The translations under genes and the position numbers were made by a program. This document shows positions 1 through 64,000 of a DNA stretch of 64,000 nt, in pieces. Each line of letters begins with the position of its first letter. Positions within the stretch are counted from its first letter, which is position 1. Source of the DNA: Crossaster papposus (taxonomy: Eukaryota > Echinodermata > Asteroidea > Velatida > Solasteridae); the NCBI GenBank assembly GCA_037893245.1, contig JBAIAA010000120.1, positions 682,001 through 746,000 on the forward strand. Reading direction: 5' to 3'. Under the pieces are notes generated by a model. The model was not told the DNA's origin and ran no database searches. It saw only the letters and a list, made by a program, of their open reading frames with translations.

Positions 1-835
1 CCTTACCCCTGCCAACAACCCTCTCTACCCCTCCCCGCCCCTACCCCTCCCTGCCCTTGCCAACACCCCTCCCTGCTCCTGCCAACACCCATCCTTACCC
101 CTTCCCCACACCCCTCCCTGCCCCTGCTAACACCCCTCCTTACCCCTGCCAACACCCCTCCCCGCCCCTGCCAACACCCCTCCTCGCCCCTGCCAACACC
201 CCTCCCCTCCCCTGCTAACACCCCTCCTTACCCCTGCCAACACCCCTCCCTACCCCTCTCCGCCCCCACCCTACCCCTCTCCGCCCCCACTCCTCCCCGC
301 CCCTGCCAACACCCCTCCCTCACCCCTGCCAACACCCCTCCCTCGCCCCTGCCAACACCCCTCCTTACCCCTGCCAACACCCCCTCCTTACCCCTGCTAA
401 CACCCCTCCTTACCCCTGCCAACACCCCTCCTCACCCCTGCCAACACCCCTCCTCGCCCCTGCCAACACCCCTCCTCGCCCCTGCCAACACCCCTCCTCG
501 CCCCTGCCAACACCCCTCCCCTCCCCTGCTAACACCCCTCCTTACCCCTGCCAACACCCCTCCTCGCCCCTGCCAACACCCTTCCCCTCCCCTGCTAACA
601 CCCCTCCTTACCCCTGCCAACACCCCTCCTCACCCCTGCCAACACCCCTCCTCGCCCCTGCCAACACCCCTCCTCGCCCCTGCCAACACCCCTCCCCTCC
701 CCTGCCAACACCCCTCCCCTCCCCTGCTAACACCCCTCCTTACCCCTGCCAACACCCCCTCCTCGCCCCTGCCAACACCCTTCCCCTCCCCTGCTAACAC
801 CACTCCCCTCCCCTGCCAACAACCCTCCTCCATTT
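1..835. repeat. C-rich minisatellite, about 22-bp unit
   Basis: Tandem variants of a roughly 22-bp unit built from CCCCTGCCAACACCCCTCC followed by TTA, TCG or CCTC. The array is cut by the window start and ends sharply near 835, where ordinary AT-rich DNA begins. The complementary strand has closely spaced runs of three to four G and could form G-quadruplexes. Long open frames across it are by-products of the repeat and are not genes. Confidence 0.95.
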
Positions 836-1307
836 TACCAATATGGCCTCAGTGCAGTGAAAGTATGTTTTGTCCATTTTTTTCTCATTTGACTTAGAAA
901 ATTGTTTTATAGTGTTATCAGATTTGGGTTGTTTACTTTATGCAAATCATTTGGTCATCAATATTCATAAGTATGTTCATGATTGTCTTATTCATATACC
1001 ATTTTTCCCGTCTGCCAATTGATTCTATTGTAACCTGTTCATCTTGTTATTTTTCTTCATGAACAATTCTTAAATTGTGCTGATAATCTTTTACATGTAA
1101 GTATTTTTTGCCGCATTTTTTTTCTCCAAATCTAACAAATTGCACAAATTAATTCGGGTGTTGGTTGACTAGATTATATGTTTAAATTTATTTTTCACAA
1201 AAATTTACATTCAACGTTTCTTCAGGGTTGCGAGCTACGGTGCCTTGGGTGCTTTTGAGGGATCCTTGGTTTCCTTACCAGAAATATATAATAATAATAA
1301 TGATAAT
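836..1307. other. AT-rich non-coding DNA
   Basis: I see no exon-like open frame with splice sites, no RNA gene and no clear repeat here, apart from a short AT-rich microsatellite near 1285-1305. Confidence 0.5.
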
Positions 1308-1650
1308 GAATATGTATATGGTTAAAATATGGGTCACATCATTGGTTTTATCCATGATGTCATAGTAATTTGACCAATGAGATTCCAACAGAAGATCATG
1401 AATATGTATATGTTTAAAATATGAGTTACATCATTGGTTTCCTCCATGATGTCATAGTAATTTGAATATGTATATGAATATGTATATGGTTGAAATATGG
1501 GTTACATCATTGGTTTTCTCCATGATGTCATAGTAATTTGACCAATGAGATTCCAACAGAAGATCATGAATATGTATATGTTTAAAATATGAGTTACATC
1601 ATTGGTTTCCTCCATGATGTCATAGTAATTTGACCAATGGGAGTCCAATA
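1308..1650. repeat. Four tandem copies of a ~92-bp repeat
   Basis: Four successive copies begin GAATATGTATATG and carry the landmark CCATGATGTCATAGTAATTTG. The second copy is cut short and runs straight into the third, and the last drifts after ACCAATGGGAG. Copies alternate between two variants (GGTTAAAATATGGG and GTTTAAAATATGAG), so a two-unit block was probably duplicated. Confidence 0.85.
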
Positions 1651-1791
1651 TAAACTATGTATGAGGCACAAGATTCTTTCATTCTTCAAGTTTTTTTGTT
1701 TTTGTTTTTAACCACCACATACTTCATTTTTAGTCTTTTTCATTTCATCACCTCGGATTGTCAACACTTAAACAAAAATCAAAGAAACTAT

Positions 1792-2207
1792 ATGTGACCT
1801 GTCATCACAAAATGAGCGTAAAGTCGCACGGAGTGATTTCCCAGTACGCCCAGTCAAAGTCAACATTTGAAGGGGTGGTCGATTTTGAGATTATATGGTT
1901 TTTTTAAAAATCAAATTAATCAATTCCCAATTTTTCAGGACGATCAGATAAAAAAAACAAAGTTTTTGAGACAATTTTGACTATGCCTTTCTTTGCGCGT
2001 TCACACAATTTCTCGCAAGAAATGCCTGTTTTCTCATAATCTCTGTATTAAGACTCCAGACTAAAAAATAAAAATAAAAACAATATTGAGTATCAAACCT
2101 CCAAGTGATACCATTGGAAAGCTCTGTTTCCACAGAATTTAGAAATACCCATATCTCAATTTTTGATTTTGCCGACTTTACGCTCATTTTGTGATGACAG
2201 GTCACAT
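1792..2207. mobile_element. Short inverted-repeat element, family A, copy 1
   Basis: The ends are inverted copies of each other for about 33 bp: ATGTGACCTGTCATCACAAA on the left, its complement TTTGTGATGACAGGTCACAT on the right. It is about 416 bp with no transposase, so MITE-like. A second copy lies at 4994-5421. No target duplication is certain, though the TA-rich edges allow a TA duplication. Confidence 0.85.
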
Positions 2208-2560
2208 TTTGGTTAAAGTTAATTATTAAAGAAAAAACCATTGTTCTGGGATTTGTTGTTTAACTTTAACATAACCTTTCTGGAAAATGGTGTTGGGTAC
2301 TTCACTAATTTCGCTAACAGTTTTCTTCTTTTACATAATTTGAAATACAGGGCACAGTTTTATGGTGGTGCTCTATGGCGAAAAATGTATGCTTACTCTA
2401 CCAAAAAATGATGCGCTTACAGTAAGCGTATTGCACATTGCACAAGTTAACTTCTGTGCAGACGTGCATCTCGTAGGCATCTGTGCTTACAAAGGTTCAC
2501 AGAATAATTCTTATAGCGCTGTTTCCACAAAATGGTTAACATAAGCACGGAATTTTGTGG
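2208..2560. other. Non-coding interval
   Basis: A 60-codon open frame near 2362 lacks splice context and resembles nothing I know. I see no supported feature between the two flanking elements. Confidence 0.4.
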
Positions 2561-2564
2561 TTAA

Positions 2565-2946
2565 AGGTAGGATACACCATTTGCAGATATTGAAAATATT
2601 TACTACCGAATTATTAAGAAATATCCTACTCATTTGAAAGTAAATAATGATTCTAGGCATCTAGCAAAATAAATGCGCTACATATCCTCTAATCATTCAA
2701 ACAAATTAAATTTTATAAAGAAAAATTTGCAATAGCCGGCGGCGATTGCGAAAAAACAAAGATAACATAAGAAAAACTGCTCGACGCCAATTTAAAATAA
2801 TAGCTGTTTTTCGTTCTTTTCACGGCATCCGTGGTTGTAAAACTTCAGAACTTAGTCAGTTAAACGATATTTACTATAAGATACAACCCCCCGTAAATCC
2901 ACCCATTCATGATAATTCAAGCAATCTCCAATGGTGTATCCTACCT
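2565..2946. mobile_element. TTAA-flanked inverted-repeat element, family B, copy 1
   Basis: It begins AGGTAGGATACACCATT and ends with the complement (AATGGTGTATCCTACCT). TTAA stands on both sides (2561-2564 and 2947-2950). At 382 bp with no coding capacity it is a MITE-like element; TTAA target use is typical of piggyBac-type transposition, which is an inference. Related copies are at 5955, 7801, 12294 and 35885. Confidence 0.9.
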
Positions 2947-3041
2947 TTAATTAGCAGAGACATGAAATTCAAGTCTTGATGATTATCCTCAGATTTAGAC
3001 AACTCGTACTGTTTTTCTCCCATTATTTCTTTGGGGGACAG

Positions 3042-3262
3042 GCCCTGGTTTTAATAACAAAGGCAAAGGCATTGACGACAGCATCGTAGCGGAGCCTCTC
3101 CGGCGAAACCGCTTCAACGAAGCCCTCATCTCGTACTTTGCCACCTTGGCGCGATCGGAAGACGAGGACGAAGTCGTCGACCTTGAACACGTGGAGTATT
3201 TACTGAACAGCGGAGCAGATATCTGCTGCACCGACAAACATGGACAGACAGTGTTGCACGAG
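3042..3262 (+). CDS. Channel exon 1 seen: first ankyrin repeat
   Basis: Flanked by acceptor GGGGACAG and donor GTAATG. The open frame (starting in phase with two bases of a split codon) reads through NRFNEALISYFATLARSEDE to an ankyrin-type segment, VEYLLNSGADICCTDKHGQT, ending VLHE. It does not begin with Met, so at least one upstream exon is expected. The acidic stretch SEDEDEVVDLE precedes the repeat. Confidence 0.8.
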
Positions 3263-6200
3263 GTAATGCGCGATTACTTTGTTATAAAGTCGTCAGTTTT
3301 TAAGCCGGCTCTATACCCAAGAGCGCCCTCAAGAGAAAACAATTTGAAACTGAATGATAAGTGAGGGCATAACACTCACAACTCAAGTTTATCTTATGGC
3401 AAACACGCCTTCTCACACTCTGCTGCTGAACTTTGGAACAGTCTCCCAATTAGTGTCCGTGATTCTACTTGTGTTGTTACATATTTAAGAGTAAACTTAA
3501 AACTTATCTTTTTCCTAAATAGTAGATTTAAGTTTTGTTCTAGTTTGTTTTTAATTTATCCTTTCTTTTGTTATGCTCATGTTTTGGAAAAGCGCAGTAT
3601 AAATGCCTGTTATTATTATTATTATTATTATTATTAAAGTGCGATTTTTAATTTTACTTTGTCCAACTTCCAAGTTATGAAAAAAAATGCAAAGAGAATC
3701 TGACTTTGAAATCATGGCACCTGGTGCGCTGTCATTTACAAGAAAAGTTAAATTTGTATCAATTTTTAACGATGGTCGGTACAAAACATGAAACAGGTGA
3801 CTGTCTCAAAATATACAACAAAATACTGACCCCAAGTGATGTATATTGTTACTATTTCATGTTTAATTGTTAGGCCGTACGCGCCTGGGAAACGGATGTG
3901 GCGTCGTTCTTACTTGAGAAGGGGGCTAAACCTAACCAAAAGGACCGCTACGGGCGCGCTCCCATCCACATTGCAGCAGCCGTTAACTACCCAGAGATGA
4001 TCATGTTACTCCTGGACAACGAGTATGAAAACGGTGAGGATTCTCTAGTTTAATTAACGTTTGGAGCGCCCTCTATTGTCTGTTAGAAATACTGGCAGGC
4101 AAAAACAAAATATGAGCGTTGCATTAAAATCACATCATTAAGGTCTTTTAGATAAAAGATAACGAAATTTAGGAAGTGTACACTTAGACTTAGTTGAATC
4201 TCTAACCTCTACTGGTTAGCCACAAATAATGGCAGGCAAAAACACAATGAGAGATTTCTGTTACAAATTTAAAAAAAAAATTGAAGTCTGTTGAATATCT
4301 GTGTTGAACTTGAACACATAGATGGATGACAAGAAAAGTAGTACATCAAAAGTGAACAAATGTGATACGATCAAGCAAAATCAGTCTGAAGTAGGCCCTG
4401 GTAATTTTTTTTATTTTTACATATTCTTTTGTAGCGTACTTCAGGCTCTATTTCAGTGAAAACCCCATGTGAATACGACCTTTGGTTAAAAAATTACAAC
4501 CATTTGAACACCAGCACGTTAAAAATAAAGAAACTGAGAAAATCATGTTTTTGTATAACTTCCCTTCTGAATTTGGTTAAAAGAGTATTTTCATGTGAAA
4601 GAAAAATATTATTTTGGCCCTACCTCAAAACAAGAATTGCCGAGTTCCGACTGATTTTGCTTGATCGCATCACAAATGTCCACTGTTTCTCAAAAAGTCC
4701 TCTTTAATCTTCAGTTGTGGATGTTTTTTAGTCCCTGTTGATAACCCCCCTCCCCCTCTCTTCGTTGCCACAGCCGATATTGAAATATTGACGGACGGCG
4801 AAAACCACACCCCAGTTCATTTTGCCGCTCGCAACGATGCGTGCCTCGCCCTGAAGACGCTTCACAAGATGGGGGCCGATCTTCACGCCAGAGACTACAA
4901 AGGACGAACGTCTCTGCAAATTGCCGCCGAACTTGGTAAAAAATGCCAGACGCGAGATTGAAACAAATACGCACATTGCTACATTGTACCGCTATATGTG
5001 ACCTGTCATCACAAAATGAGCGTAAAGTCGCACGGAGTGATTTCCCAGTACAGCCAGTCAAAGTCAAAATTTAAAGGGGTGGTCGATTTTAAGATTATAT
5101 GGGTTTTTTTAAAGACTAAATCCCCAACAATCAATTCCCAATTTTTCAGGACGATCAGATAAAAAAAAAAAAAAAGTTTTTCAGACAATTTTGACTTTCT
5201 TTGCGCTTTCACACAATTTCTCGCAAGAAATGCCCGTTTTCTCATAATCTCTGTATTAAGACTCCAGACTAAAAAATAAAAATAAAACAAATATTGAGTA
5301 TCAAACCTCCAAGTGTTATATACCATTGGAAAGCTCTGTTTCCACAGAATTTAGAAATACCCATATCTCAATTTTGGATTTTGCCGACTTTACGCTCATT
5401 TTGTGATGACAGGTCACATATCAGATTGTAACCAGCCAGCTGACCCCCAGCAAGCTCAGTGGTCGAGGGATAAGGGTCTGCACTTGCAAACAGAAGGTCG
5501 TGGGTTCGATCCCGACCTAAGCTAGTGGAGTTTTTCTTCAAAAACCTCAACCAAAAATAACAGAATTCCTCAAATTGTAGTTGATAATAAAGTGTAAATC
5601 TACAATGTATTGTTGTTGGTCATTTAATTTTTTTTACTAATGATTTTTTCCTCTTTTTTTTTAGATCGTAGCGAAACAGCCAAGCTTCTTCTTGAGCTGG
5701 GCGCCAACACTTCAGACATCGACAATGCCGGACAGACGGCACTGGTGAACCTTATCTGCAAGATGCCAGCTGTGGTAAGTTACAGCACCATCACGTGATC
5801 GTCACATGGTCATCACATGATTATCATGTGATCGTCACACTGCCATCACATGATCATCATAAGATTGGCACAAGGCCATCACAAGATTATCATAACTTTA
5901 GCTCATCGACTGCAAAACCGAAAACAATAACACTTCAATCTTCTTGTGTCTTAAAGGTAGGATACACCATTGGAATTATCATGAATGGGTAGATTTGGGG
6001 GTTGAAATCTATAGTTAATATCGTTTAACTGACCTGTTTGAAGTTTTACAATCATGGATGCCAAGGAAAGCAAAAAAACGGTGTTTGTATTCAACCGGCG
6101 TCAGGCAGTGGTTCTTATTTTGTTCTTGTTTATTTCTTGTTGATTAATCTTTTTTTTGTAGTGTCTTCAAGAAAATCAGTTTTGATGTCATTTTCTTGTT

Positions 6201-9200
6201 TAGGCTAAGGAGGCCCTTGACCAGTTCCACCGATGCGATCGGGCAAATCGTAAACAGTACTACGATCATCACTTTGTAGAACCAACAAAACCAGATGAGA
6301 AAACACCGAGAGCTAGATCGGCAGTAAGTATAAAAAACATAACGCGCCGACCTTCACAATAAATGCACATACATGTAATGTAGTATTAACCAGTTCGCGC
6401 CGGGATTATTTTAACATTCACCGAGCCGAGGCGCGGGATTATTTTTAGCGAAACTTGATCCGAGGCGGGTTCAGGCCGATGGTACCGGGAAGCACACCAT
6501 GACATTTTCGGCCTTGCTCGCTGCTGACAGACATTTCCGGCCTTGCTCGTGACGTTTTTATGTGTCATCCGTTTTGAATCTGGGGAAAACTTTGCGTGTA
6601 TATACGTCCTCCGGCGCGAACTGGTTAAATAAAGTTACAGTACACCATTTGTCCGTTGTTCATTTTTATTGATTCAAGCAGCGAAAGTTATCACAATCTA
6701 AAGAATGAACCTTGACAACTATCCTGATGTAGCTCTGTGAATACTGTATAATCCGAGAAAATAATATTCTCAGATTTTTTATTTTAACCAGTTCGCGCCG
6801 GATGACGAATATAAACACAAAGTTTTCCCCAGATTCAAAACGAATGACGCATAAACACGCCACGGGCAAGGCCGGAAATGTCTGTCAGCAGCGAGCAAGG
6901 CCGAAAATGCGTGGGTGTGCTTCCCGGTACTGGCGGCCTGAACCTGCTTCGGATCGAGTTTCGTTAAAAATAATCCCGCGCGTCGGCTCGGTGATGTTGA
7001 AATAATCCCGTCACGAACTGGTTAAACCAACTACTGATGAACATTTCCAAAAATGCGTCTCCGAGGCGCATTTTTGGACTTCTTTTATTATCTCTTTAAA
7101 ATAACAGCGTGTCTTTAAAATAACAGCGTGTCAAAAGAAAGAATTGCACAGGGTGTTTAGAGTCATTAATATCTTCACATCGAGCTATTATTTTGAACAA
7201 CAATTTGGTTCAAAAAATTTGGTAATTTGCAAAAGGTATATACTGTCCCTTTAAATCTGTAAATGACTTGACCTTTGACACAGCTACAGGTCATAGTTCA
7301 GTTCAACCAGTTGGACCTGATTCTTCATCCAGTGATACAGAGGTTAATCAAAATCAAGTGGAACAAGTTTGGACTGTAAGTTACCAGAATAGTCCTCTCT
7401 TTCTTAAAGGGATCGTATACGTTTGGTAATTATTCCAAAAATTAATGGCAATAAAAACTCACTTGGTAAGAAGTACAGCAGCTTTGGATAGTATAATGCA
7501 TTTTCAGAAACTTTTCACTTCGAAGTACTGCAGTTAGGGAAAAAGATATCACTTTTTATCTCCCAAAATTTGGATCTGAGAAGCGTTACTGCAGTGGCGT
7601 TTCTCAGATTGTGTATTCCAATGCAGATTATTCTTCCTGCGTAGACATAACCGCTCCAGATTTTTTCGGCAATATCTCAAAATCGCTTCCACCTTTTGAA
7701 ATGAAATTTTTACAGGCTAGTTTTATGGTGTATATTCATAACTATATAGGATTGAAACAAACGGTGGGTTCCAATTACCAAACGTTTACGATCCCTTTAA
7801 AGGTAGGATACACCATTTGCAGATAACGAACAATTGTACTACCGAACCATTAAGAAATATATGATTGTAGGCATCTAGCAAGATGATTGCGCTAGATATC
7901 CTATAATTGTTCCGAAAAATTGAATTTTATATAAAATAATTTACAATCGCCGGACGGTGATCGCGAAAAAAACAAGAATAACATAAGAACCACTACCCGA
8001 CGCCGGTTGAAAACAAACGCCTTTTTTTTTCTTGCTTTTCTCGGCATCCATGATTAAACGATAGTTAAAACGATATTTACTATAAAATACAACCCCCAAA
8101 TCCACCCATTCATGATAATACAAGCAATTACCAATGCTGTATCCCACCTTTAATACTCAAAAACCCTCATTTAAACCTCTGCCTAGTTGTGTCCAACCCC
8201 ACCCCCACTATTAATATTTGGTATATTTTGTGTGTTTTTTCTCCCTTGTACTCAGTTTTGGTGCGGTTGTACAAGTTTTCTTCAACCTCGTGTTCATCTT
8301 GATCTGGTCCGTCATCGCCGTCACCCTGCGAGTTAACGAGAGAATGACATTCCCCGACGACATTTGGCGAATCGTTCTCTGGGTTTGTACAAATGCTCCA
8401 GCAGTTCCGATTGTTTTGGGCGTCGCCCTGTTAAAATTGTCCGGAATAAGTTGTGACTGAGAGACGTTTACCAGCAACAGGAATAAAGTGTTAGGACTCC
8501 CGAAGAACTCCTCCGGAATCGCTTATTATGTTGTGCTTATTAATTTCTTTTGGAGAAGGTTTTAGGAAAGTCACTAATCTTAAAACGCTAATTGGAGCTT
8601 TTTTTGTGCTTTTTTTATATATTTTTATTCTAATTTTTAATTTCTGTAATTTTTGTTATTTATTTATTGATTAATATTTGTTTACTTTATACAGGCATTG
8701 GCTTTGTTGACCACAGGTTTCATGATAGCCCAGGAACTTTAAGAAGGTTTTAGGAAAACGTGAAAACTTGAAACGATAATTGTAGCATTTTGCTTTTTTT
8801 TGTATCTTCTTATTTTAATTTTTTTGTAATTTTTGTATTTATTTATTAATTATTATTTGTTTTACTTTATACAGGCATTGGCTTTGTTGGACACAGGTTT
8901 CATGATAGTCCAGGAACTTCAAGAAGTCTATGTGTCCAAGAAAAAGTTCCGAGTAAGAGATTAAAATTTGTTGTGACCCTATTGGTCAAAGAAGCTCAAA
9001 GCGCGTGCGTACAACATGAACATGAACGCGACTCGAGCGTGCCTAGTGTCTTCTCCCGAGTATAACTGCCGGTAGATTAGCCCATGCACGATGCCCGGTC
9101 GTGCTGTATTCTTGTAAAATCTTGCAGGTTTTTTAAGGCCGACTTATAACGCGCTCTCTATTGTCTTTGTCTCTAGAGATGGAAACAGTGGCGCATTAGC

Positions 9201-12200
9201 GAGATTAAGAAGGATCTCGCGTATTGTCATCCCCAGTGGCCACAGGAAGAGCATTATCTACAACAGGAGATTAATGAGATTAACGAGCAAGGGCCGGCCT
9301 ACTTCCGCGAATTCTGGTGAGTCTATACTCCAACTCTCAACTCTTAACCAGTTCGCGCCGTGATTATTTTAACATCACCGAGTCGAGGTGCAGGATTATT
9401 TTTAACGAAACTCGATCCGAGGCGGGTTCAGGCCGATGGTACCGGGAAGCACACCCATTACATTTCCGGCCTTGCTCGCTGCTGACAGACATTTCCGGCT
9501 TTGCTTGTGACGTGTTTATGTGTCATTCGTTTTGAATCTTTGCGTGTATATACGTCCTCCGATGTGAACTGGTTAATCCCAAGACTTCTATAATCCTCTA
9601 ATGTTAACCTTATCTCCTAATCCCTGATATACTAATCCATTGTAGCCAATACATGAATCGATTACCCAATTGAACACACACTGGTTACCTGTGTACACAA
9701 AGAAACTCAAAAACAAAAATTTAATCTCGTAAAAGTCCACAAGTTAATGTTGGGCGCGATCGGTGAATCTGCGCTATCACTCATTCGTGCAAAAATGCCC
9801 CTGCGCGACTGGCTGATCCGATAGGAAATCTCTGACTTTACTTCCCGTGGCTCTGCGCCATCGGTCGATCGTGGAAGAGTGTTTTGTCAAAGGGAAGTAA
9901 AGTCGGAGATTTTTTGACGGATCACCTGAACGTGCGAGCGCATTTCCGCAGGATCGAGTGTGCGCGATGTGCTAGATTTCAGAGAGTTTAATCTCGCATG
10001 AGAACTTAATCTTTCATAAGGAAACTTGCGTTTTACGTCAGTTCCAAAACCTTTCCATTTCTTGGGCAATTAAAAAAAAAAATGATTACTCTCGCATGCT
10101 TCTAGAAAACCGAGTCATTCACGGGTTCATTCTGCCTTGTGATTGGTCCATTTTGAATCACTCCCCCACAGGAACTATTTTGATTGGACAGTGTACTTTC
10201 TTCTCCTGGTCATCAGTGGTTTGGCGGTGGCCAGCCACATCGTAACCGACAACGATCAGCACGAATATCTCATCTCCTTACTCCAACTCTCAACTCTTAA
10301 CCAGTTCGCGCCGTGATTATTTTAACATCACCGAGTCGAGGTGCAGGATTATTTTTAACGAAACTCGATCCGAGGCGGGTTCAGGCCGATGGTACCGGGA
10401 AGCACACCCATTACATTTCCGGCCTTGCTCGCTGCTGACAGACATTTCCGGCTTTGCTTGTGACGTGTTTATGTGTCATTCGTTTTGAATCTTTGCGTGT
10501 ATATACGTCCTCCGATGTGAACTGGTTAATCCCAAGACTTCTATAATCCTCTAATGTTAACCTTATCTCCTAATCCCTGATATACTAATCCATTGTAGCC
10601 AATACATGAATCGATTACCCAATTGAACACACACTGGTTACCTGTGTACACAAAGAAACTCAAAAACAAAAATTTAATCTCGTAAAAGTCCACAAGTTAA
10701 TGTTGGGCGCGATCGGTGAATCTGCGCTATCACTCATTCGTGCAAAAATGCCCCTGCGCGACTGGCTGATCCGATAGGAAATCTCTGACTTTACTTCCCG
10801 TGGCTCTGCGCCATCGGTCGATCGTGGAAGAGTGTTTTGTCAAAGGGAAGTAAAGTCGGAGATTTTTTGACGGATCACCTGAACGTGCGAGCGCATTTCC
10901 GCAGGATCGAGTGTGCGCGATGTGCTAGATTTCAGAGAGTTTAATCTCGCATGAGAACTTAATCTTTCATAAGGAAACTTGCGTTTTACGTCAGTTCCAA
11001 AACCTTTCCATTTCTTGGGCAATTAAAAAAAAAAATGATTACTCTCGCATGCTTCTAGAAAACCGAGTCATTCACGGGTTCATTCTGCCTTGTGATTGGT
11101 CCATTTTGAATCACTCCCCCACAGGAACTATTTTGATTGGACAGTGTACTTTCTTCTCCTGGTCATCAGTGGTTTGGCGGTGGCCAGCCACATCGTAACC
11201 GACAACGATCAGCACGAATATCTCATCTCCTTCACGCGTCGCTTCATGGCCGTGTCCATCATTCCCATCTGGTTGCGATTCATGAAGTCGGCCCGAGCAT
11301 TCAAACAAATCGGTGAGGGAAATTGAAAACTTTAATGCAACTCTCCCCACCCCACCCCCCCCCCCCCCCCCCCCCTCGTCTCACACCTCACTCACGGGTG
11401 GCTTGTGCGTAAAGCGCTCGCCTCTCACCAATGTTGCCCGGGTTCGATTCCCGGCCTGGACCATAATTATGTGAGTAGAGTTGTGCGTTGGTTCTCTCCT
11501 GTGCCACGAGGGTTTTTCTCTGGGTCCTCCGGTTTTCCTCCCTCTGGAAAAATCAAACACTTTTGATCTCTGGCTGTGCTCCGTAGTCGTATACGAGTCG
11601 ATGTGGCCGGCTGCCAGGGGCGCCTTTACGTGCCAGCGGCTCAACCACGTTGTAGCCGCGTCCTTCGCAATTCAGCATACCAGCTGCGAGTAAGAATGAA
11701 CACCCTCCCCAATTATTATAACACGAAATAGCGTAACTTACCAATACACTACTAGCTGCGAGTAAGAATGATCACCCTCCCCAATTATTATAACACAGAA
11801 TAACGTAACTTACCAATACACTACTAGCTGCGAGTAAGAATGATCACCCTCCCCAATTATTATAACACAGAATAACGTAACTTACCAATACACTACTAGC
11901 TGCGAGTAAGAATGAACACCCTCCCCAATTATTATAACACAGAATAACGTAACTTACCAATACACTACTAGCTGCGAGTAAGAATGAACACCCTCCCCAA
12001 TTATTATAACACAGAATAACGTAACTTACCAATACACTATATACTTTCTTTTTTTCAGGACCATTTATCGTGATGTTGGGCCACATCGTCGGTGACATTC
12101 TGAAATTTGGCTTTCTGTACATGGAGTTCTTCATACCATACGGTCAGTTTCATGTCCAGAATTTATAAGCCTCGTGGTCAGGGATTCAAATCCAGTTGCT

Positions 12201-15200
12201 AGCCATTTGTTATGTCCTTGAGCAAGCCACTTGACTCTAATTAAGTACATGCTCTCTATAGACTTAATATTGTGATATACTCCATGTACATAAAGGTAGG
12301 ATACACCATCGGTAATTGCTTGAATTATCATGAATAGGTGGATTTGGGGCGTTGTATTTTACAGTAAATATCGTTTAACTGACACGTTTGAAGTTTTACA
12401 ATCATGGATGCTGAGGTAAGCAAGAAAAAACGTCGTTTGTTTTCAACCGGCGTTGGGCAGTGGTTCTTATGTTGTTCTTGTTTTTTTGCGATCGTGAATA
12501 TAGGAACAAATATAGGATATCTAGCGCAATCATTTTGCTGGATGCCTACAATCATTATTTACTTTCAAATAAGTAAGATACTTCTTGATAATTTGATAGT
12601 GAAAATGTTCGATATCTGCAAATGGTGTATCCTACCTTCAACCCAATCTATACTCGCTACACCCTGGAGTGTAAACACGTTTAGCTGTGGAGTAACCGAT
12701 ACTAGCATCCCATCCAGGGGGAATAGAAACTTACTTTTCGGTCATTCCATTCTAAGGAAACTGTAAACCAACCACGGCCCGAGTGTGGGTCAAATTAACT
12801 TGTGACCGACTTCTTTAACTTGACGTTTTCTCTTTGCTACGCAGCGTTGGCCTTCTGGATGATATTCGGGGGCGACCCAAGGCTTCCGTCCATGAAGACA
12901 GTGGACAGTCTTTTGTTTACCCTCTTCAGGCTCACGTTGGTAGACGACTACGACTACGATGTAAGTCAGAGAAAGCTGAATCAAGCTGAATCCTCAATAA
13001 CCTCATCTTCTAATCCTATGGCCCGGGTTCGATTCCCTGTCTATGAAGACCGTAGACAGTCTCATGTTCACCCTCTTCAGGCTCACGTTGGTAGACGACT
13101 ACGACTACGATGTAAGTCAAAGAAAGCTGAATCAAGCTGAATCCTCAATAACCTCATCTTCTAATCCTATGGCCCGGGTTCGATTCCCTGTCCATGAAGA
13201 CCGTAGACAGTCTCATGTTCACCCTCTTCAGGCTCACGTTGGTAGACGACTACGACTATGATGTAAGTCAAAGAAAGCTGAATCAAGCTGAATCCACAAT
13301 AACCTCATCTTCTAATCCTATGGCCCGGGTTCGATTCCCCGTCCATGAAGACCGTAGACAGTCTCATGTTCACCCTCTTCAGGCTCACGTTGGTAGACGA
13401 CTACGACTACGATGTAAGTCAAAGAAAGCTAAATCAAGCTGAATCCTCAATAACCTCATCTTCTAATCCTATGGCCCGGGTTCGATTCCCCGTCCATGAA
13501 GACCGTAGACAGTCCCATGTTCACCCTCTTCAGGCTCACGTTGGTAGACGACTACGACTACGATGTAGATCAAAGAAAGCTGAATCAAGCTGAATCCTCA
13601 ATAACCTCATCTTCTAATCCTATGCCCCGGTTATATTCCCTGTCCATGAAGACCGTAGAGAGTCTCATGTTCACCCTCTTCAGGCTCACGTTGGTAGATG
13701 ACTATGACTACGATGTAAGTCAAAGAAAGCTGAATCAAGCTGAATCCACAATAACCTCATCTTCTAATCCTATGGCCCGGGTTCGATTCCCTGTCCATGA
13801 AGACCGTAGACAGTCTCATGTTCACTCTCTTCTGGCTCACGTTGGTAGACGACTACGATGTAAGTCAAAGAAAGCTGAATCAAGCTGAATCCACAATAAC
13901 CTCATCTTCTAATCCTATGGCCCGGGTTCGATTCCCTGTCCATGAAGACCATAGACAGTCTCATGTTCACCCTCTTCAGGCTCACGTTGGTAGATGACTA
14001 TGACTACGATGTAAGTCAAAGAAAGCTGAATCAAGCTGAATCCTCAATAACCTCATCTTCTAATCCTATGGCCCGGGTTCGATTCCCTGTCCATGAAGAC
14101 CGTAGACAGTCTCATGTTCACTCTCTTCTGGCTCACGTTGGTAGACGACTACGATGTAAGTCAAAGAAAGCTGAATCAAGCTGAATCCTCAATAACCTCA
14201 TCTTCTAATCCTATGGCCCGGGTTCGATTCCCTGTCCATGAAGACCGTAGACAGTCTCATGTTCACCCTCTTCAGGCTCACGTTGGTAGACGACTACGAT
14301 GTAAGTCAAAGAAAGCTGAATCAAGCTGAATCCACAATAACCTCATCTTCTAATCCTATGGCCCGGGTTCGATTCCCTGTCCATGAAGACCGTAGACAGT
14401 CTCATGTTCACTCTCTTCTGGCTCACGTTGGTAGACGACTACGATGTAAGTCAAAGAAAGCTGAATCAAGCTGAATCCTCAATAACCTCATCTTCTAATC
14501 CTATGGCCCGGGTTCGATTCCCTGTCCATGAAGACCGTAGACAGTCTCATGTTCACCCTCTTCAGGCTCACGTTGGTAGACGACTACGATGTAAGTCAAA
14601 GAAAGCTGAATCAAGCTGAATCCACAATAACCTCATCTTCTAATCCTATGGCCCGGGTTCGATTCCCTGTCCATGAAGACCGTAGACAGTCTCATGTTCA
14701 CCCTCTTCAGGCTCACGTTGGTAGACGACTACGACTACGATGTAAGTCAGAGAAAGCTGAATCAAGCTGAATCCTCAATAACCTCATCTTCTAATCCTAT
14801 GCCCCGGTTATATTCCCTGTCCATGAAGACCGTAGACAGTCTCATGTTCACCCTCTTCAGGCTCACGTTGCTAGACGACTACGACTACGACTACGATGCT
14901 AGCGTTCAGCTGCTTTTGCGCGTAAAGTCTTTATATGTGACCCGTTCCTACGAAACCCGACATAAGTTGCACAGGCTATTTCGAGATACAGCTCGTCAAA
15001 GTTGAAATGGGGTAAAAAATCTGGCGGACATCGATTTTTGTTTTTCGTTATTTTTTAATTCTTTAATATGTATACTTTAACCCTCAGTTAGGTTAAACAA
15101 AATCAACTTTATTGATGAGAAAGTACAAAAATCATGCATGTATTGAGACAAACTGTGTCCTAAAAGTGGTAATTTATCTCCCAAATACATCGAAATAAAA

Positions 15201-18200
15201 TCCTCGTAAAATTTGAAGTATGTATGGTATAAAGGTGGTTTTGGTACCAAATGAAAGCTGAAGATGTGTACTAAATGGAAATAACAATATCTCACAATAA
15301 AAAAAAACCAGTTATGTCTGTTCTTTAAAGAAAGAATTAAAGAAAGAAATGAAAAAAATTAAATTAATAAACTTACATGACAGTAACAAAAAGCATTGGG
15401 TATTGGTGACTTGTTTGCAGAAAAATATCACATTTTCTTTTTTCTTTTCAGAAAATGCACGAGATTGACTCTGCCATGGCCTATATCCTGGTTGCCTCAT
15501 TTCTCTTTGTGTCGGCATTGCTCTGCATAAATCTCTTCATAGCTCTGCTGTCGGATACATTTCAAAGGTCAGTTTTAAATTTAAAATACAATGTAACAAC
15601 TTTGTTACATTCACCGAGCCGAGGCGCGGGATTAATTTTAACGAAACTCGATCCAAGGCGGGTTCAGGCCGATGGTACCGGGAAGCACACCCACGCATTT
15701 TACAGCCCTGCTCGCTGCTGACGGACATTTCCGACCTTGCTCGTGGCGTGTTTATGCCTCATCCGTTTTGAAACGGGGGAAAACTTTGCGTTTATATAAC
15801 TGGTTGAGGACAAATCAGAAATGGCAGCAAGAGTCAAATAGATTTCTCATAACATACTGTGTGCAAAAATTCATGTTTTTATCACCAAAGGCACAATTTC
15901 TCTTAAATTGTTCTCAATATCTGCCCCACCACAACTTTTATAAGCGCTGATCTTTGCAACAGATGAACAATTGAAGAAAAAAAATAGAATAAAATTCTTT
16001 TAAAAATAATTGTAAACATTTTTTTTTTTTAAACCAATCGTAATTGTATTGACTTGTTTTGTTTTAATGCCAGAGTCTACGACAACGCCAAGTCCAATGC
16101 CGCCATGCAGCAGGCCGCCATCATTCTAGGCATCGAGGAGAGTCTGTCTAAGAGAAAACTCCGTAAGTATCGCCGCTTCATCCACACGATGGGTAACCCG
16201 GAGAGCTTGTACTACGATGACGACCAGACGGTGAGCGGGGAATCTGACTTGAAGAAAGTCACCTTCCAGATCAAGGTAAAGAAAATAAGAGTCCGGGCCC
16301 AACTTAACATGAGCTTGATCAGTAGAAGATCAGAAGAACCACAAAAAATGCGTAGAAAATGTATGTGCTAAGCCAAAATTAGCTAGGAACCAACCAAACG
16401 TTATATACATTGCATGTCGTTTTTGGTTGGTAATCTGTCTTCGCTAGAGGGATATTGACGAATTTGAACGACGAAATGGAATCAAGAAATTAAATGACGA
16501 AATAGAATGACGAAAATTTAATGATGAAATTGACTGACAAAATTGACTGACAAAAATGAATGATGAAATTGAATGACGGAAATTGAATGACGGAAATTGA
16601 ATGACACAATAGAGTTACACCATTGAATGACGCAATCCCACTTCTGACACCGAATTGCACTTCTGACACCTAATCCCACTTCTGACACCTAATCCCACTT
16701 CTGACACCTTATCTCACTTCTGACACCTTATCTCACTTCTGACACCTTATCCCACTTCTGACACCTTATCCCACTTCTGACACCTTATCCCACTTCTGAC
16801 ACCTAATCCCACTTCTGACACCTTATCTCACTTCTGACACCTTATCCCACTTCTGACACCTAATCCCACTTCTGCCACCGATCAGGATTCCCTAGAGGAG
16901 CTTCGTGAGCAACTTACTAATCATCCTCCTGCTGATCAGACGAGTCAGATCAACGCTGTTAATGACAGCAAGTCCATCCAGGAGGAGCTGGCCGAGTTGC
17001 AGGTCAAGCAATACCGGGCGAACCGTAACGTCCAGAAACAGCTGAAGACGATTAACGAGGTCCTGCAGGCACTCCTGGCTGCTAAGACAAGCGGTGAGTG
17101 TGGCCAGCAATTGCAAGTCCACCACATTTTGTTCAGTTTTTTAATATTTTTTATTTCAAGCCAAAACAGGCTCCAAGAGCTGCGGCTACATCGATTGTCA
17201 GCCTGTCCCAACTTAATTGCCAATGACGAAGAGCTAGACCTGACTAAAGGCTTAAGATTTGGAAGCGGTCTTTGTCTCACAACCTTTACTTTATCGCCAG
17301 GAGACCCTGGTCCCGGATACGCACCCAATCTGCCAGGGGGAGGCGTCGGCAGTTTCCATCACACCGGTCGTCCGGGGCACCTGCTCACCCTGCCCAGCAT
17401 TCCCCATGACGCTGGGGAGATGGTAGAGGGCGGTGTCTCTAGCGAGGAGGATGACTACGAGGCAGGGAGGAGGCCGCGGTTTGTCAGCAGGCACATACCT
17501 CTGCAGAGCATTACGACGGCAGGAACTACACCAACGAGTCAAAGGTGATTAGCTAAGGGTGATTCCCAAACCAGACTTAAACTCCAACTTCAGGACACTT
17601 TAGACTTTAAGGAAATCTGGCTTAGTACTGGTTCACGTTCTACTAGGAGAACATCAAATTATATTTTATGAGGTCAGAGTTACAGTTTGGATCAGGATAT
17701 TCAAAGCTTCCTAATTATTTGGCAGCCAGACAAGAAACCACAAAGTTAGAGCTTAGAAAAACTAAATTGCCCACGTTCGCTAATTAATTGCTGACTAAGC
17801 CTACGAAAGAATGAGCATTGCAACATTGTTCCAGGGGTACCCAGTTAAAATTCTTTACGACCTGGGCGGAATTCGAACCTCGGCCATGCACTGATGTGGA
17901 AGGCATTGTAGAAAAGTTCTACTGGCTTCCGAGTCAAATCCAGAGTTAATTTGCTGTTTTGTCTGTCACGTTTGCACAGGTCGAGAGAGAACAGTCTGGC
18001 CACGCAAAAGACATTCCTAGATTCTTTTAAACCTCTGCCCGTCCCTCAAAGTGATACCACCGAGATGGACGGAGTCGACAAGCAGAGGTACAGATTGTTA
18101 TCTTCATCATTTAACCAGTTCGCGCCGGGATTATTTTTAACAAAACTCGATCCGAAGCGGGTTCAGGCCGATAGTACCGGGAAGCACACCAACGCATTTC

Positions 18201-19524
18201 CGGCCTTGCTCGCTGCTGACAAATATTTCCGGCCTTGCTCGTGGCGTGTTTATGCGTCATTTTTTGAATCTGGGAAAAACTTTGCGTTTATATGCGTCAT
18301 CTGGCGCGAACTGGTTAACTCTATTATTTAAATTATAAAGATTTTACCTAGTATAGCAGTGCTTTGTGCTAATATATCAGCCGGTCTTGAGATGTAATCC
18401 CACTTCTGACACCATTTTTGTTACTTAATTAAACTTTATCCCCAAGGTTGAAACTCCTCCGTGAGGAGCAGAAGAGAAAGCTGAAGCAGCGCAGACAGCA
18501 GGAGGACTACCTCCAGCTACAGCAGGAGTCCAAGGTCGCGCTGCCCATGTCAGAGGTCAGCCAAGGTCACAAAGGTCACGACCTCCCGGAGCTGAGCCCG
18601 CAGATAACCAGGGAGAGCGACGACGCGGCCAACCTGGTCAAGTTTAGTCCGTCGGACAAAGTAAGTGATTATTAAACATGAAGTTTAGGTGCTCTGTATT
18701 TTTTTGACAGTATTAGAGATTGACAAAATTAACACTCCATGACATAAAATGTTGATATTGAAGGAACAAAAATGCTGTAGAATTCAAAGGGTTCCATGGT
18801 GAAGTCGGCAGCAGGATTAAGTTTTTTGTTGGCACAATGTTACAAGAAATGTGTGTGTCTGTGAATTTATGTGGTTCTTTAAAGACTAGTGATAGACAAA
18901 ATCAGTATCTTCTGACAGTATCTTCTCAACAATCTGCTCAACATTTACGAACTCAATATTTTGGGACTGCAGTTATTATGCCTCGTATTTTGTTTGTGCG
19001 TCAGGGATGTTGTCAAGTCCATCACAAGTCCCTGTAAGTCCCTGCAAGTCCATCACAAGTCCTCCAGTTCCAATTCAAATCACAAGCTATTTAAATGAGC
19101 TTTGACAAAAGCATTTCTTTGTCATTGTTCAACCAGTTATGACTGGCTTTATGACGACTTGTGACTGGACTTGTGACTGGACTTGTGGAAAGACTTGTGC
19201 AAGGACTTGCAGGGACTTGAATACAACTCTGATTTTACTTGCAAGAGTGTGCTTGTTCATGCGCGACGTTTTATTCTGAATGTTTACCAACAATTTGGGG
19301 GATAATCAAGTAGCAAGGCGGGGGTACCTTGAGATTGGTGAATAACAGTACCTTGCTGCCACCTTGGATGCTTACACCCGGTCTTACAATACTCTAAGAC
19401 GAAGCCCTAGGTTGTGGGACTTAAAGTGTGACAACAAATGTTTTAACAAGTAAATTTGTGGTTATCTTAACCCCAGGATGTGGAGAGACAGGAAGAGTCG
19501 GACAGGGGAAGCACGGACGCATGA
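3042..19524 (+). CDS. Ankyrin-repeat TRP-like cation channel gene (whole locus, 5' end not seen)
   Basis: About 19 exons spliced in one phase-consistent frame predict roughly 912 residues. The order is: ankyrin repeats (exons 1-4), a linker and a segment like the pre-S1 region of TRP channels (exons 5-6), S1 (exon 7), S2 (exon 8), a charged S2-S3 loop (exon 9), S3-S4 (exon 10), S5 (exon 11), turret and pore helix with FTLFRLTL (exon 12), S6 with INLFIALLSDTF (exon 13), then a coiled-coil and acidic C-terminal tail (exons 14-19). The protein should be a plasma-membrane cation channel assembling as a tetramer. The pore sequence ends VDDYDYD instead of a typical TRPV GxGD filter, so I do not assign a subfamily. 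No start exon was found. The S2, S3 and pore exons each have duplicated pieces nearby, so this allele may be damaged or misassembled. The last exon lacks a perfect AATAAA nearby; ATTAAA occurs about 105 bp after the stop. Confidence 0.85.
3385..3640 (+). mobile_element. 3' end of a non-LTR retrotransposon (LINE)
   Basis: One frame reads YGKHAFSHSAAELWNSLPIS followed by VRDSTC and a basic Leu-rich stretch. The A-x-x-LWNSLP signature is typical of the reverse-transcriptase C-terminus of CR1/L2/jockey-type LINEs. It is followed by a short 3' tail and an ATT/TTA microsatellite at about 3611-3637, the usual LINE 3' end. Only the last ~250 bp survive, a 5' truncation inside an intron. Confidence 0.75.
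3874..4033 (+). CDS. Channel exon 2: ankyrin repeats
   Basis: Acceptor TTGTTAG, donor GTGAGG. It encodes ETDVASFLLEKGAKPNQKDR then YGRAPIHIAAAVNYPEMIML, a clear ankyrin repeat pair with the G-x-x-P-x-H-x-A-A core. The frame joins exon 1 without a shift. Confidence 0.88.
4774..4935 (+). CDS. Channel exon 3: ankyrin repeats
   Basis: A strong C/T tract and CCACAG acceptor at 4773, donor GTAAAA. It encodes NHTPVHFAARNDACLALKTL then HKMGADLHARDYKGRTSLQI, two ankyrin units. An open frame on the opposite strand here is a shadow of this exon. Confidence 0.88.
4994..5421. mobile_element. Short inverted-repeat element, family A, copy 2
   Basis: Same ends and interior as the element at 1792: ATATGTGACCTGTCATCAC on the left and the complement ending GTCACATAT on the right. 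It is 428 bp, lies in the intron after exon 3, and has no coding capacity. Internal poly-A/T runs differ in length from copy 1. Confidence 0.88.
5448..5530 (+). repeat. tRNA-like SINE head
   Basis: AAGCTCAGTGGTCGAGGGAT resembles a Pol III A box, and GTGGGTTCGATCCC, about 45 bases on, is a near-perfect B box. The sequence abuts the family A element. It does not fold as a full tRNA with a clear anticodon stem, so a tRNA-derived SINE remnant is more likely than a working tRNA gene. Confidence 0.6.
5665..5774 (+). CDS. Channel exon 4: last ankyrin repeat
   Basis: Acceptor after a long T tract (TTTTTTTTTAG), donor GTAAGT. It encodes SETAKLLLELGANTSDIDNA and then GQTALVNLICKMPAV, another ankyrin unit. 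The split Asp codon at the exon 3/4 joint is restored correctly. Confidence 0.88.
5791..5895. repeat. Degenerate CATCACATGATCAT short tandem repeat
   Basis: About seven imperfect copies of a ~14-16 bp motif related to CATCACATGATTAT follow the exon 4 donor directly. It is intronic, with no sign of function. Confidence 0.65.
5955..6132. mobile_element. Family B element, half copy
   Basis: TTAA (5951-5954) is followed by AGGTAGGATACACCATT and then interior that matches the copy at 12294. The match stops near 6132 with no opposite end, so about half the element is missing. It lies just upstream of exon 5. Confidence 0.75.
6204..6323 (+). CDS. Channel exon 5: linker
   Basis: Acceptor TTGTTTAG, donor GTAAGT. 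It encodes AKEALDQFHRCDRANRKQYY followed by a charged segment ending TPRARSA. It links the ankyrin domain to the pre-S1 segment. Phase fits on both sides. Confidence 0.8.
6390..6624. mobile_element. TTAA-flanked inverted-repeat element, family D, copy 1
   Basis: Ends CCAGTTCGCGCC and GGCGCGAACTGG are perfect inverted copies, flanked by TTAA at 6386-6389 and 6625-6628. It is 235 bp and non-coding. The interior is GC-rich with GAGGCGGGTTCAGGCCGATG as a landmark. Further copies are at 6788 (inverted), 9348, 10301, 15606 and 18115. Confidence 0.9.
6788..7021. mobile_element. Family D element, inverted copy
   Basis: It is oriented opposite to the copy 160 bp upstream. TTAA stands at 6784-6787 and 7022-7025. 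The left end keeps CCAGTTCGCGCC, while the right has drifted to CACGAACTGG. The facing pair could form a hairpin in the intron transcript. Confidence 0.88.
7284..7375 (+). CDS. Channel exon 6: pre-S1 segment
   Basis: Acceptor TTTGACACAG, donor GTAAGT. It encodes LQVIVQFNQLDLILHPVIQR then LIKIKWNKFG. The pattern '(I/V)-x-(Y/F)-N-x-x-DL-x-x-HP-(V/L)' followed by KW is typical just before S1 in ankyrin-bearing TRP channels, which supports the family call. Confidence 0.85.
7408..7796. mobile_element. TTAA-flanked inverted-repeat element, family C, copy 1
   Basis: Starts AGGGATCGTATACGTTTGG and ends CCAAACGTTTACGATCCCT, with TTAA at 7404-7407 and 7797-7800. It is 389 bp and non-coding. Its right TTAA is also the left TTAA of the next element (family B at 7801), so two elements of different families share one target site. 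A second copy lies at 20430. Confidence 0.9.
7801..8149. mobile_element. Family B element, copy 3
   Basis: AGGTAGGATACACCATTTGC on the left, GCTGTATCCCACCT on the right, TTAA at 7797-7800 and 8150-8153. At 349 bp it is joined directly to the family C element on its left. Confidence 0.9.
8256..8382 (+). CDS. Channel exon 7: S1 (3' border uncertain)
   Basis: Acceptor TTGTACTCAG. It encodes FGAVVQVFFNLVFILIWSVI, the first transmembrane helix, then an extracellular segment with NERMTFPDDIW. The frame stays open to a TGA at 8458-8460. No strong donor is present: GTTTGT at 8383 gives a phase-0 joint to exon 8 and is my choice, but a donor further on (such as GTCCGG near 8440) or read-through to the stop are also possible. 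Confidence 0.65.
8553..8740. repeat. Local tandem duplication of intron end plus part of exon 8, copy 1
   Basis: About 188 bp from GAAGGTTTTAGG through a T-rich intron end, TTTATACAG acceptor and the first ~45 bases of exon 8. It is repeated, with drift, at 8741-8925. Copy 1 carries GCATTGGCTTTGTTGACC and then runs into a TAAG stop, so its exon part is a broken copy. Confidence 0.8.
8875..8952 (+). CDS. Channel exon 8: S2
   Basis: Acceptor TTTATACAG, donor GTAAGA; 78 bp, 26 codons. It encodes ALALLDTGFMIVQELQEVYV then SKKKFR: a transmembrane helix ending in a basic cluster. A damaged copy of its first half lies 180 bp upstream with its own acceptor, a potential cryptic splice trap. Confidence 0.82.
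9177..9316 (+). CDS. Channel exon 9: S2-S3 loop
   Basis: Acceptor GTCTCTAG, donor GTGAGT. It encodes RWKQWRISEIKKDLAYCHPQ, then WPQEEHYLQQEINEINEQG and PAYFREFW (the Trp codon is split across the intron). It is charged and helical, as expected for the cytosolic loop. Confidence 0.85.
9348..9572. mobile_element. Family D element, copy 3
   Basis: TTAA at 9344-9347 and 9573-9576; CCAGTTCGCGCC on the left, a drifted ATGTGAACTGG on the right. 225 bp. It is copied at 10301 by the 953-bp duplication, not by transposition. Confidence 0.88.
10172..10279 (+). pseudogene. Truncated duplicate of channel exon 10
   Basis: The acceptor CCCCCACAG and the first 108 bp of the S3 exon are intact (NYFDWTVYFLLLVISGLAVA and onward), but the exon is cut at the duplication joint. 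If spliced in, the frame continues a few codons into repeat DNA (ISLLQLSTLNQFAP) to a stop. It would have to be skipped for a working channel. Confidence 0.85.
10301..10525. mobile_element. Family D element, copy 4 (by duplication)
   Basis: Same as the copy at 9348, shifted by 953 bp, including TTAA flanks. Its identity is explained by the segment duplication. Confidence 0.88.
11125..11312 (+). CDS. Channel exon 10: S3 and S4
   Basis: Acceptor CCCCCACAG, donor GTGAGG. It encodes NYFDWTVYFLLLVISGLAVA (S3), a short polar loop with TDNDQHEY, then RRFMAVSIIPIWLRFMKSAR (S4 and S4-S5 region) ending FKQI plus a split Gly codon. The S4 has only isolated basic residues, as in weakly voltage-dependent TRP channels. 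Confidence 0.88.
11356..11376. repeat. Poly-C run
   Basis: About 20 consecutive C in the intron after exon 10, within a C-rich stretch. Such runs are prone to sequencing and assembly error. Confidence 0.8.
11394..11690 (+). mobile_element. tRNA-derived SINE
   Basis: The head resembles a tRNA: GGTGGCTTGTGCGTAAAGCG (A-box region) and, about 35 bases on, GGTTCGATTCC, a perfect B box, then a CCGGCC-type acceptor-stem remnant. A non-tRNA body follows with GGTTTTTCTCTGGGTCCTCC, a central motif I recall as common in SINEs of marine invertebrates (from memory, family not named). The 3' portion merges with the 72-bp tandem repeats at 11682. Confidence 0.75.
11682..12041. repeat. Five tandem copies of a 72-bp unit
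   Basis: Units starting AGCTGCGAGTAAGAATG at 11682, 11754, 11826, 11898 and 11970; the period is exactly 72. The first unit overlaps the SINE 3' end, so the array probably grew from the SINE tail. It stops 17 bp before exon 11, against the polypyrimidine tract. Confidence 0.92.
12059..12142 (+). CDS. Channel exon 11: S5
   Basis: Acceptor TTTTTTTCAG, donor GTCAGT. It encodes PFIVMLGHIVGDILKFGFLY then MEFFIPY: the S5 helix. Split Gly codons at both ends are restored in frame. Confidence 0.88.
12294..12637. mobile_element. Family B element, copy 4
   Basis: AGGTAGGATACACCAT at the left, ATGGTGTATCCTACCT at the right. Flanks are ATAA and TCAA instead of TTAA, so the target sites have drifted and this copy is probably older. 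344 bp, opposite in orientation to the copy at 2565. Confidence 0.85.
12845..12960 (+). CDS. Channel exon 12: turret and pore helix
   Basis: Acceptor GCTACGCAG, donor GTAAGT. It encodes ALAFWMIFGGDPRLPSMKTV then DSLLFTLFRLTLVDDYDYD. The FTLFRLT segment has the form of a TRP pore helix; the acidic VDDYDYD at its end occupies the filter and outer-pore position. The last ~70 bp plus the start of the following intron are amplified downstream. Confidence 0.85.
12892..14905 (+). repeat. Pore-exon tandem array, about 14 units of 145/151 bp
   Basis: The segment from CCATGAAGACCGTAGACAGT through the pore-helix codons, the GTAAGT donor, and about 75 bp of intron is repeated head to tail. Unit starts are 12892 (the true exon), 13043, 13194, 13345, 13496, 13647, 13797, 13942, 14093, 14238, 14383, 14528, 14673 and 14824. 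Periods are 151 or 145; the 6-bp difference is one TACGAC (Tyr-Asp) codon pair. Most units retain the coding sense (MKTVDSLMFTLFRLTLVDDY). None has a good in-frame 3' splice acceptor, so they are probably intronic. The last unit lacks the donor and has an extra YD. Most units carry GGTTCGATTCC, a Pol III B-box match; two (near 13625 and 14805) have GGTTATATTCC. Confidence 0.93.
14936..15030. mobile_element. One end of a family E element
   Basis: TGTGACCCGTTCCTACGAAA is a close match to the left end of the element at 21239. I do not see the opposite end before exon 13, so this is a fragment or a strongly diverged copy. Confidence 0.5.
15452..15567 (+). CDS. Channel exon 13: S6
   Basis: Acceptor TTTTCTTTTCAG, donor GTCAGT. 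It encodes KMHEIDSAMAYILVASFLFV then SALLCINLFIALLSDTFQR. The N-L-x-I-A-L-x-x-D-T pattern is the S6 signature of TRP/polycystin-type channels and is the strongest family evidence in the gene. Confidence 0.9.
15606..15806. mobile_element. Family D element, eroded copy
   Basis: The interior is shared with other family D copies (GAGGCGCGGGATTA, GGTTCAGGCCGATGGTACCG) but both outer inverted ends are degraded; only AACTGGTT remains on the right. It lies in the intron after S6. Confidence 0.75.
16074..16275 (+). CDS. Channel exon 14: post-S6 helix
   Basis: Acceptor TTAATGCCAG, donor GTAAAG. It encodes VYDNAKSNAAMQQAAIILGI then EESLSKRKLRKYRRF and an acidic stretch YYDDDQTVSGE. The first half is a helix continuing from S6 in the TRP-box position. 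Confidence 0.87.
16449..16640. repeat. Degenerate GAATGACGAAATT repeat
   Basis: Roughly a dozen imperfect copies of a 13-15 bp motif, GAATGACGAAATT and variants, in the intron before exon 15. Confidence 0.8.
16641..16876. repeat. Tandem ~19-bp repeat CCCACTTCTGACACCTAAT
   Basis: About a dozen copies of CCCACTTCTGACACC plus TAAT or TTAT. The array ends 10 bp before exon 15, so its C/T-rich last unit supplies the polypyrimidine tract of that acceptor. A lone matching unit also occurs near 18398, before exon 18. Confidence 0.92.
16886..17093 (+). CDS. Channel exon 15: coiled coil
   Basis: Acceptor CACCGATCAG, donor GTGAGT. It encodes DSLEELREQLTNHPPADQ and later EELAELQVKQYRANRNVQKQ and LKTINEVLQALLAAK, with heptad-like hydrophobic spacing. 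A C-terminal coiled coil would suit tetramer assembly. Confidence 0.85.
17301..17544 (+). CDS. Channel exon 16: low-complexity tail
   Basis: Acceptor TTTATCGCCAG, donor GTGATT. It encodes a Gly/Pro-rich stretch (GDPGPGYAPNLPGGG), then an acidic patch (SSEEDDYEAG) and a basic RRPRFVSR. Probably disordered cytosolic tail. Phase matches both neighbours. Confidence 0.8.
17980..18087 (+). CDS. Channel exon 17: tail
   Basis: Acceptor CGTTTGCACAG, donor GTACAG. It encodes SRENSLATQKTFLDSFKPLP then VPQSDTTEMDGVDKQ. No domain recognised. It continues in frame from exon 16 and into exon 18. Confidence 0.78.
18115..18314. mobile_element. Family D element, copy 6
   Basis: TTAA at 18111-18114 and 18315-18318; CCAGTTCGCGCC and GGCGCGAACTGG ends intact. 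200 bp, in the intron between exons 17 and 18, shorter than other copies through an internal loss. Confidence 0.9.
18447..18660 (+). CDS. Channel exon 18: basic coiled-coil tail
   Basis: Acceptor TATCCCCAAG, donor GTAAGT. It encodes LKLLREEQKRKLKQRRQQED, then YLQLQQESKVALPM and an acidic end (ESDDAANLVKFSPSDK). The start is a strongly charged helix. Confidence 0.8.
19011..19222. repeat. Inverted CAAGTCC repeat cluster
   Basis: Several CAAGTCC units (such as CAAGTCCCTGCAAGTCC) at 19011-19075 face their complements (GGACTTGCAGGGACTTG) at about 19150-19218, so the segment can form a long imperfect hairpin. It lies in the last intron. Confidence 0.7.
19477..19524 (+). CDS. Channel exon 19: C-terminus and stop
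   Basis: Acceptor TAACCCCAG. It encodes DVERQEESDRGSTDA and ends at TGA (19522-19524). The phase-0 joint with exon 18 and the preserved acidic character support it. It is short, so an alternative end (read-through of the exon 18 donor, giving VSDY and a stop) remains possible. Confidence 0.7.
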   Translation, partial: DVERQEESDRGSTDA

Positions 19525-20425
19525 AGAGAAAGCGTGGCAATGGAAATCCTAACTTCAACTCGTGTACTTACCTTCTGGAGGCTGTTTTGTTTTTGCCAAT
19601 TTTGGCCTGTGAGAGAGGAATTTTAGACATTAAAAGATATTATAAAATAATTGCACCATTTTTGTAATTTTTGTATTTATAAAAATCGATTTTTGCCCAT
19701 TTTGGATACAAAATCATGAAGAGAGTGTGTGGCAACGAAAAACTCCACTTCGATTCGTGTACTTACCTTCTGGATGCTGGAGAAAATATATTTATACCAA
19801 GCTCATCCCTGCCCACTTTCAAATATCTGCTAATTTATTCAGAAGAAATACTTTTAAAAATGTCGAGGCTGTACAGAATGGTTAAAACAAAAATTAACCC
19901 AAGTTTAAGGTGATTGTTTACCCACGTCCTACAATTCCAGAGAATCTGTGTTAACCTCGTGTTGATGATCTGAAATTCGGTACCCTCTGGAGACCTGAAC
20001 ACAATGTGTATAATGGAGACAAAAGGTCTCCGGAAGGTAAATTTCTCCACTGGGTTTAGGATGTGGGTTAGGGTTAGTGTTTGGGTTAGGGTATAATATA
20101 GGGTATTGGGACGAAATTTCAACCCAGGAAATTAATTGTGGTTGAAATAGGAGCATTCTGAAAAAGGTGCCCGACTTTTTAACCAGTTTGTACACGAGAA
20201 CAAAGAGATGTCTCCACTGGGATACAAATTTGAGAGTTAATGAGTAGGTTTTTGAGAAATAGTCCTTAAAAAAAATGCTAGGTCTAGCTTAATTGCAAGG
20301 CCCATTCCCGATGCATGGGATCTTCATTGTAAATAAGCTTGTTGAAGACAAAAACTATTATGTAAGAACCTCTCGTGGACAAGTCATTTGTGTACATACC
20401 ATCTGTAATAGGCTATAAGATCCAA
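19525..20425. other. 3' untranslated and intergenic DNA
   Basis: Follows the channel stop. A partial direct repeat links 19520-19590 and 19700-19770 (GAAGAGA, TCGTGTACTTACCTTCTGGA). Degenerate TTAGGG-like units occur at about 20055-20098. No convincing coding region. Confidence 0.5.
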
Positions 20426-20429
20426 TTAA

Positions 20430-20806
20430 AGGGATCGTATACGTTTGGTAATTACTTAAAAAAATAATGGCAATAAAAACCTACTTGGTAAGAAGTACAG
20501 CAGCTTTGGATAGTATAATGCATTTTTAGAAACTTTTCACTTCGAAGTACTGCGGTTATGGAAAAATATATCACTTTATATCCCAAAAAATTTGAATCTG
20601 AGAAGCGTTTACTGCAGTGACGTTTCTCAGATTGTGTATTCCAATGCAGATTATTCTTCCTGCGTGGACATAACCGCTCCAGATTTTCGGCAATATTTCA
20701 AAATCGCTACCACCCTTTGAAATGAAAAGTTTACAGGTTAGTTTTATGGTATATATCTATAACTATATAGGATTAAAACAAACAGTGGGTTCCAACTACC
20801 AAACGA
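20430..20806. mobile_element. Family C element, copy 2
   Basis: TTAA at 20426-20429 then AGGGATCGTATACGTTTGG and a body matching the copy at 7408. The match ends at CTACCAAACGAC, so the last ~16 bp and right TTAA are missing. Confidence 0.82.
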
Positions 20807-21238
20807 CTAGCATTATTTTCTGAACACCCTACGCATCAATGCTAGATTATCACAAATTCTCTAGAATTCTAGGGTTCAAACTAGAGCTTAATATTTGTTT
20901 AATTACAATTAGCCATTTCCGAAAGAGTATTCCTGTTACTGTTAAACAACTTGTCATCTATTAATCAAATGTTTATTTCTTAAAACAGTTTTAATTAATA
21001 CCTTTTTTAATTAACAAAATAATCAGGAAGAAAATTGTTTTAAACTCGAACAAGAATAATAATGCATTTTTGTACATTCTTTTAAATACATTTTGGACTA
21101 CTGAGAATTTCTAATCATGTACTTTATGTTGTAAATTATGTCAAAAATATTTGTGCAAGGTGGAAAGCAGTACGTGTGTGACCCAGCACATCAAAATAAG
21201 GAATACGTCGGTAAATGACTTTTTGAGAAAAGTACATG
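20807..21238. other. Intergenic AT-rich DNA
   Basis: I see no supported gene, RNA or repeat here. Confidence 0.45.
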
Positions 21239-21725
21239 TGACCTGTTCCAACGAAACCCGGACAAAGTCGCACAAAGTGTTTTATTACAATAAAGTCATT
21301 TCAGGGAGGATTTCACCATTTTGATGTTTTGGGTTTTTCTGAGTCACAAACTATTAATCTTCAGTCTCCACAAATTTGAACTTGATCCGTCACCCAGAAG
21401 TGTGTTTTTTTTGTCGATTTTGTGAAACAATTGTGTATAGAAATAATACGTTTTTCTGAAAATCAAAGCTGTTTATCTCATAATTAGGTTGTCAGGGTTT
21501 TATCATTAACCCCTCCCCCCCCCCCCCTCCCCCTCCCCCTCCCTCCCCCCCCCCCCCCCCCCCCCTCCCCCTCCCCCCTCCCCCTCCCCCTCCGGATGAT
21601 ACGATGGGGGTACATATGTAAATGAGACATCATTTTAAAGCTAAGAACCTAGATAAATTGACAAAAAAGCAAAATCTAAAAAACAAAAAATGTCAACTTT
21701 GTCCAGGTTTTGTTGGAACAGGTCA
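21239..21725. mobile_element. Inverted-repeat element, family E
   Basis: Left end TGACCTGTTCCAACGAAACC faces right end GGTTTTGTTGGAACAGGTCA over about 30 bp with few mismatches. 487 bp, non-coding. It contains a C-rich microsatellite at 21510-21594. Family A ends (TGTGACCTGT) are similar, so A and E may be distant relatives. Confidence 0.82.
21510..21594. repeat. C-rich microsatellite (CCCCCT)n
   Basis: Long runs of C broken by single T, inside the family E element. Probably polymorphic and hard to sequence. Confidence 0.9.
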
Positions 21726-21730
21726 AAATT

Positions 21731-21804
21731 AGTAAGATTGGAAATTGATATTCACCACAAGCCTTGTAGCTCAGTAGTAGCTTTATTGAATTTCCAATCT
21801 TACT
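21731..21804. repeat. Small perfect hairpin, 16-bp arms
   Basis: AGTAAGATTGGAAATT (21731-21746) and its exact complement AATTTCCAATCTTACT (21789-21804) enclose a 42-bp loop containing TTGTAGCTCAGTAGTAG, which resembles a tRNA A box. It begins five bases after the family E element. Confidence 0.75.
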
Positions 21805-22189
21805 ATGTACATATATCGCAAAAAGTCATTTTCCGACTTATTTTTTATTTTGATGTTATACAATGTATATACTTTGCACTGATTGATTGTTATTTTGCAA
21901 AATGTTGAAATTTTTTTTTGGTCAGTAAAGTTTGTCCACTGCGAAGATGTTGTGTAATAAACAAAAGTTGTCCAAAAAGTCTGATTCTCATTCAGTTTCT
22001 GTTGCTTAGTTATTACAAACCAAATCATTTGGCCCAGTTTTGAATACAAAATTGAAGGATTTAATTAGAACCTGGCCTTACAATATAAAATAAATCAGAA
22101 TTTTTGAAAAAGGCAAAACTAACCCCTTACAATTTTGTATTTTTCATAAGAGGGCGCTATTTGTTCAAAATTCTGAAAATAGTTTTTTT
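21805..22189. other. AT-rich intergenic DNA
   Basis: No gene seen. Near 22110-22135 AACCCCTTACAATTTTG is the complement of part of the satellite A monomer, so satellite-related DNA may start here. Confidence 0.4.
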
Positions 22190-23130
22190 CTGGGCCGTTT
22201 GGAAACTTCAGCTAAGGCCCGTTTGGAAACTTCAGTAAGGCTCCATTACTGCATAAACTAAGCCAATGGACGTAGACGGAGCCGAGGTTTGAAAACCCCA
22301 AGAAGCGTCTTGCCTGTACAAGGCTAGTCGTTTTTACAAGCGTTTTTCTTTTTGTGTAATGTTGTAGTGCACGTGTAGTATTATAAGCTATCGATGATTA
22401 GCAGTGTCGACGGATAGAAAGAGACCTGTTTTCTTTGTTCAGGTCCTTTGATGTATCCCGCGTTAACAATAAAATGTTTTCATTGATGGGAAAGGATTAA
22501 ACTCCGCTATCTTTTTTTCACGCTTGAGTGCCTCTGAATGGTGATTTTTGAAGCAGAAACTCTTGAAATATGGCACTTAGGAAGCATTTTAGCCCACACA
22601 ATGATACTTTTTGAAGAGGAAATTGCATGCTGAACACGAATCAGGGGTGCGTTCCGCTTACGCGAACTGTTGGCGCGAACGTTCGCCAACGTTTTGAGTT
22701 GGCGTTAGTTGAAGTGGAACGATATTTTAAAAACTACGTTTTCAAAATGGCGGCGCCCAGTGAAAGTGACATCGTTTGGTTCGCTGCTTTTTGTCCAACT
22801 CATTATTTTTCTTTAAAAGATCCCTGTGAATGCTCAAAACAATCCACCGTTTATAACGAAAAGTATAAAACGTAAATAAAAACCGTGAAAAGAACCCTGC
22901 CGTCTGCTAACCGCTTGGCCCTCATTAAAATACGTCACTGGCCAACAGCGAACAGCTCGGAATGTCGTTCGCCGTTTTCGCTAACGTTGGCCAACATAAT
23001 TGGCGCACATTGCGTTCCACTCACGCGAACAACGCTAACGTTGGCCAACGTTGGCAACGTTCGCTGGAGTGGAACGCACCCCCGGTTTCTCAAAACCTTC
23101 TATTTTTCAACGTAGATGGCGCTATATATA
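22190..23130 (-). repeat. Left arm: inverted copy of a B block
   Basis: Read on the minus strand it follows the B block: the ATTCGTGTTCAGC segment, the CACTCAAGCGTG segment, TTGTTAACGCGGGATAC, and the ATGCAGTAAT end. It is interrupted by a 439-bp element at 22644-23082. It is more diverged than the B blocks to the right, and is the only inverted copy in the window. Confidence 0.88.
22644..23082. mobile_element. Inverted-repeat element, family F, inside the left arm
   Basis: Ends GGGGTGCGTTCC and GGAACGCACCCC are perfect inverted copies. The interior has several sub-palindromes of AACGTTGGCCAACGTT. It splits the arm between GAACACGAATC and GGTTTC, which are contiguous in the other copies. 439 bp, with no clear coding frame. 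The target duplication is unclear. Confidence 0.85.
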
Positions 23131-23204
23131 TATATATTTTTTTACTTCAAGTTTTCAACATTTTTCTGAAAACGACTTAATTAATATACATTATTATCTT
23201 TGAT

Positions 23205-24115
23205 GTAGGAGAAACATCAATCGATGAAAACAAAGCTAAAATTGCGAATATTTGGGACAAAAATGTATTTTCTTGAAAATTGGAAAAAGTATAAGGGGTT
23301 AACCCACTTTTTTTTTAAATGGGCAAAAAATTGACTTTTTCTTAAAACGATTTAAATATATTATCTTTGATGCAGGAGGAACATCAATCGATGAAAACAA
23401 AGCTAAAATTGCGAATATTTGGGACAGAAATGTATTTTTTTGAAAATTGGAAAAGGTATAAGGGGTTAACCCACTTTTTTTTTAAATGGGCCAAAAATTG
23501 ACTTTTTCTTAAAACGACTTAAATATTATCTTTGATGCAGGAGGAACATCAATCGATAAAAACAAAGCTAAAATTGCGAATATTTGGGACAGAAATGTAT
23601 TTTTTTGAAAATTGTAAAAAGTATAAGGGGTTAACCCACTTTTTTTTTAAATGGGCCAAAAATTGACTTTTTCTTAAAACGACTTAAATATTATCTTTGA
23701 TGCAGGAGGAACATCAATCGATGAAAACAAAGCTAAAATTGCGAATATTTGGGACAAAAATGTATTTTCTTGAAAATTGGAAAAAGTATAAGGGGTTAGT
23801 TAACCCACTTTTTTTTAATTGGGCCAAAAATTGACTTTTTCTTAAAACGACTTAAATATTATCTTTGATGCAGGAGGAACATCAATCGATGAAAACAAAG
23901 CTAAAATTGCGAATATTTGGGACAGAAATGTATTTTTTTGAAAATTGTAAAAAGTATAAGGGGTTAACCCACTTTTTTTTTAAATGGGCCAAAAATTGAC
24001 TTTTCTCAAAACGACTTTCTTTGATGCAGGAGGAACATCAATCGATAAAAAAAGAGCTAAATTTGGGAATATTTGGGATAAAAGGGTATTATTTTTAAAA
24101 TTAAGTAAAAAAAAA
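23205..24115 (+). repeat. A array 1: 166-bp monomers
   Basis: About six monomers with the landmarks AAAACGACTTAAATATTATC, GGAGGAACATCAATCGATG and GGGGTTAACCCAC. These sit between the inverted left arm and the first direct B block, so this part reads as arm, tandem core, arm. Confidence 0.92.
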
Positions 24116-24123
24116 TTCAAAAT

Positions 24124-25440
24124 ATATAGCGCCACCTACGTTGAAAAATAGAAAGTTTTAAAAAAAAAATCAGAAAAAAATCACCTCGATTTTGGAAATA
24201 CGCACAATTTTTCAATTTTGAAACCAGATTCGTGTTCAGCGTGCAATTTCCTCTTCAAAAAGTATCATTGTGTGGGTTAAAATGCTTCCTAAGTGCTGTA
24301 TTTCAAGAGTTTCTGCTTCAAAAATCACCATTCAGAGGCACTCAAGCGTGAGAAAAGATAGCGGAGTTTAATCCTTTCCCATCAATGAAAACATTTTATT
24401 GTTAACGCGGGATACATCAAAGGACCTGAACAAAGAAAACAGGTCTCTTTCTACCCGTCGACACTGCTACTCACCAATAGCTTATAATGCTACACGTGCA
24501 CTACAACATTACACAAAAAGAAAAACGCTTGTCAAAAAGACTAGCCTTGTACATGCAAGACGCACAGGGATTTTCCAACCTCGCGTGACCGTGGCCGTTT
24601 TTCAAATCTTAACTTTGTCCCTATCAAATTGGCTTCGTTCATGCAGTAATTGAGATGGAGCCGGACAGAGCCAGAACTTGGGTTTGAAAACAGCCCATAC
24701 AGCTCGTAAAGCTATTCAGAAAACATTTTATTGTTAACGCGGGATACATCAAAGGACCTGAACAAAGAAAACTGGTCTCTTTCTACCCGTCGACACTGCT
24801 ACTCATCAACAGCTTATAATGCTACACGTACACTACAACATTACACAAAAAGAAAAACGCTTGTAAAAAAGACTAGCCTTGTAGATGCAAGACGCACAGG
24901 GATTTTCCAACCTCGCGTGACCGTGGCCGTTTTTCAAATCTGAACTTTGTCCCTATCTCTTTGGCTTCGTTCATGCAGTAATTGAGATGGAGCCGGACAG
25001 AGCCAGAACTGGGGTTTGAAAACGGCCCATACAGCTCGTAAAGCTATTCAGAAAACATTTTATTGTTAACGCGGGATACATCAAAGGACCTGAACAAAGA
25101 AAACAGGTCTCTTTCTACCCGTCGACACTGCTACCCATCAATAGCCTATAACGCTAAACGTGCACCACAGAATTACACTAAAAGAAAAACGCTTGTTAAA
25201 AAGACCAGCCCTGAACGTGCAAAACTCATAGGTTTTTTTCCAACATCGGCCTTATTACCCTGGCTGTTTTTCAAATAATTATGTCCCGTCTCTGTTTTTG
25301 GCATCGTTGATGGAAATGGTGATGGATCCAGACGAAGCCTTAGCTGGGGTTTAAAAAGATATCAATGTTGGCTAAAATATGAAAAAAAATGCATTGTGTT
25401 AACCAACTTTTGTATCAAAAATGTGCAAAAAATCTCAAAA
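24124..25440 (+). repeat. B block 1, three 332-bp sub-repeats
   Basis: Starts ATAGCGCCACCTACGTTG and carries sub-repeats whose TTGTTAACGCGGGATAC lies at 24399, 24731 and 25063 (period 332). The third sub-repeat is a distinct variant (GCCTATAACGCTAAACGTGC) ending in TTAGCTGGGGTTTAAAAAG. This type-1, type-2, type-3 order recurs in most blocks. Confidence 0.92.
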
Positions 25441-28400
25441 CGACTTAAATATTATCTTTGATGCAGGAGAAACATCAATCGATGAAAACAAAGCTAAAAT
25501 TGAGAATATTTGGGACAAAAGGTATTTTTTTGAAAATGGGCCAAAAATTGACTTATTCTTAAAACGACTTAAATATTATCTTTGATGCAGGAGGAACATC
25601 AATCGATGAAAACAAAGCTAAAATTGCGAATATTTGGGACAAAAATGTATTTTTTTGAAAATTTGAAAAAGTATAAGGGGTTAACCCACTTTTTTGTTAA
25701 ATGGGCCAAAAATTGACTTTTTCTTAAAACGATTTAAATATTATCTTTGATGCAGGAGGAACATCAATCGATGAAAACAAAGCTAAAATTGCGAATATTT
25801 GGGACAGAAATGTATTTTTTTGAAAATTGGAAAAAGTATAAGGGGTTAACCCACTTTTTTTTTAAATGGGCCAAAAATTGACTTTTTCTTAAAACGACTT
25901 AAATATTATCTTTGATGCAGGAGGAACATCAATCGATGAAAACAAAGCTAAAATTGCGAATATTTGGGACAGAAATGTATTTTTTTGAAAATTGGAAAAA
26001 GTATAAGGGGTTAACCCACTTTTTTTTTTAAATGGGCCAAAAATTGACTTTTTCTTAAAACGATTTAAATATTATCTTTGATGCAGGAGGAACATCAATC
26101 GATGAAAACAAAGCTAAAATTGCGAATATTTGGGACAGAAATGTATTTTTTTGAAAATTGGAAAAAGTATAAGGGGTTAACCTTGGGTTAACCCACTTTG
26201 TTTTTAAATGGGCCAAAAATTGACTTTTTCTTAAAACGACTTAAATATTATCTTTGATGCAGGAGGAACATCAATCGATGAAAACAAAGCTAAAATTGCG
26301 AATATTTGGGACAGAAATGTATTTTTTTGAAAATTGGAAAAAGTATAAGGGGTTAACCCACTTTTTTTTTAAATGGGCCAAAAATTGACTTTTTCTTAAA
26401 ACGAATTAAATATTATCTTTGATGCAGGAAGAACATCAATCGATGAAAACAAAGCTAAAATTGCGAATATTTGGGACAAAAATTTATTTTTTTGAAAATT
26501 GGAAAAAGTATAAGGGGTTGTCCCACTTTTTTGTTTTAAATGGGCCAAAAATTGACTTTTTCTCAAAACGACTTAAATATTATCTTTGATGCAGGAGGAA
26601 CATCAATCGATGAAAACAAAGCTAAAATTGCAAATATTTGGGAGAAAAATGTATGATTTTGAAAATTTGACGAAACAAAAATATCAAAATTGGGCCAAAA
26701 ATTGCATTTCTCAAAACGACTTAAATATTATCTTCAATGCAGGAGGAACATCAATCGATGAAAACAAAGCTAAAATTGCGAATATTTGGGACAGAAATGT
26801 ATTTTTTTGAAAATTGGAAAAAGTATAAGGGGTTAACCTTGGGTTAACCCACTTTGTTTTTAAATGGGCCAAAAATTGACTTTTTCTTAAAACGACTTAA
26901 ATATTATCTTTGATGCAGGAGGAACATCAATCGATGAAAACAAAGCTAAAATTGCGAATATTTGGGACAGAAATGTATTTTTTTGAAAATTGGAAAAAGT
27001 ATAAGGGGTTAACCCACTTTTTTTTTAAATGGGCCAAAAATTGACTTTTTCTTAAAACGAATTAAATATTATCTTTGATGCAGGAAGAACATCAATCGAT
27101 GAAAACAAAGCTAAAATTGCGAATATTTGGGACAAAAATTTATTTTTTTGAAAATTGGAAAAAGTTCAAGGGGTTGTCCCACTTTTTTGTTTTAAATGGG
27201 CCAAAAATTGACTTTTTCTCAAAACGACTTAAATATTATCTTTGATGCAGGAGAAACATCAATAGATGAAAACAAAGCTAAAATTGCGAATATTTGGGAC
27301 AAAAATGTATTTTTTTGAAAATTGGAAAAAGTATAAGGGGTTAACCCACTTCTTTTTTTTTAAATGGGCCAAAAATTGACTTTTCTCAAAACGACTTTCT
27401 TTGATGCAGGAGGAACATCAATCGATGAAAACAAAGCTAAATTTGGGAATATTTGGAATAAAAGGGTATTATTTTGAAAATTTGAAGTAAAAAAAAAATC
27501 AAAATATTATAGCGCCACCTACGTTGAAAAATAAAAAGTTTTGAAAAAAAAATCAGAAAAAATTCACCTCGATTTTGGAAATACGCACAATTTTTCAATT
27601 TTGAAACCAGATTCGTGTTCAGCGTGCAATTTCCTCTTCAAAAAGTATCATTGTGTGGGTTAAAATGCTTCCTAAGTGCTGTATTTCAAGAGTTTCTGCT
27701 TCAAAAATCACCATTCAGAGGCACTCAAGCGTGAAAAAAGATAGCGGAGTTTAATCCTTTCCCATCAATGAAAACATTTTATTGTTAACGCGGGATACAT
27801 CAAAGGACCTGAACAAAGAAAACAGGTCTCTTTCTACCCGTCGACACTGCTACTCACCAATAGCTTATAATGCTACACGTGCACTACAACATTACACAAA
27901 AAGAAAAACGCTTGTCAAAAAGACTAGCCTTGTACATGCAAGACGCACAGGGATTTTCCAACCTCGCGTGACCGTGGCCGTTTTTCAAATCTGAACTTTG
28001 TCCCTATCTCCTTGGCTTCGTTCATGCAGTAATTGAGATGGAGCCGGACAGAGCCAGAACTTGGGTTTGAAAACGGCCCATACAGCTCGTAAAGCTATTC
28101 AGAAAACATTTTATTGTTAACGCGGGATACATCAAAGGACCTGAACAAAGAAAACTGGTCTCTTTCTACCCGTCGACACTGCTACTCATCTACAGCTTAT
28201 AATGCTACACGTGCACTACAAAATTACACAAAAAGAAAAACGCTTGTAAAAAAGACTAGCCTTGTACATGCAAGATGCAAAGGGATTTTCCTCCCTCGCG
28301 TTACCGTGGCCGTTTTTCAAATCTCAACTCTGTCCCTATCTTTGGCTTCGTTCATGCAGTAAAGGAGATTGAGTCGGACAGTGCCTGGGCTGGGTTTGAA

Positions 28401-31400
28401 AACGGCCCAGCTATTAAAGCTATTCAGAAAACATTTTATTGTTAACGCGGGATACATCAAAGGACCTGAACAAAGAAAACAGGTCTCTTTCTACCCGTCG
28501 ACACTGCTACTCATCAATAGCCTATAACGCTAAACGTGCACCACAGAATTACACTAAAAAGAAAAACGCTTGTTAAAAAGACTAGCCCTGAACGTGCAAA
28601 ACGCATAGGTTTTTTTCCAACATCGGCCTTATTACCCTGGCTGTTTTTCAAATAATTATGTCCCGTCTATGTTTTTGGCATCGTTGATGGAAATGGTGAT
28701 GGATCCAGACGAAGCCTTAGCTGGGGTTTAAAAAGATATAAATGTTGGCTAAAATATTTAAAAAAATGCATTGTGTTAACCAACTTTTGTATCAAAAATG
28801 TGCCAACAATCTCAAAACGACTTAAATATTATCTTTGATGCAGGAGGAACATCAATCGATGAAAACAAAGCTAAAATTGCGAATAATTGGGACAAAAGGT
28901 ATTTTTTTGAAAATGGGCCAAAAATTGACTTATTCTGAAAACGACTTAAATATTATCTTTGATGCAGGAGGAACATCAATCGATGAAAACAAAGCTAAAA
29001 TTGCGAATATTTGGGACAAAAATGTATTTTTTTGAAAATGGGCCAAAAATTGACTTATTCTTAAAACGACTTAAATATTATCTTTGATGCAGGAGGAACA
29101 TCAATCGATGAAAACAAAGCTAAATTGCGAATATTTGGGACAAAAGGTATTTTTTTGAAAATGGGCCAAAAATTGACTTATTCTTAAAACGACTTAAATA
29201 TTATCTTTGATGCAGGAGGAACATCAATCGATGAAAACAAAGCTAAAATTGCGAATATTTGAGACAAAAATGTATTTTTTTGAAAATTGGAAAAAGTATA
29301 AGGGGTTAACCCACTTTTTTTTTTTAAATGGGCCAATAATTGACTTTTTACCAAAACGACTTAAATATTATCTTTGATGCAGGAGGAACATCAATCGATG
29401 AAAACGAAGCTAAAATTGCGAATATTTGGGACAAAAAGTAATTTTTTTGAAAATGGGCCAAAAATTGACTTATTCTTAAAACGACTTAAATATTATCTTT
29501 GATGCAGGAGGAACATCAATCGATGAAAACAAAGCTAAAATTGCGAATATTTGGGACAAAAATGTATTTTTTTGAAAATTGGAAAAAGTATAAGGGGTTA
29601 ACCCACTTTTTTTTTTAAATGGGCCAAAAATTGACTTTTTCTCAAAACGACTTAACTATTATCTTTGATGCAGGAGGAACATCAATCGATGAAAACAAAG
29701 CTAAAATTGCGAATATTTGGGACAAAAATGTATTTTTTTGAAAATGGTCCAAAAATTGACTTATTCTTAAAACGACTTAAATATTATCTTTGATGCAGGA
29801 GGAACATCAATCGATGAAAACAAAGCTAAAATTGCGAATATTTGGGACAAAAATGTATTTTTTTGAAAATTGGAAAAAGTATAAGGGGTTAACCCACTTT
29901 TTTTTTTTTAAATGGGCCAAAAATTGACTTTTCTCAAAACGACTTTCTTTGATGCAGGAGGAACATCAATCGATGAAAACAAAGCTAATTTGGGAATATT
30001 TGGAATAAAAGGGTATTATTTTGAAAATTTGAAGTAAAAAAAAAATCAAAATATTATAGCGCCACCTACGTTGAAAAATAAAAAGTTTTGAAAAAAAAAT
30101 CAGAAAAAATTCACCTCGATTTTGGAAATACGCACAATTTTTCAATTTTGAAACCAGATTCGTGTTCAGCGTGCAATTTCCTCTTCAAAAAGTATCATTG
30201 TGTGGGTTAAAATGCTTCCTAAGTGCTGTATTTCAAGAGTTTCTGCTTCAAAAATCACCATTCAGAGGCACTCAAGCGTGAAAAAAGATAGCGGAGTTTA
30301 ATCCTTTCCCATCAATGAAAACATTTTATTGTTAACGCGGGATACATCAAAGGACCTGAACAAAGAAAACAGGTCTCTTTCTACCCGTCGACACTGCTAC
30401 TCACCAATAGCTTATAATGCTACACGTGCACTACAACATTACACAAAAAGAAAAACGCTTGTCAAAAAGACTAGCCTTGTACATGCAAGACGCACAGGGA
30501 TTTTCCAACCTCGCGTGACCGTGGCCGTTTTTCAAATCTGAACTTTGTCCCTATCTCCTTGGCTTCGTTCATGCAGTAATTGAGATGGAGCCGGACAGAG
30601 CCAGAACTTGGGTTTGAAAACGGCCCATACAGCTCGTAAAGCTATTCAGAAAACATTTTATTGTTAACGCGGGATACATCAAAGGACCTGAACAAAGAAA
30701 ACTGGTCTCTTTCTACCCGTCGACACTGCTACTCATCTACAGCTTATAATGCTACACGTGCACTACAAAATTACACAAAAAGAAAAACGCTTGTAAAAAA
30801 GACTAGCCTTGTACATGCAAGATGCAAAGGGATTTTCCTCCCTCGCGTTACCGTGGCCGTTTTTCAAATCTCAACTCTGTCCCTATCTTTGGCTTCGTTC
30901 ATGCAGTAAAGGAGATTGAGTCGGACAGTGCCTGGGCTGGGTTTGAAAACGGCCCAGCTATTAAAGCTATTCAGAAAACATTTTATTGTTAACGCGGGAT
31001 ACATCAAAGGACCTGAACAAAGAAAACAGGTCTCTTTCTACCCGTCGACACTGCTACTCATCAATAGCCTATAACGCTAAACGTGCACCACAGAATTACA
31101 CTAAAAGAAAAACGCTTGTTAAAAAGACTAGCCCTGAACGTGCAAAACGCATAGGTTTTTTTCCAACATCGGCCTTATTACCCTGGCTGTTTTTCAAATA
31201 ATTATGTCCCGTCTATGTTTTTGGCATCGTTGATGGAAATGGTGATGGATCCAGACGAAGCCTTAGCTGGGGTTTAAAAAGATATAAATGTTGGCTAAAA
31301 TATGAAAAAAAATGCATTGTGTTAACCAACTTTTGTATCAAAAATGTGCCAACAATCTCAAAACGACTTAAATAATATCTTTGATGCAGGAGGAACATCA

Positions 31401-34400
31401 ATCGATGAAAACAAAGCTAAAATTGCGAATAATTGGGACAAAAGGTATTTTTTTGAAAATGGGCCAAAAATTGACTTATTCTGAAAACGACTTAAATATT
31501 ATCTTTGATGCAGGAGGAACATCAATCGATGAAAACAAAGCTAAAATTGCGAATATTTGGTACAAAAATGTATTTTTTTGAAAATGGGCCAAAAATTGAC
31601 TTATTCTTAAAACGACTTAAATATTATCTTTGATGCAGGAGGAACATCAATCGATGAAAACAAAGCTAAAATTGCGAATATTTGAGACAAAAATGTATTT
31701 TTTTGAAAATTGGAAAAAGTATAAGGGGTTAACCCCCTTTTTTTTTTTAAATGGGCCAAAAATTGACTTTTTACCAAAACGACTTAAATATTATCTTTGA
31801 TGCAGGAGGAACATCAATCGATGAAAACGAAGCTAAAATTGCGAATATTTGGGACAAAAAGTTATTTTTTTGAAAATGGGCCAAAAATTGACTTATTCTT
31901 AAAACGACTTAAATATTATCTTTGATGCAGGAGGAACATCAATCGATGAAAACAAAGCTAAAATTGCGAATATTTGGGACAAAAATGTATTTTTTTGAAA
32001 ATTGGAAAAAGTATAAGGGGTTAACCCACTTTTTTTTTTAAATGGGCCAAAAATTGACTTTTTCTCAAAACGACTTAACTATTATCTTTGATGCAGGAGG
32101 AACATCAATCGATGAAAACAAAGCTAAAATTGCGAATATTTGGGACAAAAATGTATTTTTTTGAAAATGGTCCAAAAATTGACTTATTCTTAAAACGACT
32201 TAAATATTATCTTTGATGCAGGAGGAACATCAATCGATGAAAACAAAGCTAAAATTGCGAATATTTGGGACAAAAATGTATTTTTTTGAAAATTGGAAAA
32301 AGTATAAGGGGTTAACCCACTTCTTTTTTTTTAAATGGGCCAAAAATTGACTTTTCTCAAAACGACTTTCTTTGATGCAGGAGGAACATCAATCGATGAA
32401 AACAAAGCTAAATTTGGGAATATTTGGAATAAAAGGGTATTATTTTGAAAATTTGAAGTAAAAAAAAAATCAAAATATTATAGCGCCACCTACGTTGAAA
32501 AATAAAAAGTTTTGAAAAAAAAATCAGAAAAAATTCACCTCGATTTTGGAAATACGCACAATTTTTCAATTTTGAAACCAGATTCGTGTTCAGCGTGCAA
32601 TTTCCTCTTCAAAAAGTATCATTGTGTGGGTTAAAATGCTTCCTAAGTGCTGTATTTCAAGAGTTTCTGCTTCAAAAATCACCATTCAGAGGCACTCAAG
32701 CGTGAAAAAAGATAGCGGAGTTTAATCCTTTCCCATCAATGAAAACATTTTATTGTTAACGCGGGATACATCAAAGGACCTGAACAAAGAAAACAGGTCT
32801 CTTTCTACCCGTCGACACTGCTACTCACCAATAGCTTATAATGCTACACGTGCACTACAACATTACACAAAAAGAAAAACGCTTGTCAAAAAGACTAGCC
32901 TTGTACATGCAAGACGCACAGGGATTTTCCAACCTCGCGTGACCGTGGCCGTTTTTCAAATCTGAACTTTGTCCCTATCTCCTTGGCTTCGTTCATGCAG
33001 TAATTGAGATGGAGCCGGACAGAGCCAGAACTTGGGTTTGAAAACGGCCCATACAGCTCGTAAAGCTATTCAGAAAACATTTTATTGTTAACGCGGGATA
33101 CATCAAAGGACCTGAACAAAGAAAACTGGTCTCTTTCTACCCGTCGACACTGCTACTCATCTACAGCTTATAATGCTACACGTGCACTACAAAATTACAC
33201 AAAAAGAAAAACGCTTGTAAAAAAGACTAGCCTTGTACATGCAAGATGCAAAGGGATTTTCCTCCCTCGCGTTACCGTGGCCGTTTTTCAAATCTCAACT
33301 CTGTCCCTATCTTTGGCTTCGTTCATGCAGTAAAGGAGATTGAGTCGGACAGTGCCTGGGCTGGGTTTGAAAACGGCCCAGCTATTAAAGCTATTCAGAA
33401 AACATTTTATTGTTAACGCGGGATACATCAAAGGACCTGAACAAAGAAAACAGGTCTCTTTCTACCCGTCGACACTGCTACTCATCAATAGCCTATAACG
33501 CTAAACGTGCACCACAGAATTACACTAAAAGAAAAACGCTTGTTAAAAAGACTAGCCCTGAACGTGCAAAACGCATAGGTTTTTTTCCAACATCGGCCTT
33601 ATTACCCTGGCTGTTTTTCAAATAATTATGTCCCGTCTATGTTTTTGGCATCGTTGATGGAAATGGTGATGGATCCAGACGAAGCCTTAGCTGGGGTTTA
33701 AAAAGATATAAATGTTGGCTAAAATATGAAAAAAAATGCATTGTGTTAACCAACTTTTGTATCAAAAATGTGCCAACAATCTCAAAACGACTTAAATAAT
33801 ATCTTTGATGCAGGAGGAACATCAATCGATGAAAACAAAGCTAAAATTGCGAATAATTGGGACAAAAGGTATTTTTTTGAAAATGGGCCAAAAATTGACT
33901 TATTCTGAAAACGACTTAAATATTATCTTTGATGCAGGAGGAACATCAATCGATGAAAACAAAGCTAAAATTGCGAATATTTGGTACAAAAATGTATTTT
34001 TTTGAAAATGGGCCAAAAATTGACTTATTCTTAAAACGACTTAAATATTATCTTTGATGCAGGAGGAACATCAATCGATGAAAACAAAGCTAAAATTGCG
34101 AATATTTGGGACAAAAATGTATTTTTTTGAAAATGGGCCAAAAATTGACTTATTCTTAAAACGACTTAAATATTATCTTTGATGCAGGAGGAACATCAAT
34201 CGATGAAAACAAAGCTAAATTGCGAATATTTGGGACAAAAGGTATTTTTTTGAAAATGGGCCAAAAATTGACTTATTCTTAAAACGACTTAAATATTATC
34301 TTTGATGCAGGAGGAACATCAATCGATGAAAACAAAGCTAAAATTGCGAATATTTGAGACAAAAATGTATTTTTTTGAAAATTGGAAAAAGTATAAGGGG

Positions 34401-35884
34401 TTAACCCACTTCTTTTTTTTTAAATGGGCCAAAAATTGACTTTTCTCAAAACGACTTTCTTTGATGCAGGAGGAACATCAATCGATGAAAACAAAGCTAA
34501 ATTTGGGAATATTTGGAATAAAAGGGTATTATTTTGAAAATTTGAAGTAAAAAAAAAATCAAAATATTATAGCGCCACCTACGTTGAAAAATAAAAAGTT
34601 TTGAAAAAAAAATCAGAAAAAATTCACCTCGATTTTGGAAATACGCACAATTTTTCAATTTTGAAACCAGATTCGTGTTCAGCGTGCAATTTCCTCTTCA
34701 AAAAGTATCATTGTGTGGGTTAAAATGCTTCCTAAGTGCTGTATTTCAAGAGTTTCTGCTTCAAAAATCACCATTCAGAGGCACTCAAGCGTGAAAAAAG
34801 ATAGCGGAGTTTAATCCTTTCCCATCAATGAAAACATTTTATTGTTAACGCGGGATACATCAAAGGACCTGAACAAAGAAAACAGGTCTCTTTCTACCCG
34901 TCGACACTGCTACTCACCAATAGCTTATAATGCTACACGTGCACTACAACATTACACAAAAAGAAAAACGCTTGTCAAAAAGACTAGCCTTGTACATGCA
35001 AGACGCACAGGGATTTTCCAACCTCGCGTGACCGTGGCCGTTTTTCAAATCTGAACTTTGTCCCTATCTCCTTGGCTTCGTTCATGCAGTAATTGAGATG
35101 GAGCCGGACAGAGCCAGAACTTGGGTTTGAAAACGGCCCATACAGCTCGTAAAGCTATTCAGAAAACATTTTATTGTTAACGCGGGATACATCAAAGGAC
35201 CTGAACAAAGAAAACTGGTCTCTTTCTACCCGTCGACACTGCTACTCATCTACAGCTTATAATGCTACACGTGCACTACAAAATTACACAAAAAGAAAAA
35301 CGCTTGTAAAAAAGACTAGCCTTGTACATGCAAGATGCAAAGGGATTTTCCTCCCTCGCGTTACCGTGGCCGTTTTTCAAATCTCAACTCTGTCCCTATC
35401 TTTGGCTTCGTTCATGCAGTAAAGGAGATTGAGTCGGACAGTGCCTGGGCTGGGTTTGAAAACGGCCCAGCTATTAAAGCTATTCAGAAAACATTTTATT
35501 GTTAACGCGGGATACATCAAAGGACCTGAACAAAGAAAACAGGTCTCTTTCTACCCGTCGACACTGCTACTCATCAATAGCCTATAACGCTAAACGTGCA
35601 CCACAGAATTACACTAAAAGAAAAACGCTTGTTAAAAAGACTAGCCCTGAACGTGCAAAACGCATAGGTTTTTTTCCAACATCGGCCTTATTACCCTGGC
35701 TGTTTTTCAAATAATTATGTCCCGTCTATGTTTTTGGCATCGTTGATGGAAATGGTGATGGATCCAGACGAAGCCTTAGCTGGGGTTTAAAAAGATATAA
35801 ATGTTGGCTAAAATATGAAAAAAAATGCATTGTGTTAACCAACTTTTGTATCAAAAATGTGCCAACCATCTCAAAACGACTTAA

Positions 35885-36263
35885 AGGTAGTATACACCAT
35901 TTGCAGATATCGAAAACATTTACTACCGAATTATTAGGAAATATCTTACTTATTTAAAAGTAAATAATGATTGTAGGCATCCAGCAAAATAAGGGCCCTA
36001 GATATCCTGTAATTGTTCCAAAAAATTGAATTGTATAAACCAAAATTCATTCTCGCCGTCCGGCGAGCGCAAAAAAACAAAGATAACATAAGAATAACTG
36101 CTCGACGCCGGTGGAAAACAAACGCTGTTTTTCATGCTTTTCTCGGCATCCATGAATGTAAAAATTCGGACTGGTCAGTTAAACGATATTTACTATAAAA
36201 TACAACCCCCCAAATCCACCCATTCTTGATAATTCAACAAATTACCAATGGTGTATACTACCT
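35885..36263. mobile_element. Family B element inside the satellite
   Basis: AGGTAGTATACACCATTTGC on the left, AATGGTGTATACTACCT on the right, TTAA at 35881-35884 and 36264-36267. Removing the element and one TTAA restores the A-monomer reading GACTTAAATAATATC seen in sister units, so this is a clean TTAA insertion. None of the neighbouring near-identical units carries it. Confidence 0.95.
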
Positions 36264-37082
36264 TTAAATAATATCTTTGATGCAGGAGGAACATCAATCG
36301 ATGAAAACAAAGCTAAAATTGCGAATAATTGGGACAAAAGGTATTTTTTTGAAAATGGGCCAAAAATTGACTTATTCTGAAAACGACTTAAATATTATCT
36401 TTGATGCAGGAGGAACATCAATCGATGAAAACAAAGCTAAAATTGCGAATATTTGGTACAAAAATGTATTTTTTTGAAAATGGGCCAAAAATTGACTTAT
36501 TCTTAAAACGACTTAAATATTATCTTTGATGCAGGAGGAACATCAATCGATGAAAACAAAGCTAAAATTGCGAATATTTGGGACAAAAATGTATTTTTTT
36601 GAAAATTGGAAAAAGTATAAGGGGTTAACCCACTTTTTTTTTTAAATGGGCCAAAAATTGACTTTTTCTCAAAACGACTTAACTATTATCTTTGATGCAG
36701 GAGGAACATCAATCGATGAAAACAAAGCTAAAATTGCGAATATTTGGGACAAAAATGTATTTTTTTGAAAATGGTCCAAAAATTGACTTATTCTTAAAAC
36801 GACTTAAATATTATCTTTGATGCAGGAGGAACATCAATCGATGAAAACAAAGCTAAAATTGCGAATATTTGGGACAAAAATGTATTTTTTTGAAAATTGG
36901 AAAAAGTATAAGGGGTTAACCCACTTCTTTTTTTTTAAATGGGCCAAAAATTGACTTTTCTCAAAACGACTTTCTTTGATGCAGGAGGAACATCAATCGA
37001 TGAAAACAAAGCTAAATTTGGGAATATTTGGAATAAAAGGGTATTATTTTGAAAATTTGAAGTAAAAAAAAAATCAAAATAT

Positions 37083-38060
37083 TATAGCGCCACCTACGTT
37101 GAAAAATAAAAAGTTTTGAAAAAAAAATCAGAAAAAATTCACCTCGATTTTGGAAATACGCACAATTTTTCAATTTTGAAACCAGATTCGTGTTCAGCGT
37201 GCAATTTCCTCTTCAAAAAGTATCATTGTGTGGGTTAAAATGCTTCCTAAGTGCTGTATTTCAAGAGTTTCTGCTTCAAAAATCACCATTCAGAGGCACT
37301 CAAGCGTGAAAAAAGATAGCGGAGTTTAATCCTTTCCCATCAATGAAAACATTTTATTGTTAACGCGGGATACATCAAAGGACCTGAACAAAGAAAACAG
37401 GTCTCTTTCTACCCGTCGACACTGCTACTCACCAATAGCTTATAATGCTACACGTGCACTACAACATTACACAAAAAGAAAAACGCTTGTAAAAAAGACT
37501 AGCCTTGTACATGCAAGATGCAAAGGGATTTTCCTCCCTCGCGTTACCGTGGCCGTTTTTCAAATCTCAACTCTGTCCCTATCTTTGGCTTCGTTCATGC
37601 AGTAAAGGAGATTGAGTCGGACAGTGCCTGGGCTGGGTTTGAAAACGGCCCAGCTATTAAAGCTATTCAGAAAACATTTTATTGTTAACGCGGGATACAT
37701 CAAAGGACCTGAACAAAGAAAACAGGTCTCTTTCTACCCGTCGACACTGCTACTCATCAATAGCCTATAACGCTAAACGTGCACCACAGAATTACACTAA
37801 AAGAAAAACGCTTGTTAAAAAGACTAGCCCTGAACGTGCAAAACGCATAGGTTTTTTTCCAACATCGGCCTTATTACCCTGGCTGTTTTTCAAATAATTA
37901 TGTCCCGTCTATGTTTTTGGCATCGTTGATGGAAATGGTGATGGATCCAGACGAAGCCTTAGCTGGGGTTTAAAAAGATATAAATGTTGGCTAAAATATG
38001 AAAAAAAATGCATTGTGTTAACCAACTTTTGTATCAAAAATGTGCCAACAATCTCAAAAC
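37083..38060 (+). repeat. Two-unit B block (hybrid)
   Basis: Only two sub-repeats (37357 and 37682). The first starts as type 1 (CACCAATAGCTTATAATGC) and changes to type 2 (GCAAGATGCAAAGGGATTTT) part-way, as expected from unequal crossing over between neighbouring sub-repeats. Confidence 0.85.
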
Positions 38061-40945
38061 GACTTAAATAATATCTTTGATGCAGGAGGAACATCAATCG
38101 ATGAAAACAAAGCTAAAATTGCGAATAATTGGGACAAAAGGTATTTTTTTGAAAATGGGCCAAAAATTGACTTATTCTGAAAACGACTTAAATATTATCT
38201 TTGATGCAGGAGGAACATCAATCGATGAAAACAAAGCTAAAATTGCGAATATTTGGTACAAAAATGTATTTTTTTGAAAATGGGCCAAAAATTGACTTAT
38301 TCTTAAAACGACTTAAATATTATCTTTGATGCAGGAGGAACATCAATCGATGAAAACAAAGCTAAAATTGCGAATATTTGGGACAAAAATGTATTTTTTT
38401 GAAAATGGGCCAAAAATTGACTTATTCTTAAAACGACTTAAATATTATCTTTGATGCAGGAGGAACATCAATCGATGAAAACAAAGCTAAATTGCGAATA
38501 TTTGGGACAAAAGGTATTTTTTTGAAAATGGGCCAAAAATTGACTTATTCTTAAAACGACTTAAATATTATCTTTGATGCAGGAGGAACATCAATCGATG
38601 AAAACAAAGCTAAAATTGCGAATATTTGAGACAAAAATGTATTTTTTTGAAAATTGGAAAAAGTATAAGGGGTTAACCCACTTCTTTTTTTTTAAATGGG
38701 CCAAAAATTGACTTTTCTCAAAACGACTTTCTTTGATGCAGGAGGAACATCAATCGATGAAAACAAAGCTAAATTTGGGAATATTTGGAATAAAAGGGTA
38801 TTATTTTGAAAATTTGAAGTAAAAAAAAAATCAAAATATTATAGCGCCACCTACGTTGAAAAATAAAAAGTTTTGAAAAAAAAATCAGAAAAAATTCACC
38901 TCGATTTTGGAAATACGCACAATTTTTCAATTTTGAAACCAGATTCGTGTTCAGCGTGCAATTTCCTCTTCAAAAAGTATCATTGTGTGGGTTAAAATGC
39001 TTCCTAAGTGCTGTATTTCAAGAGTTTCTGCTTCAAAAATCACCATTCAGAGGCACTCAAGCGTGAAAAAAGATAGCGGAGTTTAATCCTTTCCCATCAA
39101 TGAAAACATTTTATTGTTAACGCGGGATACATCAAAGGACCTGAACAAAGAAAACAGGTCTCTTTCTACCCGTCGACACTGCTACTCACCAATAGCTTAT
39201 AATGCTACACGTGCACTACAACATTACACAAAAAGAAAAACGCTTGTCAAAAAGACTAGCCTTGTACATGCAAGACGCACAGGGATTTTCCAACCTCGCG
39301 TGACCGTGGCCGTTTTTCAAATCTGAACTTTGTCCCTATCTCCTTGGCTTCGTTCATGCAGTAATTGAGATGGAGCCGGACAGAGCCAGAACTTGGGTTT
39401 GAAAACGGCCCATACAGCTCGTAAAGCTATTCAGAAAACATTTTATTGTTAACGCGGGATACATCAAAGGACCTGAACAAAGAAAACTGGTCTCTTTCTA
39501 CCCGTCGACACTGCTACTCATCTACAGCTTATAATGCTACACGTGCACTACAAAATTACACAAAAAGAAAAACGCTTGTAAAAAAGACTAGCCTTGTACA
39601 TGCAAGATGCAAAGGGATTTTCCTCCCTCGCGTTACCGTGGCCGTTTTTCAAATCTCAACTCTGTCCCTATCTTTGGCTTCGTTCATGCAGTAAAGGAGA
39701 TTGAGTCGGACAGTGCCTGGGCTGGGTTTGAAAACGGCCCAGCTATTAAAGCTATTCAGAAAACATTTTATTGTTAACGCGGGATACATCAAAGGACCTG
39801 AACAAAGAAAACAGGTCTCTTTCTACCCGTCGACACTGCTACTCATCAATAGCCTATAACGCTAAACGTGCACCACAGAATTACACTAAAAGAAAAACGC
39901 TTGTTAAAAAGACTAGCCCTGAACGTGCAAAACGCATAGGTTTTTTTCCAACATCGGCCTTATTACCCTGGCTGTTTTTCAAATAATTATGTCCCGTCTA
40001 TGTTTTTGGCATCGTTGATGGAAATGGTGATGGATCCAGACGAAGCCTTAGCTGGGGTTTAAAAAGATATAAATGTTGGCTAAAATATGAAAAAAAATGC
40101 ATTGTGTTAACCAACTTTTGTATCAAAAATGTGCCAACCATCTCAAAACGACTTAAATAATATCTTTGATGCAGGAGGAACATCAATCGATGAAAACAAA
40201 GCTAAAATTGCGAATAATTGGGACAAAAGGTATTTTTTTGAAAATGGGCCAAAAATTGACTTATTCTGAAAACGACTTAAATATTATCTTTGATGCAGGA
40301 GGAACATCAATCGATGAAAACAAAGCTAAAATTGCGAATATTTGGTACAAAAATGTATTTTTTTGAAAATGGGCCAAAAATTGACTTATTCTTAAAACGA
40401 CTTAAATATTATCTTTGATGCAGGAGGAACATCAATCGATGAAAACAAAGCTAAAATTGCGAATATTTGGGACAAAAATGTATTTTTTTGAAAATGGGCC
40501 AAAAATTGACTTATTCTTAAAACGACTTAAATATTATCTTTGATGCAGGAGGAACATCAATCGATGAAAACGAAGCTAAAATTGCGAATATTTGGGACAA
40601 AAAGTTATTTTTTTGAAAATGGGCCAAAAATTGACTTATTCTTAAAACGACTTAAATATTATCTTTGATGCAGGAGGAACATCAATCGATGAAAACAAAG
40701 CTAAAATTGCGAATATTTGGGACAAAAATGTATTTTTTTGAAAATTGGAAAAAGTATAAGGGGTTAACCCACTTTTTTTTTTAAATGGGCCAAAAATTGA
40801 CTTTTTCTCAAAACGACTTAACTATTATCTTTGATGCAGGAGGAACATCAATCGATGAAAACAAAGCTAAAATTGCGAATATTTGGGACAAAAATGTATT
40901 TTTTTGAAAATGGTCCAAAAATTGACTTATTCTTAAAACGACTTA

Positions 40946-41717
40946 TCCCCACATGTGACAAGACCGGACATACAGAATCGAGCACTCGAATATATTTGTT
41001 TTGTTGCGTGTGGCCGAGCAGCCGTTTATTGTTGTAAGCGCTGTCCCAGCTCGAAGCTATGATAGCACGGGACAGCAATGCAAGCGATGTATAATGAAAG
41101 TTTGTCCGAGCCCGAAGCGGGGTAGCACAGGACAGCAATATTATATTACACAATTATCACAGTTTGTTCCCGTCCGAAGCTGATGTCGGGGAACAGCAAT
41201 ATTGTCACAGTTGGTGACGCAAATAGCAATTATATTCAGCAATATTGACACAGTTTGTGACGCAAACAGCGATTACATTCAGCAATATTGTCACAGTTCG
41301 TGACGCAAACAGCAATTTATATTCAGCAATATTGTCACAGTTTGTGACGCAAACAGCAATTACATTTAGCAATGATGTCACAGTTTGTGACACCGATCTG
41401 CAAGCAACATTATAACATTTTATCAATGCAAACCATATCATATAAAACCATTAATCAATCCCGTATTGGCATAGCACAAGCAATACCTTAAGCTATTATT
41501 ATCGTCGGCAATAAGTAAGAAATGCAATAATCAAAATATCAATCAGCAAATGTGGTAAACATATAGGGACTGTAACTACCGTGTTCCGATTTCATCTTGG
41601 AACCGACAAAGAAAGAGGGTTAAGTGCTTTTGCCGCCAATTCCCTGAAGCCTCTTAAATTAAGGTTTTATCGGCCAATTTTTGAGGCCTATTTGCGCTAT
41701 GGAATGCAATTTCCGCC
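40946..41717. repeat. Ngaro split repeat B2 (element 3' end)
   Basis: 772 bp, matching 42223-42997. It contains five imperfect ~43-bp tandem units around GCAATATTGTCACAGTTTGTG (about 41190-41400), interior to the repeat and present in both copies. The outer edge TCCCCACATGTG is the element terminus. Confidence 0.95.
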
Positions 41718-41982
41718 CGCAGTTAGTAACCTTGCCGATTCTAAGAAAGGCGAAAACCCCCTTAAAACCACATTGGGAAAAAAAGGGGAAAATTCCTTTC
41801 TGGCTCCGCTTACAATGGCAACCGAGTACAGCAAATTTATAATCACTACCAAACACTCTAGAATCGGCAAATTGCAACATAACATGATGCAGGCTGCATA
41901 CGAATTTGACAAAAAAATAAAATTATAATCTCGAAACAATGTTCATGAAAATAGGCGGCAATGACAGGGGTGGAGGAGGGAA

Positions 41983-42222
41983 TTTTTTGCAAGACGAAAT
42001 TTTTACATCTAAACAGTTCGGCTGCTCGAACTAAAGTGAGACTGGCTGAGTGCTCGAATTGAGGTTATAGTATCAAGCCAAGACTGAACTAGTTCATATC
42101 CATAAATCAATCCGACCACAAGGGGAGTGACCTGAATTGACCAAACTCTAGTTCCGTCAAAGCCTTCCAAATTGTCAAGCGAGGATAAATCATTTGAATC
42201 TTTAATTGCCTCAAACGTATTA
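41983..42222. repeat. Ngaro split repeat A2
   Basis: About 240 bp, matching 47335-47575. It abuts B1 at the CGTATTA/TCCCC joint (42220-42222), the same joint a circular form of the element would carry. Confidence 0.95.
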
Positions 42223-42997
42223 TCCCCACATGTGACAAGACCGGACATACAGAATCGAGCACTCGAATATATTTGTTTTGTTGCGTGTGGCCGAGCAGCC
42301 GTTTATTGTTGTAAGCGCTGTCCCAGCTCGAAGCTATGATAGCACGGGACAGCAATGCAAGCGATGTATAATGAAAGTTTGTCCGAGCCCGAAGCGGGGT
42401 AGCACAGGACAGCAATATTATATTACACAATTATCACAGTTTGTTCCCGTCCGAAGCTGATGTCGGGGAACAGCAATATTGTCACAGTTGGTGACGCAAA
42501 TAGCAATTATATTCAGCAATATTGACACAGTTTGTGACGCAAACAGCGATTACATTCAGCAATATTGTCACAGTTCGTGACGCAAACAGCAATTTATATT
42601 CAGCAATATTGTCACAGTTTGTGCTGACGCAAACAGCAATTACATTTAGCAATGATGTCACAGTTTGTGACACCGATCTGCAAGCAACATTATAACATTT
42701 TATCAATGCAAACCATATCATATAAAACCATTAATCAATCCCGTATTGGCATAGCACAAGCAATACCTTAAGCTATTATTATCGTCGGCAATAAGTAAGA
42801 AATGCAATAATCAAAATATCAATCAGCAAATGTGGTAAACATATAGGGACTGTAACTACCGTGTTCCGATTTCATCTTGGAACCGACAAAGAAAGAGGGT
42901 TAAGTGCTTTTGCCGCCAATTCCCTGAAGCCTCTTAAATTAAGGTTTTATCGGCCAATTTTTGAGGCCTATTTGCGCTATGGAATGCAATTTCCGCC
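42223..42997. repeat. Ngaro split repeat B1
   Basis: Copy of 40946-41717 with GCT inserted in a GTGACGC unit. It ends at TTTCCGCC beside the 3' end of the SGNH-like frame. Confidence 0.95.
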
Positions 42998-43050
42998 AAA
43001 CGGACATGTTGCGAAAGGATGGATCGCAGCATGACCGCCGCCAAATAGAC

Positions 43051-43617
43051 TCAGAATGAAAGGGCGTGACAAAGGTTGCTCAGAATAATAGAGCAACCTT
43101 CGTCTGTTAGGTGGAAGCCATCAGCGTGAAACCACGCTGGTGACGACCAAATAATCTGGGGGTGTAAAATGACCCCACCATAGGGCACCCGAAACAGAGG
43201 CTGTACGTCTTTAACGAGCAAGCGTCGTGTCTGCTCAATGGCGCCCTGTTTGCGGGCATGGGGGTAATTCAAACGGGATACAACCTCAGAATAAAATATA
43301 ACGGCATGAGGGAGAACCTCCCGAGTTAAGTTCAAACATTGACGGGCCAAAATCGTTAACTTCTGTTTCGTGACCGCACCCAGGTCATTGGTCCCGACCT
43401 GAATAATGACAAAGTCCGGCAATTCGACCGCAGCTGACCAAGCCTCCATCAGAAAATCGGGGTACTGGTCCATCGTCAGTCCCAGGCGTCCAATCCAGTT
43501 GATGTGGGCCAGCTGGTGAAGCCTCTCCCCCCAGGGCGACGACCGTGCAACTCGGGCGCACCAATTGACTAACTCGTCGCCAATTACCCACAGAGTCGGC
43601 TTGTCAGGGATGAAAGC
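43051..43617 (-). CDS. SGNH-hydrolase-like frame of the Ngaro element
   Basis: The frame is open from an upstream TGA (43618-43620) to the stop at 43051-43053, 188 codons, but its first ATG is at 43473. The conserved region begins before that ATG: WVIGDELVNW (43573-43581 encodes G-D-E) stands where SGNH enzymes have block I with a nucleophilic Ser. Block III is kept as QVGTNDLG, and block V as HADGFHLTDEG (Asp-x-x-His). So the Asp and His of the triad are present but the Ser is replaced by Glu, and esterase activity is doubtful. Lack of an early ATG suggests expression by splicing or read-through from the recombinase frame. SGNH domains in Ngaro elements are established; their role is unknown. 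Confidence 0.82.
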   Translation of the reverse strand, partial: AFIPDKPTLWVIGDELVNWCARVARSSPWGERLHQLAHINWIGRLGLTMDQYPDFLMEAWSAAVELPDFVIIQVGTNDLGAVTKQKLTILARQCLNLTREVLPHAVIFYSEVVSRLNYPHARKQGAIEQTRRLLVKDVQPLFRVPYGGVILHPQIIWSSPAWFHADGFHLTDEGCSIILSNLCHALSF

Positions 43618-43673
43618 TCATGTAATTGAGAAAGATAATACATTTTAAGAACCCATCAGAAGTAATGCTCATT

Positions 43674-44594
43674 TTAATTGAAAATACTAGACGGAATTCG
43701 CACGTAACGACGGTACGCTCCCGATTTCCATCGCCCCATAACTTTAATATCCGCTTCAGCCACGCCTGCCATAGCCGCAGAAGTCGCTGCGCCAATGCGA
43801 AATGAATGAGATGTAAATCTGTCATCATGAAGCCCTACAAAGTCCATTGCACGACGAAGGACCGCTGTGAACTGTGATCGTGTAACTGGGCTGCCATCAA
43901 AATGGGATAAAAACGAAACGGATTGGGAAGTAGAACAGGCTAGATAAGACCTAGTCGCTTGGACTGGGCAAACTATAGCATTCTGGACCGCTGGAATCGA
44001 AATTACGAAACCACGACCAAGTTGGTCCGTTTTGGAATGGCGCAGCCCTAGTTCAACCCTAAGCGGTGCATCTTTGACAGTGACGTCAGACCGACATAGC
44101 GGGGCAGGCAAAGTGCGTGACTGAGCAGTAAACTCCCCAATGCGAAGGAAGCCATAGAAAGCAAATAAAAAAGCCACTTGAAAGAGGCGAGCTTCAAACT
44201 GATTTGTACACACCGCATTCAAGGCTGGCACAATACGGCACAAAATATCAAATGTGATGGGGCGACGTCTGTCTCGACGGCTGTTACGCCTCCGACAACC
44301 CTCTAATAAACGCCTTACTACAAAATGTTTCGTTATATCGGGGTAACTCAGCAGTTGCAATTTCGAAGAAATACCAGATACATAGGAAGTAATGGATGCA
44401 GGGGCATAACCAGATACCGACATAAATGCTATAAACTGAACTAGCTGCTGCAGGGAGGGGCACCTAGCCCCATCAAACCCGTGGTTTGCACTGAACCATT
44501 GGAAAAGATGCCAAGCCCGCTGATATAATAAATGCGTGCGAGGGGCAAGGGCGTCTTGCAAAAGACCCTGAACTTCTAACTGAAGTAATTCCAC
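43674..44594 (-). CDS. Tyrosine recombinase of the Ngaro element
   Basis: 306 codons from a GTG; no ATG until residue 58. The frame overlaps the RT end by 19 bp, so it may be made by frameshift. N-terminal SAM-like region with LYQRAWHLFQWF (residues 23-34), then the catalytic domain: Arg151 in FYGFLRIGEF, Lys188 in RHSKTD, His263/Arg266 in SHSFRIGAA, Trp289 in MGRWKS, and Tyr297 in YRRYVR as the likely nucleophile. All five catalytic positions are filled. Function: recombining the circular cDNA into a target with a short identical core. It is intact in this copy. Confidence 0.93.
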   Translation of the reverse strand: MELLQLEVQGLLQDALAPRTHLLYQRAWHLFQWFSANHGFDGARCPSLQQLVQFIAFMSVSGYAPASITSYVSGISSKLQLLSYPDITKHFVVRRLLEGCRRRNSRRDRRRPITFDILCRIVPALNAVCTNQFEARLFQVAFLFAFYGFLRIGEFTAQSRTLPAPLCRSDVTVKDAPLRVELGLRHSKTDQLGRGFVISIPAVQNAIVCPVQATRSYLACSTSQSVSFLSHFDGSPVTRSQFTAVLRRAMDFVGLHDDRFTSHSFRIGAATSAAMAGVAEADIKVMGRWKSGAYRRYVRIPSSIFN

Positions 44595-46375
44595 AGGTTG
44601 GCGGGTAAGGGAGTCATATGGTGGTCTGCAGTGGGAGCGAGATGACGAAATCGTGTCATCTGGAAACGAGAGAGAGCGTCGGCAATGCCATTAGCTATAC
44701 CTGGTACATGCCTAGATTTAAACTGAATGTTAAATGTCAAACACAGTACAACTAATTGTCGGACCAACCCCATTATCAACTGACACTTGGACGTTTGCCT
44801 ATTGATGATACTGACAACCGCCTGGTTATCACACCACAATACCACCCGCTTGTCTCGCAATTCCCCTGCCCACATCTGTAATGCAATTACAATTGGAAAC
44901 AACTCCATGAAAGCTATAGAGAGTGACTTCGATTTAACAAACTCTGGCCATCTCCCTTGAGACCAACACCCGGCAAAATAGGCCCCAAACCCAATTTCTG
45001 CGGAGGCATCAGTATACAAGTGCAATTGGTCACTAGTATACCACACCGAGGAGGGAAAAATAACTGTGCCGTTAAAATAGGTCAGGAACTGCTGCCAGGT
45101 CAATAAATCTGCGCGTGCACCCGAAGTAAGGCGAATTTTGTGATGGGCCTTGGACACACCTCTAGTTAAATCGTGTAAACGACGAAGAAAAGCTCTTCCC
45201 GGCCGCACAGCTTTACAGACAAAATTAAGTCGCCCTAGTAATGATTGCAGCTCACGGAGAGATAATTTCTTTCGCCTGAGCGCACACTCTAGCTTACTCT
45301 GTAACGCAACTAACTTGTCAGGGGGAACACGTATCCGTTGGTCAACTGTGTCAATTGCTAAACCCAAGAAAGTAAGACTCGTAGTTGGCCCTTCAGTTTT
45401 ATCTTCGGCAAGGGGGACCCCGAACCGCTCACAAACCACCCGGAAAAATTGGAGGGAACGCGCGCACCCCTCAGAATGGCCAGCACTCACAAACAAGAAA
45501 TCATCAAGATAATGCAAAATGTGTTGGGAGTTAGCCACCTTACGAGTACAGTACTCAACGAAAGTGCTAAAACGTTCAAAAGTGACACATGATATGGCGC
45601 ATCCCATCGGCATACATTTATCATAATATATTTGGCCATTATGGGAAAATCCTAACAAATCAAAATCATCTGGGTGAACAGGGAGTAATCGAAAAGCTGA
45701 TTTAATATCTGACTTGGCCATAAGTGCACCCTGAGCAAAATTGGATATCATCTCTATAGCATCATCAAAACTTGTGTAATTGACGGCAGTGTTAGCCGGG
45801 TCAATAAAGTCATTGACTGAACTACCTATCGGGGACGAAAGATTGTGAATTAAACGAAATTCACCAGGGGTCTGTTTCGGTACAAGACCCACTGGTGAAC
45901 AACGCAAATTGGGGATAGGCGCATTAGAAAACGGGCCGGCTACTCGGCCCAACTCGATCTCGCGATCAATTTTTAATTGCAACATATCTGGGTGTTTACG
46001 GGCAGACAGAGAATTACGAGCAGTGGAACTAACTCTGGGTCCTGAATAACTTAGTCGAAAGCCAAGGGCAAAACCTTGCATTAAAATTTGCGCATCTTTA
46101 GTGCTTGGGTAAACGCGCAGGAATGATAACATGTTACTTAGGTTTATTGGTGTGTGCGCTAGCTGCCTGCACGCGCCCTGGCCCGCTGGACTGACGATTG
46201 TCTCGACAGCGGGTTGCTGGGTGGCCGAATACTTGACAGGTGGAGCAACGGTGCGCAAACCGGCAATTGGAGCGGAGGCATTTCCCGCGATTAAAATCGT
46301 TGCATGGGTATTGTTGACCGCCGGCATTGGGACGGCGACCTGGCCCGAATCCGGACCAGGTGTTCGCTTGGGCAC
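44576..46375 (-). CDS. Reverse transcriptase / RNase H of the Ngaro element
   Basis: The frame is open for 599 codons from a GTG, but the first useful ATG (residue 82, at 46130-46132) stands one base after the gag stop (TAA-C-ATG), so about 518 residues is the likelier product. RT motifs: PVGLVPKQTPGEFRLIHNLS (161-180), MAKSDIKSAF with Asp223, MPMGCAISCVTFERF, and YLDDF with Asp291/Asp292. RNase H: YTDAS (Asp456), FMELFP (Glu491), LWCDNQ (Asp516), GIADALSR (Asp566). All catalytic acids present. It copies the element RNA into DNA. Confidence 0.95.
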   Translation of the reverse strand: MPKRTPGPDSGQVAVPMPAVNNTHATILIAGNASAPIAGLRTVAPPVKYSATQQPAVETIVSPAGQGACRQLAHTPINLSNMLSFLRVYPSTKDAQILMQGFALGFRLSYSGPRVSSTARNSLSARKHPDMLQLKIDREIELGRVAGPFSNAPIPNLRCSPVGLVPKQTPGEFRLIHNLSSPIGSSVNDFIDPANTAVNYTSFDDAIEMISNFAQGALMAKSDIKSAFRLLPVHPDDFDLLGFSHNGQIYYDKCMPMGCAISCVTFERFSTFVEYCTRKVANSQHILHYLDDFLFVSAGHSEGCARSLQFFRVVCERFGVPLAEDKTEGPTTSLTFLGLAIDTVDQRIRVPPDKLVALQSKLECALRRKKLSLRELQSLLGRLNFVCKAVRPGRAFLRRLHDLTRGVSKAHHKIRLTSGARADLLTWQQFLTYFNGTVIFPSSVWYTSDQLHLYTDASAEIGFGAYFAGCWSQGRWPEFVKSKSLSIAFMELFPIVIALQMWAGELRDKRVVLWCDNQAVVSIINRQTSKCQLIMGLVRQLVVLCLTFNIQFKSRHVPGIANGIADALSRFQMTRFRHLAPTADHHMTPLPANLWNYFS

Positions 46376-46560
46376 GGTCGCGCTGCTGGTAGGCTCGAAA
46401 AGAATGTTGTTGGCTATGTGCGCCGAGCAATGTCAACCATAACTCGGCGTCAATGCTCGCCCAGGATCGGGATGGCATACGCGCCTGTCGCAAGCGAAAC
46501 TGTGTATCATAATCGCGCCAGCCATATCCAGAGTGTCGGGAGGCAGCACGATAGAATCAG
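46134..46560 (-). CDS. Gag C-terminal part, in a shifted frame
   Basis: Open from a TGA near 46560 to TAA at 46134-46136, with no ATG at its start. Includes YGWRDYDTQFR, then PSRSWASIDAELWL. It ends with two zinc-binding motifs: C-x7-C-x4-C-x3-H (CNDFNRGKC...CRFAH) and a knuckle C-x2-C-x4-H-x4-C (CSTCQVFGHPATRC). This is the usual Gag C-terminus of DIRS-like elements, but it is in a different frame from the N-terminal part. Confidence 0.85.
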
Positions 46561-47260
46561 CATACTTAAGCAACTGGCGTGCATGGCTAGGTTGGCGCAT
46601 TAAGTAAATTGAAGCAAAAACCAGAAAGGCAGATGTCCACTGCTCCACCGATGTTATCTGGGGAGCATGCTTATGCGGACGAATCTGCCAAGCCGGCGAA
46701 TCAGTAGACCCAACCATAAACACCGTGTCACCCACAGAATTGTCAAAGCCCGGACCATATGCCGACTTCCAAAGAGCTCCAAACTCCACGAACTCCCCTT
46801 TCCAGATTTTTTCCTTCACACTTTGAGGGACCCCCGACCCCAAGTCATCGCAAACGCTAGTTAAATTTGCATTATCAGAAGACGGGGCCGATGTAATGGA
46901 TAAGGACGGGCAAATGGATTGAACACTAGTGGAAATAATTGGTTGAGGTGTTGATTCCTCATAATTAGTCAAAATAGCCATGGACTTACCCGACTCCAAA
47001 GTCGTGGACGAGTCACCTCCGGGCCGACTGATGGTGGATGGTGCAGCAATTGGGCCTCCATCGCTGCTGACAGGGCCTGCCGTATCCAACGGGTATTCAA
47101 TACCTGCTGCCGTCGGTGCAGCCTGTGGCTCGACTAAACTTGCATCGCCTCCACCGACGACAGCATCCTGCCGGGAGGACGAACGAGGCCGTCCCCGCGG
47201 CCGCTTGGCTCCATCCACCGGCCCAGAGGCAACCCGTCGCTTCGACTGGGTACGGGGCAT
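46433..47260 (-). CDS. Gag N-terminal part of the Ngaro element
   Basis: Starts at a true ATG (47258-47260), 275 codons. Basic N-terminus with an AT-hook-like PRGRPR (residues 21-26), a low-complexity middle, then the helical region with WKGEFVEFGALWKSAYG and HARQLLKYADSIVL. After about codon 240 the homology passes to another frame near 46540-46550 (one-base shift), and the remaining residues to the stop at 46433 look random. It is either an inactivating indel or a frameshift signal. Confidence 0.87.
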   Translation of the reverse strand: MPRTQSKRRVASGPVDGAKRPRGRPRSSSRQDAVVGGGDASLVEPQAAPTAAGIEYPLDTAGPVSSDGGPIAAPSTISRPGGDSSTTLESGKSMAILTNYEESTPQPIISTSVQSICPSLSITSAPSSDNANLTSVCDDLGSGVPQSVKEKIWKGEFVEFGALWKSAYGPGFDNSVGDTVFMVGSTDSPAWQIRPHKHAPQITSVEQWTSAFLVFASIYLMRQPSHARQLLKYADSIVLPPDTLDMAGAIMIHSFACDRRVCHPDPGRALTPSYG

Positions 47261-47334
47261 ATTAACGCCAAAAAATTCTTGGCGAACTTATCGGCAAGAA
47301 AAAATTTAAATGATACTTCGCAAAAAGAAAAATA

Positions 47335-47575
47335 TTTTTTTGCAAGACGAAATTTTTACATCTAAACAGTTCGGCTGCTCGAACTAAAGTGAGACTGGCT
47401 GAGTGCTCGAATTGAGGTTATAGTATCAAGCCAAGACTGAACTAGTTCATATCCATAAATCAATCCGACCACAAGGGGAGTGACCTGAATTGACCAAACT
47501 CTAGTTCCGTCAAAGCCTTCCAAATTGTCAAGCGAGGATAAATCATTTGAATCTTTAATTGCCTCAAACGTATTA
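47335..47575. repeat. Ngaro split repeat A1 (element 5' end)
   Basis: About 240 bp matching 41983-42222. It ends CAAACGTATTA against the satellite AATATTATC. In element orientation this is the 5' end; gag starts about 75 bp inside. Confidence 0.95.
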
Positions 47576-50500
47576 AATATTATCTTTGATGCAGGAGGAA
47601 CATCAATCGATGAAAACAAAGCTAAAATTGCGAATATTTGGGACAAAAATGTATTTTTTTGAAAATTGGAAAAAGTATAAGGGGTTAACCCACTTCTTTT
47701 TTTTTAAATGGGCCAAAAATTGACTTTTCTCAAAACGACTTTCTTTGATGCAGGAGGAACATCAATCGATGAAAACAAAGCTAAATTTGGGAATATTTGG
47801 AATAAAAGGGTATTATTTTGAAAATTTGAAGTAAAAAAAAAATCAAAATATTATAGCGCCACCTACGTTGAAAAATAAAAAGTTTTGAAAAAAAAATCAG
47901 AAAAAATTCACCTCGATTTTGGAAATACGCACAATTTTTCAATTTTGAAACCAGATTCGTGTTCAGCGTGCAATTTCCTCTTCAAAAAGTATCATTGTGT
48001 GGGTTAAAATGCTTCCTAAGTGCTGTATTTCAAGAGTTTCTGCTTCAAAAATCACCATTCAGAGGCACTCAAGCGTGAAAAAAGATAGCGGAGTTTAATC
48101 CTTTCCCATCAATGAAAACATTTTATTGTTAACGCGGGATACATCAAAGGACCTGAACAAAGAAAACAGGTCTCTTTCTACCCGTCGACACTGCTACTCA
48201 CCAATAGCTTATAATGCTACACGTGCACTACAACATTACACAAAAAGAAAAACGCTTGTCAAAAAGACTAGCCTTGTACATGCAAGACGCACAGGGATTT
48301 TCCAACCTCGCGTGACCGTGGCCGTTTTTCAAATCTGAACTTTGTCCCTATCTCCTTGGCTTCGTTCATGCAGTAATTGAGATGGAGCCGGACAGAGCCA
48401 GAACTTGGGTTTGAAAACGGCCCATACAGCTCGTAAAGCTATTCAGAAAACATTTTATTGTTAACGCGGGATACATCAAAGGACCTGAACAAAGAAAACT
48501 GGTCTCTTTCTACCCGTCGACACTGCTACTCATCTACAGCTTATAATGCTACACGTGCACTACAAAATTACACAAAAAGAAAAACGCTTGTAAAAAAGAC
48601 TAGCCTTGTACATGCAAGATGCAAAGGGATTTTCCTCCCTCGCGTTACCGTGGCCGTTTTTCAAATCTCAACTCTGTCCCTATCTTTGGCTTCGTTCATG
48701 CAGTAAAGGAGATTGAGTCGGACAGTGCCTGGGCTGGGTTTGAAAACGGCCCAGCTATTAAAGCTATTCAGAAAACATTTTATTGTTAACGCGGGATACA
48801 TCAAAGGACCTGAACAAAGAAAACAGGTCTCTTTCTACCCGTCGACACTGCTACTCATCAATAGCCTATAACGCTAAACGTGCACCACAGAATTACACTA
48901 AAAGAAAAACGCTTGTTAAAAAGACTAGCCCTGAACGTGCAAAACGCATAGGTTTTTTTTCCAACATCGGCCTTATTACCCTGGCTGTTTTTCAAATAAT
49001 TATGTCCCGTCTATGTTTTTGGCATCGTTGATGGAAATGGTGATGGATCCAGACGAAGCCTTAGCTGGGGTTTAAAAAGATATAAATGTTGGCTAAAATA
49101 TGAAAAAAAATGCATTGTGTTAACCAACTTTTGTATCAAAAATGTGCCAACAATCTCAAAACGACTTAAATAATATCTTTGATGCAGGAGGAACATCAAT
49201 CGATGAAAACAAAGCTAAAATTGCGAATAATTGGGACAAAAGGTATTTTTTTGAAAATGGGCCAAAAATTGACTTATTCTGAAAACGACTTAAATATTAT
49301 CTTTGATGCAGGAGGAACATCAATCGATGAAAACAAAGCTAAAATTGCGAATATTTGGTACAAAAATGTATTTTTTTGAAAATGGGCCAAAAATTGACTT
49401 ATTCTTAAAACGACTTAAATATTATCTTTGATGCAGGAGGAACATCAATCGATGAAAACAAAGCTAAAATTGCGAATATTTGGGACAAAAATGTATTTTT
49501 TTGAAAATGGGCCAAAAATTGACTTATTCTTAAAACGACTTAAATATTATCTTTGATGCAGGAGGAACATCAATCGATGAAAACAAAGCTAAATTGCGAA
49601 TATTTGGGACAAAAGGTATTTTTTTGAAAATGGGCCAAAAATTGACTTATTCTTAAAACGACTTAAATATTATCTTTGATGCAGGAGGAACATCAATCGA
49701 TGAAAACAAAGCTAAAATTGCGAATATTTGAGACAAAAATGTATTTTTTTGAAAATTGGAAAAAGTATAAGGGGTTAACCCACTTTTTTTTTTTAAATGG
49801 GCCAAAAATTGACTTTTTACCAAAACGACTTAAATATTATCTTTGATGCAGGAGGAACATCAATCGATGAAAACGAAGCTAAAATTGCGAATATTTGGGA
49901 CAAAAAGTTATTTTTTTGAAAATGGGCCAAAAATTGACTTATTCTTAAAACGACTTAAATATTATCTTTGATGCAGGAGGAACATCAATCGATGAAAACA
50001 AAGCTAAAATTGCGAATATTTGGGACAAAAATGTATTTTTTTGAAAATTGGAAAAAGTATAAGGGGTTAACCCACTTTTTTTTTTAAATGGGCCAAAAAT
50101 TGACTTTTTCTCAAAACGACTTAACTATTATCTTTGATGCAGGAGGAACATCAATCGATGAAAACAAAGCTAAAATTGCGAATATTTGGGACAAAAATGT
50201 ATTTTTTTGAAAATGGTCCAAAAATTGACTTATTCTTAAAACGACTTAAATATTATCTTTGATGCAGGAGGAACATCAATCGATGAAAACAAAGCTAAAA
50301 TTGCGAATATTTGGGACAAAAATGTATTTTTTTGAAAATTGGAAAAAGTATAAGGGGTTAACCCACTTTTTTTTTTTTAAATGGGCCAAAAATTGACTTT
50401 TCTCAAAACGACTTTCTTTGATGCAGGAGGAACATCAATCGATGAAAACAAAGCTAAATTTGGGAATATTTGGAATAAAAGGGTATTATTTTGAAAATTT

Positions 50501-53500
50501 GAAGTAAAAAAAAAATCAAAATATTATAGCGCCACCTACGTTGAAAAATAAAAAGTTTTGAAAAAAAAATCAGAAAAAATTCACCTCGATTTTGGAAATA
50601 CGCACAATTTTTCAATTTTGAAACCAGATTCGTGTTCAGCGTGCAATTTCCTCTTCAAAAAGTATCATTGTGTGGGTTAAAATGCTTCCTAAGTGCTGTA
50701 TTTCAAGAGTTTCTGCTTCAAAAATCACCATTCAGAGGCACTCAAGCGTGAAAAAAGATAGCGGAGTTTAATCCTTTCCCATCAATGAAAACATTTTATT
50801 GTTAACGCGGGATACATCAAAGGACCTGAACAAAGAAAACAGGTCTCTTTCTACCCGTCGACACTGCTACTCACCAATAGCTTATAATGCTACACGTGCA
50901 CTACAACATTACACAAAAAGAAAAACGCTTGTCAAAAAGACTAGCCTTGTACATGCAAGACGCACAGGGATTTTCCAACCTCGCGTGACCGTGGCCGTTT
51001 TTCAAATCTGAACTTTGTCCCTATCTCCTTGGCTTCGTTCATGCAGTAATTGAGATGGAGCCGGACAGAGCCAGAACTTGGGTTTGAAAACGGCCCATAC
51101 AGCTCGTAAAGCTATTCAGAAAACATTTTATTGTTAACGCGGGATACATCAAAGGACCTGAACAAAGAAAACTGGTCTCTTTCTACCCGTCGACACTGCT
51201 ACTCATCTACAGCTTATAATGCTACACGTGCACTACAAAATTACACAAAAAGAAAAACGCTTGTAAAAAAGACTAGCCTTGTACATGCAAGATGCAAAGG
51301 GTTTTCCTCCCTCGCGTTACCGTGGCCGTTTTTCAAATCTCAACTCTGTCCCTATCTTTGGCTTCGTTCATGCAGTAAAGGAGATTGAGTCGGACAGTGC
51401 CTGGGCTGGGTTTGAAAACGGCCCAGCTATTAAAGCTATTCAGAAAACATTTTATTGTTAACGCGGGATACATCAAAGGACCTGAACAAAGAAAACAGGT
51501 CTCTTTCTACCCGTCGACACTGCTACTCATCAATAGCCTATAACGCTAAACGTGCACCACAGAATTACACTAAAAGAAAAACGCTTGTTAAAAAGACTAG
51601 CCCTGAACGTGCAAAACGCATAGGTTTTTTTCCAACATCGGCCTTATTACCCTGGCTGTTTTTCAAATAATTATGTCCCGTCTATGTTTTTGGCATCGTT
51701 GATGGAAATGGTGATGGATCCAGACGAAGCCTTAGCTGGGGTTTAAAAAGATATAAATGTTGGCTAAAATATGAAAAAAAATGCATTGTGTTAACCAACT
51801 TTTGTATCAAAAATGTGCCAACAATCTCAAAACGACCTAAATAATATCTTTGATGCAGGAGGAACATCAATCGATGAAAACAAAGCTAAAATTGCGAATA
51901 TTTGGGACAAAAGGTATTTTTTTGAAAATGGGCCAAAAATTGACTTATTCTGAAAACGACTTAAATATTATCTTTGATGCAGGAGGAACATCAATCGATG
52001 AAAACAAAGCTAAAATTGCGAATATTTCGGACAAAAATGTATTTTTTTGAAAATTGGAAAAAGTATAAGGGGTTAACCCACTTTTTTTTTAAAATGGGCC
52101 AAAAATTGACTTTTTATTAAAACGACTTAAATATTATCTTTGATGCAGGAGGAACATCAATCGATGAAAACAAAGCTAAAATTGCGAATATTTGGGACAA
52201 AAGGTATTTTTTTGAAAATGGGCCAAAAATTGACTTATTCTTAAAACGACTTAAATATTATCTTTGATGCAGGAGGAACATCAATCGATGAAAACAAAGC
52301 TAAAATTGCGAATATTTGGGACAAAAGGTATTTTTTTGAAAATGGGCCAAAAATTGACTTATTCTTAAAACGACTTAAATATTATCTTTGATGCAGGAGG
52401 AACATCAATCGATGAAAACAAAGCTAAAATTGCGAATATTTGGGACAAAAATGTATTTTTTTGAAAATTGGAAAAAGTATAAGGGGTTAACCCACTTTTT
52501 TTTTTAAATGGGCCAAAAATTGACTTTTTCTTAAAACGACTTAAATATTATCTTTGATGCAGGAGGAACATCAATCGATGAAAACAAAGCTAAAATTGCG
52601 AATATTTGGGACAAAAGGTATTTTTTTGAAAATGGGCCAAAAATTGACTTATTCTTAAAACGACTTAAATATTATCTTTGATGCAGGAGGAACATCAATC
52701 GATGAAAACAAAGCTAAAATTGCGAATATTTGGGACAAAAGGTATTTTTTTGAAAATGGGCCAAAAATTGACTTATTCTTAAAACGACTTAAATATTATC
52801 TTTGATGCAGGAGGAACATCAATCGATGAAAACAAAGCTAAAATTGCGAATATTTGGGACAAAAATGTATTTTTTTGAAAATTGGAAAAAGTATAAGGGG
52901 TTAACCCACTTTTTTTTTTAAATGGGCCAAAAATTGACTTTTTCTTAAAACGACTTAAATATTATCTTTGATGCAGGAGGAACATCAATCGATAAAAACA
53001 AAGCTAAAATTGCGAATATTTGGGACAAAAATGTATTTTTTTGAAAATGGGCCAAAAATTGACTTATTCTTAAAACGACTTAAATATTATCTTTGATGCA
53101 GGAGGAACATCAATCGATGAAAACAAAGCTAAAATTGCGAATATTTGGGACAAAAATGTATTTTTTTGAAAATTGGAAAAAGTATAAGGGGTTAACCCAC
53201 TTTTTTTTTTAAATGGGCCAAAAATTGACTTTTTACCAAAACGACTTAAATGTTATCTTTGAGGCAGGAGGAACATCAATCGATGAAAACAAAGCTAAAA
53301 TTGCAAATATTTGGGACAAAAATGTATTTTTTTTTAAATGGGCCAAAAATTGACTTTTCTCAAAACGACTTTCTTTGATGCAGGAGGAACATCAATCGAT
53401 GAAAACAAAGCTAAATTTGGGAATATTTGGGATAAAAGGGTATTATTTTGAAAATTTGAAGTAAAAAAAAATTCAAAATATATAGCGCCACCTACGTTGA

Positions 53501-55945
53501 AAAATAAAAAGTTTTGAAAAATAAATCAGACAAAATTCACCTCGATTTTGGAAATACGCACAATTTTTCAATTTTGAAACCAGATTCGTGTTCAGCGTGC
53601 AATTTCCTCTTCAAAAAGTATCATTGTGTGGGTTAAAATGCTTCCTAAGGGCTGTATTTCAAGAGTTTCTGCTTCAAAAATCACCATTCAGAGGCACTCA
53701 AGCGTGAAAAAAGATAGCGGAGTTTAATCCTTTCCCATCAATGAAAACATTTTATTGTTAACGCGGGATACATCAAAGGACCTGAACAAAGAAAACAGGT
53801 CTCTTTCTACCCGTCGACACTGCTACTCACCAATAGCTTATAATGCTACACGTGCACTACAACATTACACAAAAAGAAAAACGCTTGTCAAAAAGACTAG
53901 CCTTGTACATGCAAGACGCACAGGGATTTTCCAACCTCGCGTGACCGTGGCCGTTTTTCAAATCTGAACTGTGTCCCTATCTCCTTGGCTTCGTTCATGC
54001 AGTAATTGAGATGGAGCCGGACAGAGCCAGAACTTGGGTTTGAAAACAGCCCATACAGCTCGTAAAGCTATTCAGAAAACATTTTATTGTTAACGCGGGA
54101 TACATCAAAGGACCTGAACAAAGAAAACTGGTCTCTTTCTACCCGTCGACACTGCTACTCATCAACAGCTTATAATGCTACACGTGCACTACAACATTAC
54201 ACAAAAAGAAAAACGCTTGTAAAAAAGACTAGCCTTGTACATGCAAGACGCACAGGGATTTTCCAACCTCGCGTGACCGTGGCCGTTTTTCAAATCTGAA
54301 CTTTGTCCCTATCTCCTTGGCTTCGTTCATGCAGTAATTGAGATGGAGCCGGACAGAGTCAGAACTTGGGTTTGAAAACGGCCCATACAGCTCGTAAAGC
54401 TATTCAGAAAACATTTTATTGTTAACGCGGGATACATCAAAGGACCTGAACAAAGAAAACTGGTCTCTTTCTACCCGTCGACACTGCTACTCATCAATAG
54501 CCTATAACGCTAAACGTGCACCACAGAATTACACTAAAAGCAAAACGCTTGTTAAAAAGACTAGCCCTGAACGTGCAAAACGCGTAGGTTTTTTTCCAAC
54601 ATCGGCCTTATTACCCTGGCTGTTTTTTTAAATAATTATGTCCCGTCTATGTTTTTGGCATCGTTGATGGAAATGGTGATGGATCCAGACGAAGCCTTAG
54701 CTGGGGTTTAAAAAGATATAAATGTTGGCTAAAATATGAAAAAAAATGCATTGTGTTAACCAACTTTTGTATCAAAAATGTGCCAACAATCTCAAAACGA
54801 CTTAAATATTATCTTTGATGCAAAACGACTTAAATATTATCTTTGATGCAGGAGGAACATCAATCGATGAAAACAAAGCTAAAATTGCGAATATTTGGGA
54901 CAAAAGGTATTTTTTTGAAAATGGGCCAAAAATTGACTTATTCTTAAAACGACTTAAATATTATCTTTGATGCAGGAGGAACATCAATCGATGAAAACAA
55001 AGCTAAAATTGCGAATATTTGGGACAAAAATGTATTTTTTTGAAAATTGGAAAAAGTATAAGGGGTTAACCCACTTTTTTTTTTAAATGGGCCAAAAATT
55101 GACTTTTTACCAAAACGACTTAAATATTATCTTTGATGCAGGAGGAACATCAATCGATGAAAACAAAGCTAAAATTGCGAATATTTGGGACAAAAATGTA
55201 TTTTTTTGAAAATGGGCCAAAAATTGACTTATTCTTAAAACGACTTAAATATTAGCTTTGATGCAGGAGGAACATCAATCGATGAAAACAAAGCTAAAAT
55301 TGCGAATATTTGGGACAAAAATGTATTTTTTTGAAAATTGGAAAAAGTATAAGGGGTTAACCCACTTTTTTTTTTAAATGGGCCAAAAATTGACTTTTTC
55401 TTAAAACGACTTAAATATTATCTTTGATGCAGGAGGAACATCAATCGATGAAAACAAAGCTAAAATTGCGAATATTTGGGACAAAAAGTATTTTTTTGAA
55501 AATGGGCCAAAAATTGACTTATTCTTAAAACGACTTAAATATTATCTTTGATGCAGGAAGGAACATCAATCGATGAAAACAAAGCTAAAATTGCGAATAT
55601 TTGGGACAAAAGGTATTTTTTTGAAAATGGGCCAAAAATTGACTTATTCTTAAAACGACTTAAATATTATCTTTGATGCAGGAGGAACATCAATCGATGA
55701 AAACAAAGCTAAAATTGCGAATATTTGGGACAAAAATGTATTTTTTTGAAAATTGGAAAAAGTATAAGGGGTTAACCCACTTTTTTTTTTAAATGGGCCA
55801 AAAATTGACTTTTTATCAAAACGACTTTAATATTATCTTTGATGCAGGAGGAACATCAATCGATGAAAACAAAGCTAAATTTGGGAATATTTGGGATAAA
55901 AGGGTATTATTTTGAAAATTTGAAGTAAAAAAAAATTCAAAATAT

Positions 55946-56930
55946 ATAGCGCCACCTACGTTGAAAAATAAAAAGTTTTGAAAAATAAATCAGAAAAAAT
56001 TCACCTCGATTTTGGAAATACGCACAATTTTTCAATTTTGAAACCAGATTCGTGTTCAGCGTGCAATTTCCTCTTCAAAAAGTATCATTGTGTGGGTTAA
56101 AATGCTTCCTAAGGGCTGTATTTCAAGAGTTTCTGCTTCAAAAATCACCATTCAGAGGCACTCAAGCGTGAAAAAAGATAGCGGAGTTTAATCCTTTCCC
56201 ATCAATGAAAACATTTTATTGTTAACGCGGGATACATCAAAGGACCTGAACAAAGAAAACAGGTCTCTTTCTACCCGTCGACACTGCTACTCACCAATAG
56301 CTTATAATGCTACACGTGCACTACAACATTACACAAAAAGAAAAACGCTTGTCAAAAAGACTAGCCTTGTACATGCAAGACGCACAGGGATTTTCCAACC
56401 TCGCGTGACCGTGGCCGTTTTTCAAATCTGAACTGTGTCCCTATCTCCTTGGCTTCGTTCATGCAGTAATTGAGATGGAGCCGGACAGAGCCAGAACTTG
56501 GGTTTGAAAACAGCCCATACAGCTCGTAAAGCTATTCAGAAAACATTTTATTGTTAACGCGGGATACATCAAAGGACCTGAACAAAGAAAACTGGTCTCT
56601 TTCTACCCGTCGACACTGCTACTCATCAATAGTCTATAACGCTAAACGTGCACCACAGAATTACACTAAAAGCAAAACGCTTGTTAAAAAGACTAGCCCT
56701 GAACGTGCAAAACGCATAGGTTTTTTTCCAACATCGGCCTTATTACCCTGGCTGTTTTTTTAAATAATTATGTCCCGTCTATGTTTTTGGCATCGTTGAT
56801 GGAAATGGTGATGGATCCAGACGAAGCCTTAGCTGGGGTTTAAAAAGATATAAATGTTGGCTAAAATATGAAAAAAAATGCATTGTGTTAACCAACTTTT
56901 GTATCAAAAATGTGCCAACAATCTCAAAAC
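55946..56930 (+). repeat. Two-unit B block lacking the middle type
   Basis: Sub-repeats at 56219 (type 1) and 56551 (opening like type 2, then type 3). The middle type is missing, the outcome of unequal crossing over at a different point from the 37083 block. Confidence 0.85.
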
Positions 56931-56934
56931 GACT

Positions 56935-59655
56935 TAAATATTATCTTTGATGCAGGAGGAACATCAATCGATGAAAACAAAGCTAAAATTGCGAATATTT
57001 GGGACAAAAGGTATTTTTTTGAAAATGGGCCAAAAATTGACTTATTCTTAAAACGACTTAAATATTATCTTTGATGCAGGAGGAACATCAATCGATGAAA
57101 ACAAAGCTAAAATTGCGAATATTTGGGACAAAAATGTATTTTTTTGAAAATTGGAAAAAGTATAAGGGGTTAACCCACTTTTTTTTTTAAATGGGCCAAA
57201 AATTGACTTTTTACCAAAACGACTTAAATATTATCTTTGATGCAGGAGGAACATCAATCGATGAAAACAAAGCTAAAATTGCGAATATTTGGGACAAAAA
57301 TGTATTTTTTTGAAAATGGGCCAAAAATTGACTTATTCTTAAAACGACTTAAATATTATCTTTGATGCAGGAGGAACATCAATCGATGAAAACAAAGCTA
57401 AAATTGCGAATATTTGGGACAAAAGGTATTTTTTTGAAAATGGGCCAAAAATTGACTTATTCTTAAAACGACTTAAATATTATCTTTGATGCAGGAGGAA
57501 CATCAATCGATGAAAACAAAGCTAAAATTGCGAATATTTGGGACAAAAATGTATTTTTTTGAAAATTGAAAAAAGTATAAGGGGTTAACCCCCTTTTTTT
57601 TTTAAAATGGGCCAAAAATTGACTTATTCTTAAAACGACTTAAATATTATCTTTGATGCAGGAGGAACATCAATCGATGAAAACAAAGCTAAAATTGCAA
57701 ATATTTGGGACAAAAATGTATTTTTTTGAAAATGGGCCAAAAATTGACTTATTCTTAAAACGACTTAAATATTAGCTTTGATGCAGGAGGAACATCAATC
57801 GATGAAAACAAAGCTAAAATTGCGAATATTTGGGACAAAAATGTATTTTTTTGAAAATTGGAAAAAGTGTAAGGGGTTAACCCACTTTTCTTTTTAAATG
57901 GGCCAAAAATTGACTTTTTCTTAAAACGACTTAAATATTATCTTTGATGCAGGAGGAACATCAATCGATGAATACAAAGCTAAAATTGCAAATATTTGGG
58001 ACAAAAATGTATTTTTTTGAAAATTGGAAAAAGTATAAGGGGTTAACCCACTTTTTTTTTTTAAATGGGCCAAAAATTGACTTTTTCTTAAAACGACTTA
58101 AATATTATCTTTGATGCAGGAGGAACATCAATCGATGAAAACAAAGCTAAAATTGCGAATATTTGGGACAAAAATGTATTTTTTTGAAAATTGGAAAAAG
58201 TATAAGGGGTTAACCCACTTTTTTTTTTTAAATGGGCCAAAAATTGACTTTTTACCAAAACGACTTAAATATTATCTTTGAGGCAGGAGGAACATCAATC
58301 GATGAAAACAAAGCTAAAATTGCAAATATTTGGGACAAAAATGTATTTTTTTTTAAATGGGCCAAAAATTGACTTATTCTTAAAACGACTTAAATATTAG
58401 CTTTGATGCAGGAGGAACATCAATCGATGAAAACAAAGCTAAAATTGCGAATATTTGGGACAAAAATGTATTTTTTTGAAAATTGGAAAAAGTATAAGGG
58501 GTTAACCCACTTTTTTTTTTAAATGGGCCAAAAATTGACTTTTTACCAAAACGACTTAAATATTATCTTTGATGCAGGAGGAACATCAATCGATGAAAAC
58601 AAAGCTAAAATTGCGAATATTTGGGACAAAAATGTATTTTTTTGAAAATGGGCCAAAAATTGACTTATTCTTAAAACGACTTAAATATTAGCTTTGATGC
58701 AGGAGGAACATCAATCGATGAAAACAAAGCTAAAATTGCGAATATTTGGGACAAAAATGTATTTTTTTGAAAATTGGAAAAAGTATAAGGGGTTAACCCA
58801 CTTTTTTTTTTAAATGGGCCAAAAATTGACTTTTTCTTAAAACGACTTAAATATTATCTTTGATGCAGGAGGAACATCAATCGATGAAAACAAAGCTAAA
58901 ATTGCGAATATTTGGGACAGAAAGTATTTTTTTGAAAATGGGCCAAAAATTGACTTATTCTTAAAACGACTTAAATATTATCTTTGATGCAGGAAGGAAC
59001 ATCAATCGATGAAAACAAAGCTAAAATTGCGAATATTTGGGACAAAATGTATTTTTTTGAAAATGGGCCAAAAATTGACTTATTCTTAAAACGACTTAAA
59101 TATTATCTTTGATGCAGGAGGAACATCAATCGATGAAAACAAAGCTAAAATTGCGAATATTTGGGACAAAAATGTATTTTTTTGAAAATTGGAAAAAGTA
59201 TAAGGGGTTAACCCACTTTTTTTTTTAAATGGGCCAAAAATTGACTTTTTATCAAAACGACTTAAATATTATCTTTGATGCAGGAGGAACATCAATCGAT
59301 GAAAACAAAGCTAAAATTGCGAATATTTGGGACAAAAATGTATTTTTTTGAAAATGGGCCAAAAATTGACTTATTCTTAAAACGACTTAAATATTATCTT
59401 TGATGCAGGAGGAATATCAATCGATGAAAACAAAGCTAAAATTGCGAATATTTGGGACAAAAATGTATTTTTTTGAAAATTTGAAAAAGTATAAGGGGTT
59501 AACCCACTTTTTTTTTTTAAATGGGTCAAAAATTGACTTTTCTCAAAACGACTTTCTTTGATGCAGGAGGAACATCAATCGATGAAAACAAAGCTAAATT
59601 TGGGAATATTTGGGATAAAAGGGTATTATTTTGAAAATTTGAAGTAAAAAAAAAT
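56935..59655 (+). repeat. Longest A array
   Basis: About 2.7 kb of 124- and 166-bp monomers in mixed order. Monomers differ mainly by presence or absence of a 42-bp segment carrying AAAAAGTATAAGGGGTTAACC. Two-monomer patterns (short then long) repeat, so it has some higher-order structure. Confidence 0.9.
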
Positions 59656-61196
59656 TCAAAATATATAGCGCCACCTACGTTGAAAAATAAAAAGTTTTGA
59701 AAAATAAATCAGAACAAATTCACCTCGATTTTGGAAATACGCACAATTTTTCAATTTTGAAACCAGATTCGTGTTCAGCGTGCAATTTCCTCTTCAAAAA
59801 GTATCATTGTGTGGGTTAAAATGCTTCCTAAGGGCTGTATTTCAAGAGTTTCTGCTTCAAAAATCACCATTCAGAGGCACTCAAGCGTGAAAAAAGATAG
59901 CGGAGTTTAATCCTTTCCCATCAATGAAAACATTTTATTGTTAACGCGGGATACATCAAAAGACCTGAACAAAGAAAACAGGTCTCTTTCTACCCGTCGA
60001 CACTGCTACTCACCAATAGCTTATAATGCTACACGTGCACTACAACATTACACAAAAAGAAAAACGCTTGTCAAAAAGACTAGCCTTGTACATGCAAGAC
60101 GCACAGGGATTTTCCAACCTCGCGTGACCGTGGCCGTTTTTCAAATCTGAACTGTGTCCCTATCTCCTTGGCTTCGTTCATGCAGTAATTGAGATGGAGC
60201 CGGACAGAGCCAGAACTTGGGTTTGAAAACAGCCCATACAGCTCGTAAAGCTATTCAGAAAACATTTTATTGTTAACGCGGGATACATCAAAGGACCTGA
60301 ACAAAGAAAACTGGTCTCTTTCTACCCGTCGACACTGCTACTCATCAACAGCTTATAATGCTACACGTGCACTACAACATTACACAAAAAGAAAAACGCT
60401 TGTAAAAAAGACTAGCCTTGTACATGCAAGACGCACAGGGATTTTCCAACCTCGCGTGACCGTGGCCGTTTTTCAAATCTGAACTTTGTCCCTATCTCCT
60501 TGGCTTCGTTTATGCAGTAATTGAGATGGAGCCGGACAGAGCCAGAACTGGGGTTTGAAAACGGCCCATACAGCTCGTAAAGCTATTCAGAAAACATTTT
60601 ATTGTTAACGCGGGATACATCAAAGGACCTGAACAAAGAAAACTGGTCTCTTTCTACCCGTCGACACTGCTACTCATCAATAGCCTATAACGCTAAACGT
60701 GCACCACAGAATTACACTAAAAGCAAAACGCTTGTTAAAAAGACTAGCCCTGAACGTGCAAAACGCATAGGTTTTTTTCCAACATCGGCCTTATTACCTC
60801 GGCTGTTTTTCAAATAATTATGTCCCGTCTATGTTTTTGGCATCGTTGATGGAAATGGTGATGGATCCAGACGAAGCCTTAGCTGGGGTTTAAAAATATA
60901 TAAATGTTGGCTAAAATATGGAAAAAAATGCATTGTGTTAACCAACTTTTGTATCAAAAATGTGCCAACAATCTCAAAACGACTTAAATATTATTTTTGA
61001 TGCAGGAGGAACATCAATCGATGAAAACAAAGCTAAAATTGCGAATATTTGGGACAAAAATGTATTTTTTTGAAACTGTGGGCCAAAAATTGACTTATTC
61101 TTAAAACGACTTAAATATTATCTTTGATGCAGGAGGAACATCAATCGATGAAAACAAAGCTAAAATTGCGAATATTTGGTACAAAAATGATTTTTT

Positions 61197-63204
61197 TTGA
61201 TTTTTTTTGAATTTTTAGCTGATTCACTGCAGCTAACTCTAGAATTGATAATAAAAAAAGACAAAAAAATTAACTCATTATTCCTTGAAGTATGCCTGCA
61301 TAAACCGGTTTCCCTGTGCTATACCTTCTTGCAAAAGCACTCCATTAGAATTATAATAGCCTCACAGAAAAAGAAAGAAAATTCCACAAAACCCAGTATT
61401 ACACGTCCTTCACGTTAATGTCCTTCCCAGGTGACCGAGAATCGTTCTAAAAATAAAAAAAACCGTGACTGACATGTATGATTACGCTGCTTCCCAATAA
61501 ACACAATACAATTGTAGTTCGTAACATGTTGAAATTGGTTTTTGGCAATTATCTCAAAAACCATTGACTTTTGGATATGAAAATGTATTGTGACCCCCAT
61601 AATGTGGCCATTGCGCAAATTTTGAGTGGTCGGGCAACCTCCTAGGTCCAACGGTTCTGTAGATACAGTCACGGCGTTAAGGGGGCGTGGCCCAAAAAGG
61701 GGTGTGGCCATTTCAGCTATTTCGCCGTCGGTGGCAAATGTGTTACCAACCAAATATTGTTCCTAGACCTTCAATTAGTGGATTCCTGAAGAGTTTAGGT
61801 CTGTACAATAAAGTGCATACTCAACCACCATGAGCTAGCTACTCTAGTATAAACGTTACATTTGAATATATTTAACAAAGACTGACAAGAATACAAAACA
61901 ATTACAGTATCTTTGTGTCAAAATGTTTTATTTTCCACATTTTATACAAGAAACATAATCCCATTCGTAAAATTTCATTTCATTTTTTTTCTTCAGAAAA
62001 CCTAAATCACAAGATTTGGCATAATTTCTGGACCTTAATAACGTCAACTGTTACAGCAATAAACAAACAAACACACAAAACTCAGCAATTCAGACATAGT
62101 TACAAAATGTTGGGTGCTTTTCAAGTTACCCTAAAGTTACCCTAAAGAGCTCAACATCCTGAAAGTAAGTTTGTCTTATTTTTGTTTTCGTTTTCAAGAA
62201 ATGAATGGTTTTACTCCTGAATGCTGGTGTTCCCAACCTTAATAGTCCAAAATGTATACCACAAATGTGACCGGCTCTACACAAAAAAAGGGTATTAAGT
62301 CACGCTGTGCATTATCATGCAATGACTCGCTCAACGTTGAGAGGGTGAACATTTTGTCCAAATTGTTATTTTTTTATATTTTGTTTTGCATGAACTTGAC
62401 CTTTTACCTACATTTTCAGGTTTCAGTCACAGAAATGTTGATTTTGATGAATAAATTCGGGAAAACTACCATTTTGTGTGCATCATTCTGTTGTTCTACA
62501 ACAGAGCCGGCTATTTCAAAGCCTGTTTTCTCAGTTGTGTAATTTTCACTCCAAGGAAGTAATCAATATGTGAACACGTCATGTCTCCGAAACGGGAGGG
62601 GCTATGGAGCTCTGTTATATACCAAATGAAAGCTTACGTTGCGGGCTTTCAAACCATGTATAGAACTCAAATAAACTGTTTTGCTACATAATACCCATTT
62701 TGTGGAGTGGGCCACTGTTCCTACTTATTTGTTTTCCAAAAACTGTTCAACTCCTTACAGCTTATTTATGCAGTAAGCGTCAAAGAATACTTAAGCACTA
62801 TTTACATCAGAAATCGACGCCAAGATTGGCTCGTATGGTGTTCACCTTTTTTTTTAACCCAAATGTTTGAGATTCACACACTTCCTGTCAATTCGAAACT
62901 GGTGGAAAAACATCTAAAATAGCCTTAGTCAAAACAAATAGAATGCACGTTTGTATCTAAAGATTTCTGGATGCCCCAAAATGGCATGTTGACAAATAAA
63001 ACCATTTAAGTTGTGTGGATATGAAAACAATTAGTTATACATGTAGTACCAATACAATCTTGCATTCGCTGCTTCGGAATTGTGTACATACAGATCATGC
63101 TGCTGCTCATGCTTGAGTTTATTATTGACGCGAACTGCACGTTAAAAGTTGAATGTAGCATAACCTACTGGTCCTTGTTTAGGTTGAGTGACGATAATAA
63201 AATT
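61197..63204. other. Intergenic or downstream DNA
   Basis: Starts after the last satellite monomer breaks in a T-run. It has no exon-like frames with splice sites. A possible diverged inverted-repeat element lies near 62264-62520 (GTGACCGGCTCTAC facing ACAGAGCCGGC), which I hold at low confidence. A 112-codon minus-strand frame near 61415-61753 has no recognisable family. Confidence 0.4.
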
Positions 63205-63773
63205 GTCATTGTCATTTGTCATTTGTCATCCCAGCGGGTGGCATTTTGTAGTTGGTATACCGAGGCTCGTGTCATTGGTTCAGTGGCAAATCTAAGAGAA
63301 GACTACATGTCATTGTCCCAAGACATGGGTGAAATTGGCTTAATGGTACCTCCGAGAGAATTAGAGACATCACCATATGAGATGTCATCGTCATTTGTCA
63401 CTTTCATCATCCCAAGATATGGGTGACATTACCAGGTTGGAGTAGTGGAGATCGTGGAATTGACTCAGCGGTATCGCTAAGAGAATTCTAGATGTCACTA
63501 ATATGACGCCATCGTTATTTGTCACCGTTATCATCTCAAAGTGACATTCCCAGAACGGAATTAGTGATAATCGTGAAATTCGCTCAGCGGTACCTTTGAG
63601 ACAATTCTAGATGTCACTGTCATTTGTCACTGTCATCATCTCAAGGCGACACAGGTGACATTCCCAGGTTGGAATAGTGATAATCGTGAAATTGGCCCAG
63701 TGATACCTCTTTGAGAATTCTAGATGTCACCTATGTTGTCACTGTCATTTGTCATTTGTCAGTGTCAGTGTCG
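63205..63773. repeat. Degenerate ~90-140 bp repeats downstream of the minus-strand exon
   Basis: About five units with the landmarks GTCATTTGTCA, CATCCCAAGA or CATCTCAAGG, GGTGACATTCCCAGG, GATAATCGTGAAATT and AGAATTCTAGATGTCAC. The CATCCCAAGATxxxATGGG part resembles the stop-codon end of the exon at 63774, so the array may have grown from it. Confidence 0.8.
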
Positions 63774-63863
63774 TCATCCCAAGATGACATGGGCGGCATT
63801 CAGGTAACCCTGCAGACAGAGGGCCACTTTCTCGTCTAGGCCAGTCTTGATGAGTTGTACCAG
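63774..63863 (-). CDS. Probable last coding exon of a minus-strand gene
   Basis: On the minus strand a strong T/C-rich tract and CTTCTCCCAG acceptor precede 30 codons: LVQLIKTGLDEKVALCLQGY then LNAAHVILG and TGA (63774-63776). Codon use is GC-rich compared with the AT-rich surroundings, and the peptide looks like a structured amphipathic C-terminus. I do not recognise the family. The rest of the gene would lie beyond 64000. Confidence 0.6.
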   Translation of the reverse strand: MVQLIKTGLDEKVALCLQGYLNAAHVILG

Positions 63864-64000
63864 CTGGGAGAAGAAAACAAAACAGGGAACAATCAAAATC
63901 CAAATGAGGGAGTTATTAAGGGCGCCCTTTTGTGTTCAACTTCAGTAAACAACTTATCTTGTTGTCTTTTCACCATGCAAACCTCTCATCTACACAATTG

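Follow-up and report, generated by a model that had tools for sequence, protein, structure and literature searches.

Junctions and empty satellite sites of a Ngaro retrotransposon in Crossaster papposus point to one-sided inheritance of the junction triplet

Introduction

How does a Ngaro retrotransposon enter DNA? A copy lying within a satellite array of Crossaster papposus raises this question, and comparison with other copies of the element offers a clue to the answer. Tandem arrays provide empty copies of the exact sites that were struck, including sites that mismatch the circle; such sites are informative because they make visible both the position of the crossover and the side that inherits each triplet. 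For DIRS1-like elements, exchange via a 3-bp circular junction identical to the target is a published model (PMC3266345, excerpt), and a circle-joint mechanism is hence not new for DIRS-order elements. The portions of the Ngaro and DIRS-order literature examined contained no case of a junction triplet inherited on one side. Such one-sidedness, if general, would narrow the intermediate, double-stranded circle versus single-stranded cDNA, from genome sequence alone.

Results

We analyzed a window of 64,000 nucleotides, in which positions 40943-47575 hold a young, apparently complete Ngaro retrotransposon (Table 1). Read on the coding strand, the copy labeled A1 here corresponds to what Ngaro nomenclature calls the terminal "B2". 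The element encodes a reverse transcriptase and, instead of a DDE integrase, a tyrosine recombinase whose Pfam match falls under the curated cut-off and whose frame contains LRIGE, HSFR, GRW and RRY, which we take to be the motifs with the R, HxxR, W and Y residues of such enzymes. NCBIfam and PDB sequence searches with the recombinase returned no match, and its single-sequence structure model (mean pLDDT 37) was too poor for use. No relatives of the reverse transcriptase were found in viral contigs. The reverse transcriptase frame presumably includes an RNase H part, for which there was no Pfam match, and the cysteine and histidine residues of the overlapping frame presumably form a zinc-knuckle-like motif.

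A methyltransferase domain marks DIRS and PAT elements; as in the Ngaro superfamily, no match was obtained, with none of the four scanned frames (0/4) matching at E 0.001. We also found no inverted pairs of at least 20 nt (seed 11) in 40500-48200 that would correspond to DIRS1-like inverted terminal repeats, and unlike DIRS1-like elements the Crossaster papposus element has split direct, not inverted, repeats. As in other Ngaro elements, these repeats surround the reverse transcriptase and recombinase frames, with the latter downstream in the same orientation. On the coding strand, the internal joint lies beyond the recombinase frame; split direct repeats and a joint past the recombinase are together described as a Ngaro feature (PMC4157794, excerpt). 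The SGNH-type hydrolase frame also has a counterpart in amphibian Ngaro elements (PMC9210276, excerpt). Unlike other members of the superfamily, the element carries a unique stretch (U) between its outer repeats.

Table 1. Coordinates of the element, its junctions and its empty counterparts in the window.
Feature	Position	Strand	Basis
A1, outer copy of long split repeat; contains 43-bp tandem units	40943..41717	+	Repeat comparison
Left outer junction triplet TTA	40943..40945	+	Junction reading, shared-base comparison
U, 265-bp stretch between the two repeats, single-copy in element	41718..41982	+	Repeat comparison
B1, internal copy of short split repeat; identity to B2 100%	41983..42222	+	Repeat comparison
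Imperfect inverted repeat at joint	42181..42227	+	Putative function
TTA of internal joint B1/A2	42220..42222	+	Junction reading
A2, internal copy of long split repeat; identity to A1 99.6%	42220..42997	+	Repeat comparison
GDSL/SGNH hydrolase-like frame, 188 aa stop to stop	43051..43617	-	PF13472 E 2.3e-7, slightly under curated cut-off
Tyrosine recombinase frame, 338 aa	43674..44690	-	PF00589 E 2.8e-5, under curated cut-off; residues visible
Reverse transcriptase frame, 618 aa, with YLDD	44576..46432	-	PF00078 E 7.8e-15, above cut-off
Overlapping frame, cysteine/histidine zinc-knuckle-like residues	46134..46556	-	Frame listing and motif
Gag-like frame, 284 aa, so named by position	46433..47287	-	No Pfam match
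B2, outer copy of short split repeat	47336..47575	+	Repeat comparison
Right outer junction triplet TTA	47573..47575	+	Junction reading, shared-base comparison
Empty counterpart of insertion site, same satellite	31900..32502	+	603/603 vs joined flanks
Second empty counterpart	36504..37106	+	603/603 vs joined flanks

The three junctions reported in the first-pass annotation are all present and have TTA in common: the left one reads GAC-TTA-TCCCC, the internal joint GTA-TTA-TCCCC and the right one GTA-TTA-AATATTATC. The left flank and the end of B2 share exactly three bases, TTA, as do the start of A1 and the right flank. When joined over a single TTA, the flanks (603 bp) align to one continuous stretch of monomers, as the annotation had anticipated, and are identical to uninterrupted satellite at the two empty positions listed in Table 1; further matches occur at 49946-50548 (99.8%), 29477-30078 (99.7%) and 59087-59687 (98.3%). 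Given these five matches (98.3-100%), the insertion occupies a defined step of a higher-order repeat. Among the 105 monomer cores counted in the window, CGACTTAA[AC]TA occurs in 92 stretches. Comparison of the joined flanks with empty satellite revealed that no target base was lost and none duplicated.

Across the genome, we read both ends at 28 distinct sites, most of them pieced together from separate parts of one contig, and 24 have TTA at both ends. The remaining four have TTA on the left and GCA, TAA, CTA or ATA on the right. The first-pass proposal, that a circle with joint GTA-TTA-TCCCC recombined with a target TTA without duplication, accounts for the window copy, with its three junctions and empty monomers, and for the common case (24/28), but it is not supported as a rule, since 4/28 sites lack TTA on the right; the absence of a shared trinucleotide is an outcome that the annotation had itself listed as refuting. 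Outside the satellite, the window has a background TTA frequency of 0.022, so chance is of no concern for the 24/28. The third target base is A in 28/28 sites, and bases +1 and +2 are both A/T in 23/24 TTA sites versus a background of 0.53 (p 6e-6).

In this count, the following were merged as single sites: L009, L010 and L013; L011 and L014; L018-L022; L023-L025; L017 and L030; L045 and L046; L068 and L071; L069, L073 and L074; L076 and L077; and L081 and L082. Left out were L028 (both ends TTA, right flank from a different array), the second element on C164 (left end in L086, no right end in its L016 part), loci whose left end (L029, L035, L044) or right end (L033, L068, L072, L076) was not found, L047 (TTA right end 5.5 kb off, known from an exact-motif match only), and L080 and L085 (truncated, or right end outside the sequence examined). 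The right ends ATA, CTA and GTA of L032, L069 and L084 were known solely from a search for non-TTA ends, an origin that would bias the count, and these loci were therefore excluded. Also left out was L026, which lacks A1, has an end repeat of ~17 bp and probably arrived by a different route.

Empty copies were available for three of the four non-TTA sites. L011 has GCA in 10/10 monomers fetched and L015 has TAA in 4/4 fetched copies of a dispersed repeat; L041 has CTA in 2/2 neighbors of the same monomer type, and a third neighbor, of another type, has ATA. None of these empty copies has TTA at the position. At L042, the remaining non-TTA site, we saw no empty copy. None of the three sites shows a duplication. 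Target duplication, which the annotation had named as evidence against its proposal, is thus absent from them, and insertion at empty sites proceeded without it, as in Ngaro elements, with L026 as the exception. Empty sites with TTA were found for L016, L018, L009, L017, L079 and L012 (2/2 fetched). TTA in the target is preferred and not required, given that 4/28 right ends are non-TTA and three of these have non-TTA empty sites.

Two other candidates for non-TTA targets were dropped. L043, with TTC in 17/17 neighboring monomers, was counted as TTA because elsewhere in this satellite some monomers carry TTA there (5 places among the loci examined, 3 of which are one site). L045 was considered as a TAA target; its right end reads TTA, beside array monomers of the same form.

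Departures from TTA are one-sided. Genome-wide exact end-motif counts, in which the unit is places and not events, gave 211 right motifs followed by TTA, 20 by V and 8 by TV (3 of these 8 being one internal joint), and 207 left motifs with TTA, 2 with V (1 being a mutated joint) and 4 with TV (3 being that same joint, of L023-L025); the classes covered are TTA, V and TV. In the exact end motifs, 18 distinct right flanks depart from TT, versus a maximum of 2 ends on the left (p 4e-4). Exact motifs are blind to opposite products with altered TCCCC, and no left end read by alignment shows such a change. NTA accounts for 12 of the 14 distinct flanks whose first base is not T (p 4e-13), and these flanks accordingly resemble site-specific insertions rather than random truncations. 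On the opposite side, C162 pairs a left GTA with a right TTA, through either a reversed arrangement or a point mutation, and a motif match at C841 has TCA on the left. L023-L025, treated as one site, has TAA at the internal joint and TTA at both ends; a circle with TAA would break the rule that the left end equals the circle, barring later mutation of the joint. The recovered products look like those of a single crossover at the left edge of TTA, with the circle's triplet on the left and the target's on the right.

Discussion

Our findings make it quite probable that a Ngaro circle is joined to targets with (T)TA followed by A/T bases and that, in the products recovered, the crossover falls at the left edge of this triplet. 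Directly observed are the junctions, the empty sites, the preference among targets and the one-sidedness with which non-matching triplets are inherited; the circular intermediate, the role of the recombinase and the cause of the one-sidedness are inferred. The cDNA would be circular (or circle-equivalent), with the joint CGTA-TTA-TCCCC, and would be joined to the chromosome by the tyrosine recombinase of the element at (T)TA and the A/T bases that follow. With the crossover at the left edge, TTA from the circle would pass to the left junction and the target's own triplet would stay at the right one; at a TTA target, both ends would read TTA without duplication, as in the window. The one-sidedness may mean that a single strand exchange is productive or inherited, or that repair favors one strand. 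DIRS1-like elements similarly have a 3-bp junction in common with the genomic target and no target-site duplication, and many of their junctions are A/T-rich, TAA and TTA included (PMC3266345, excerpt, Table 3). Unlike theirs, the common triplet of the Crossaster papposus element is preferred and not obligatory.

As to how the triplet comes to be inherited on one side, a plausible answer, although our judgment leans somewhat against it, is a two-strand exchange with a mismatch-tolerant overlap of at least 3 bp, in which heteroduplex at both junctions would be resolved toward one strand by mismatch repair or replication bias. The order of conservation, A3 > T2 > T1, with NTA in 12 of the 14 flanks whose first base is not T and A3 in 28/28 sites, agrees with homology being checked at one edge of the overlap, and C162 is one candidate for the opposite arrangement. 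Unbiased repair, however, would produce both arrangements equally, against the 18 versus at most 2 found, and we know of no reason for strand-specific repair. On this mismatch-tolerant reading, homology would weigh most at T2 and A3, beside the first cleavage; in CTnDOT, homology for IntDOT reportedly matters most next to the first cleavage.

More tentatively, a single strand of the cDNA joint, perhaps folded or locally duplex on single-stranded cDNA, may be exchanged and replication finish the insertion, as for integron cassettes, CTX phage and bacterial SE elements (strand-biased circularizing integrative elements). In integron attC sites and CTX phage, the inverted repeat at the site is folded and crossover takes place at a single point. 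Around the joint of the Ngaro element lies a candidate counterpart, a two-part inverted repeat of 8+5 pairs with unpaired spacers: an outer stem (42181-42188 with 42220-42227) has 7/8 pairs in the window and 8/8 in the two other haplotypes tested, and an inner stem (42193-42197 with 42211-42215) has 5/5, with unpaired loops of 4, 4 and 13 nt. The three haplotypes have 12, 13 and 13 of 13 pairs, numbers reached in 3, 0 and 0 cases when the upstream letters were shuffled 4000 times, for a geometry selected after viewing the predicted fold. This sequence-level comparison was the only repeat test used because the predicted fold energy was not significant (z -0.5 and -1.8), which tells against the one-strand reading, as do the outer-stem pair broken in the window subfamily and the failure to see compensating changes by eye among 13 B-end haplotypes. 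The one-sided triplet is compatible with recombination of one folded strand as at attC, although it is no proof, and the products are silent on which strand was exchanged.

Integron cassettes and CTX phage likewise combine a tyrosine recombinase with replication-completed insertion, and SE elements, also with a tyrosine recombinase, tend to place their spacer bases on one fixed side (PMC9345347, excerpt); the latter are DNA elements with a 6-bp spacer and no reverse transcription, so that only the outcome is alike. The title of a DIRS-1 paper names single-stranded cDNA. It is doubtful that Ngaro integration as a whole is a one-strand tyrosine recombinase reaction, in which an attC-like hairpin or local-duplex joint would be exchanged on one strand at the left edge of TTA and host replication would complete the insertion, with one side keeping the triplet of the circle and the other that of the target. 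If true, the insertion of integron cassettes and CTX phage would have a eukaryotic counterpart, suited to single-stranded cDNA.

We consider it unlikely that TTA is part of the element's left end alone and that the target preference reflects recombinase binding only, with no pairing of circle and target: the same products would be predicted, GCA target included, but enrichment in the target falls on (T)TA, the same letters as in the circle (24/28), most simply explained as homology or a half-site common to both. Finally, a classical two-strand exchange over a 3-bp overlap identical in circle and target, with later mutation yielding the non-TTA ends, is stated as the model in PMC3266345 (excerpt) and agrees with the sites that have TTA at both ends, yet is very improbable here and as a strict rule largely refuted, being contradicted by the GCA, TAA and CTA empty sites of L011, L015 and L041 and by the excess of right-flank departures from TT, where mutation should affect both ends equally.

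The genome also contains solo A-B derivatives, as described for Ngaro elements in Cafeteria (PMC8547959, excerpt). For copies without A1-U-B1, homologous recombination and recombinase-mediated deletion yield an identical product.

Anatomy of the window element

Read from the sequence, the anatomy of the element is that of an Ngaro retrotransposon, embedded in tandem satellite. It carries two pairs of split direct repeats, the long A1 and A2 (99.6% identity) and the short B1 and B2 (100% identity), and the 265-bp stretch between A1 and B1, here called U, is present once per element. A search of the element revealed no inverted repeats of at least 20 nt, which argues against a DIRS1-like element. 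An SGNH frame has been described for amphibian Ngaro (PMC9210276) and is likewise present here.

Features of the window and of copy L026
Feature	Position	Strand	Details
Ngaro element	window 40943-47575		6633 bp
Gag-like frame		minus	assigned by position; without Pfam match
Reverse transcriptase frame		minus	PF00078, E 7.8e-15
Tyrosine recombinase frame		minus	PF00589, E 2.8e-5, below curated cut-off
GDSL/SGNH-type hydrolase frame		minus	PF13472, E 2.3e-7, below curated cut-off
Higher-order satellite	window 23192-61200		~125- and ~166-bp monomers and a 332-bp second unit; variants in fixed order
Intact satellite identical to the joined flanks	window 31900-32502		603 bp
Intact satellite identical to the joined flanks	window 36504-37106		603 bp
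Tandem array	window 12888-14890		151-bp units, 13.5 copies
Tandem array	window 11678-12039		72-bp units, 5 copies
Copy L026	G000:C996:124070-134050		begins at B1

Junctions and empty target sites

Exactly three bases, TTA, are common to both outer junctions and to the internal B1/A2 joint of the window element. Joined across a single TTA, the flanks align with the satellite monomers as one continuous sequence that is identical to uninterrupted satellite at two places in the window and near-identical at three more, so the element occupies a known step of the higher-order repeat with no base lost or duplicated. The first-pass annotation had described these junctions and the empty monomer, and every coordinate that it gave was correct.

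Further copies were sought in the window's own genome (G000, 1.02 Gb), where 40 of the 447 candidates from a joint probe and 40 of the 234 from an A-end probe were scored. Ends were read in 20 long stretches, in 19 left-end stretches (left end visible in 16), in 20 more stretches flanking A ends for which no joint had been scored, and in right-end stretches. After merging repeats of one flank, we obtained 28 distinct sites with both ends read: 11 are each covered without a break by a single stretch (the window and the genomic stretches L009, L011, L012, L015, L016, L017, L018, L023, L027 and L075), and for the remaining 17 the two ends come from different pieces of a single contig, with strand and spacing as expected. 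The expectation that the flanks of all copies share TTA held at 24 sites but failed at four, where TTA on the left is paired with GCA (L011), TAA (L015), CTA (L041) or ATA (L042) on the right.

The repeat context of many insertions, whether tandem arrays or dispersed repeats, provides empty copies of their targets. These carry TTA for L009, L016, L018, L017, L079 and L012 (for the last, both of the two fetched, on two contigs). L011 and L014 represent the same site, situated in an array that contains tRNA-Met genes (four found in L014), whose empty monomers read GTGAA-GCA-AAAATACC in all 10 fetched. Empty copies of the L015 site, which lies in a dispersed repeat with at least 40 full-length matches, read CTT-TAA-AAG in 4/4 fetched. 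For L041, in a tRNA-Leu array, the neighbouring stretch has CTA in 2/2 same-type monomers, ATA in one monomer of another type and TTA in none; no empty copy was seen for L042. Around L043, all 17 neighbouring monomers have TTC, and rare TTA monomers occur elsewhere in the same satellite, making this insertion compatible with a TTA target.

Non-matching triplets fall mainly on one side

To compare the sides, we searched the genome for exact end motifs in three classes (TTA, a non-T first base and a non-T second base), counting places rather than events and including internal joints. The right motif was found at 211, 20 and 8 places, respectively, and the left motif at 207, 2 and 4. The 20 first-base right ends (15 fetched, four read earlier and one, C723:1651231, assigned unread to the L069 site as its second copy) correspond to 14 distinct flanks. 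One of these flanks recurs five times and could be a repeat that took the element end with it. Twelve of the 14 have NTA (p 4e-13), and the other two have GCA and GTG. Among the eight second-base right places, three are one internal joint (L023-L025) and five represent four distinct flanks, all TAA. On the left, one first-base place is a mutated joint and the other a true left end on contig C162, where GTA is paired by contig position with a right end reading TTA at a distance of 4.6 kb; the second-base places are the same L023-L025 joint three times and an unread one on C841. In L023-L025, the internal joint is TAA and both outer junctions are TTA, with one flank found on three contigs.

Non-TT departures thus comprise 18 distinct right flanks versus at most two left ends (p 4e-4). 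For ten sites with a single non-TTA end the partner end is known: TTA is on the left in nine (L011, L015, L041, L042, L032, L069, L084, C259 and C152) and on the right in C162. Of these, only L011 and L015 were covered by a single stretch; contig position served to pair the ends of the remaining eight. Given this excess, the recovered products behave as if a single crossover had occurred at the left border of TTA, in which a circular cDNA carrying the internal joint would pass its triplet to the left junction and the target triplet would pass to the right. The target rule is (T)TA followed by A/T: the third target base is A in 28/28 sites, and positions +1 and +2 are both A/T in 23/24 TTA sites, against 0.53 expected. 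In a published account of DIRS1-like elements, the circle recombines with a 3-bp sequence identical to its own (PMC3266345); in this Ngaro family, identity is the common case and no requirement. We found no report of one-sided triplet inheritance in Ngaro or DIRS elements among the matches listed, which comprised titles and abstract openings and covered few subscription papers.

Two readings of the one-sidedness are left. A heteroduplex may be resolved with strand bias; alternatively, it is possible that one strand only, which may be either of the two, is exchanged. Such exchange is known from integron cassettes and CTX phage. The bacterial SE elements offer a further parallel, their spacer bases likewise tending to end up on a fixed side (PMC9345347). 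For DIRS-1, circular cDNA has been described in an agnA deletion strain (PMC5633606), and the title of a later paper names linear, single-stranded cDNA. The joint contains an inverted repeat (GGGGATAA/TTATCCCC plus TTTGA/TCAAA, with spacers of 4, 4 and 13 nt and one mismatch in the window's subfamily) that was reached by 3, 0 and 0 of 4000 shuffles in three haplotypes, its geometry having been chosen after a predicted fold. Against single-strand exchange, however, that fold is non-significant by energy, and no compensating changes were seen among 13 B-end haplotypes. Unbiased two-strand exchange with a mismatched overlap would give both arrangements, and later mutation, which would strike both ends alike, by itself predicts no side excess.

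Derivatives and subfamilies

Among the 19 A-end stretches (L067-L085), all with TTA at the left end, 15 lack A1-U-B1 and run from A directly into the internal region (10 distinct left flanks), and two, L075 and L078, are A-U-B alone (the right end of L078 was read among the right-end stretches). These derivatives are the two products expected of recombination between both joints, although homologous recombination between the repeats yields the same products. Solo A-B repeats, similar to these solo A-U-B copies, are known in Cafeteria Ngaro (PMC8547959). L026 lacks A1-U and, unlike the other copies read, has a ~17-bp repeat at both ends, suggesting truncation and entry by a different route. The internal regions of L018-L025 are only partly similar (roughly 82-95%) with split repeats intact; these copies are probably non-autonomous or a different subfamily mobilised by the same ends. 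L081 and L082, tandem elements ~5.7 kb apart on contig C729 of G000, have a common 30-bp left flank, which suggests local duplication.

Target contexts

Five of the 28 sites (L011, L079, L017, L041 and L042) lie within arrays of tRNA genes or adjacent to such a gene, for which we claim no enrichment; the genome contains large tRNA gene arrays. Counted by stretch, insertions in tandem tRNA-Met and tRNA-Leu arrays, together with one ~20 bp from a tRNA-Ala gene, were seen in L011, L014, L017, L041, L042, L079, L104 and L105. The window element and L016 struck the same base in diverged monomers of one satellite. In L017 and L030, elements of different subfamilies share their insertion point, to the base, within the same tRNA-Leu array repeat.
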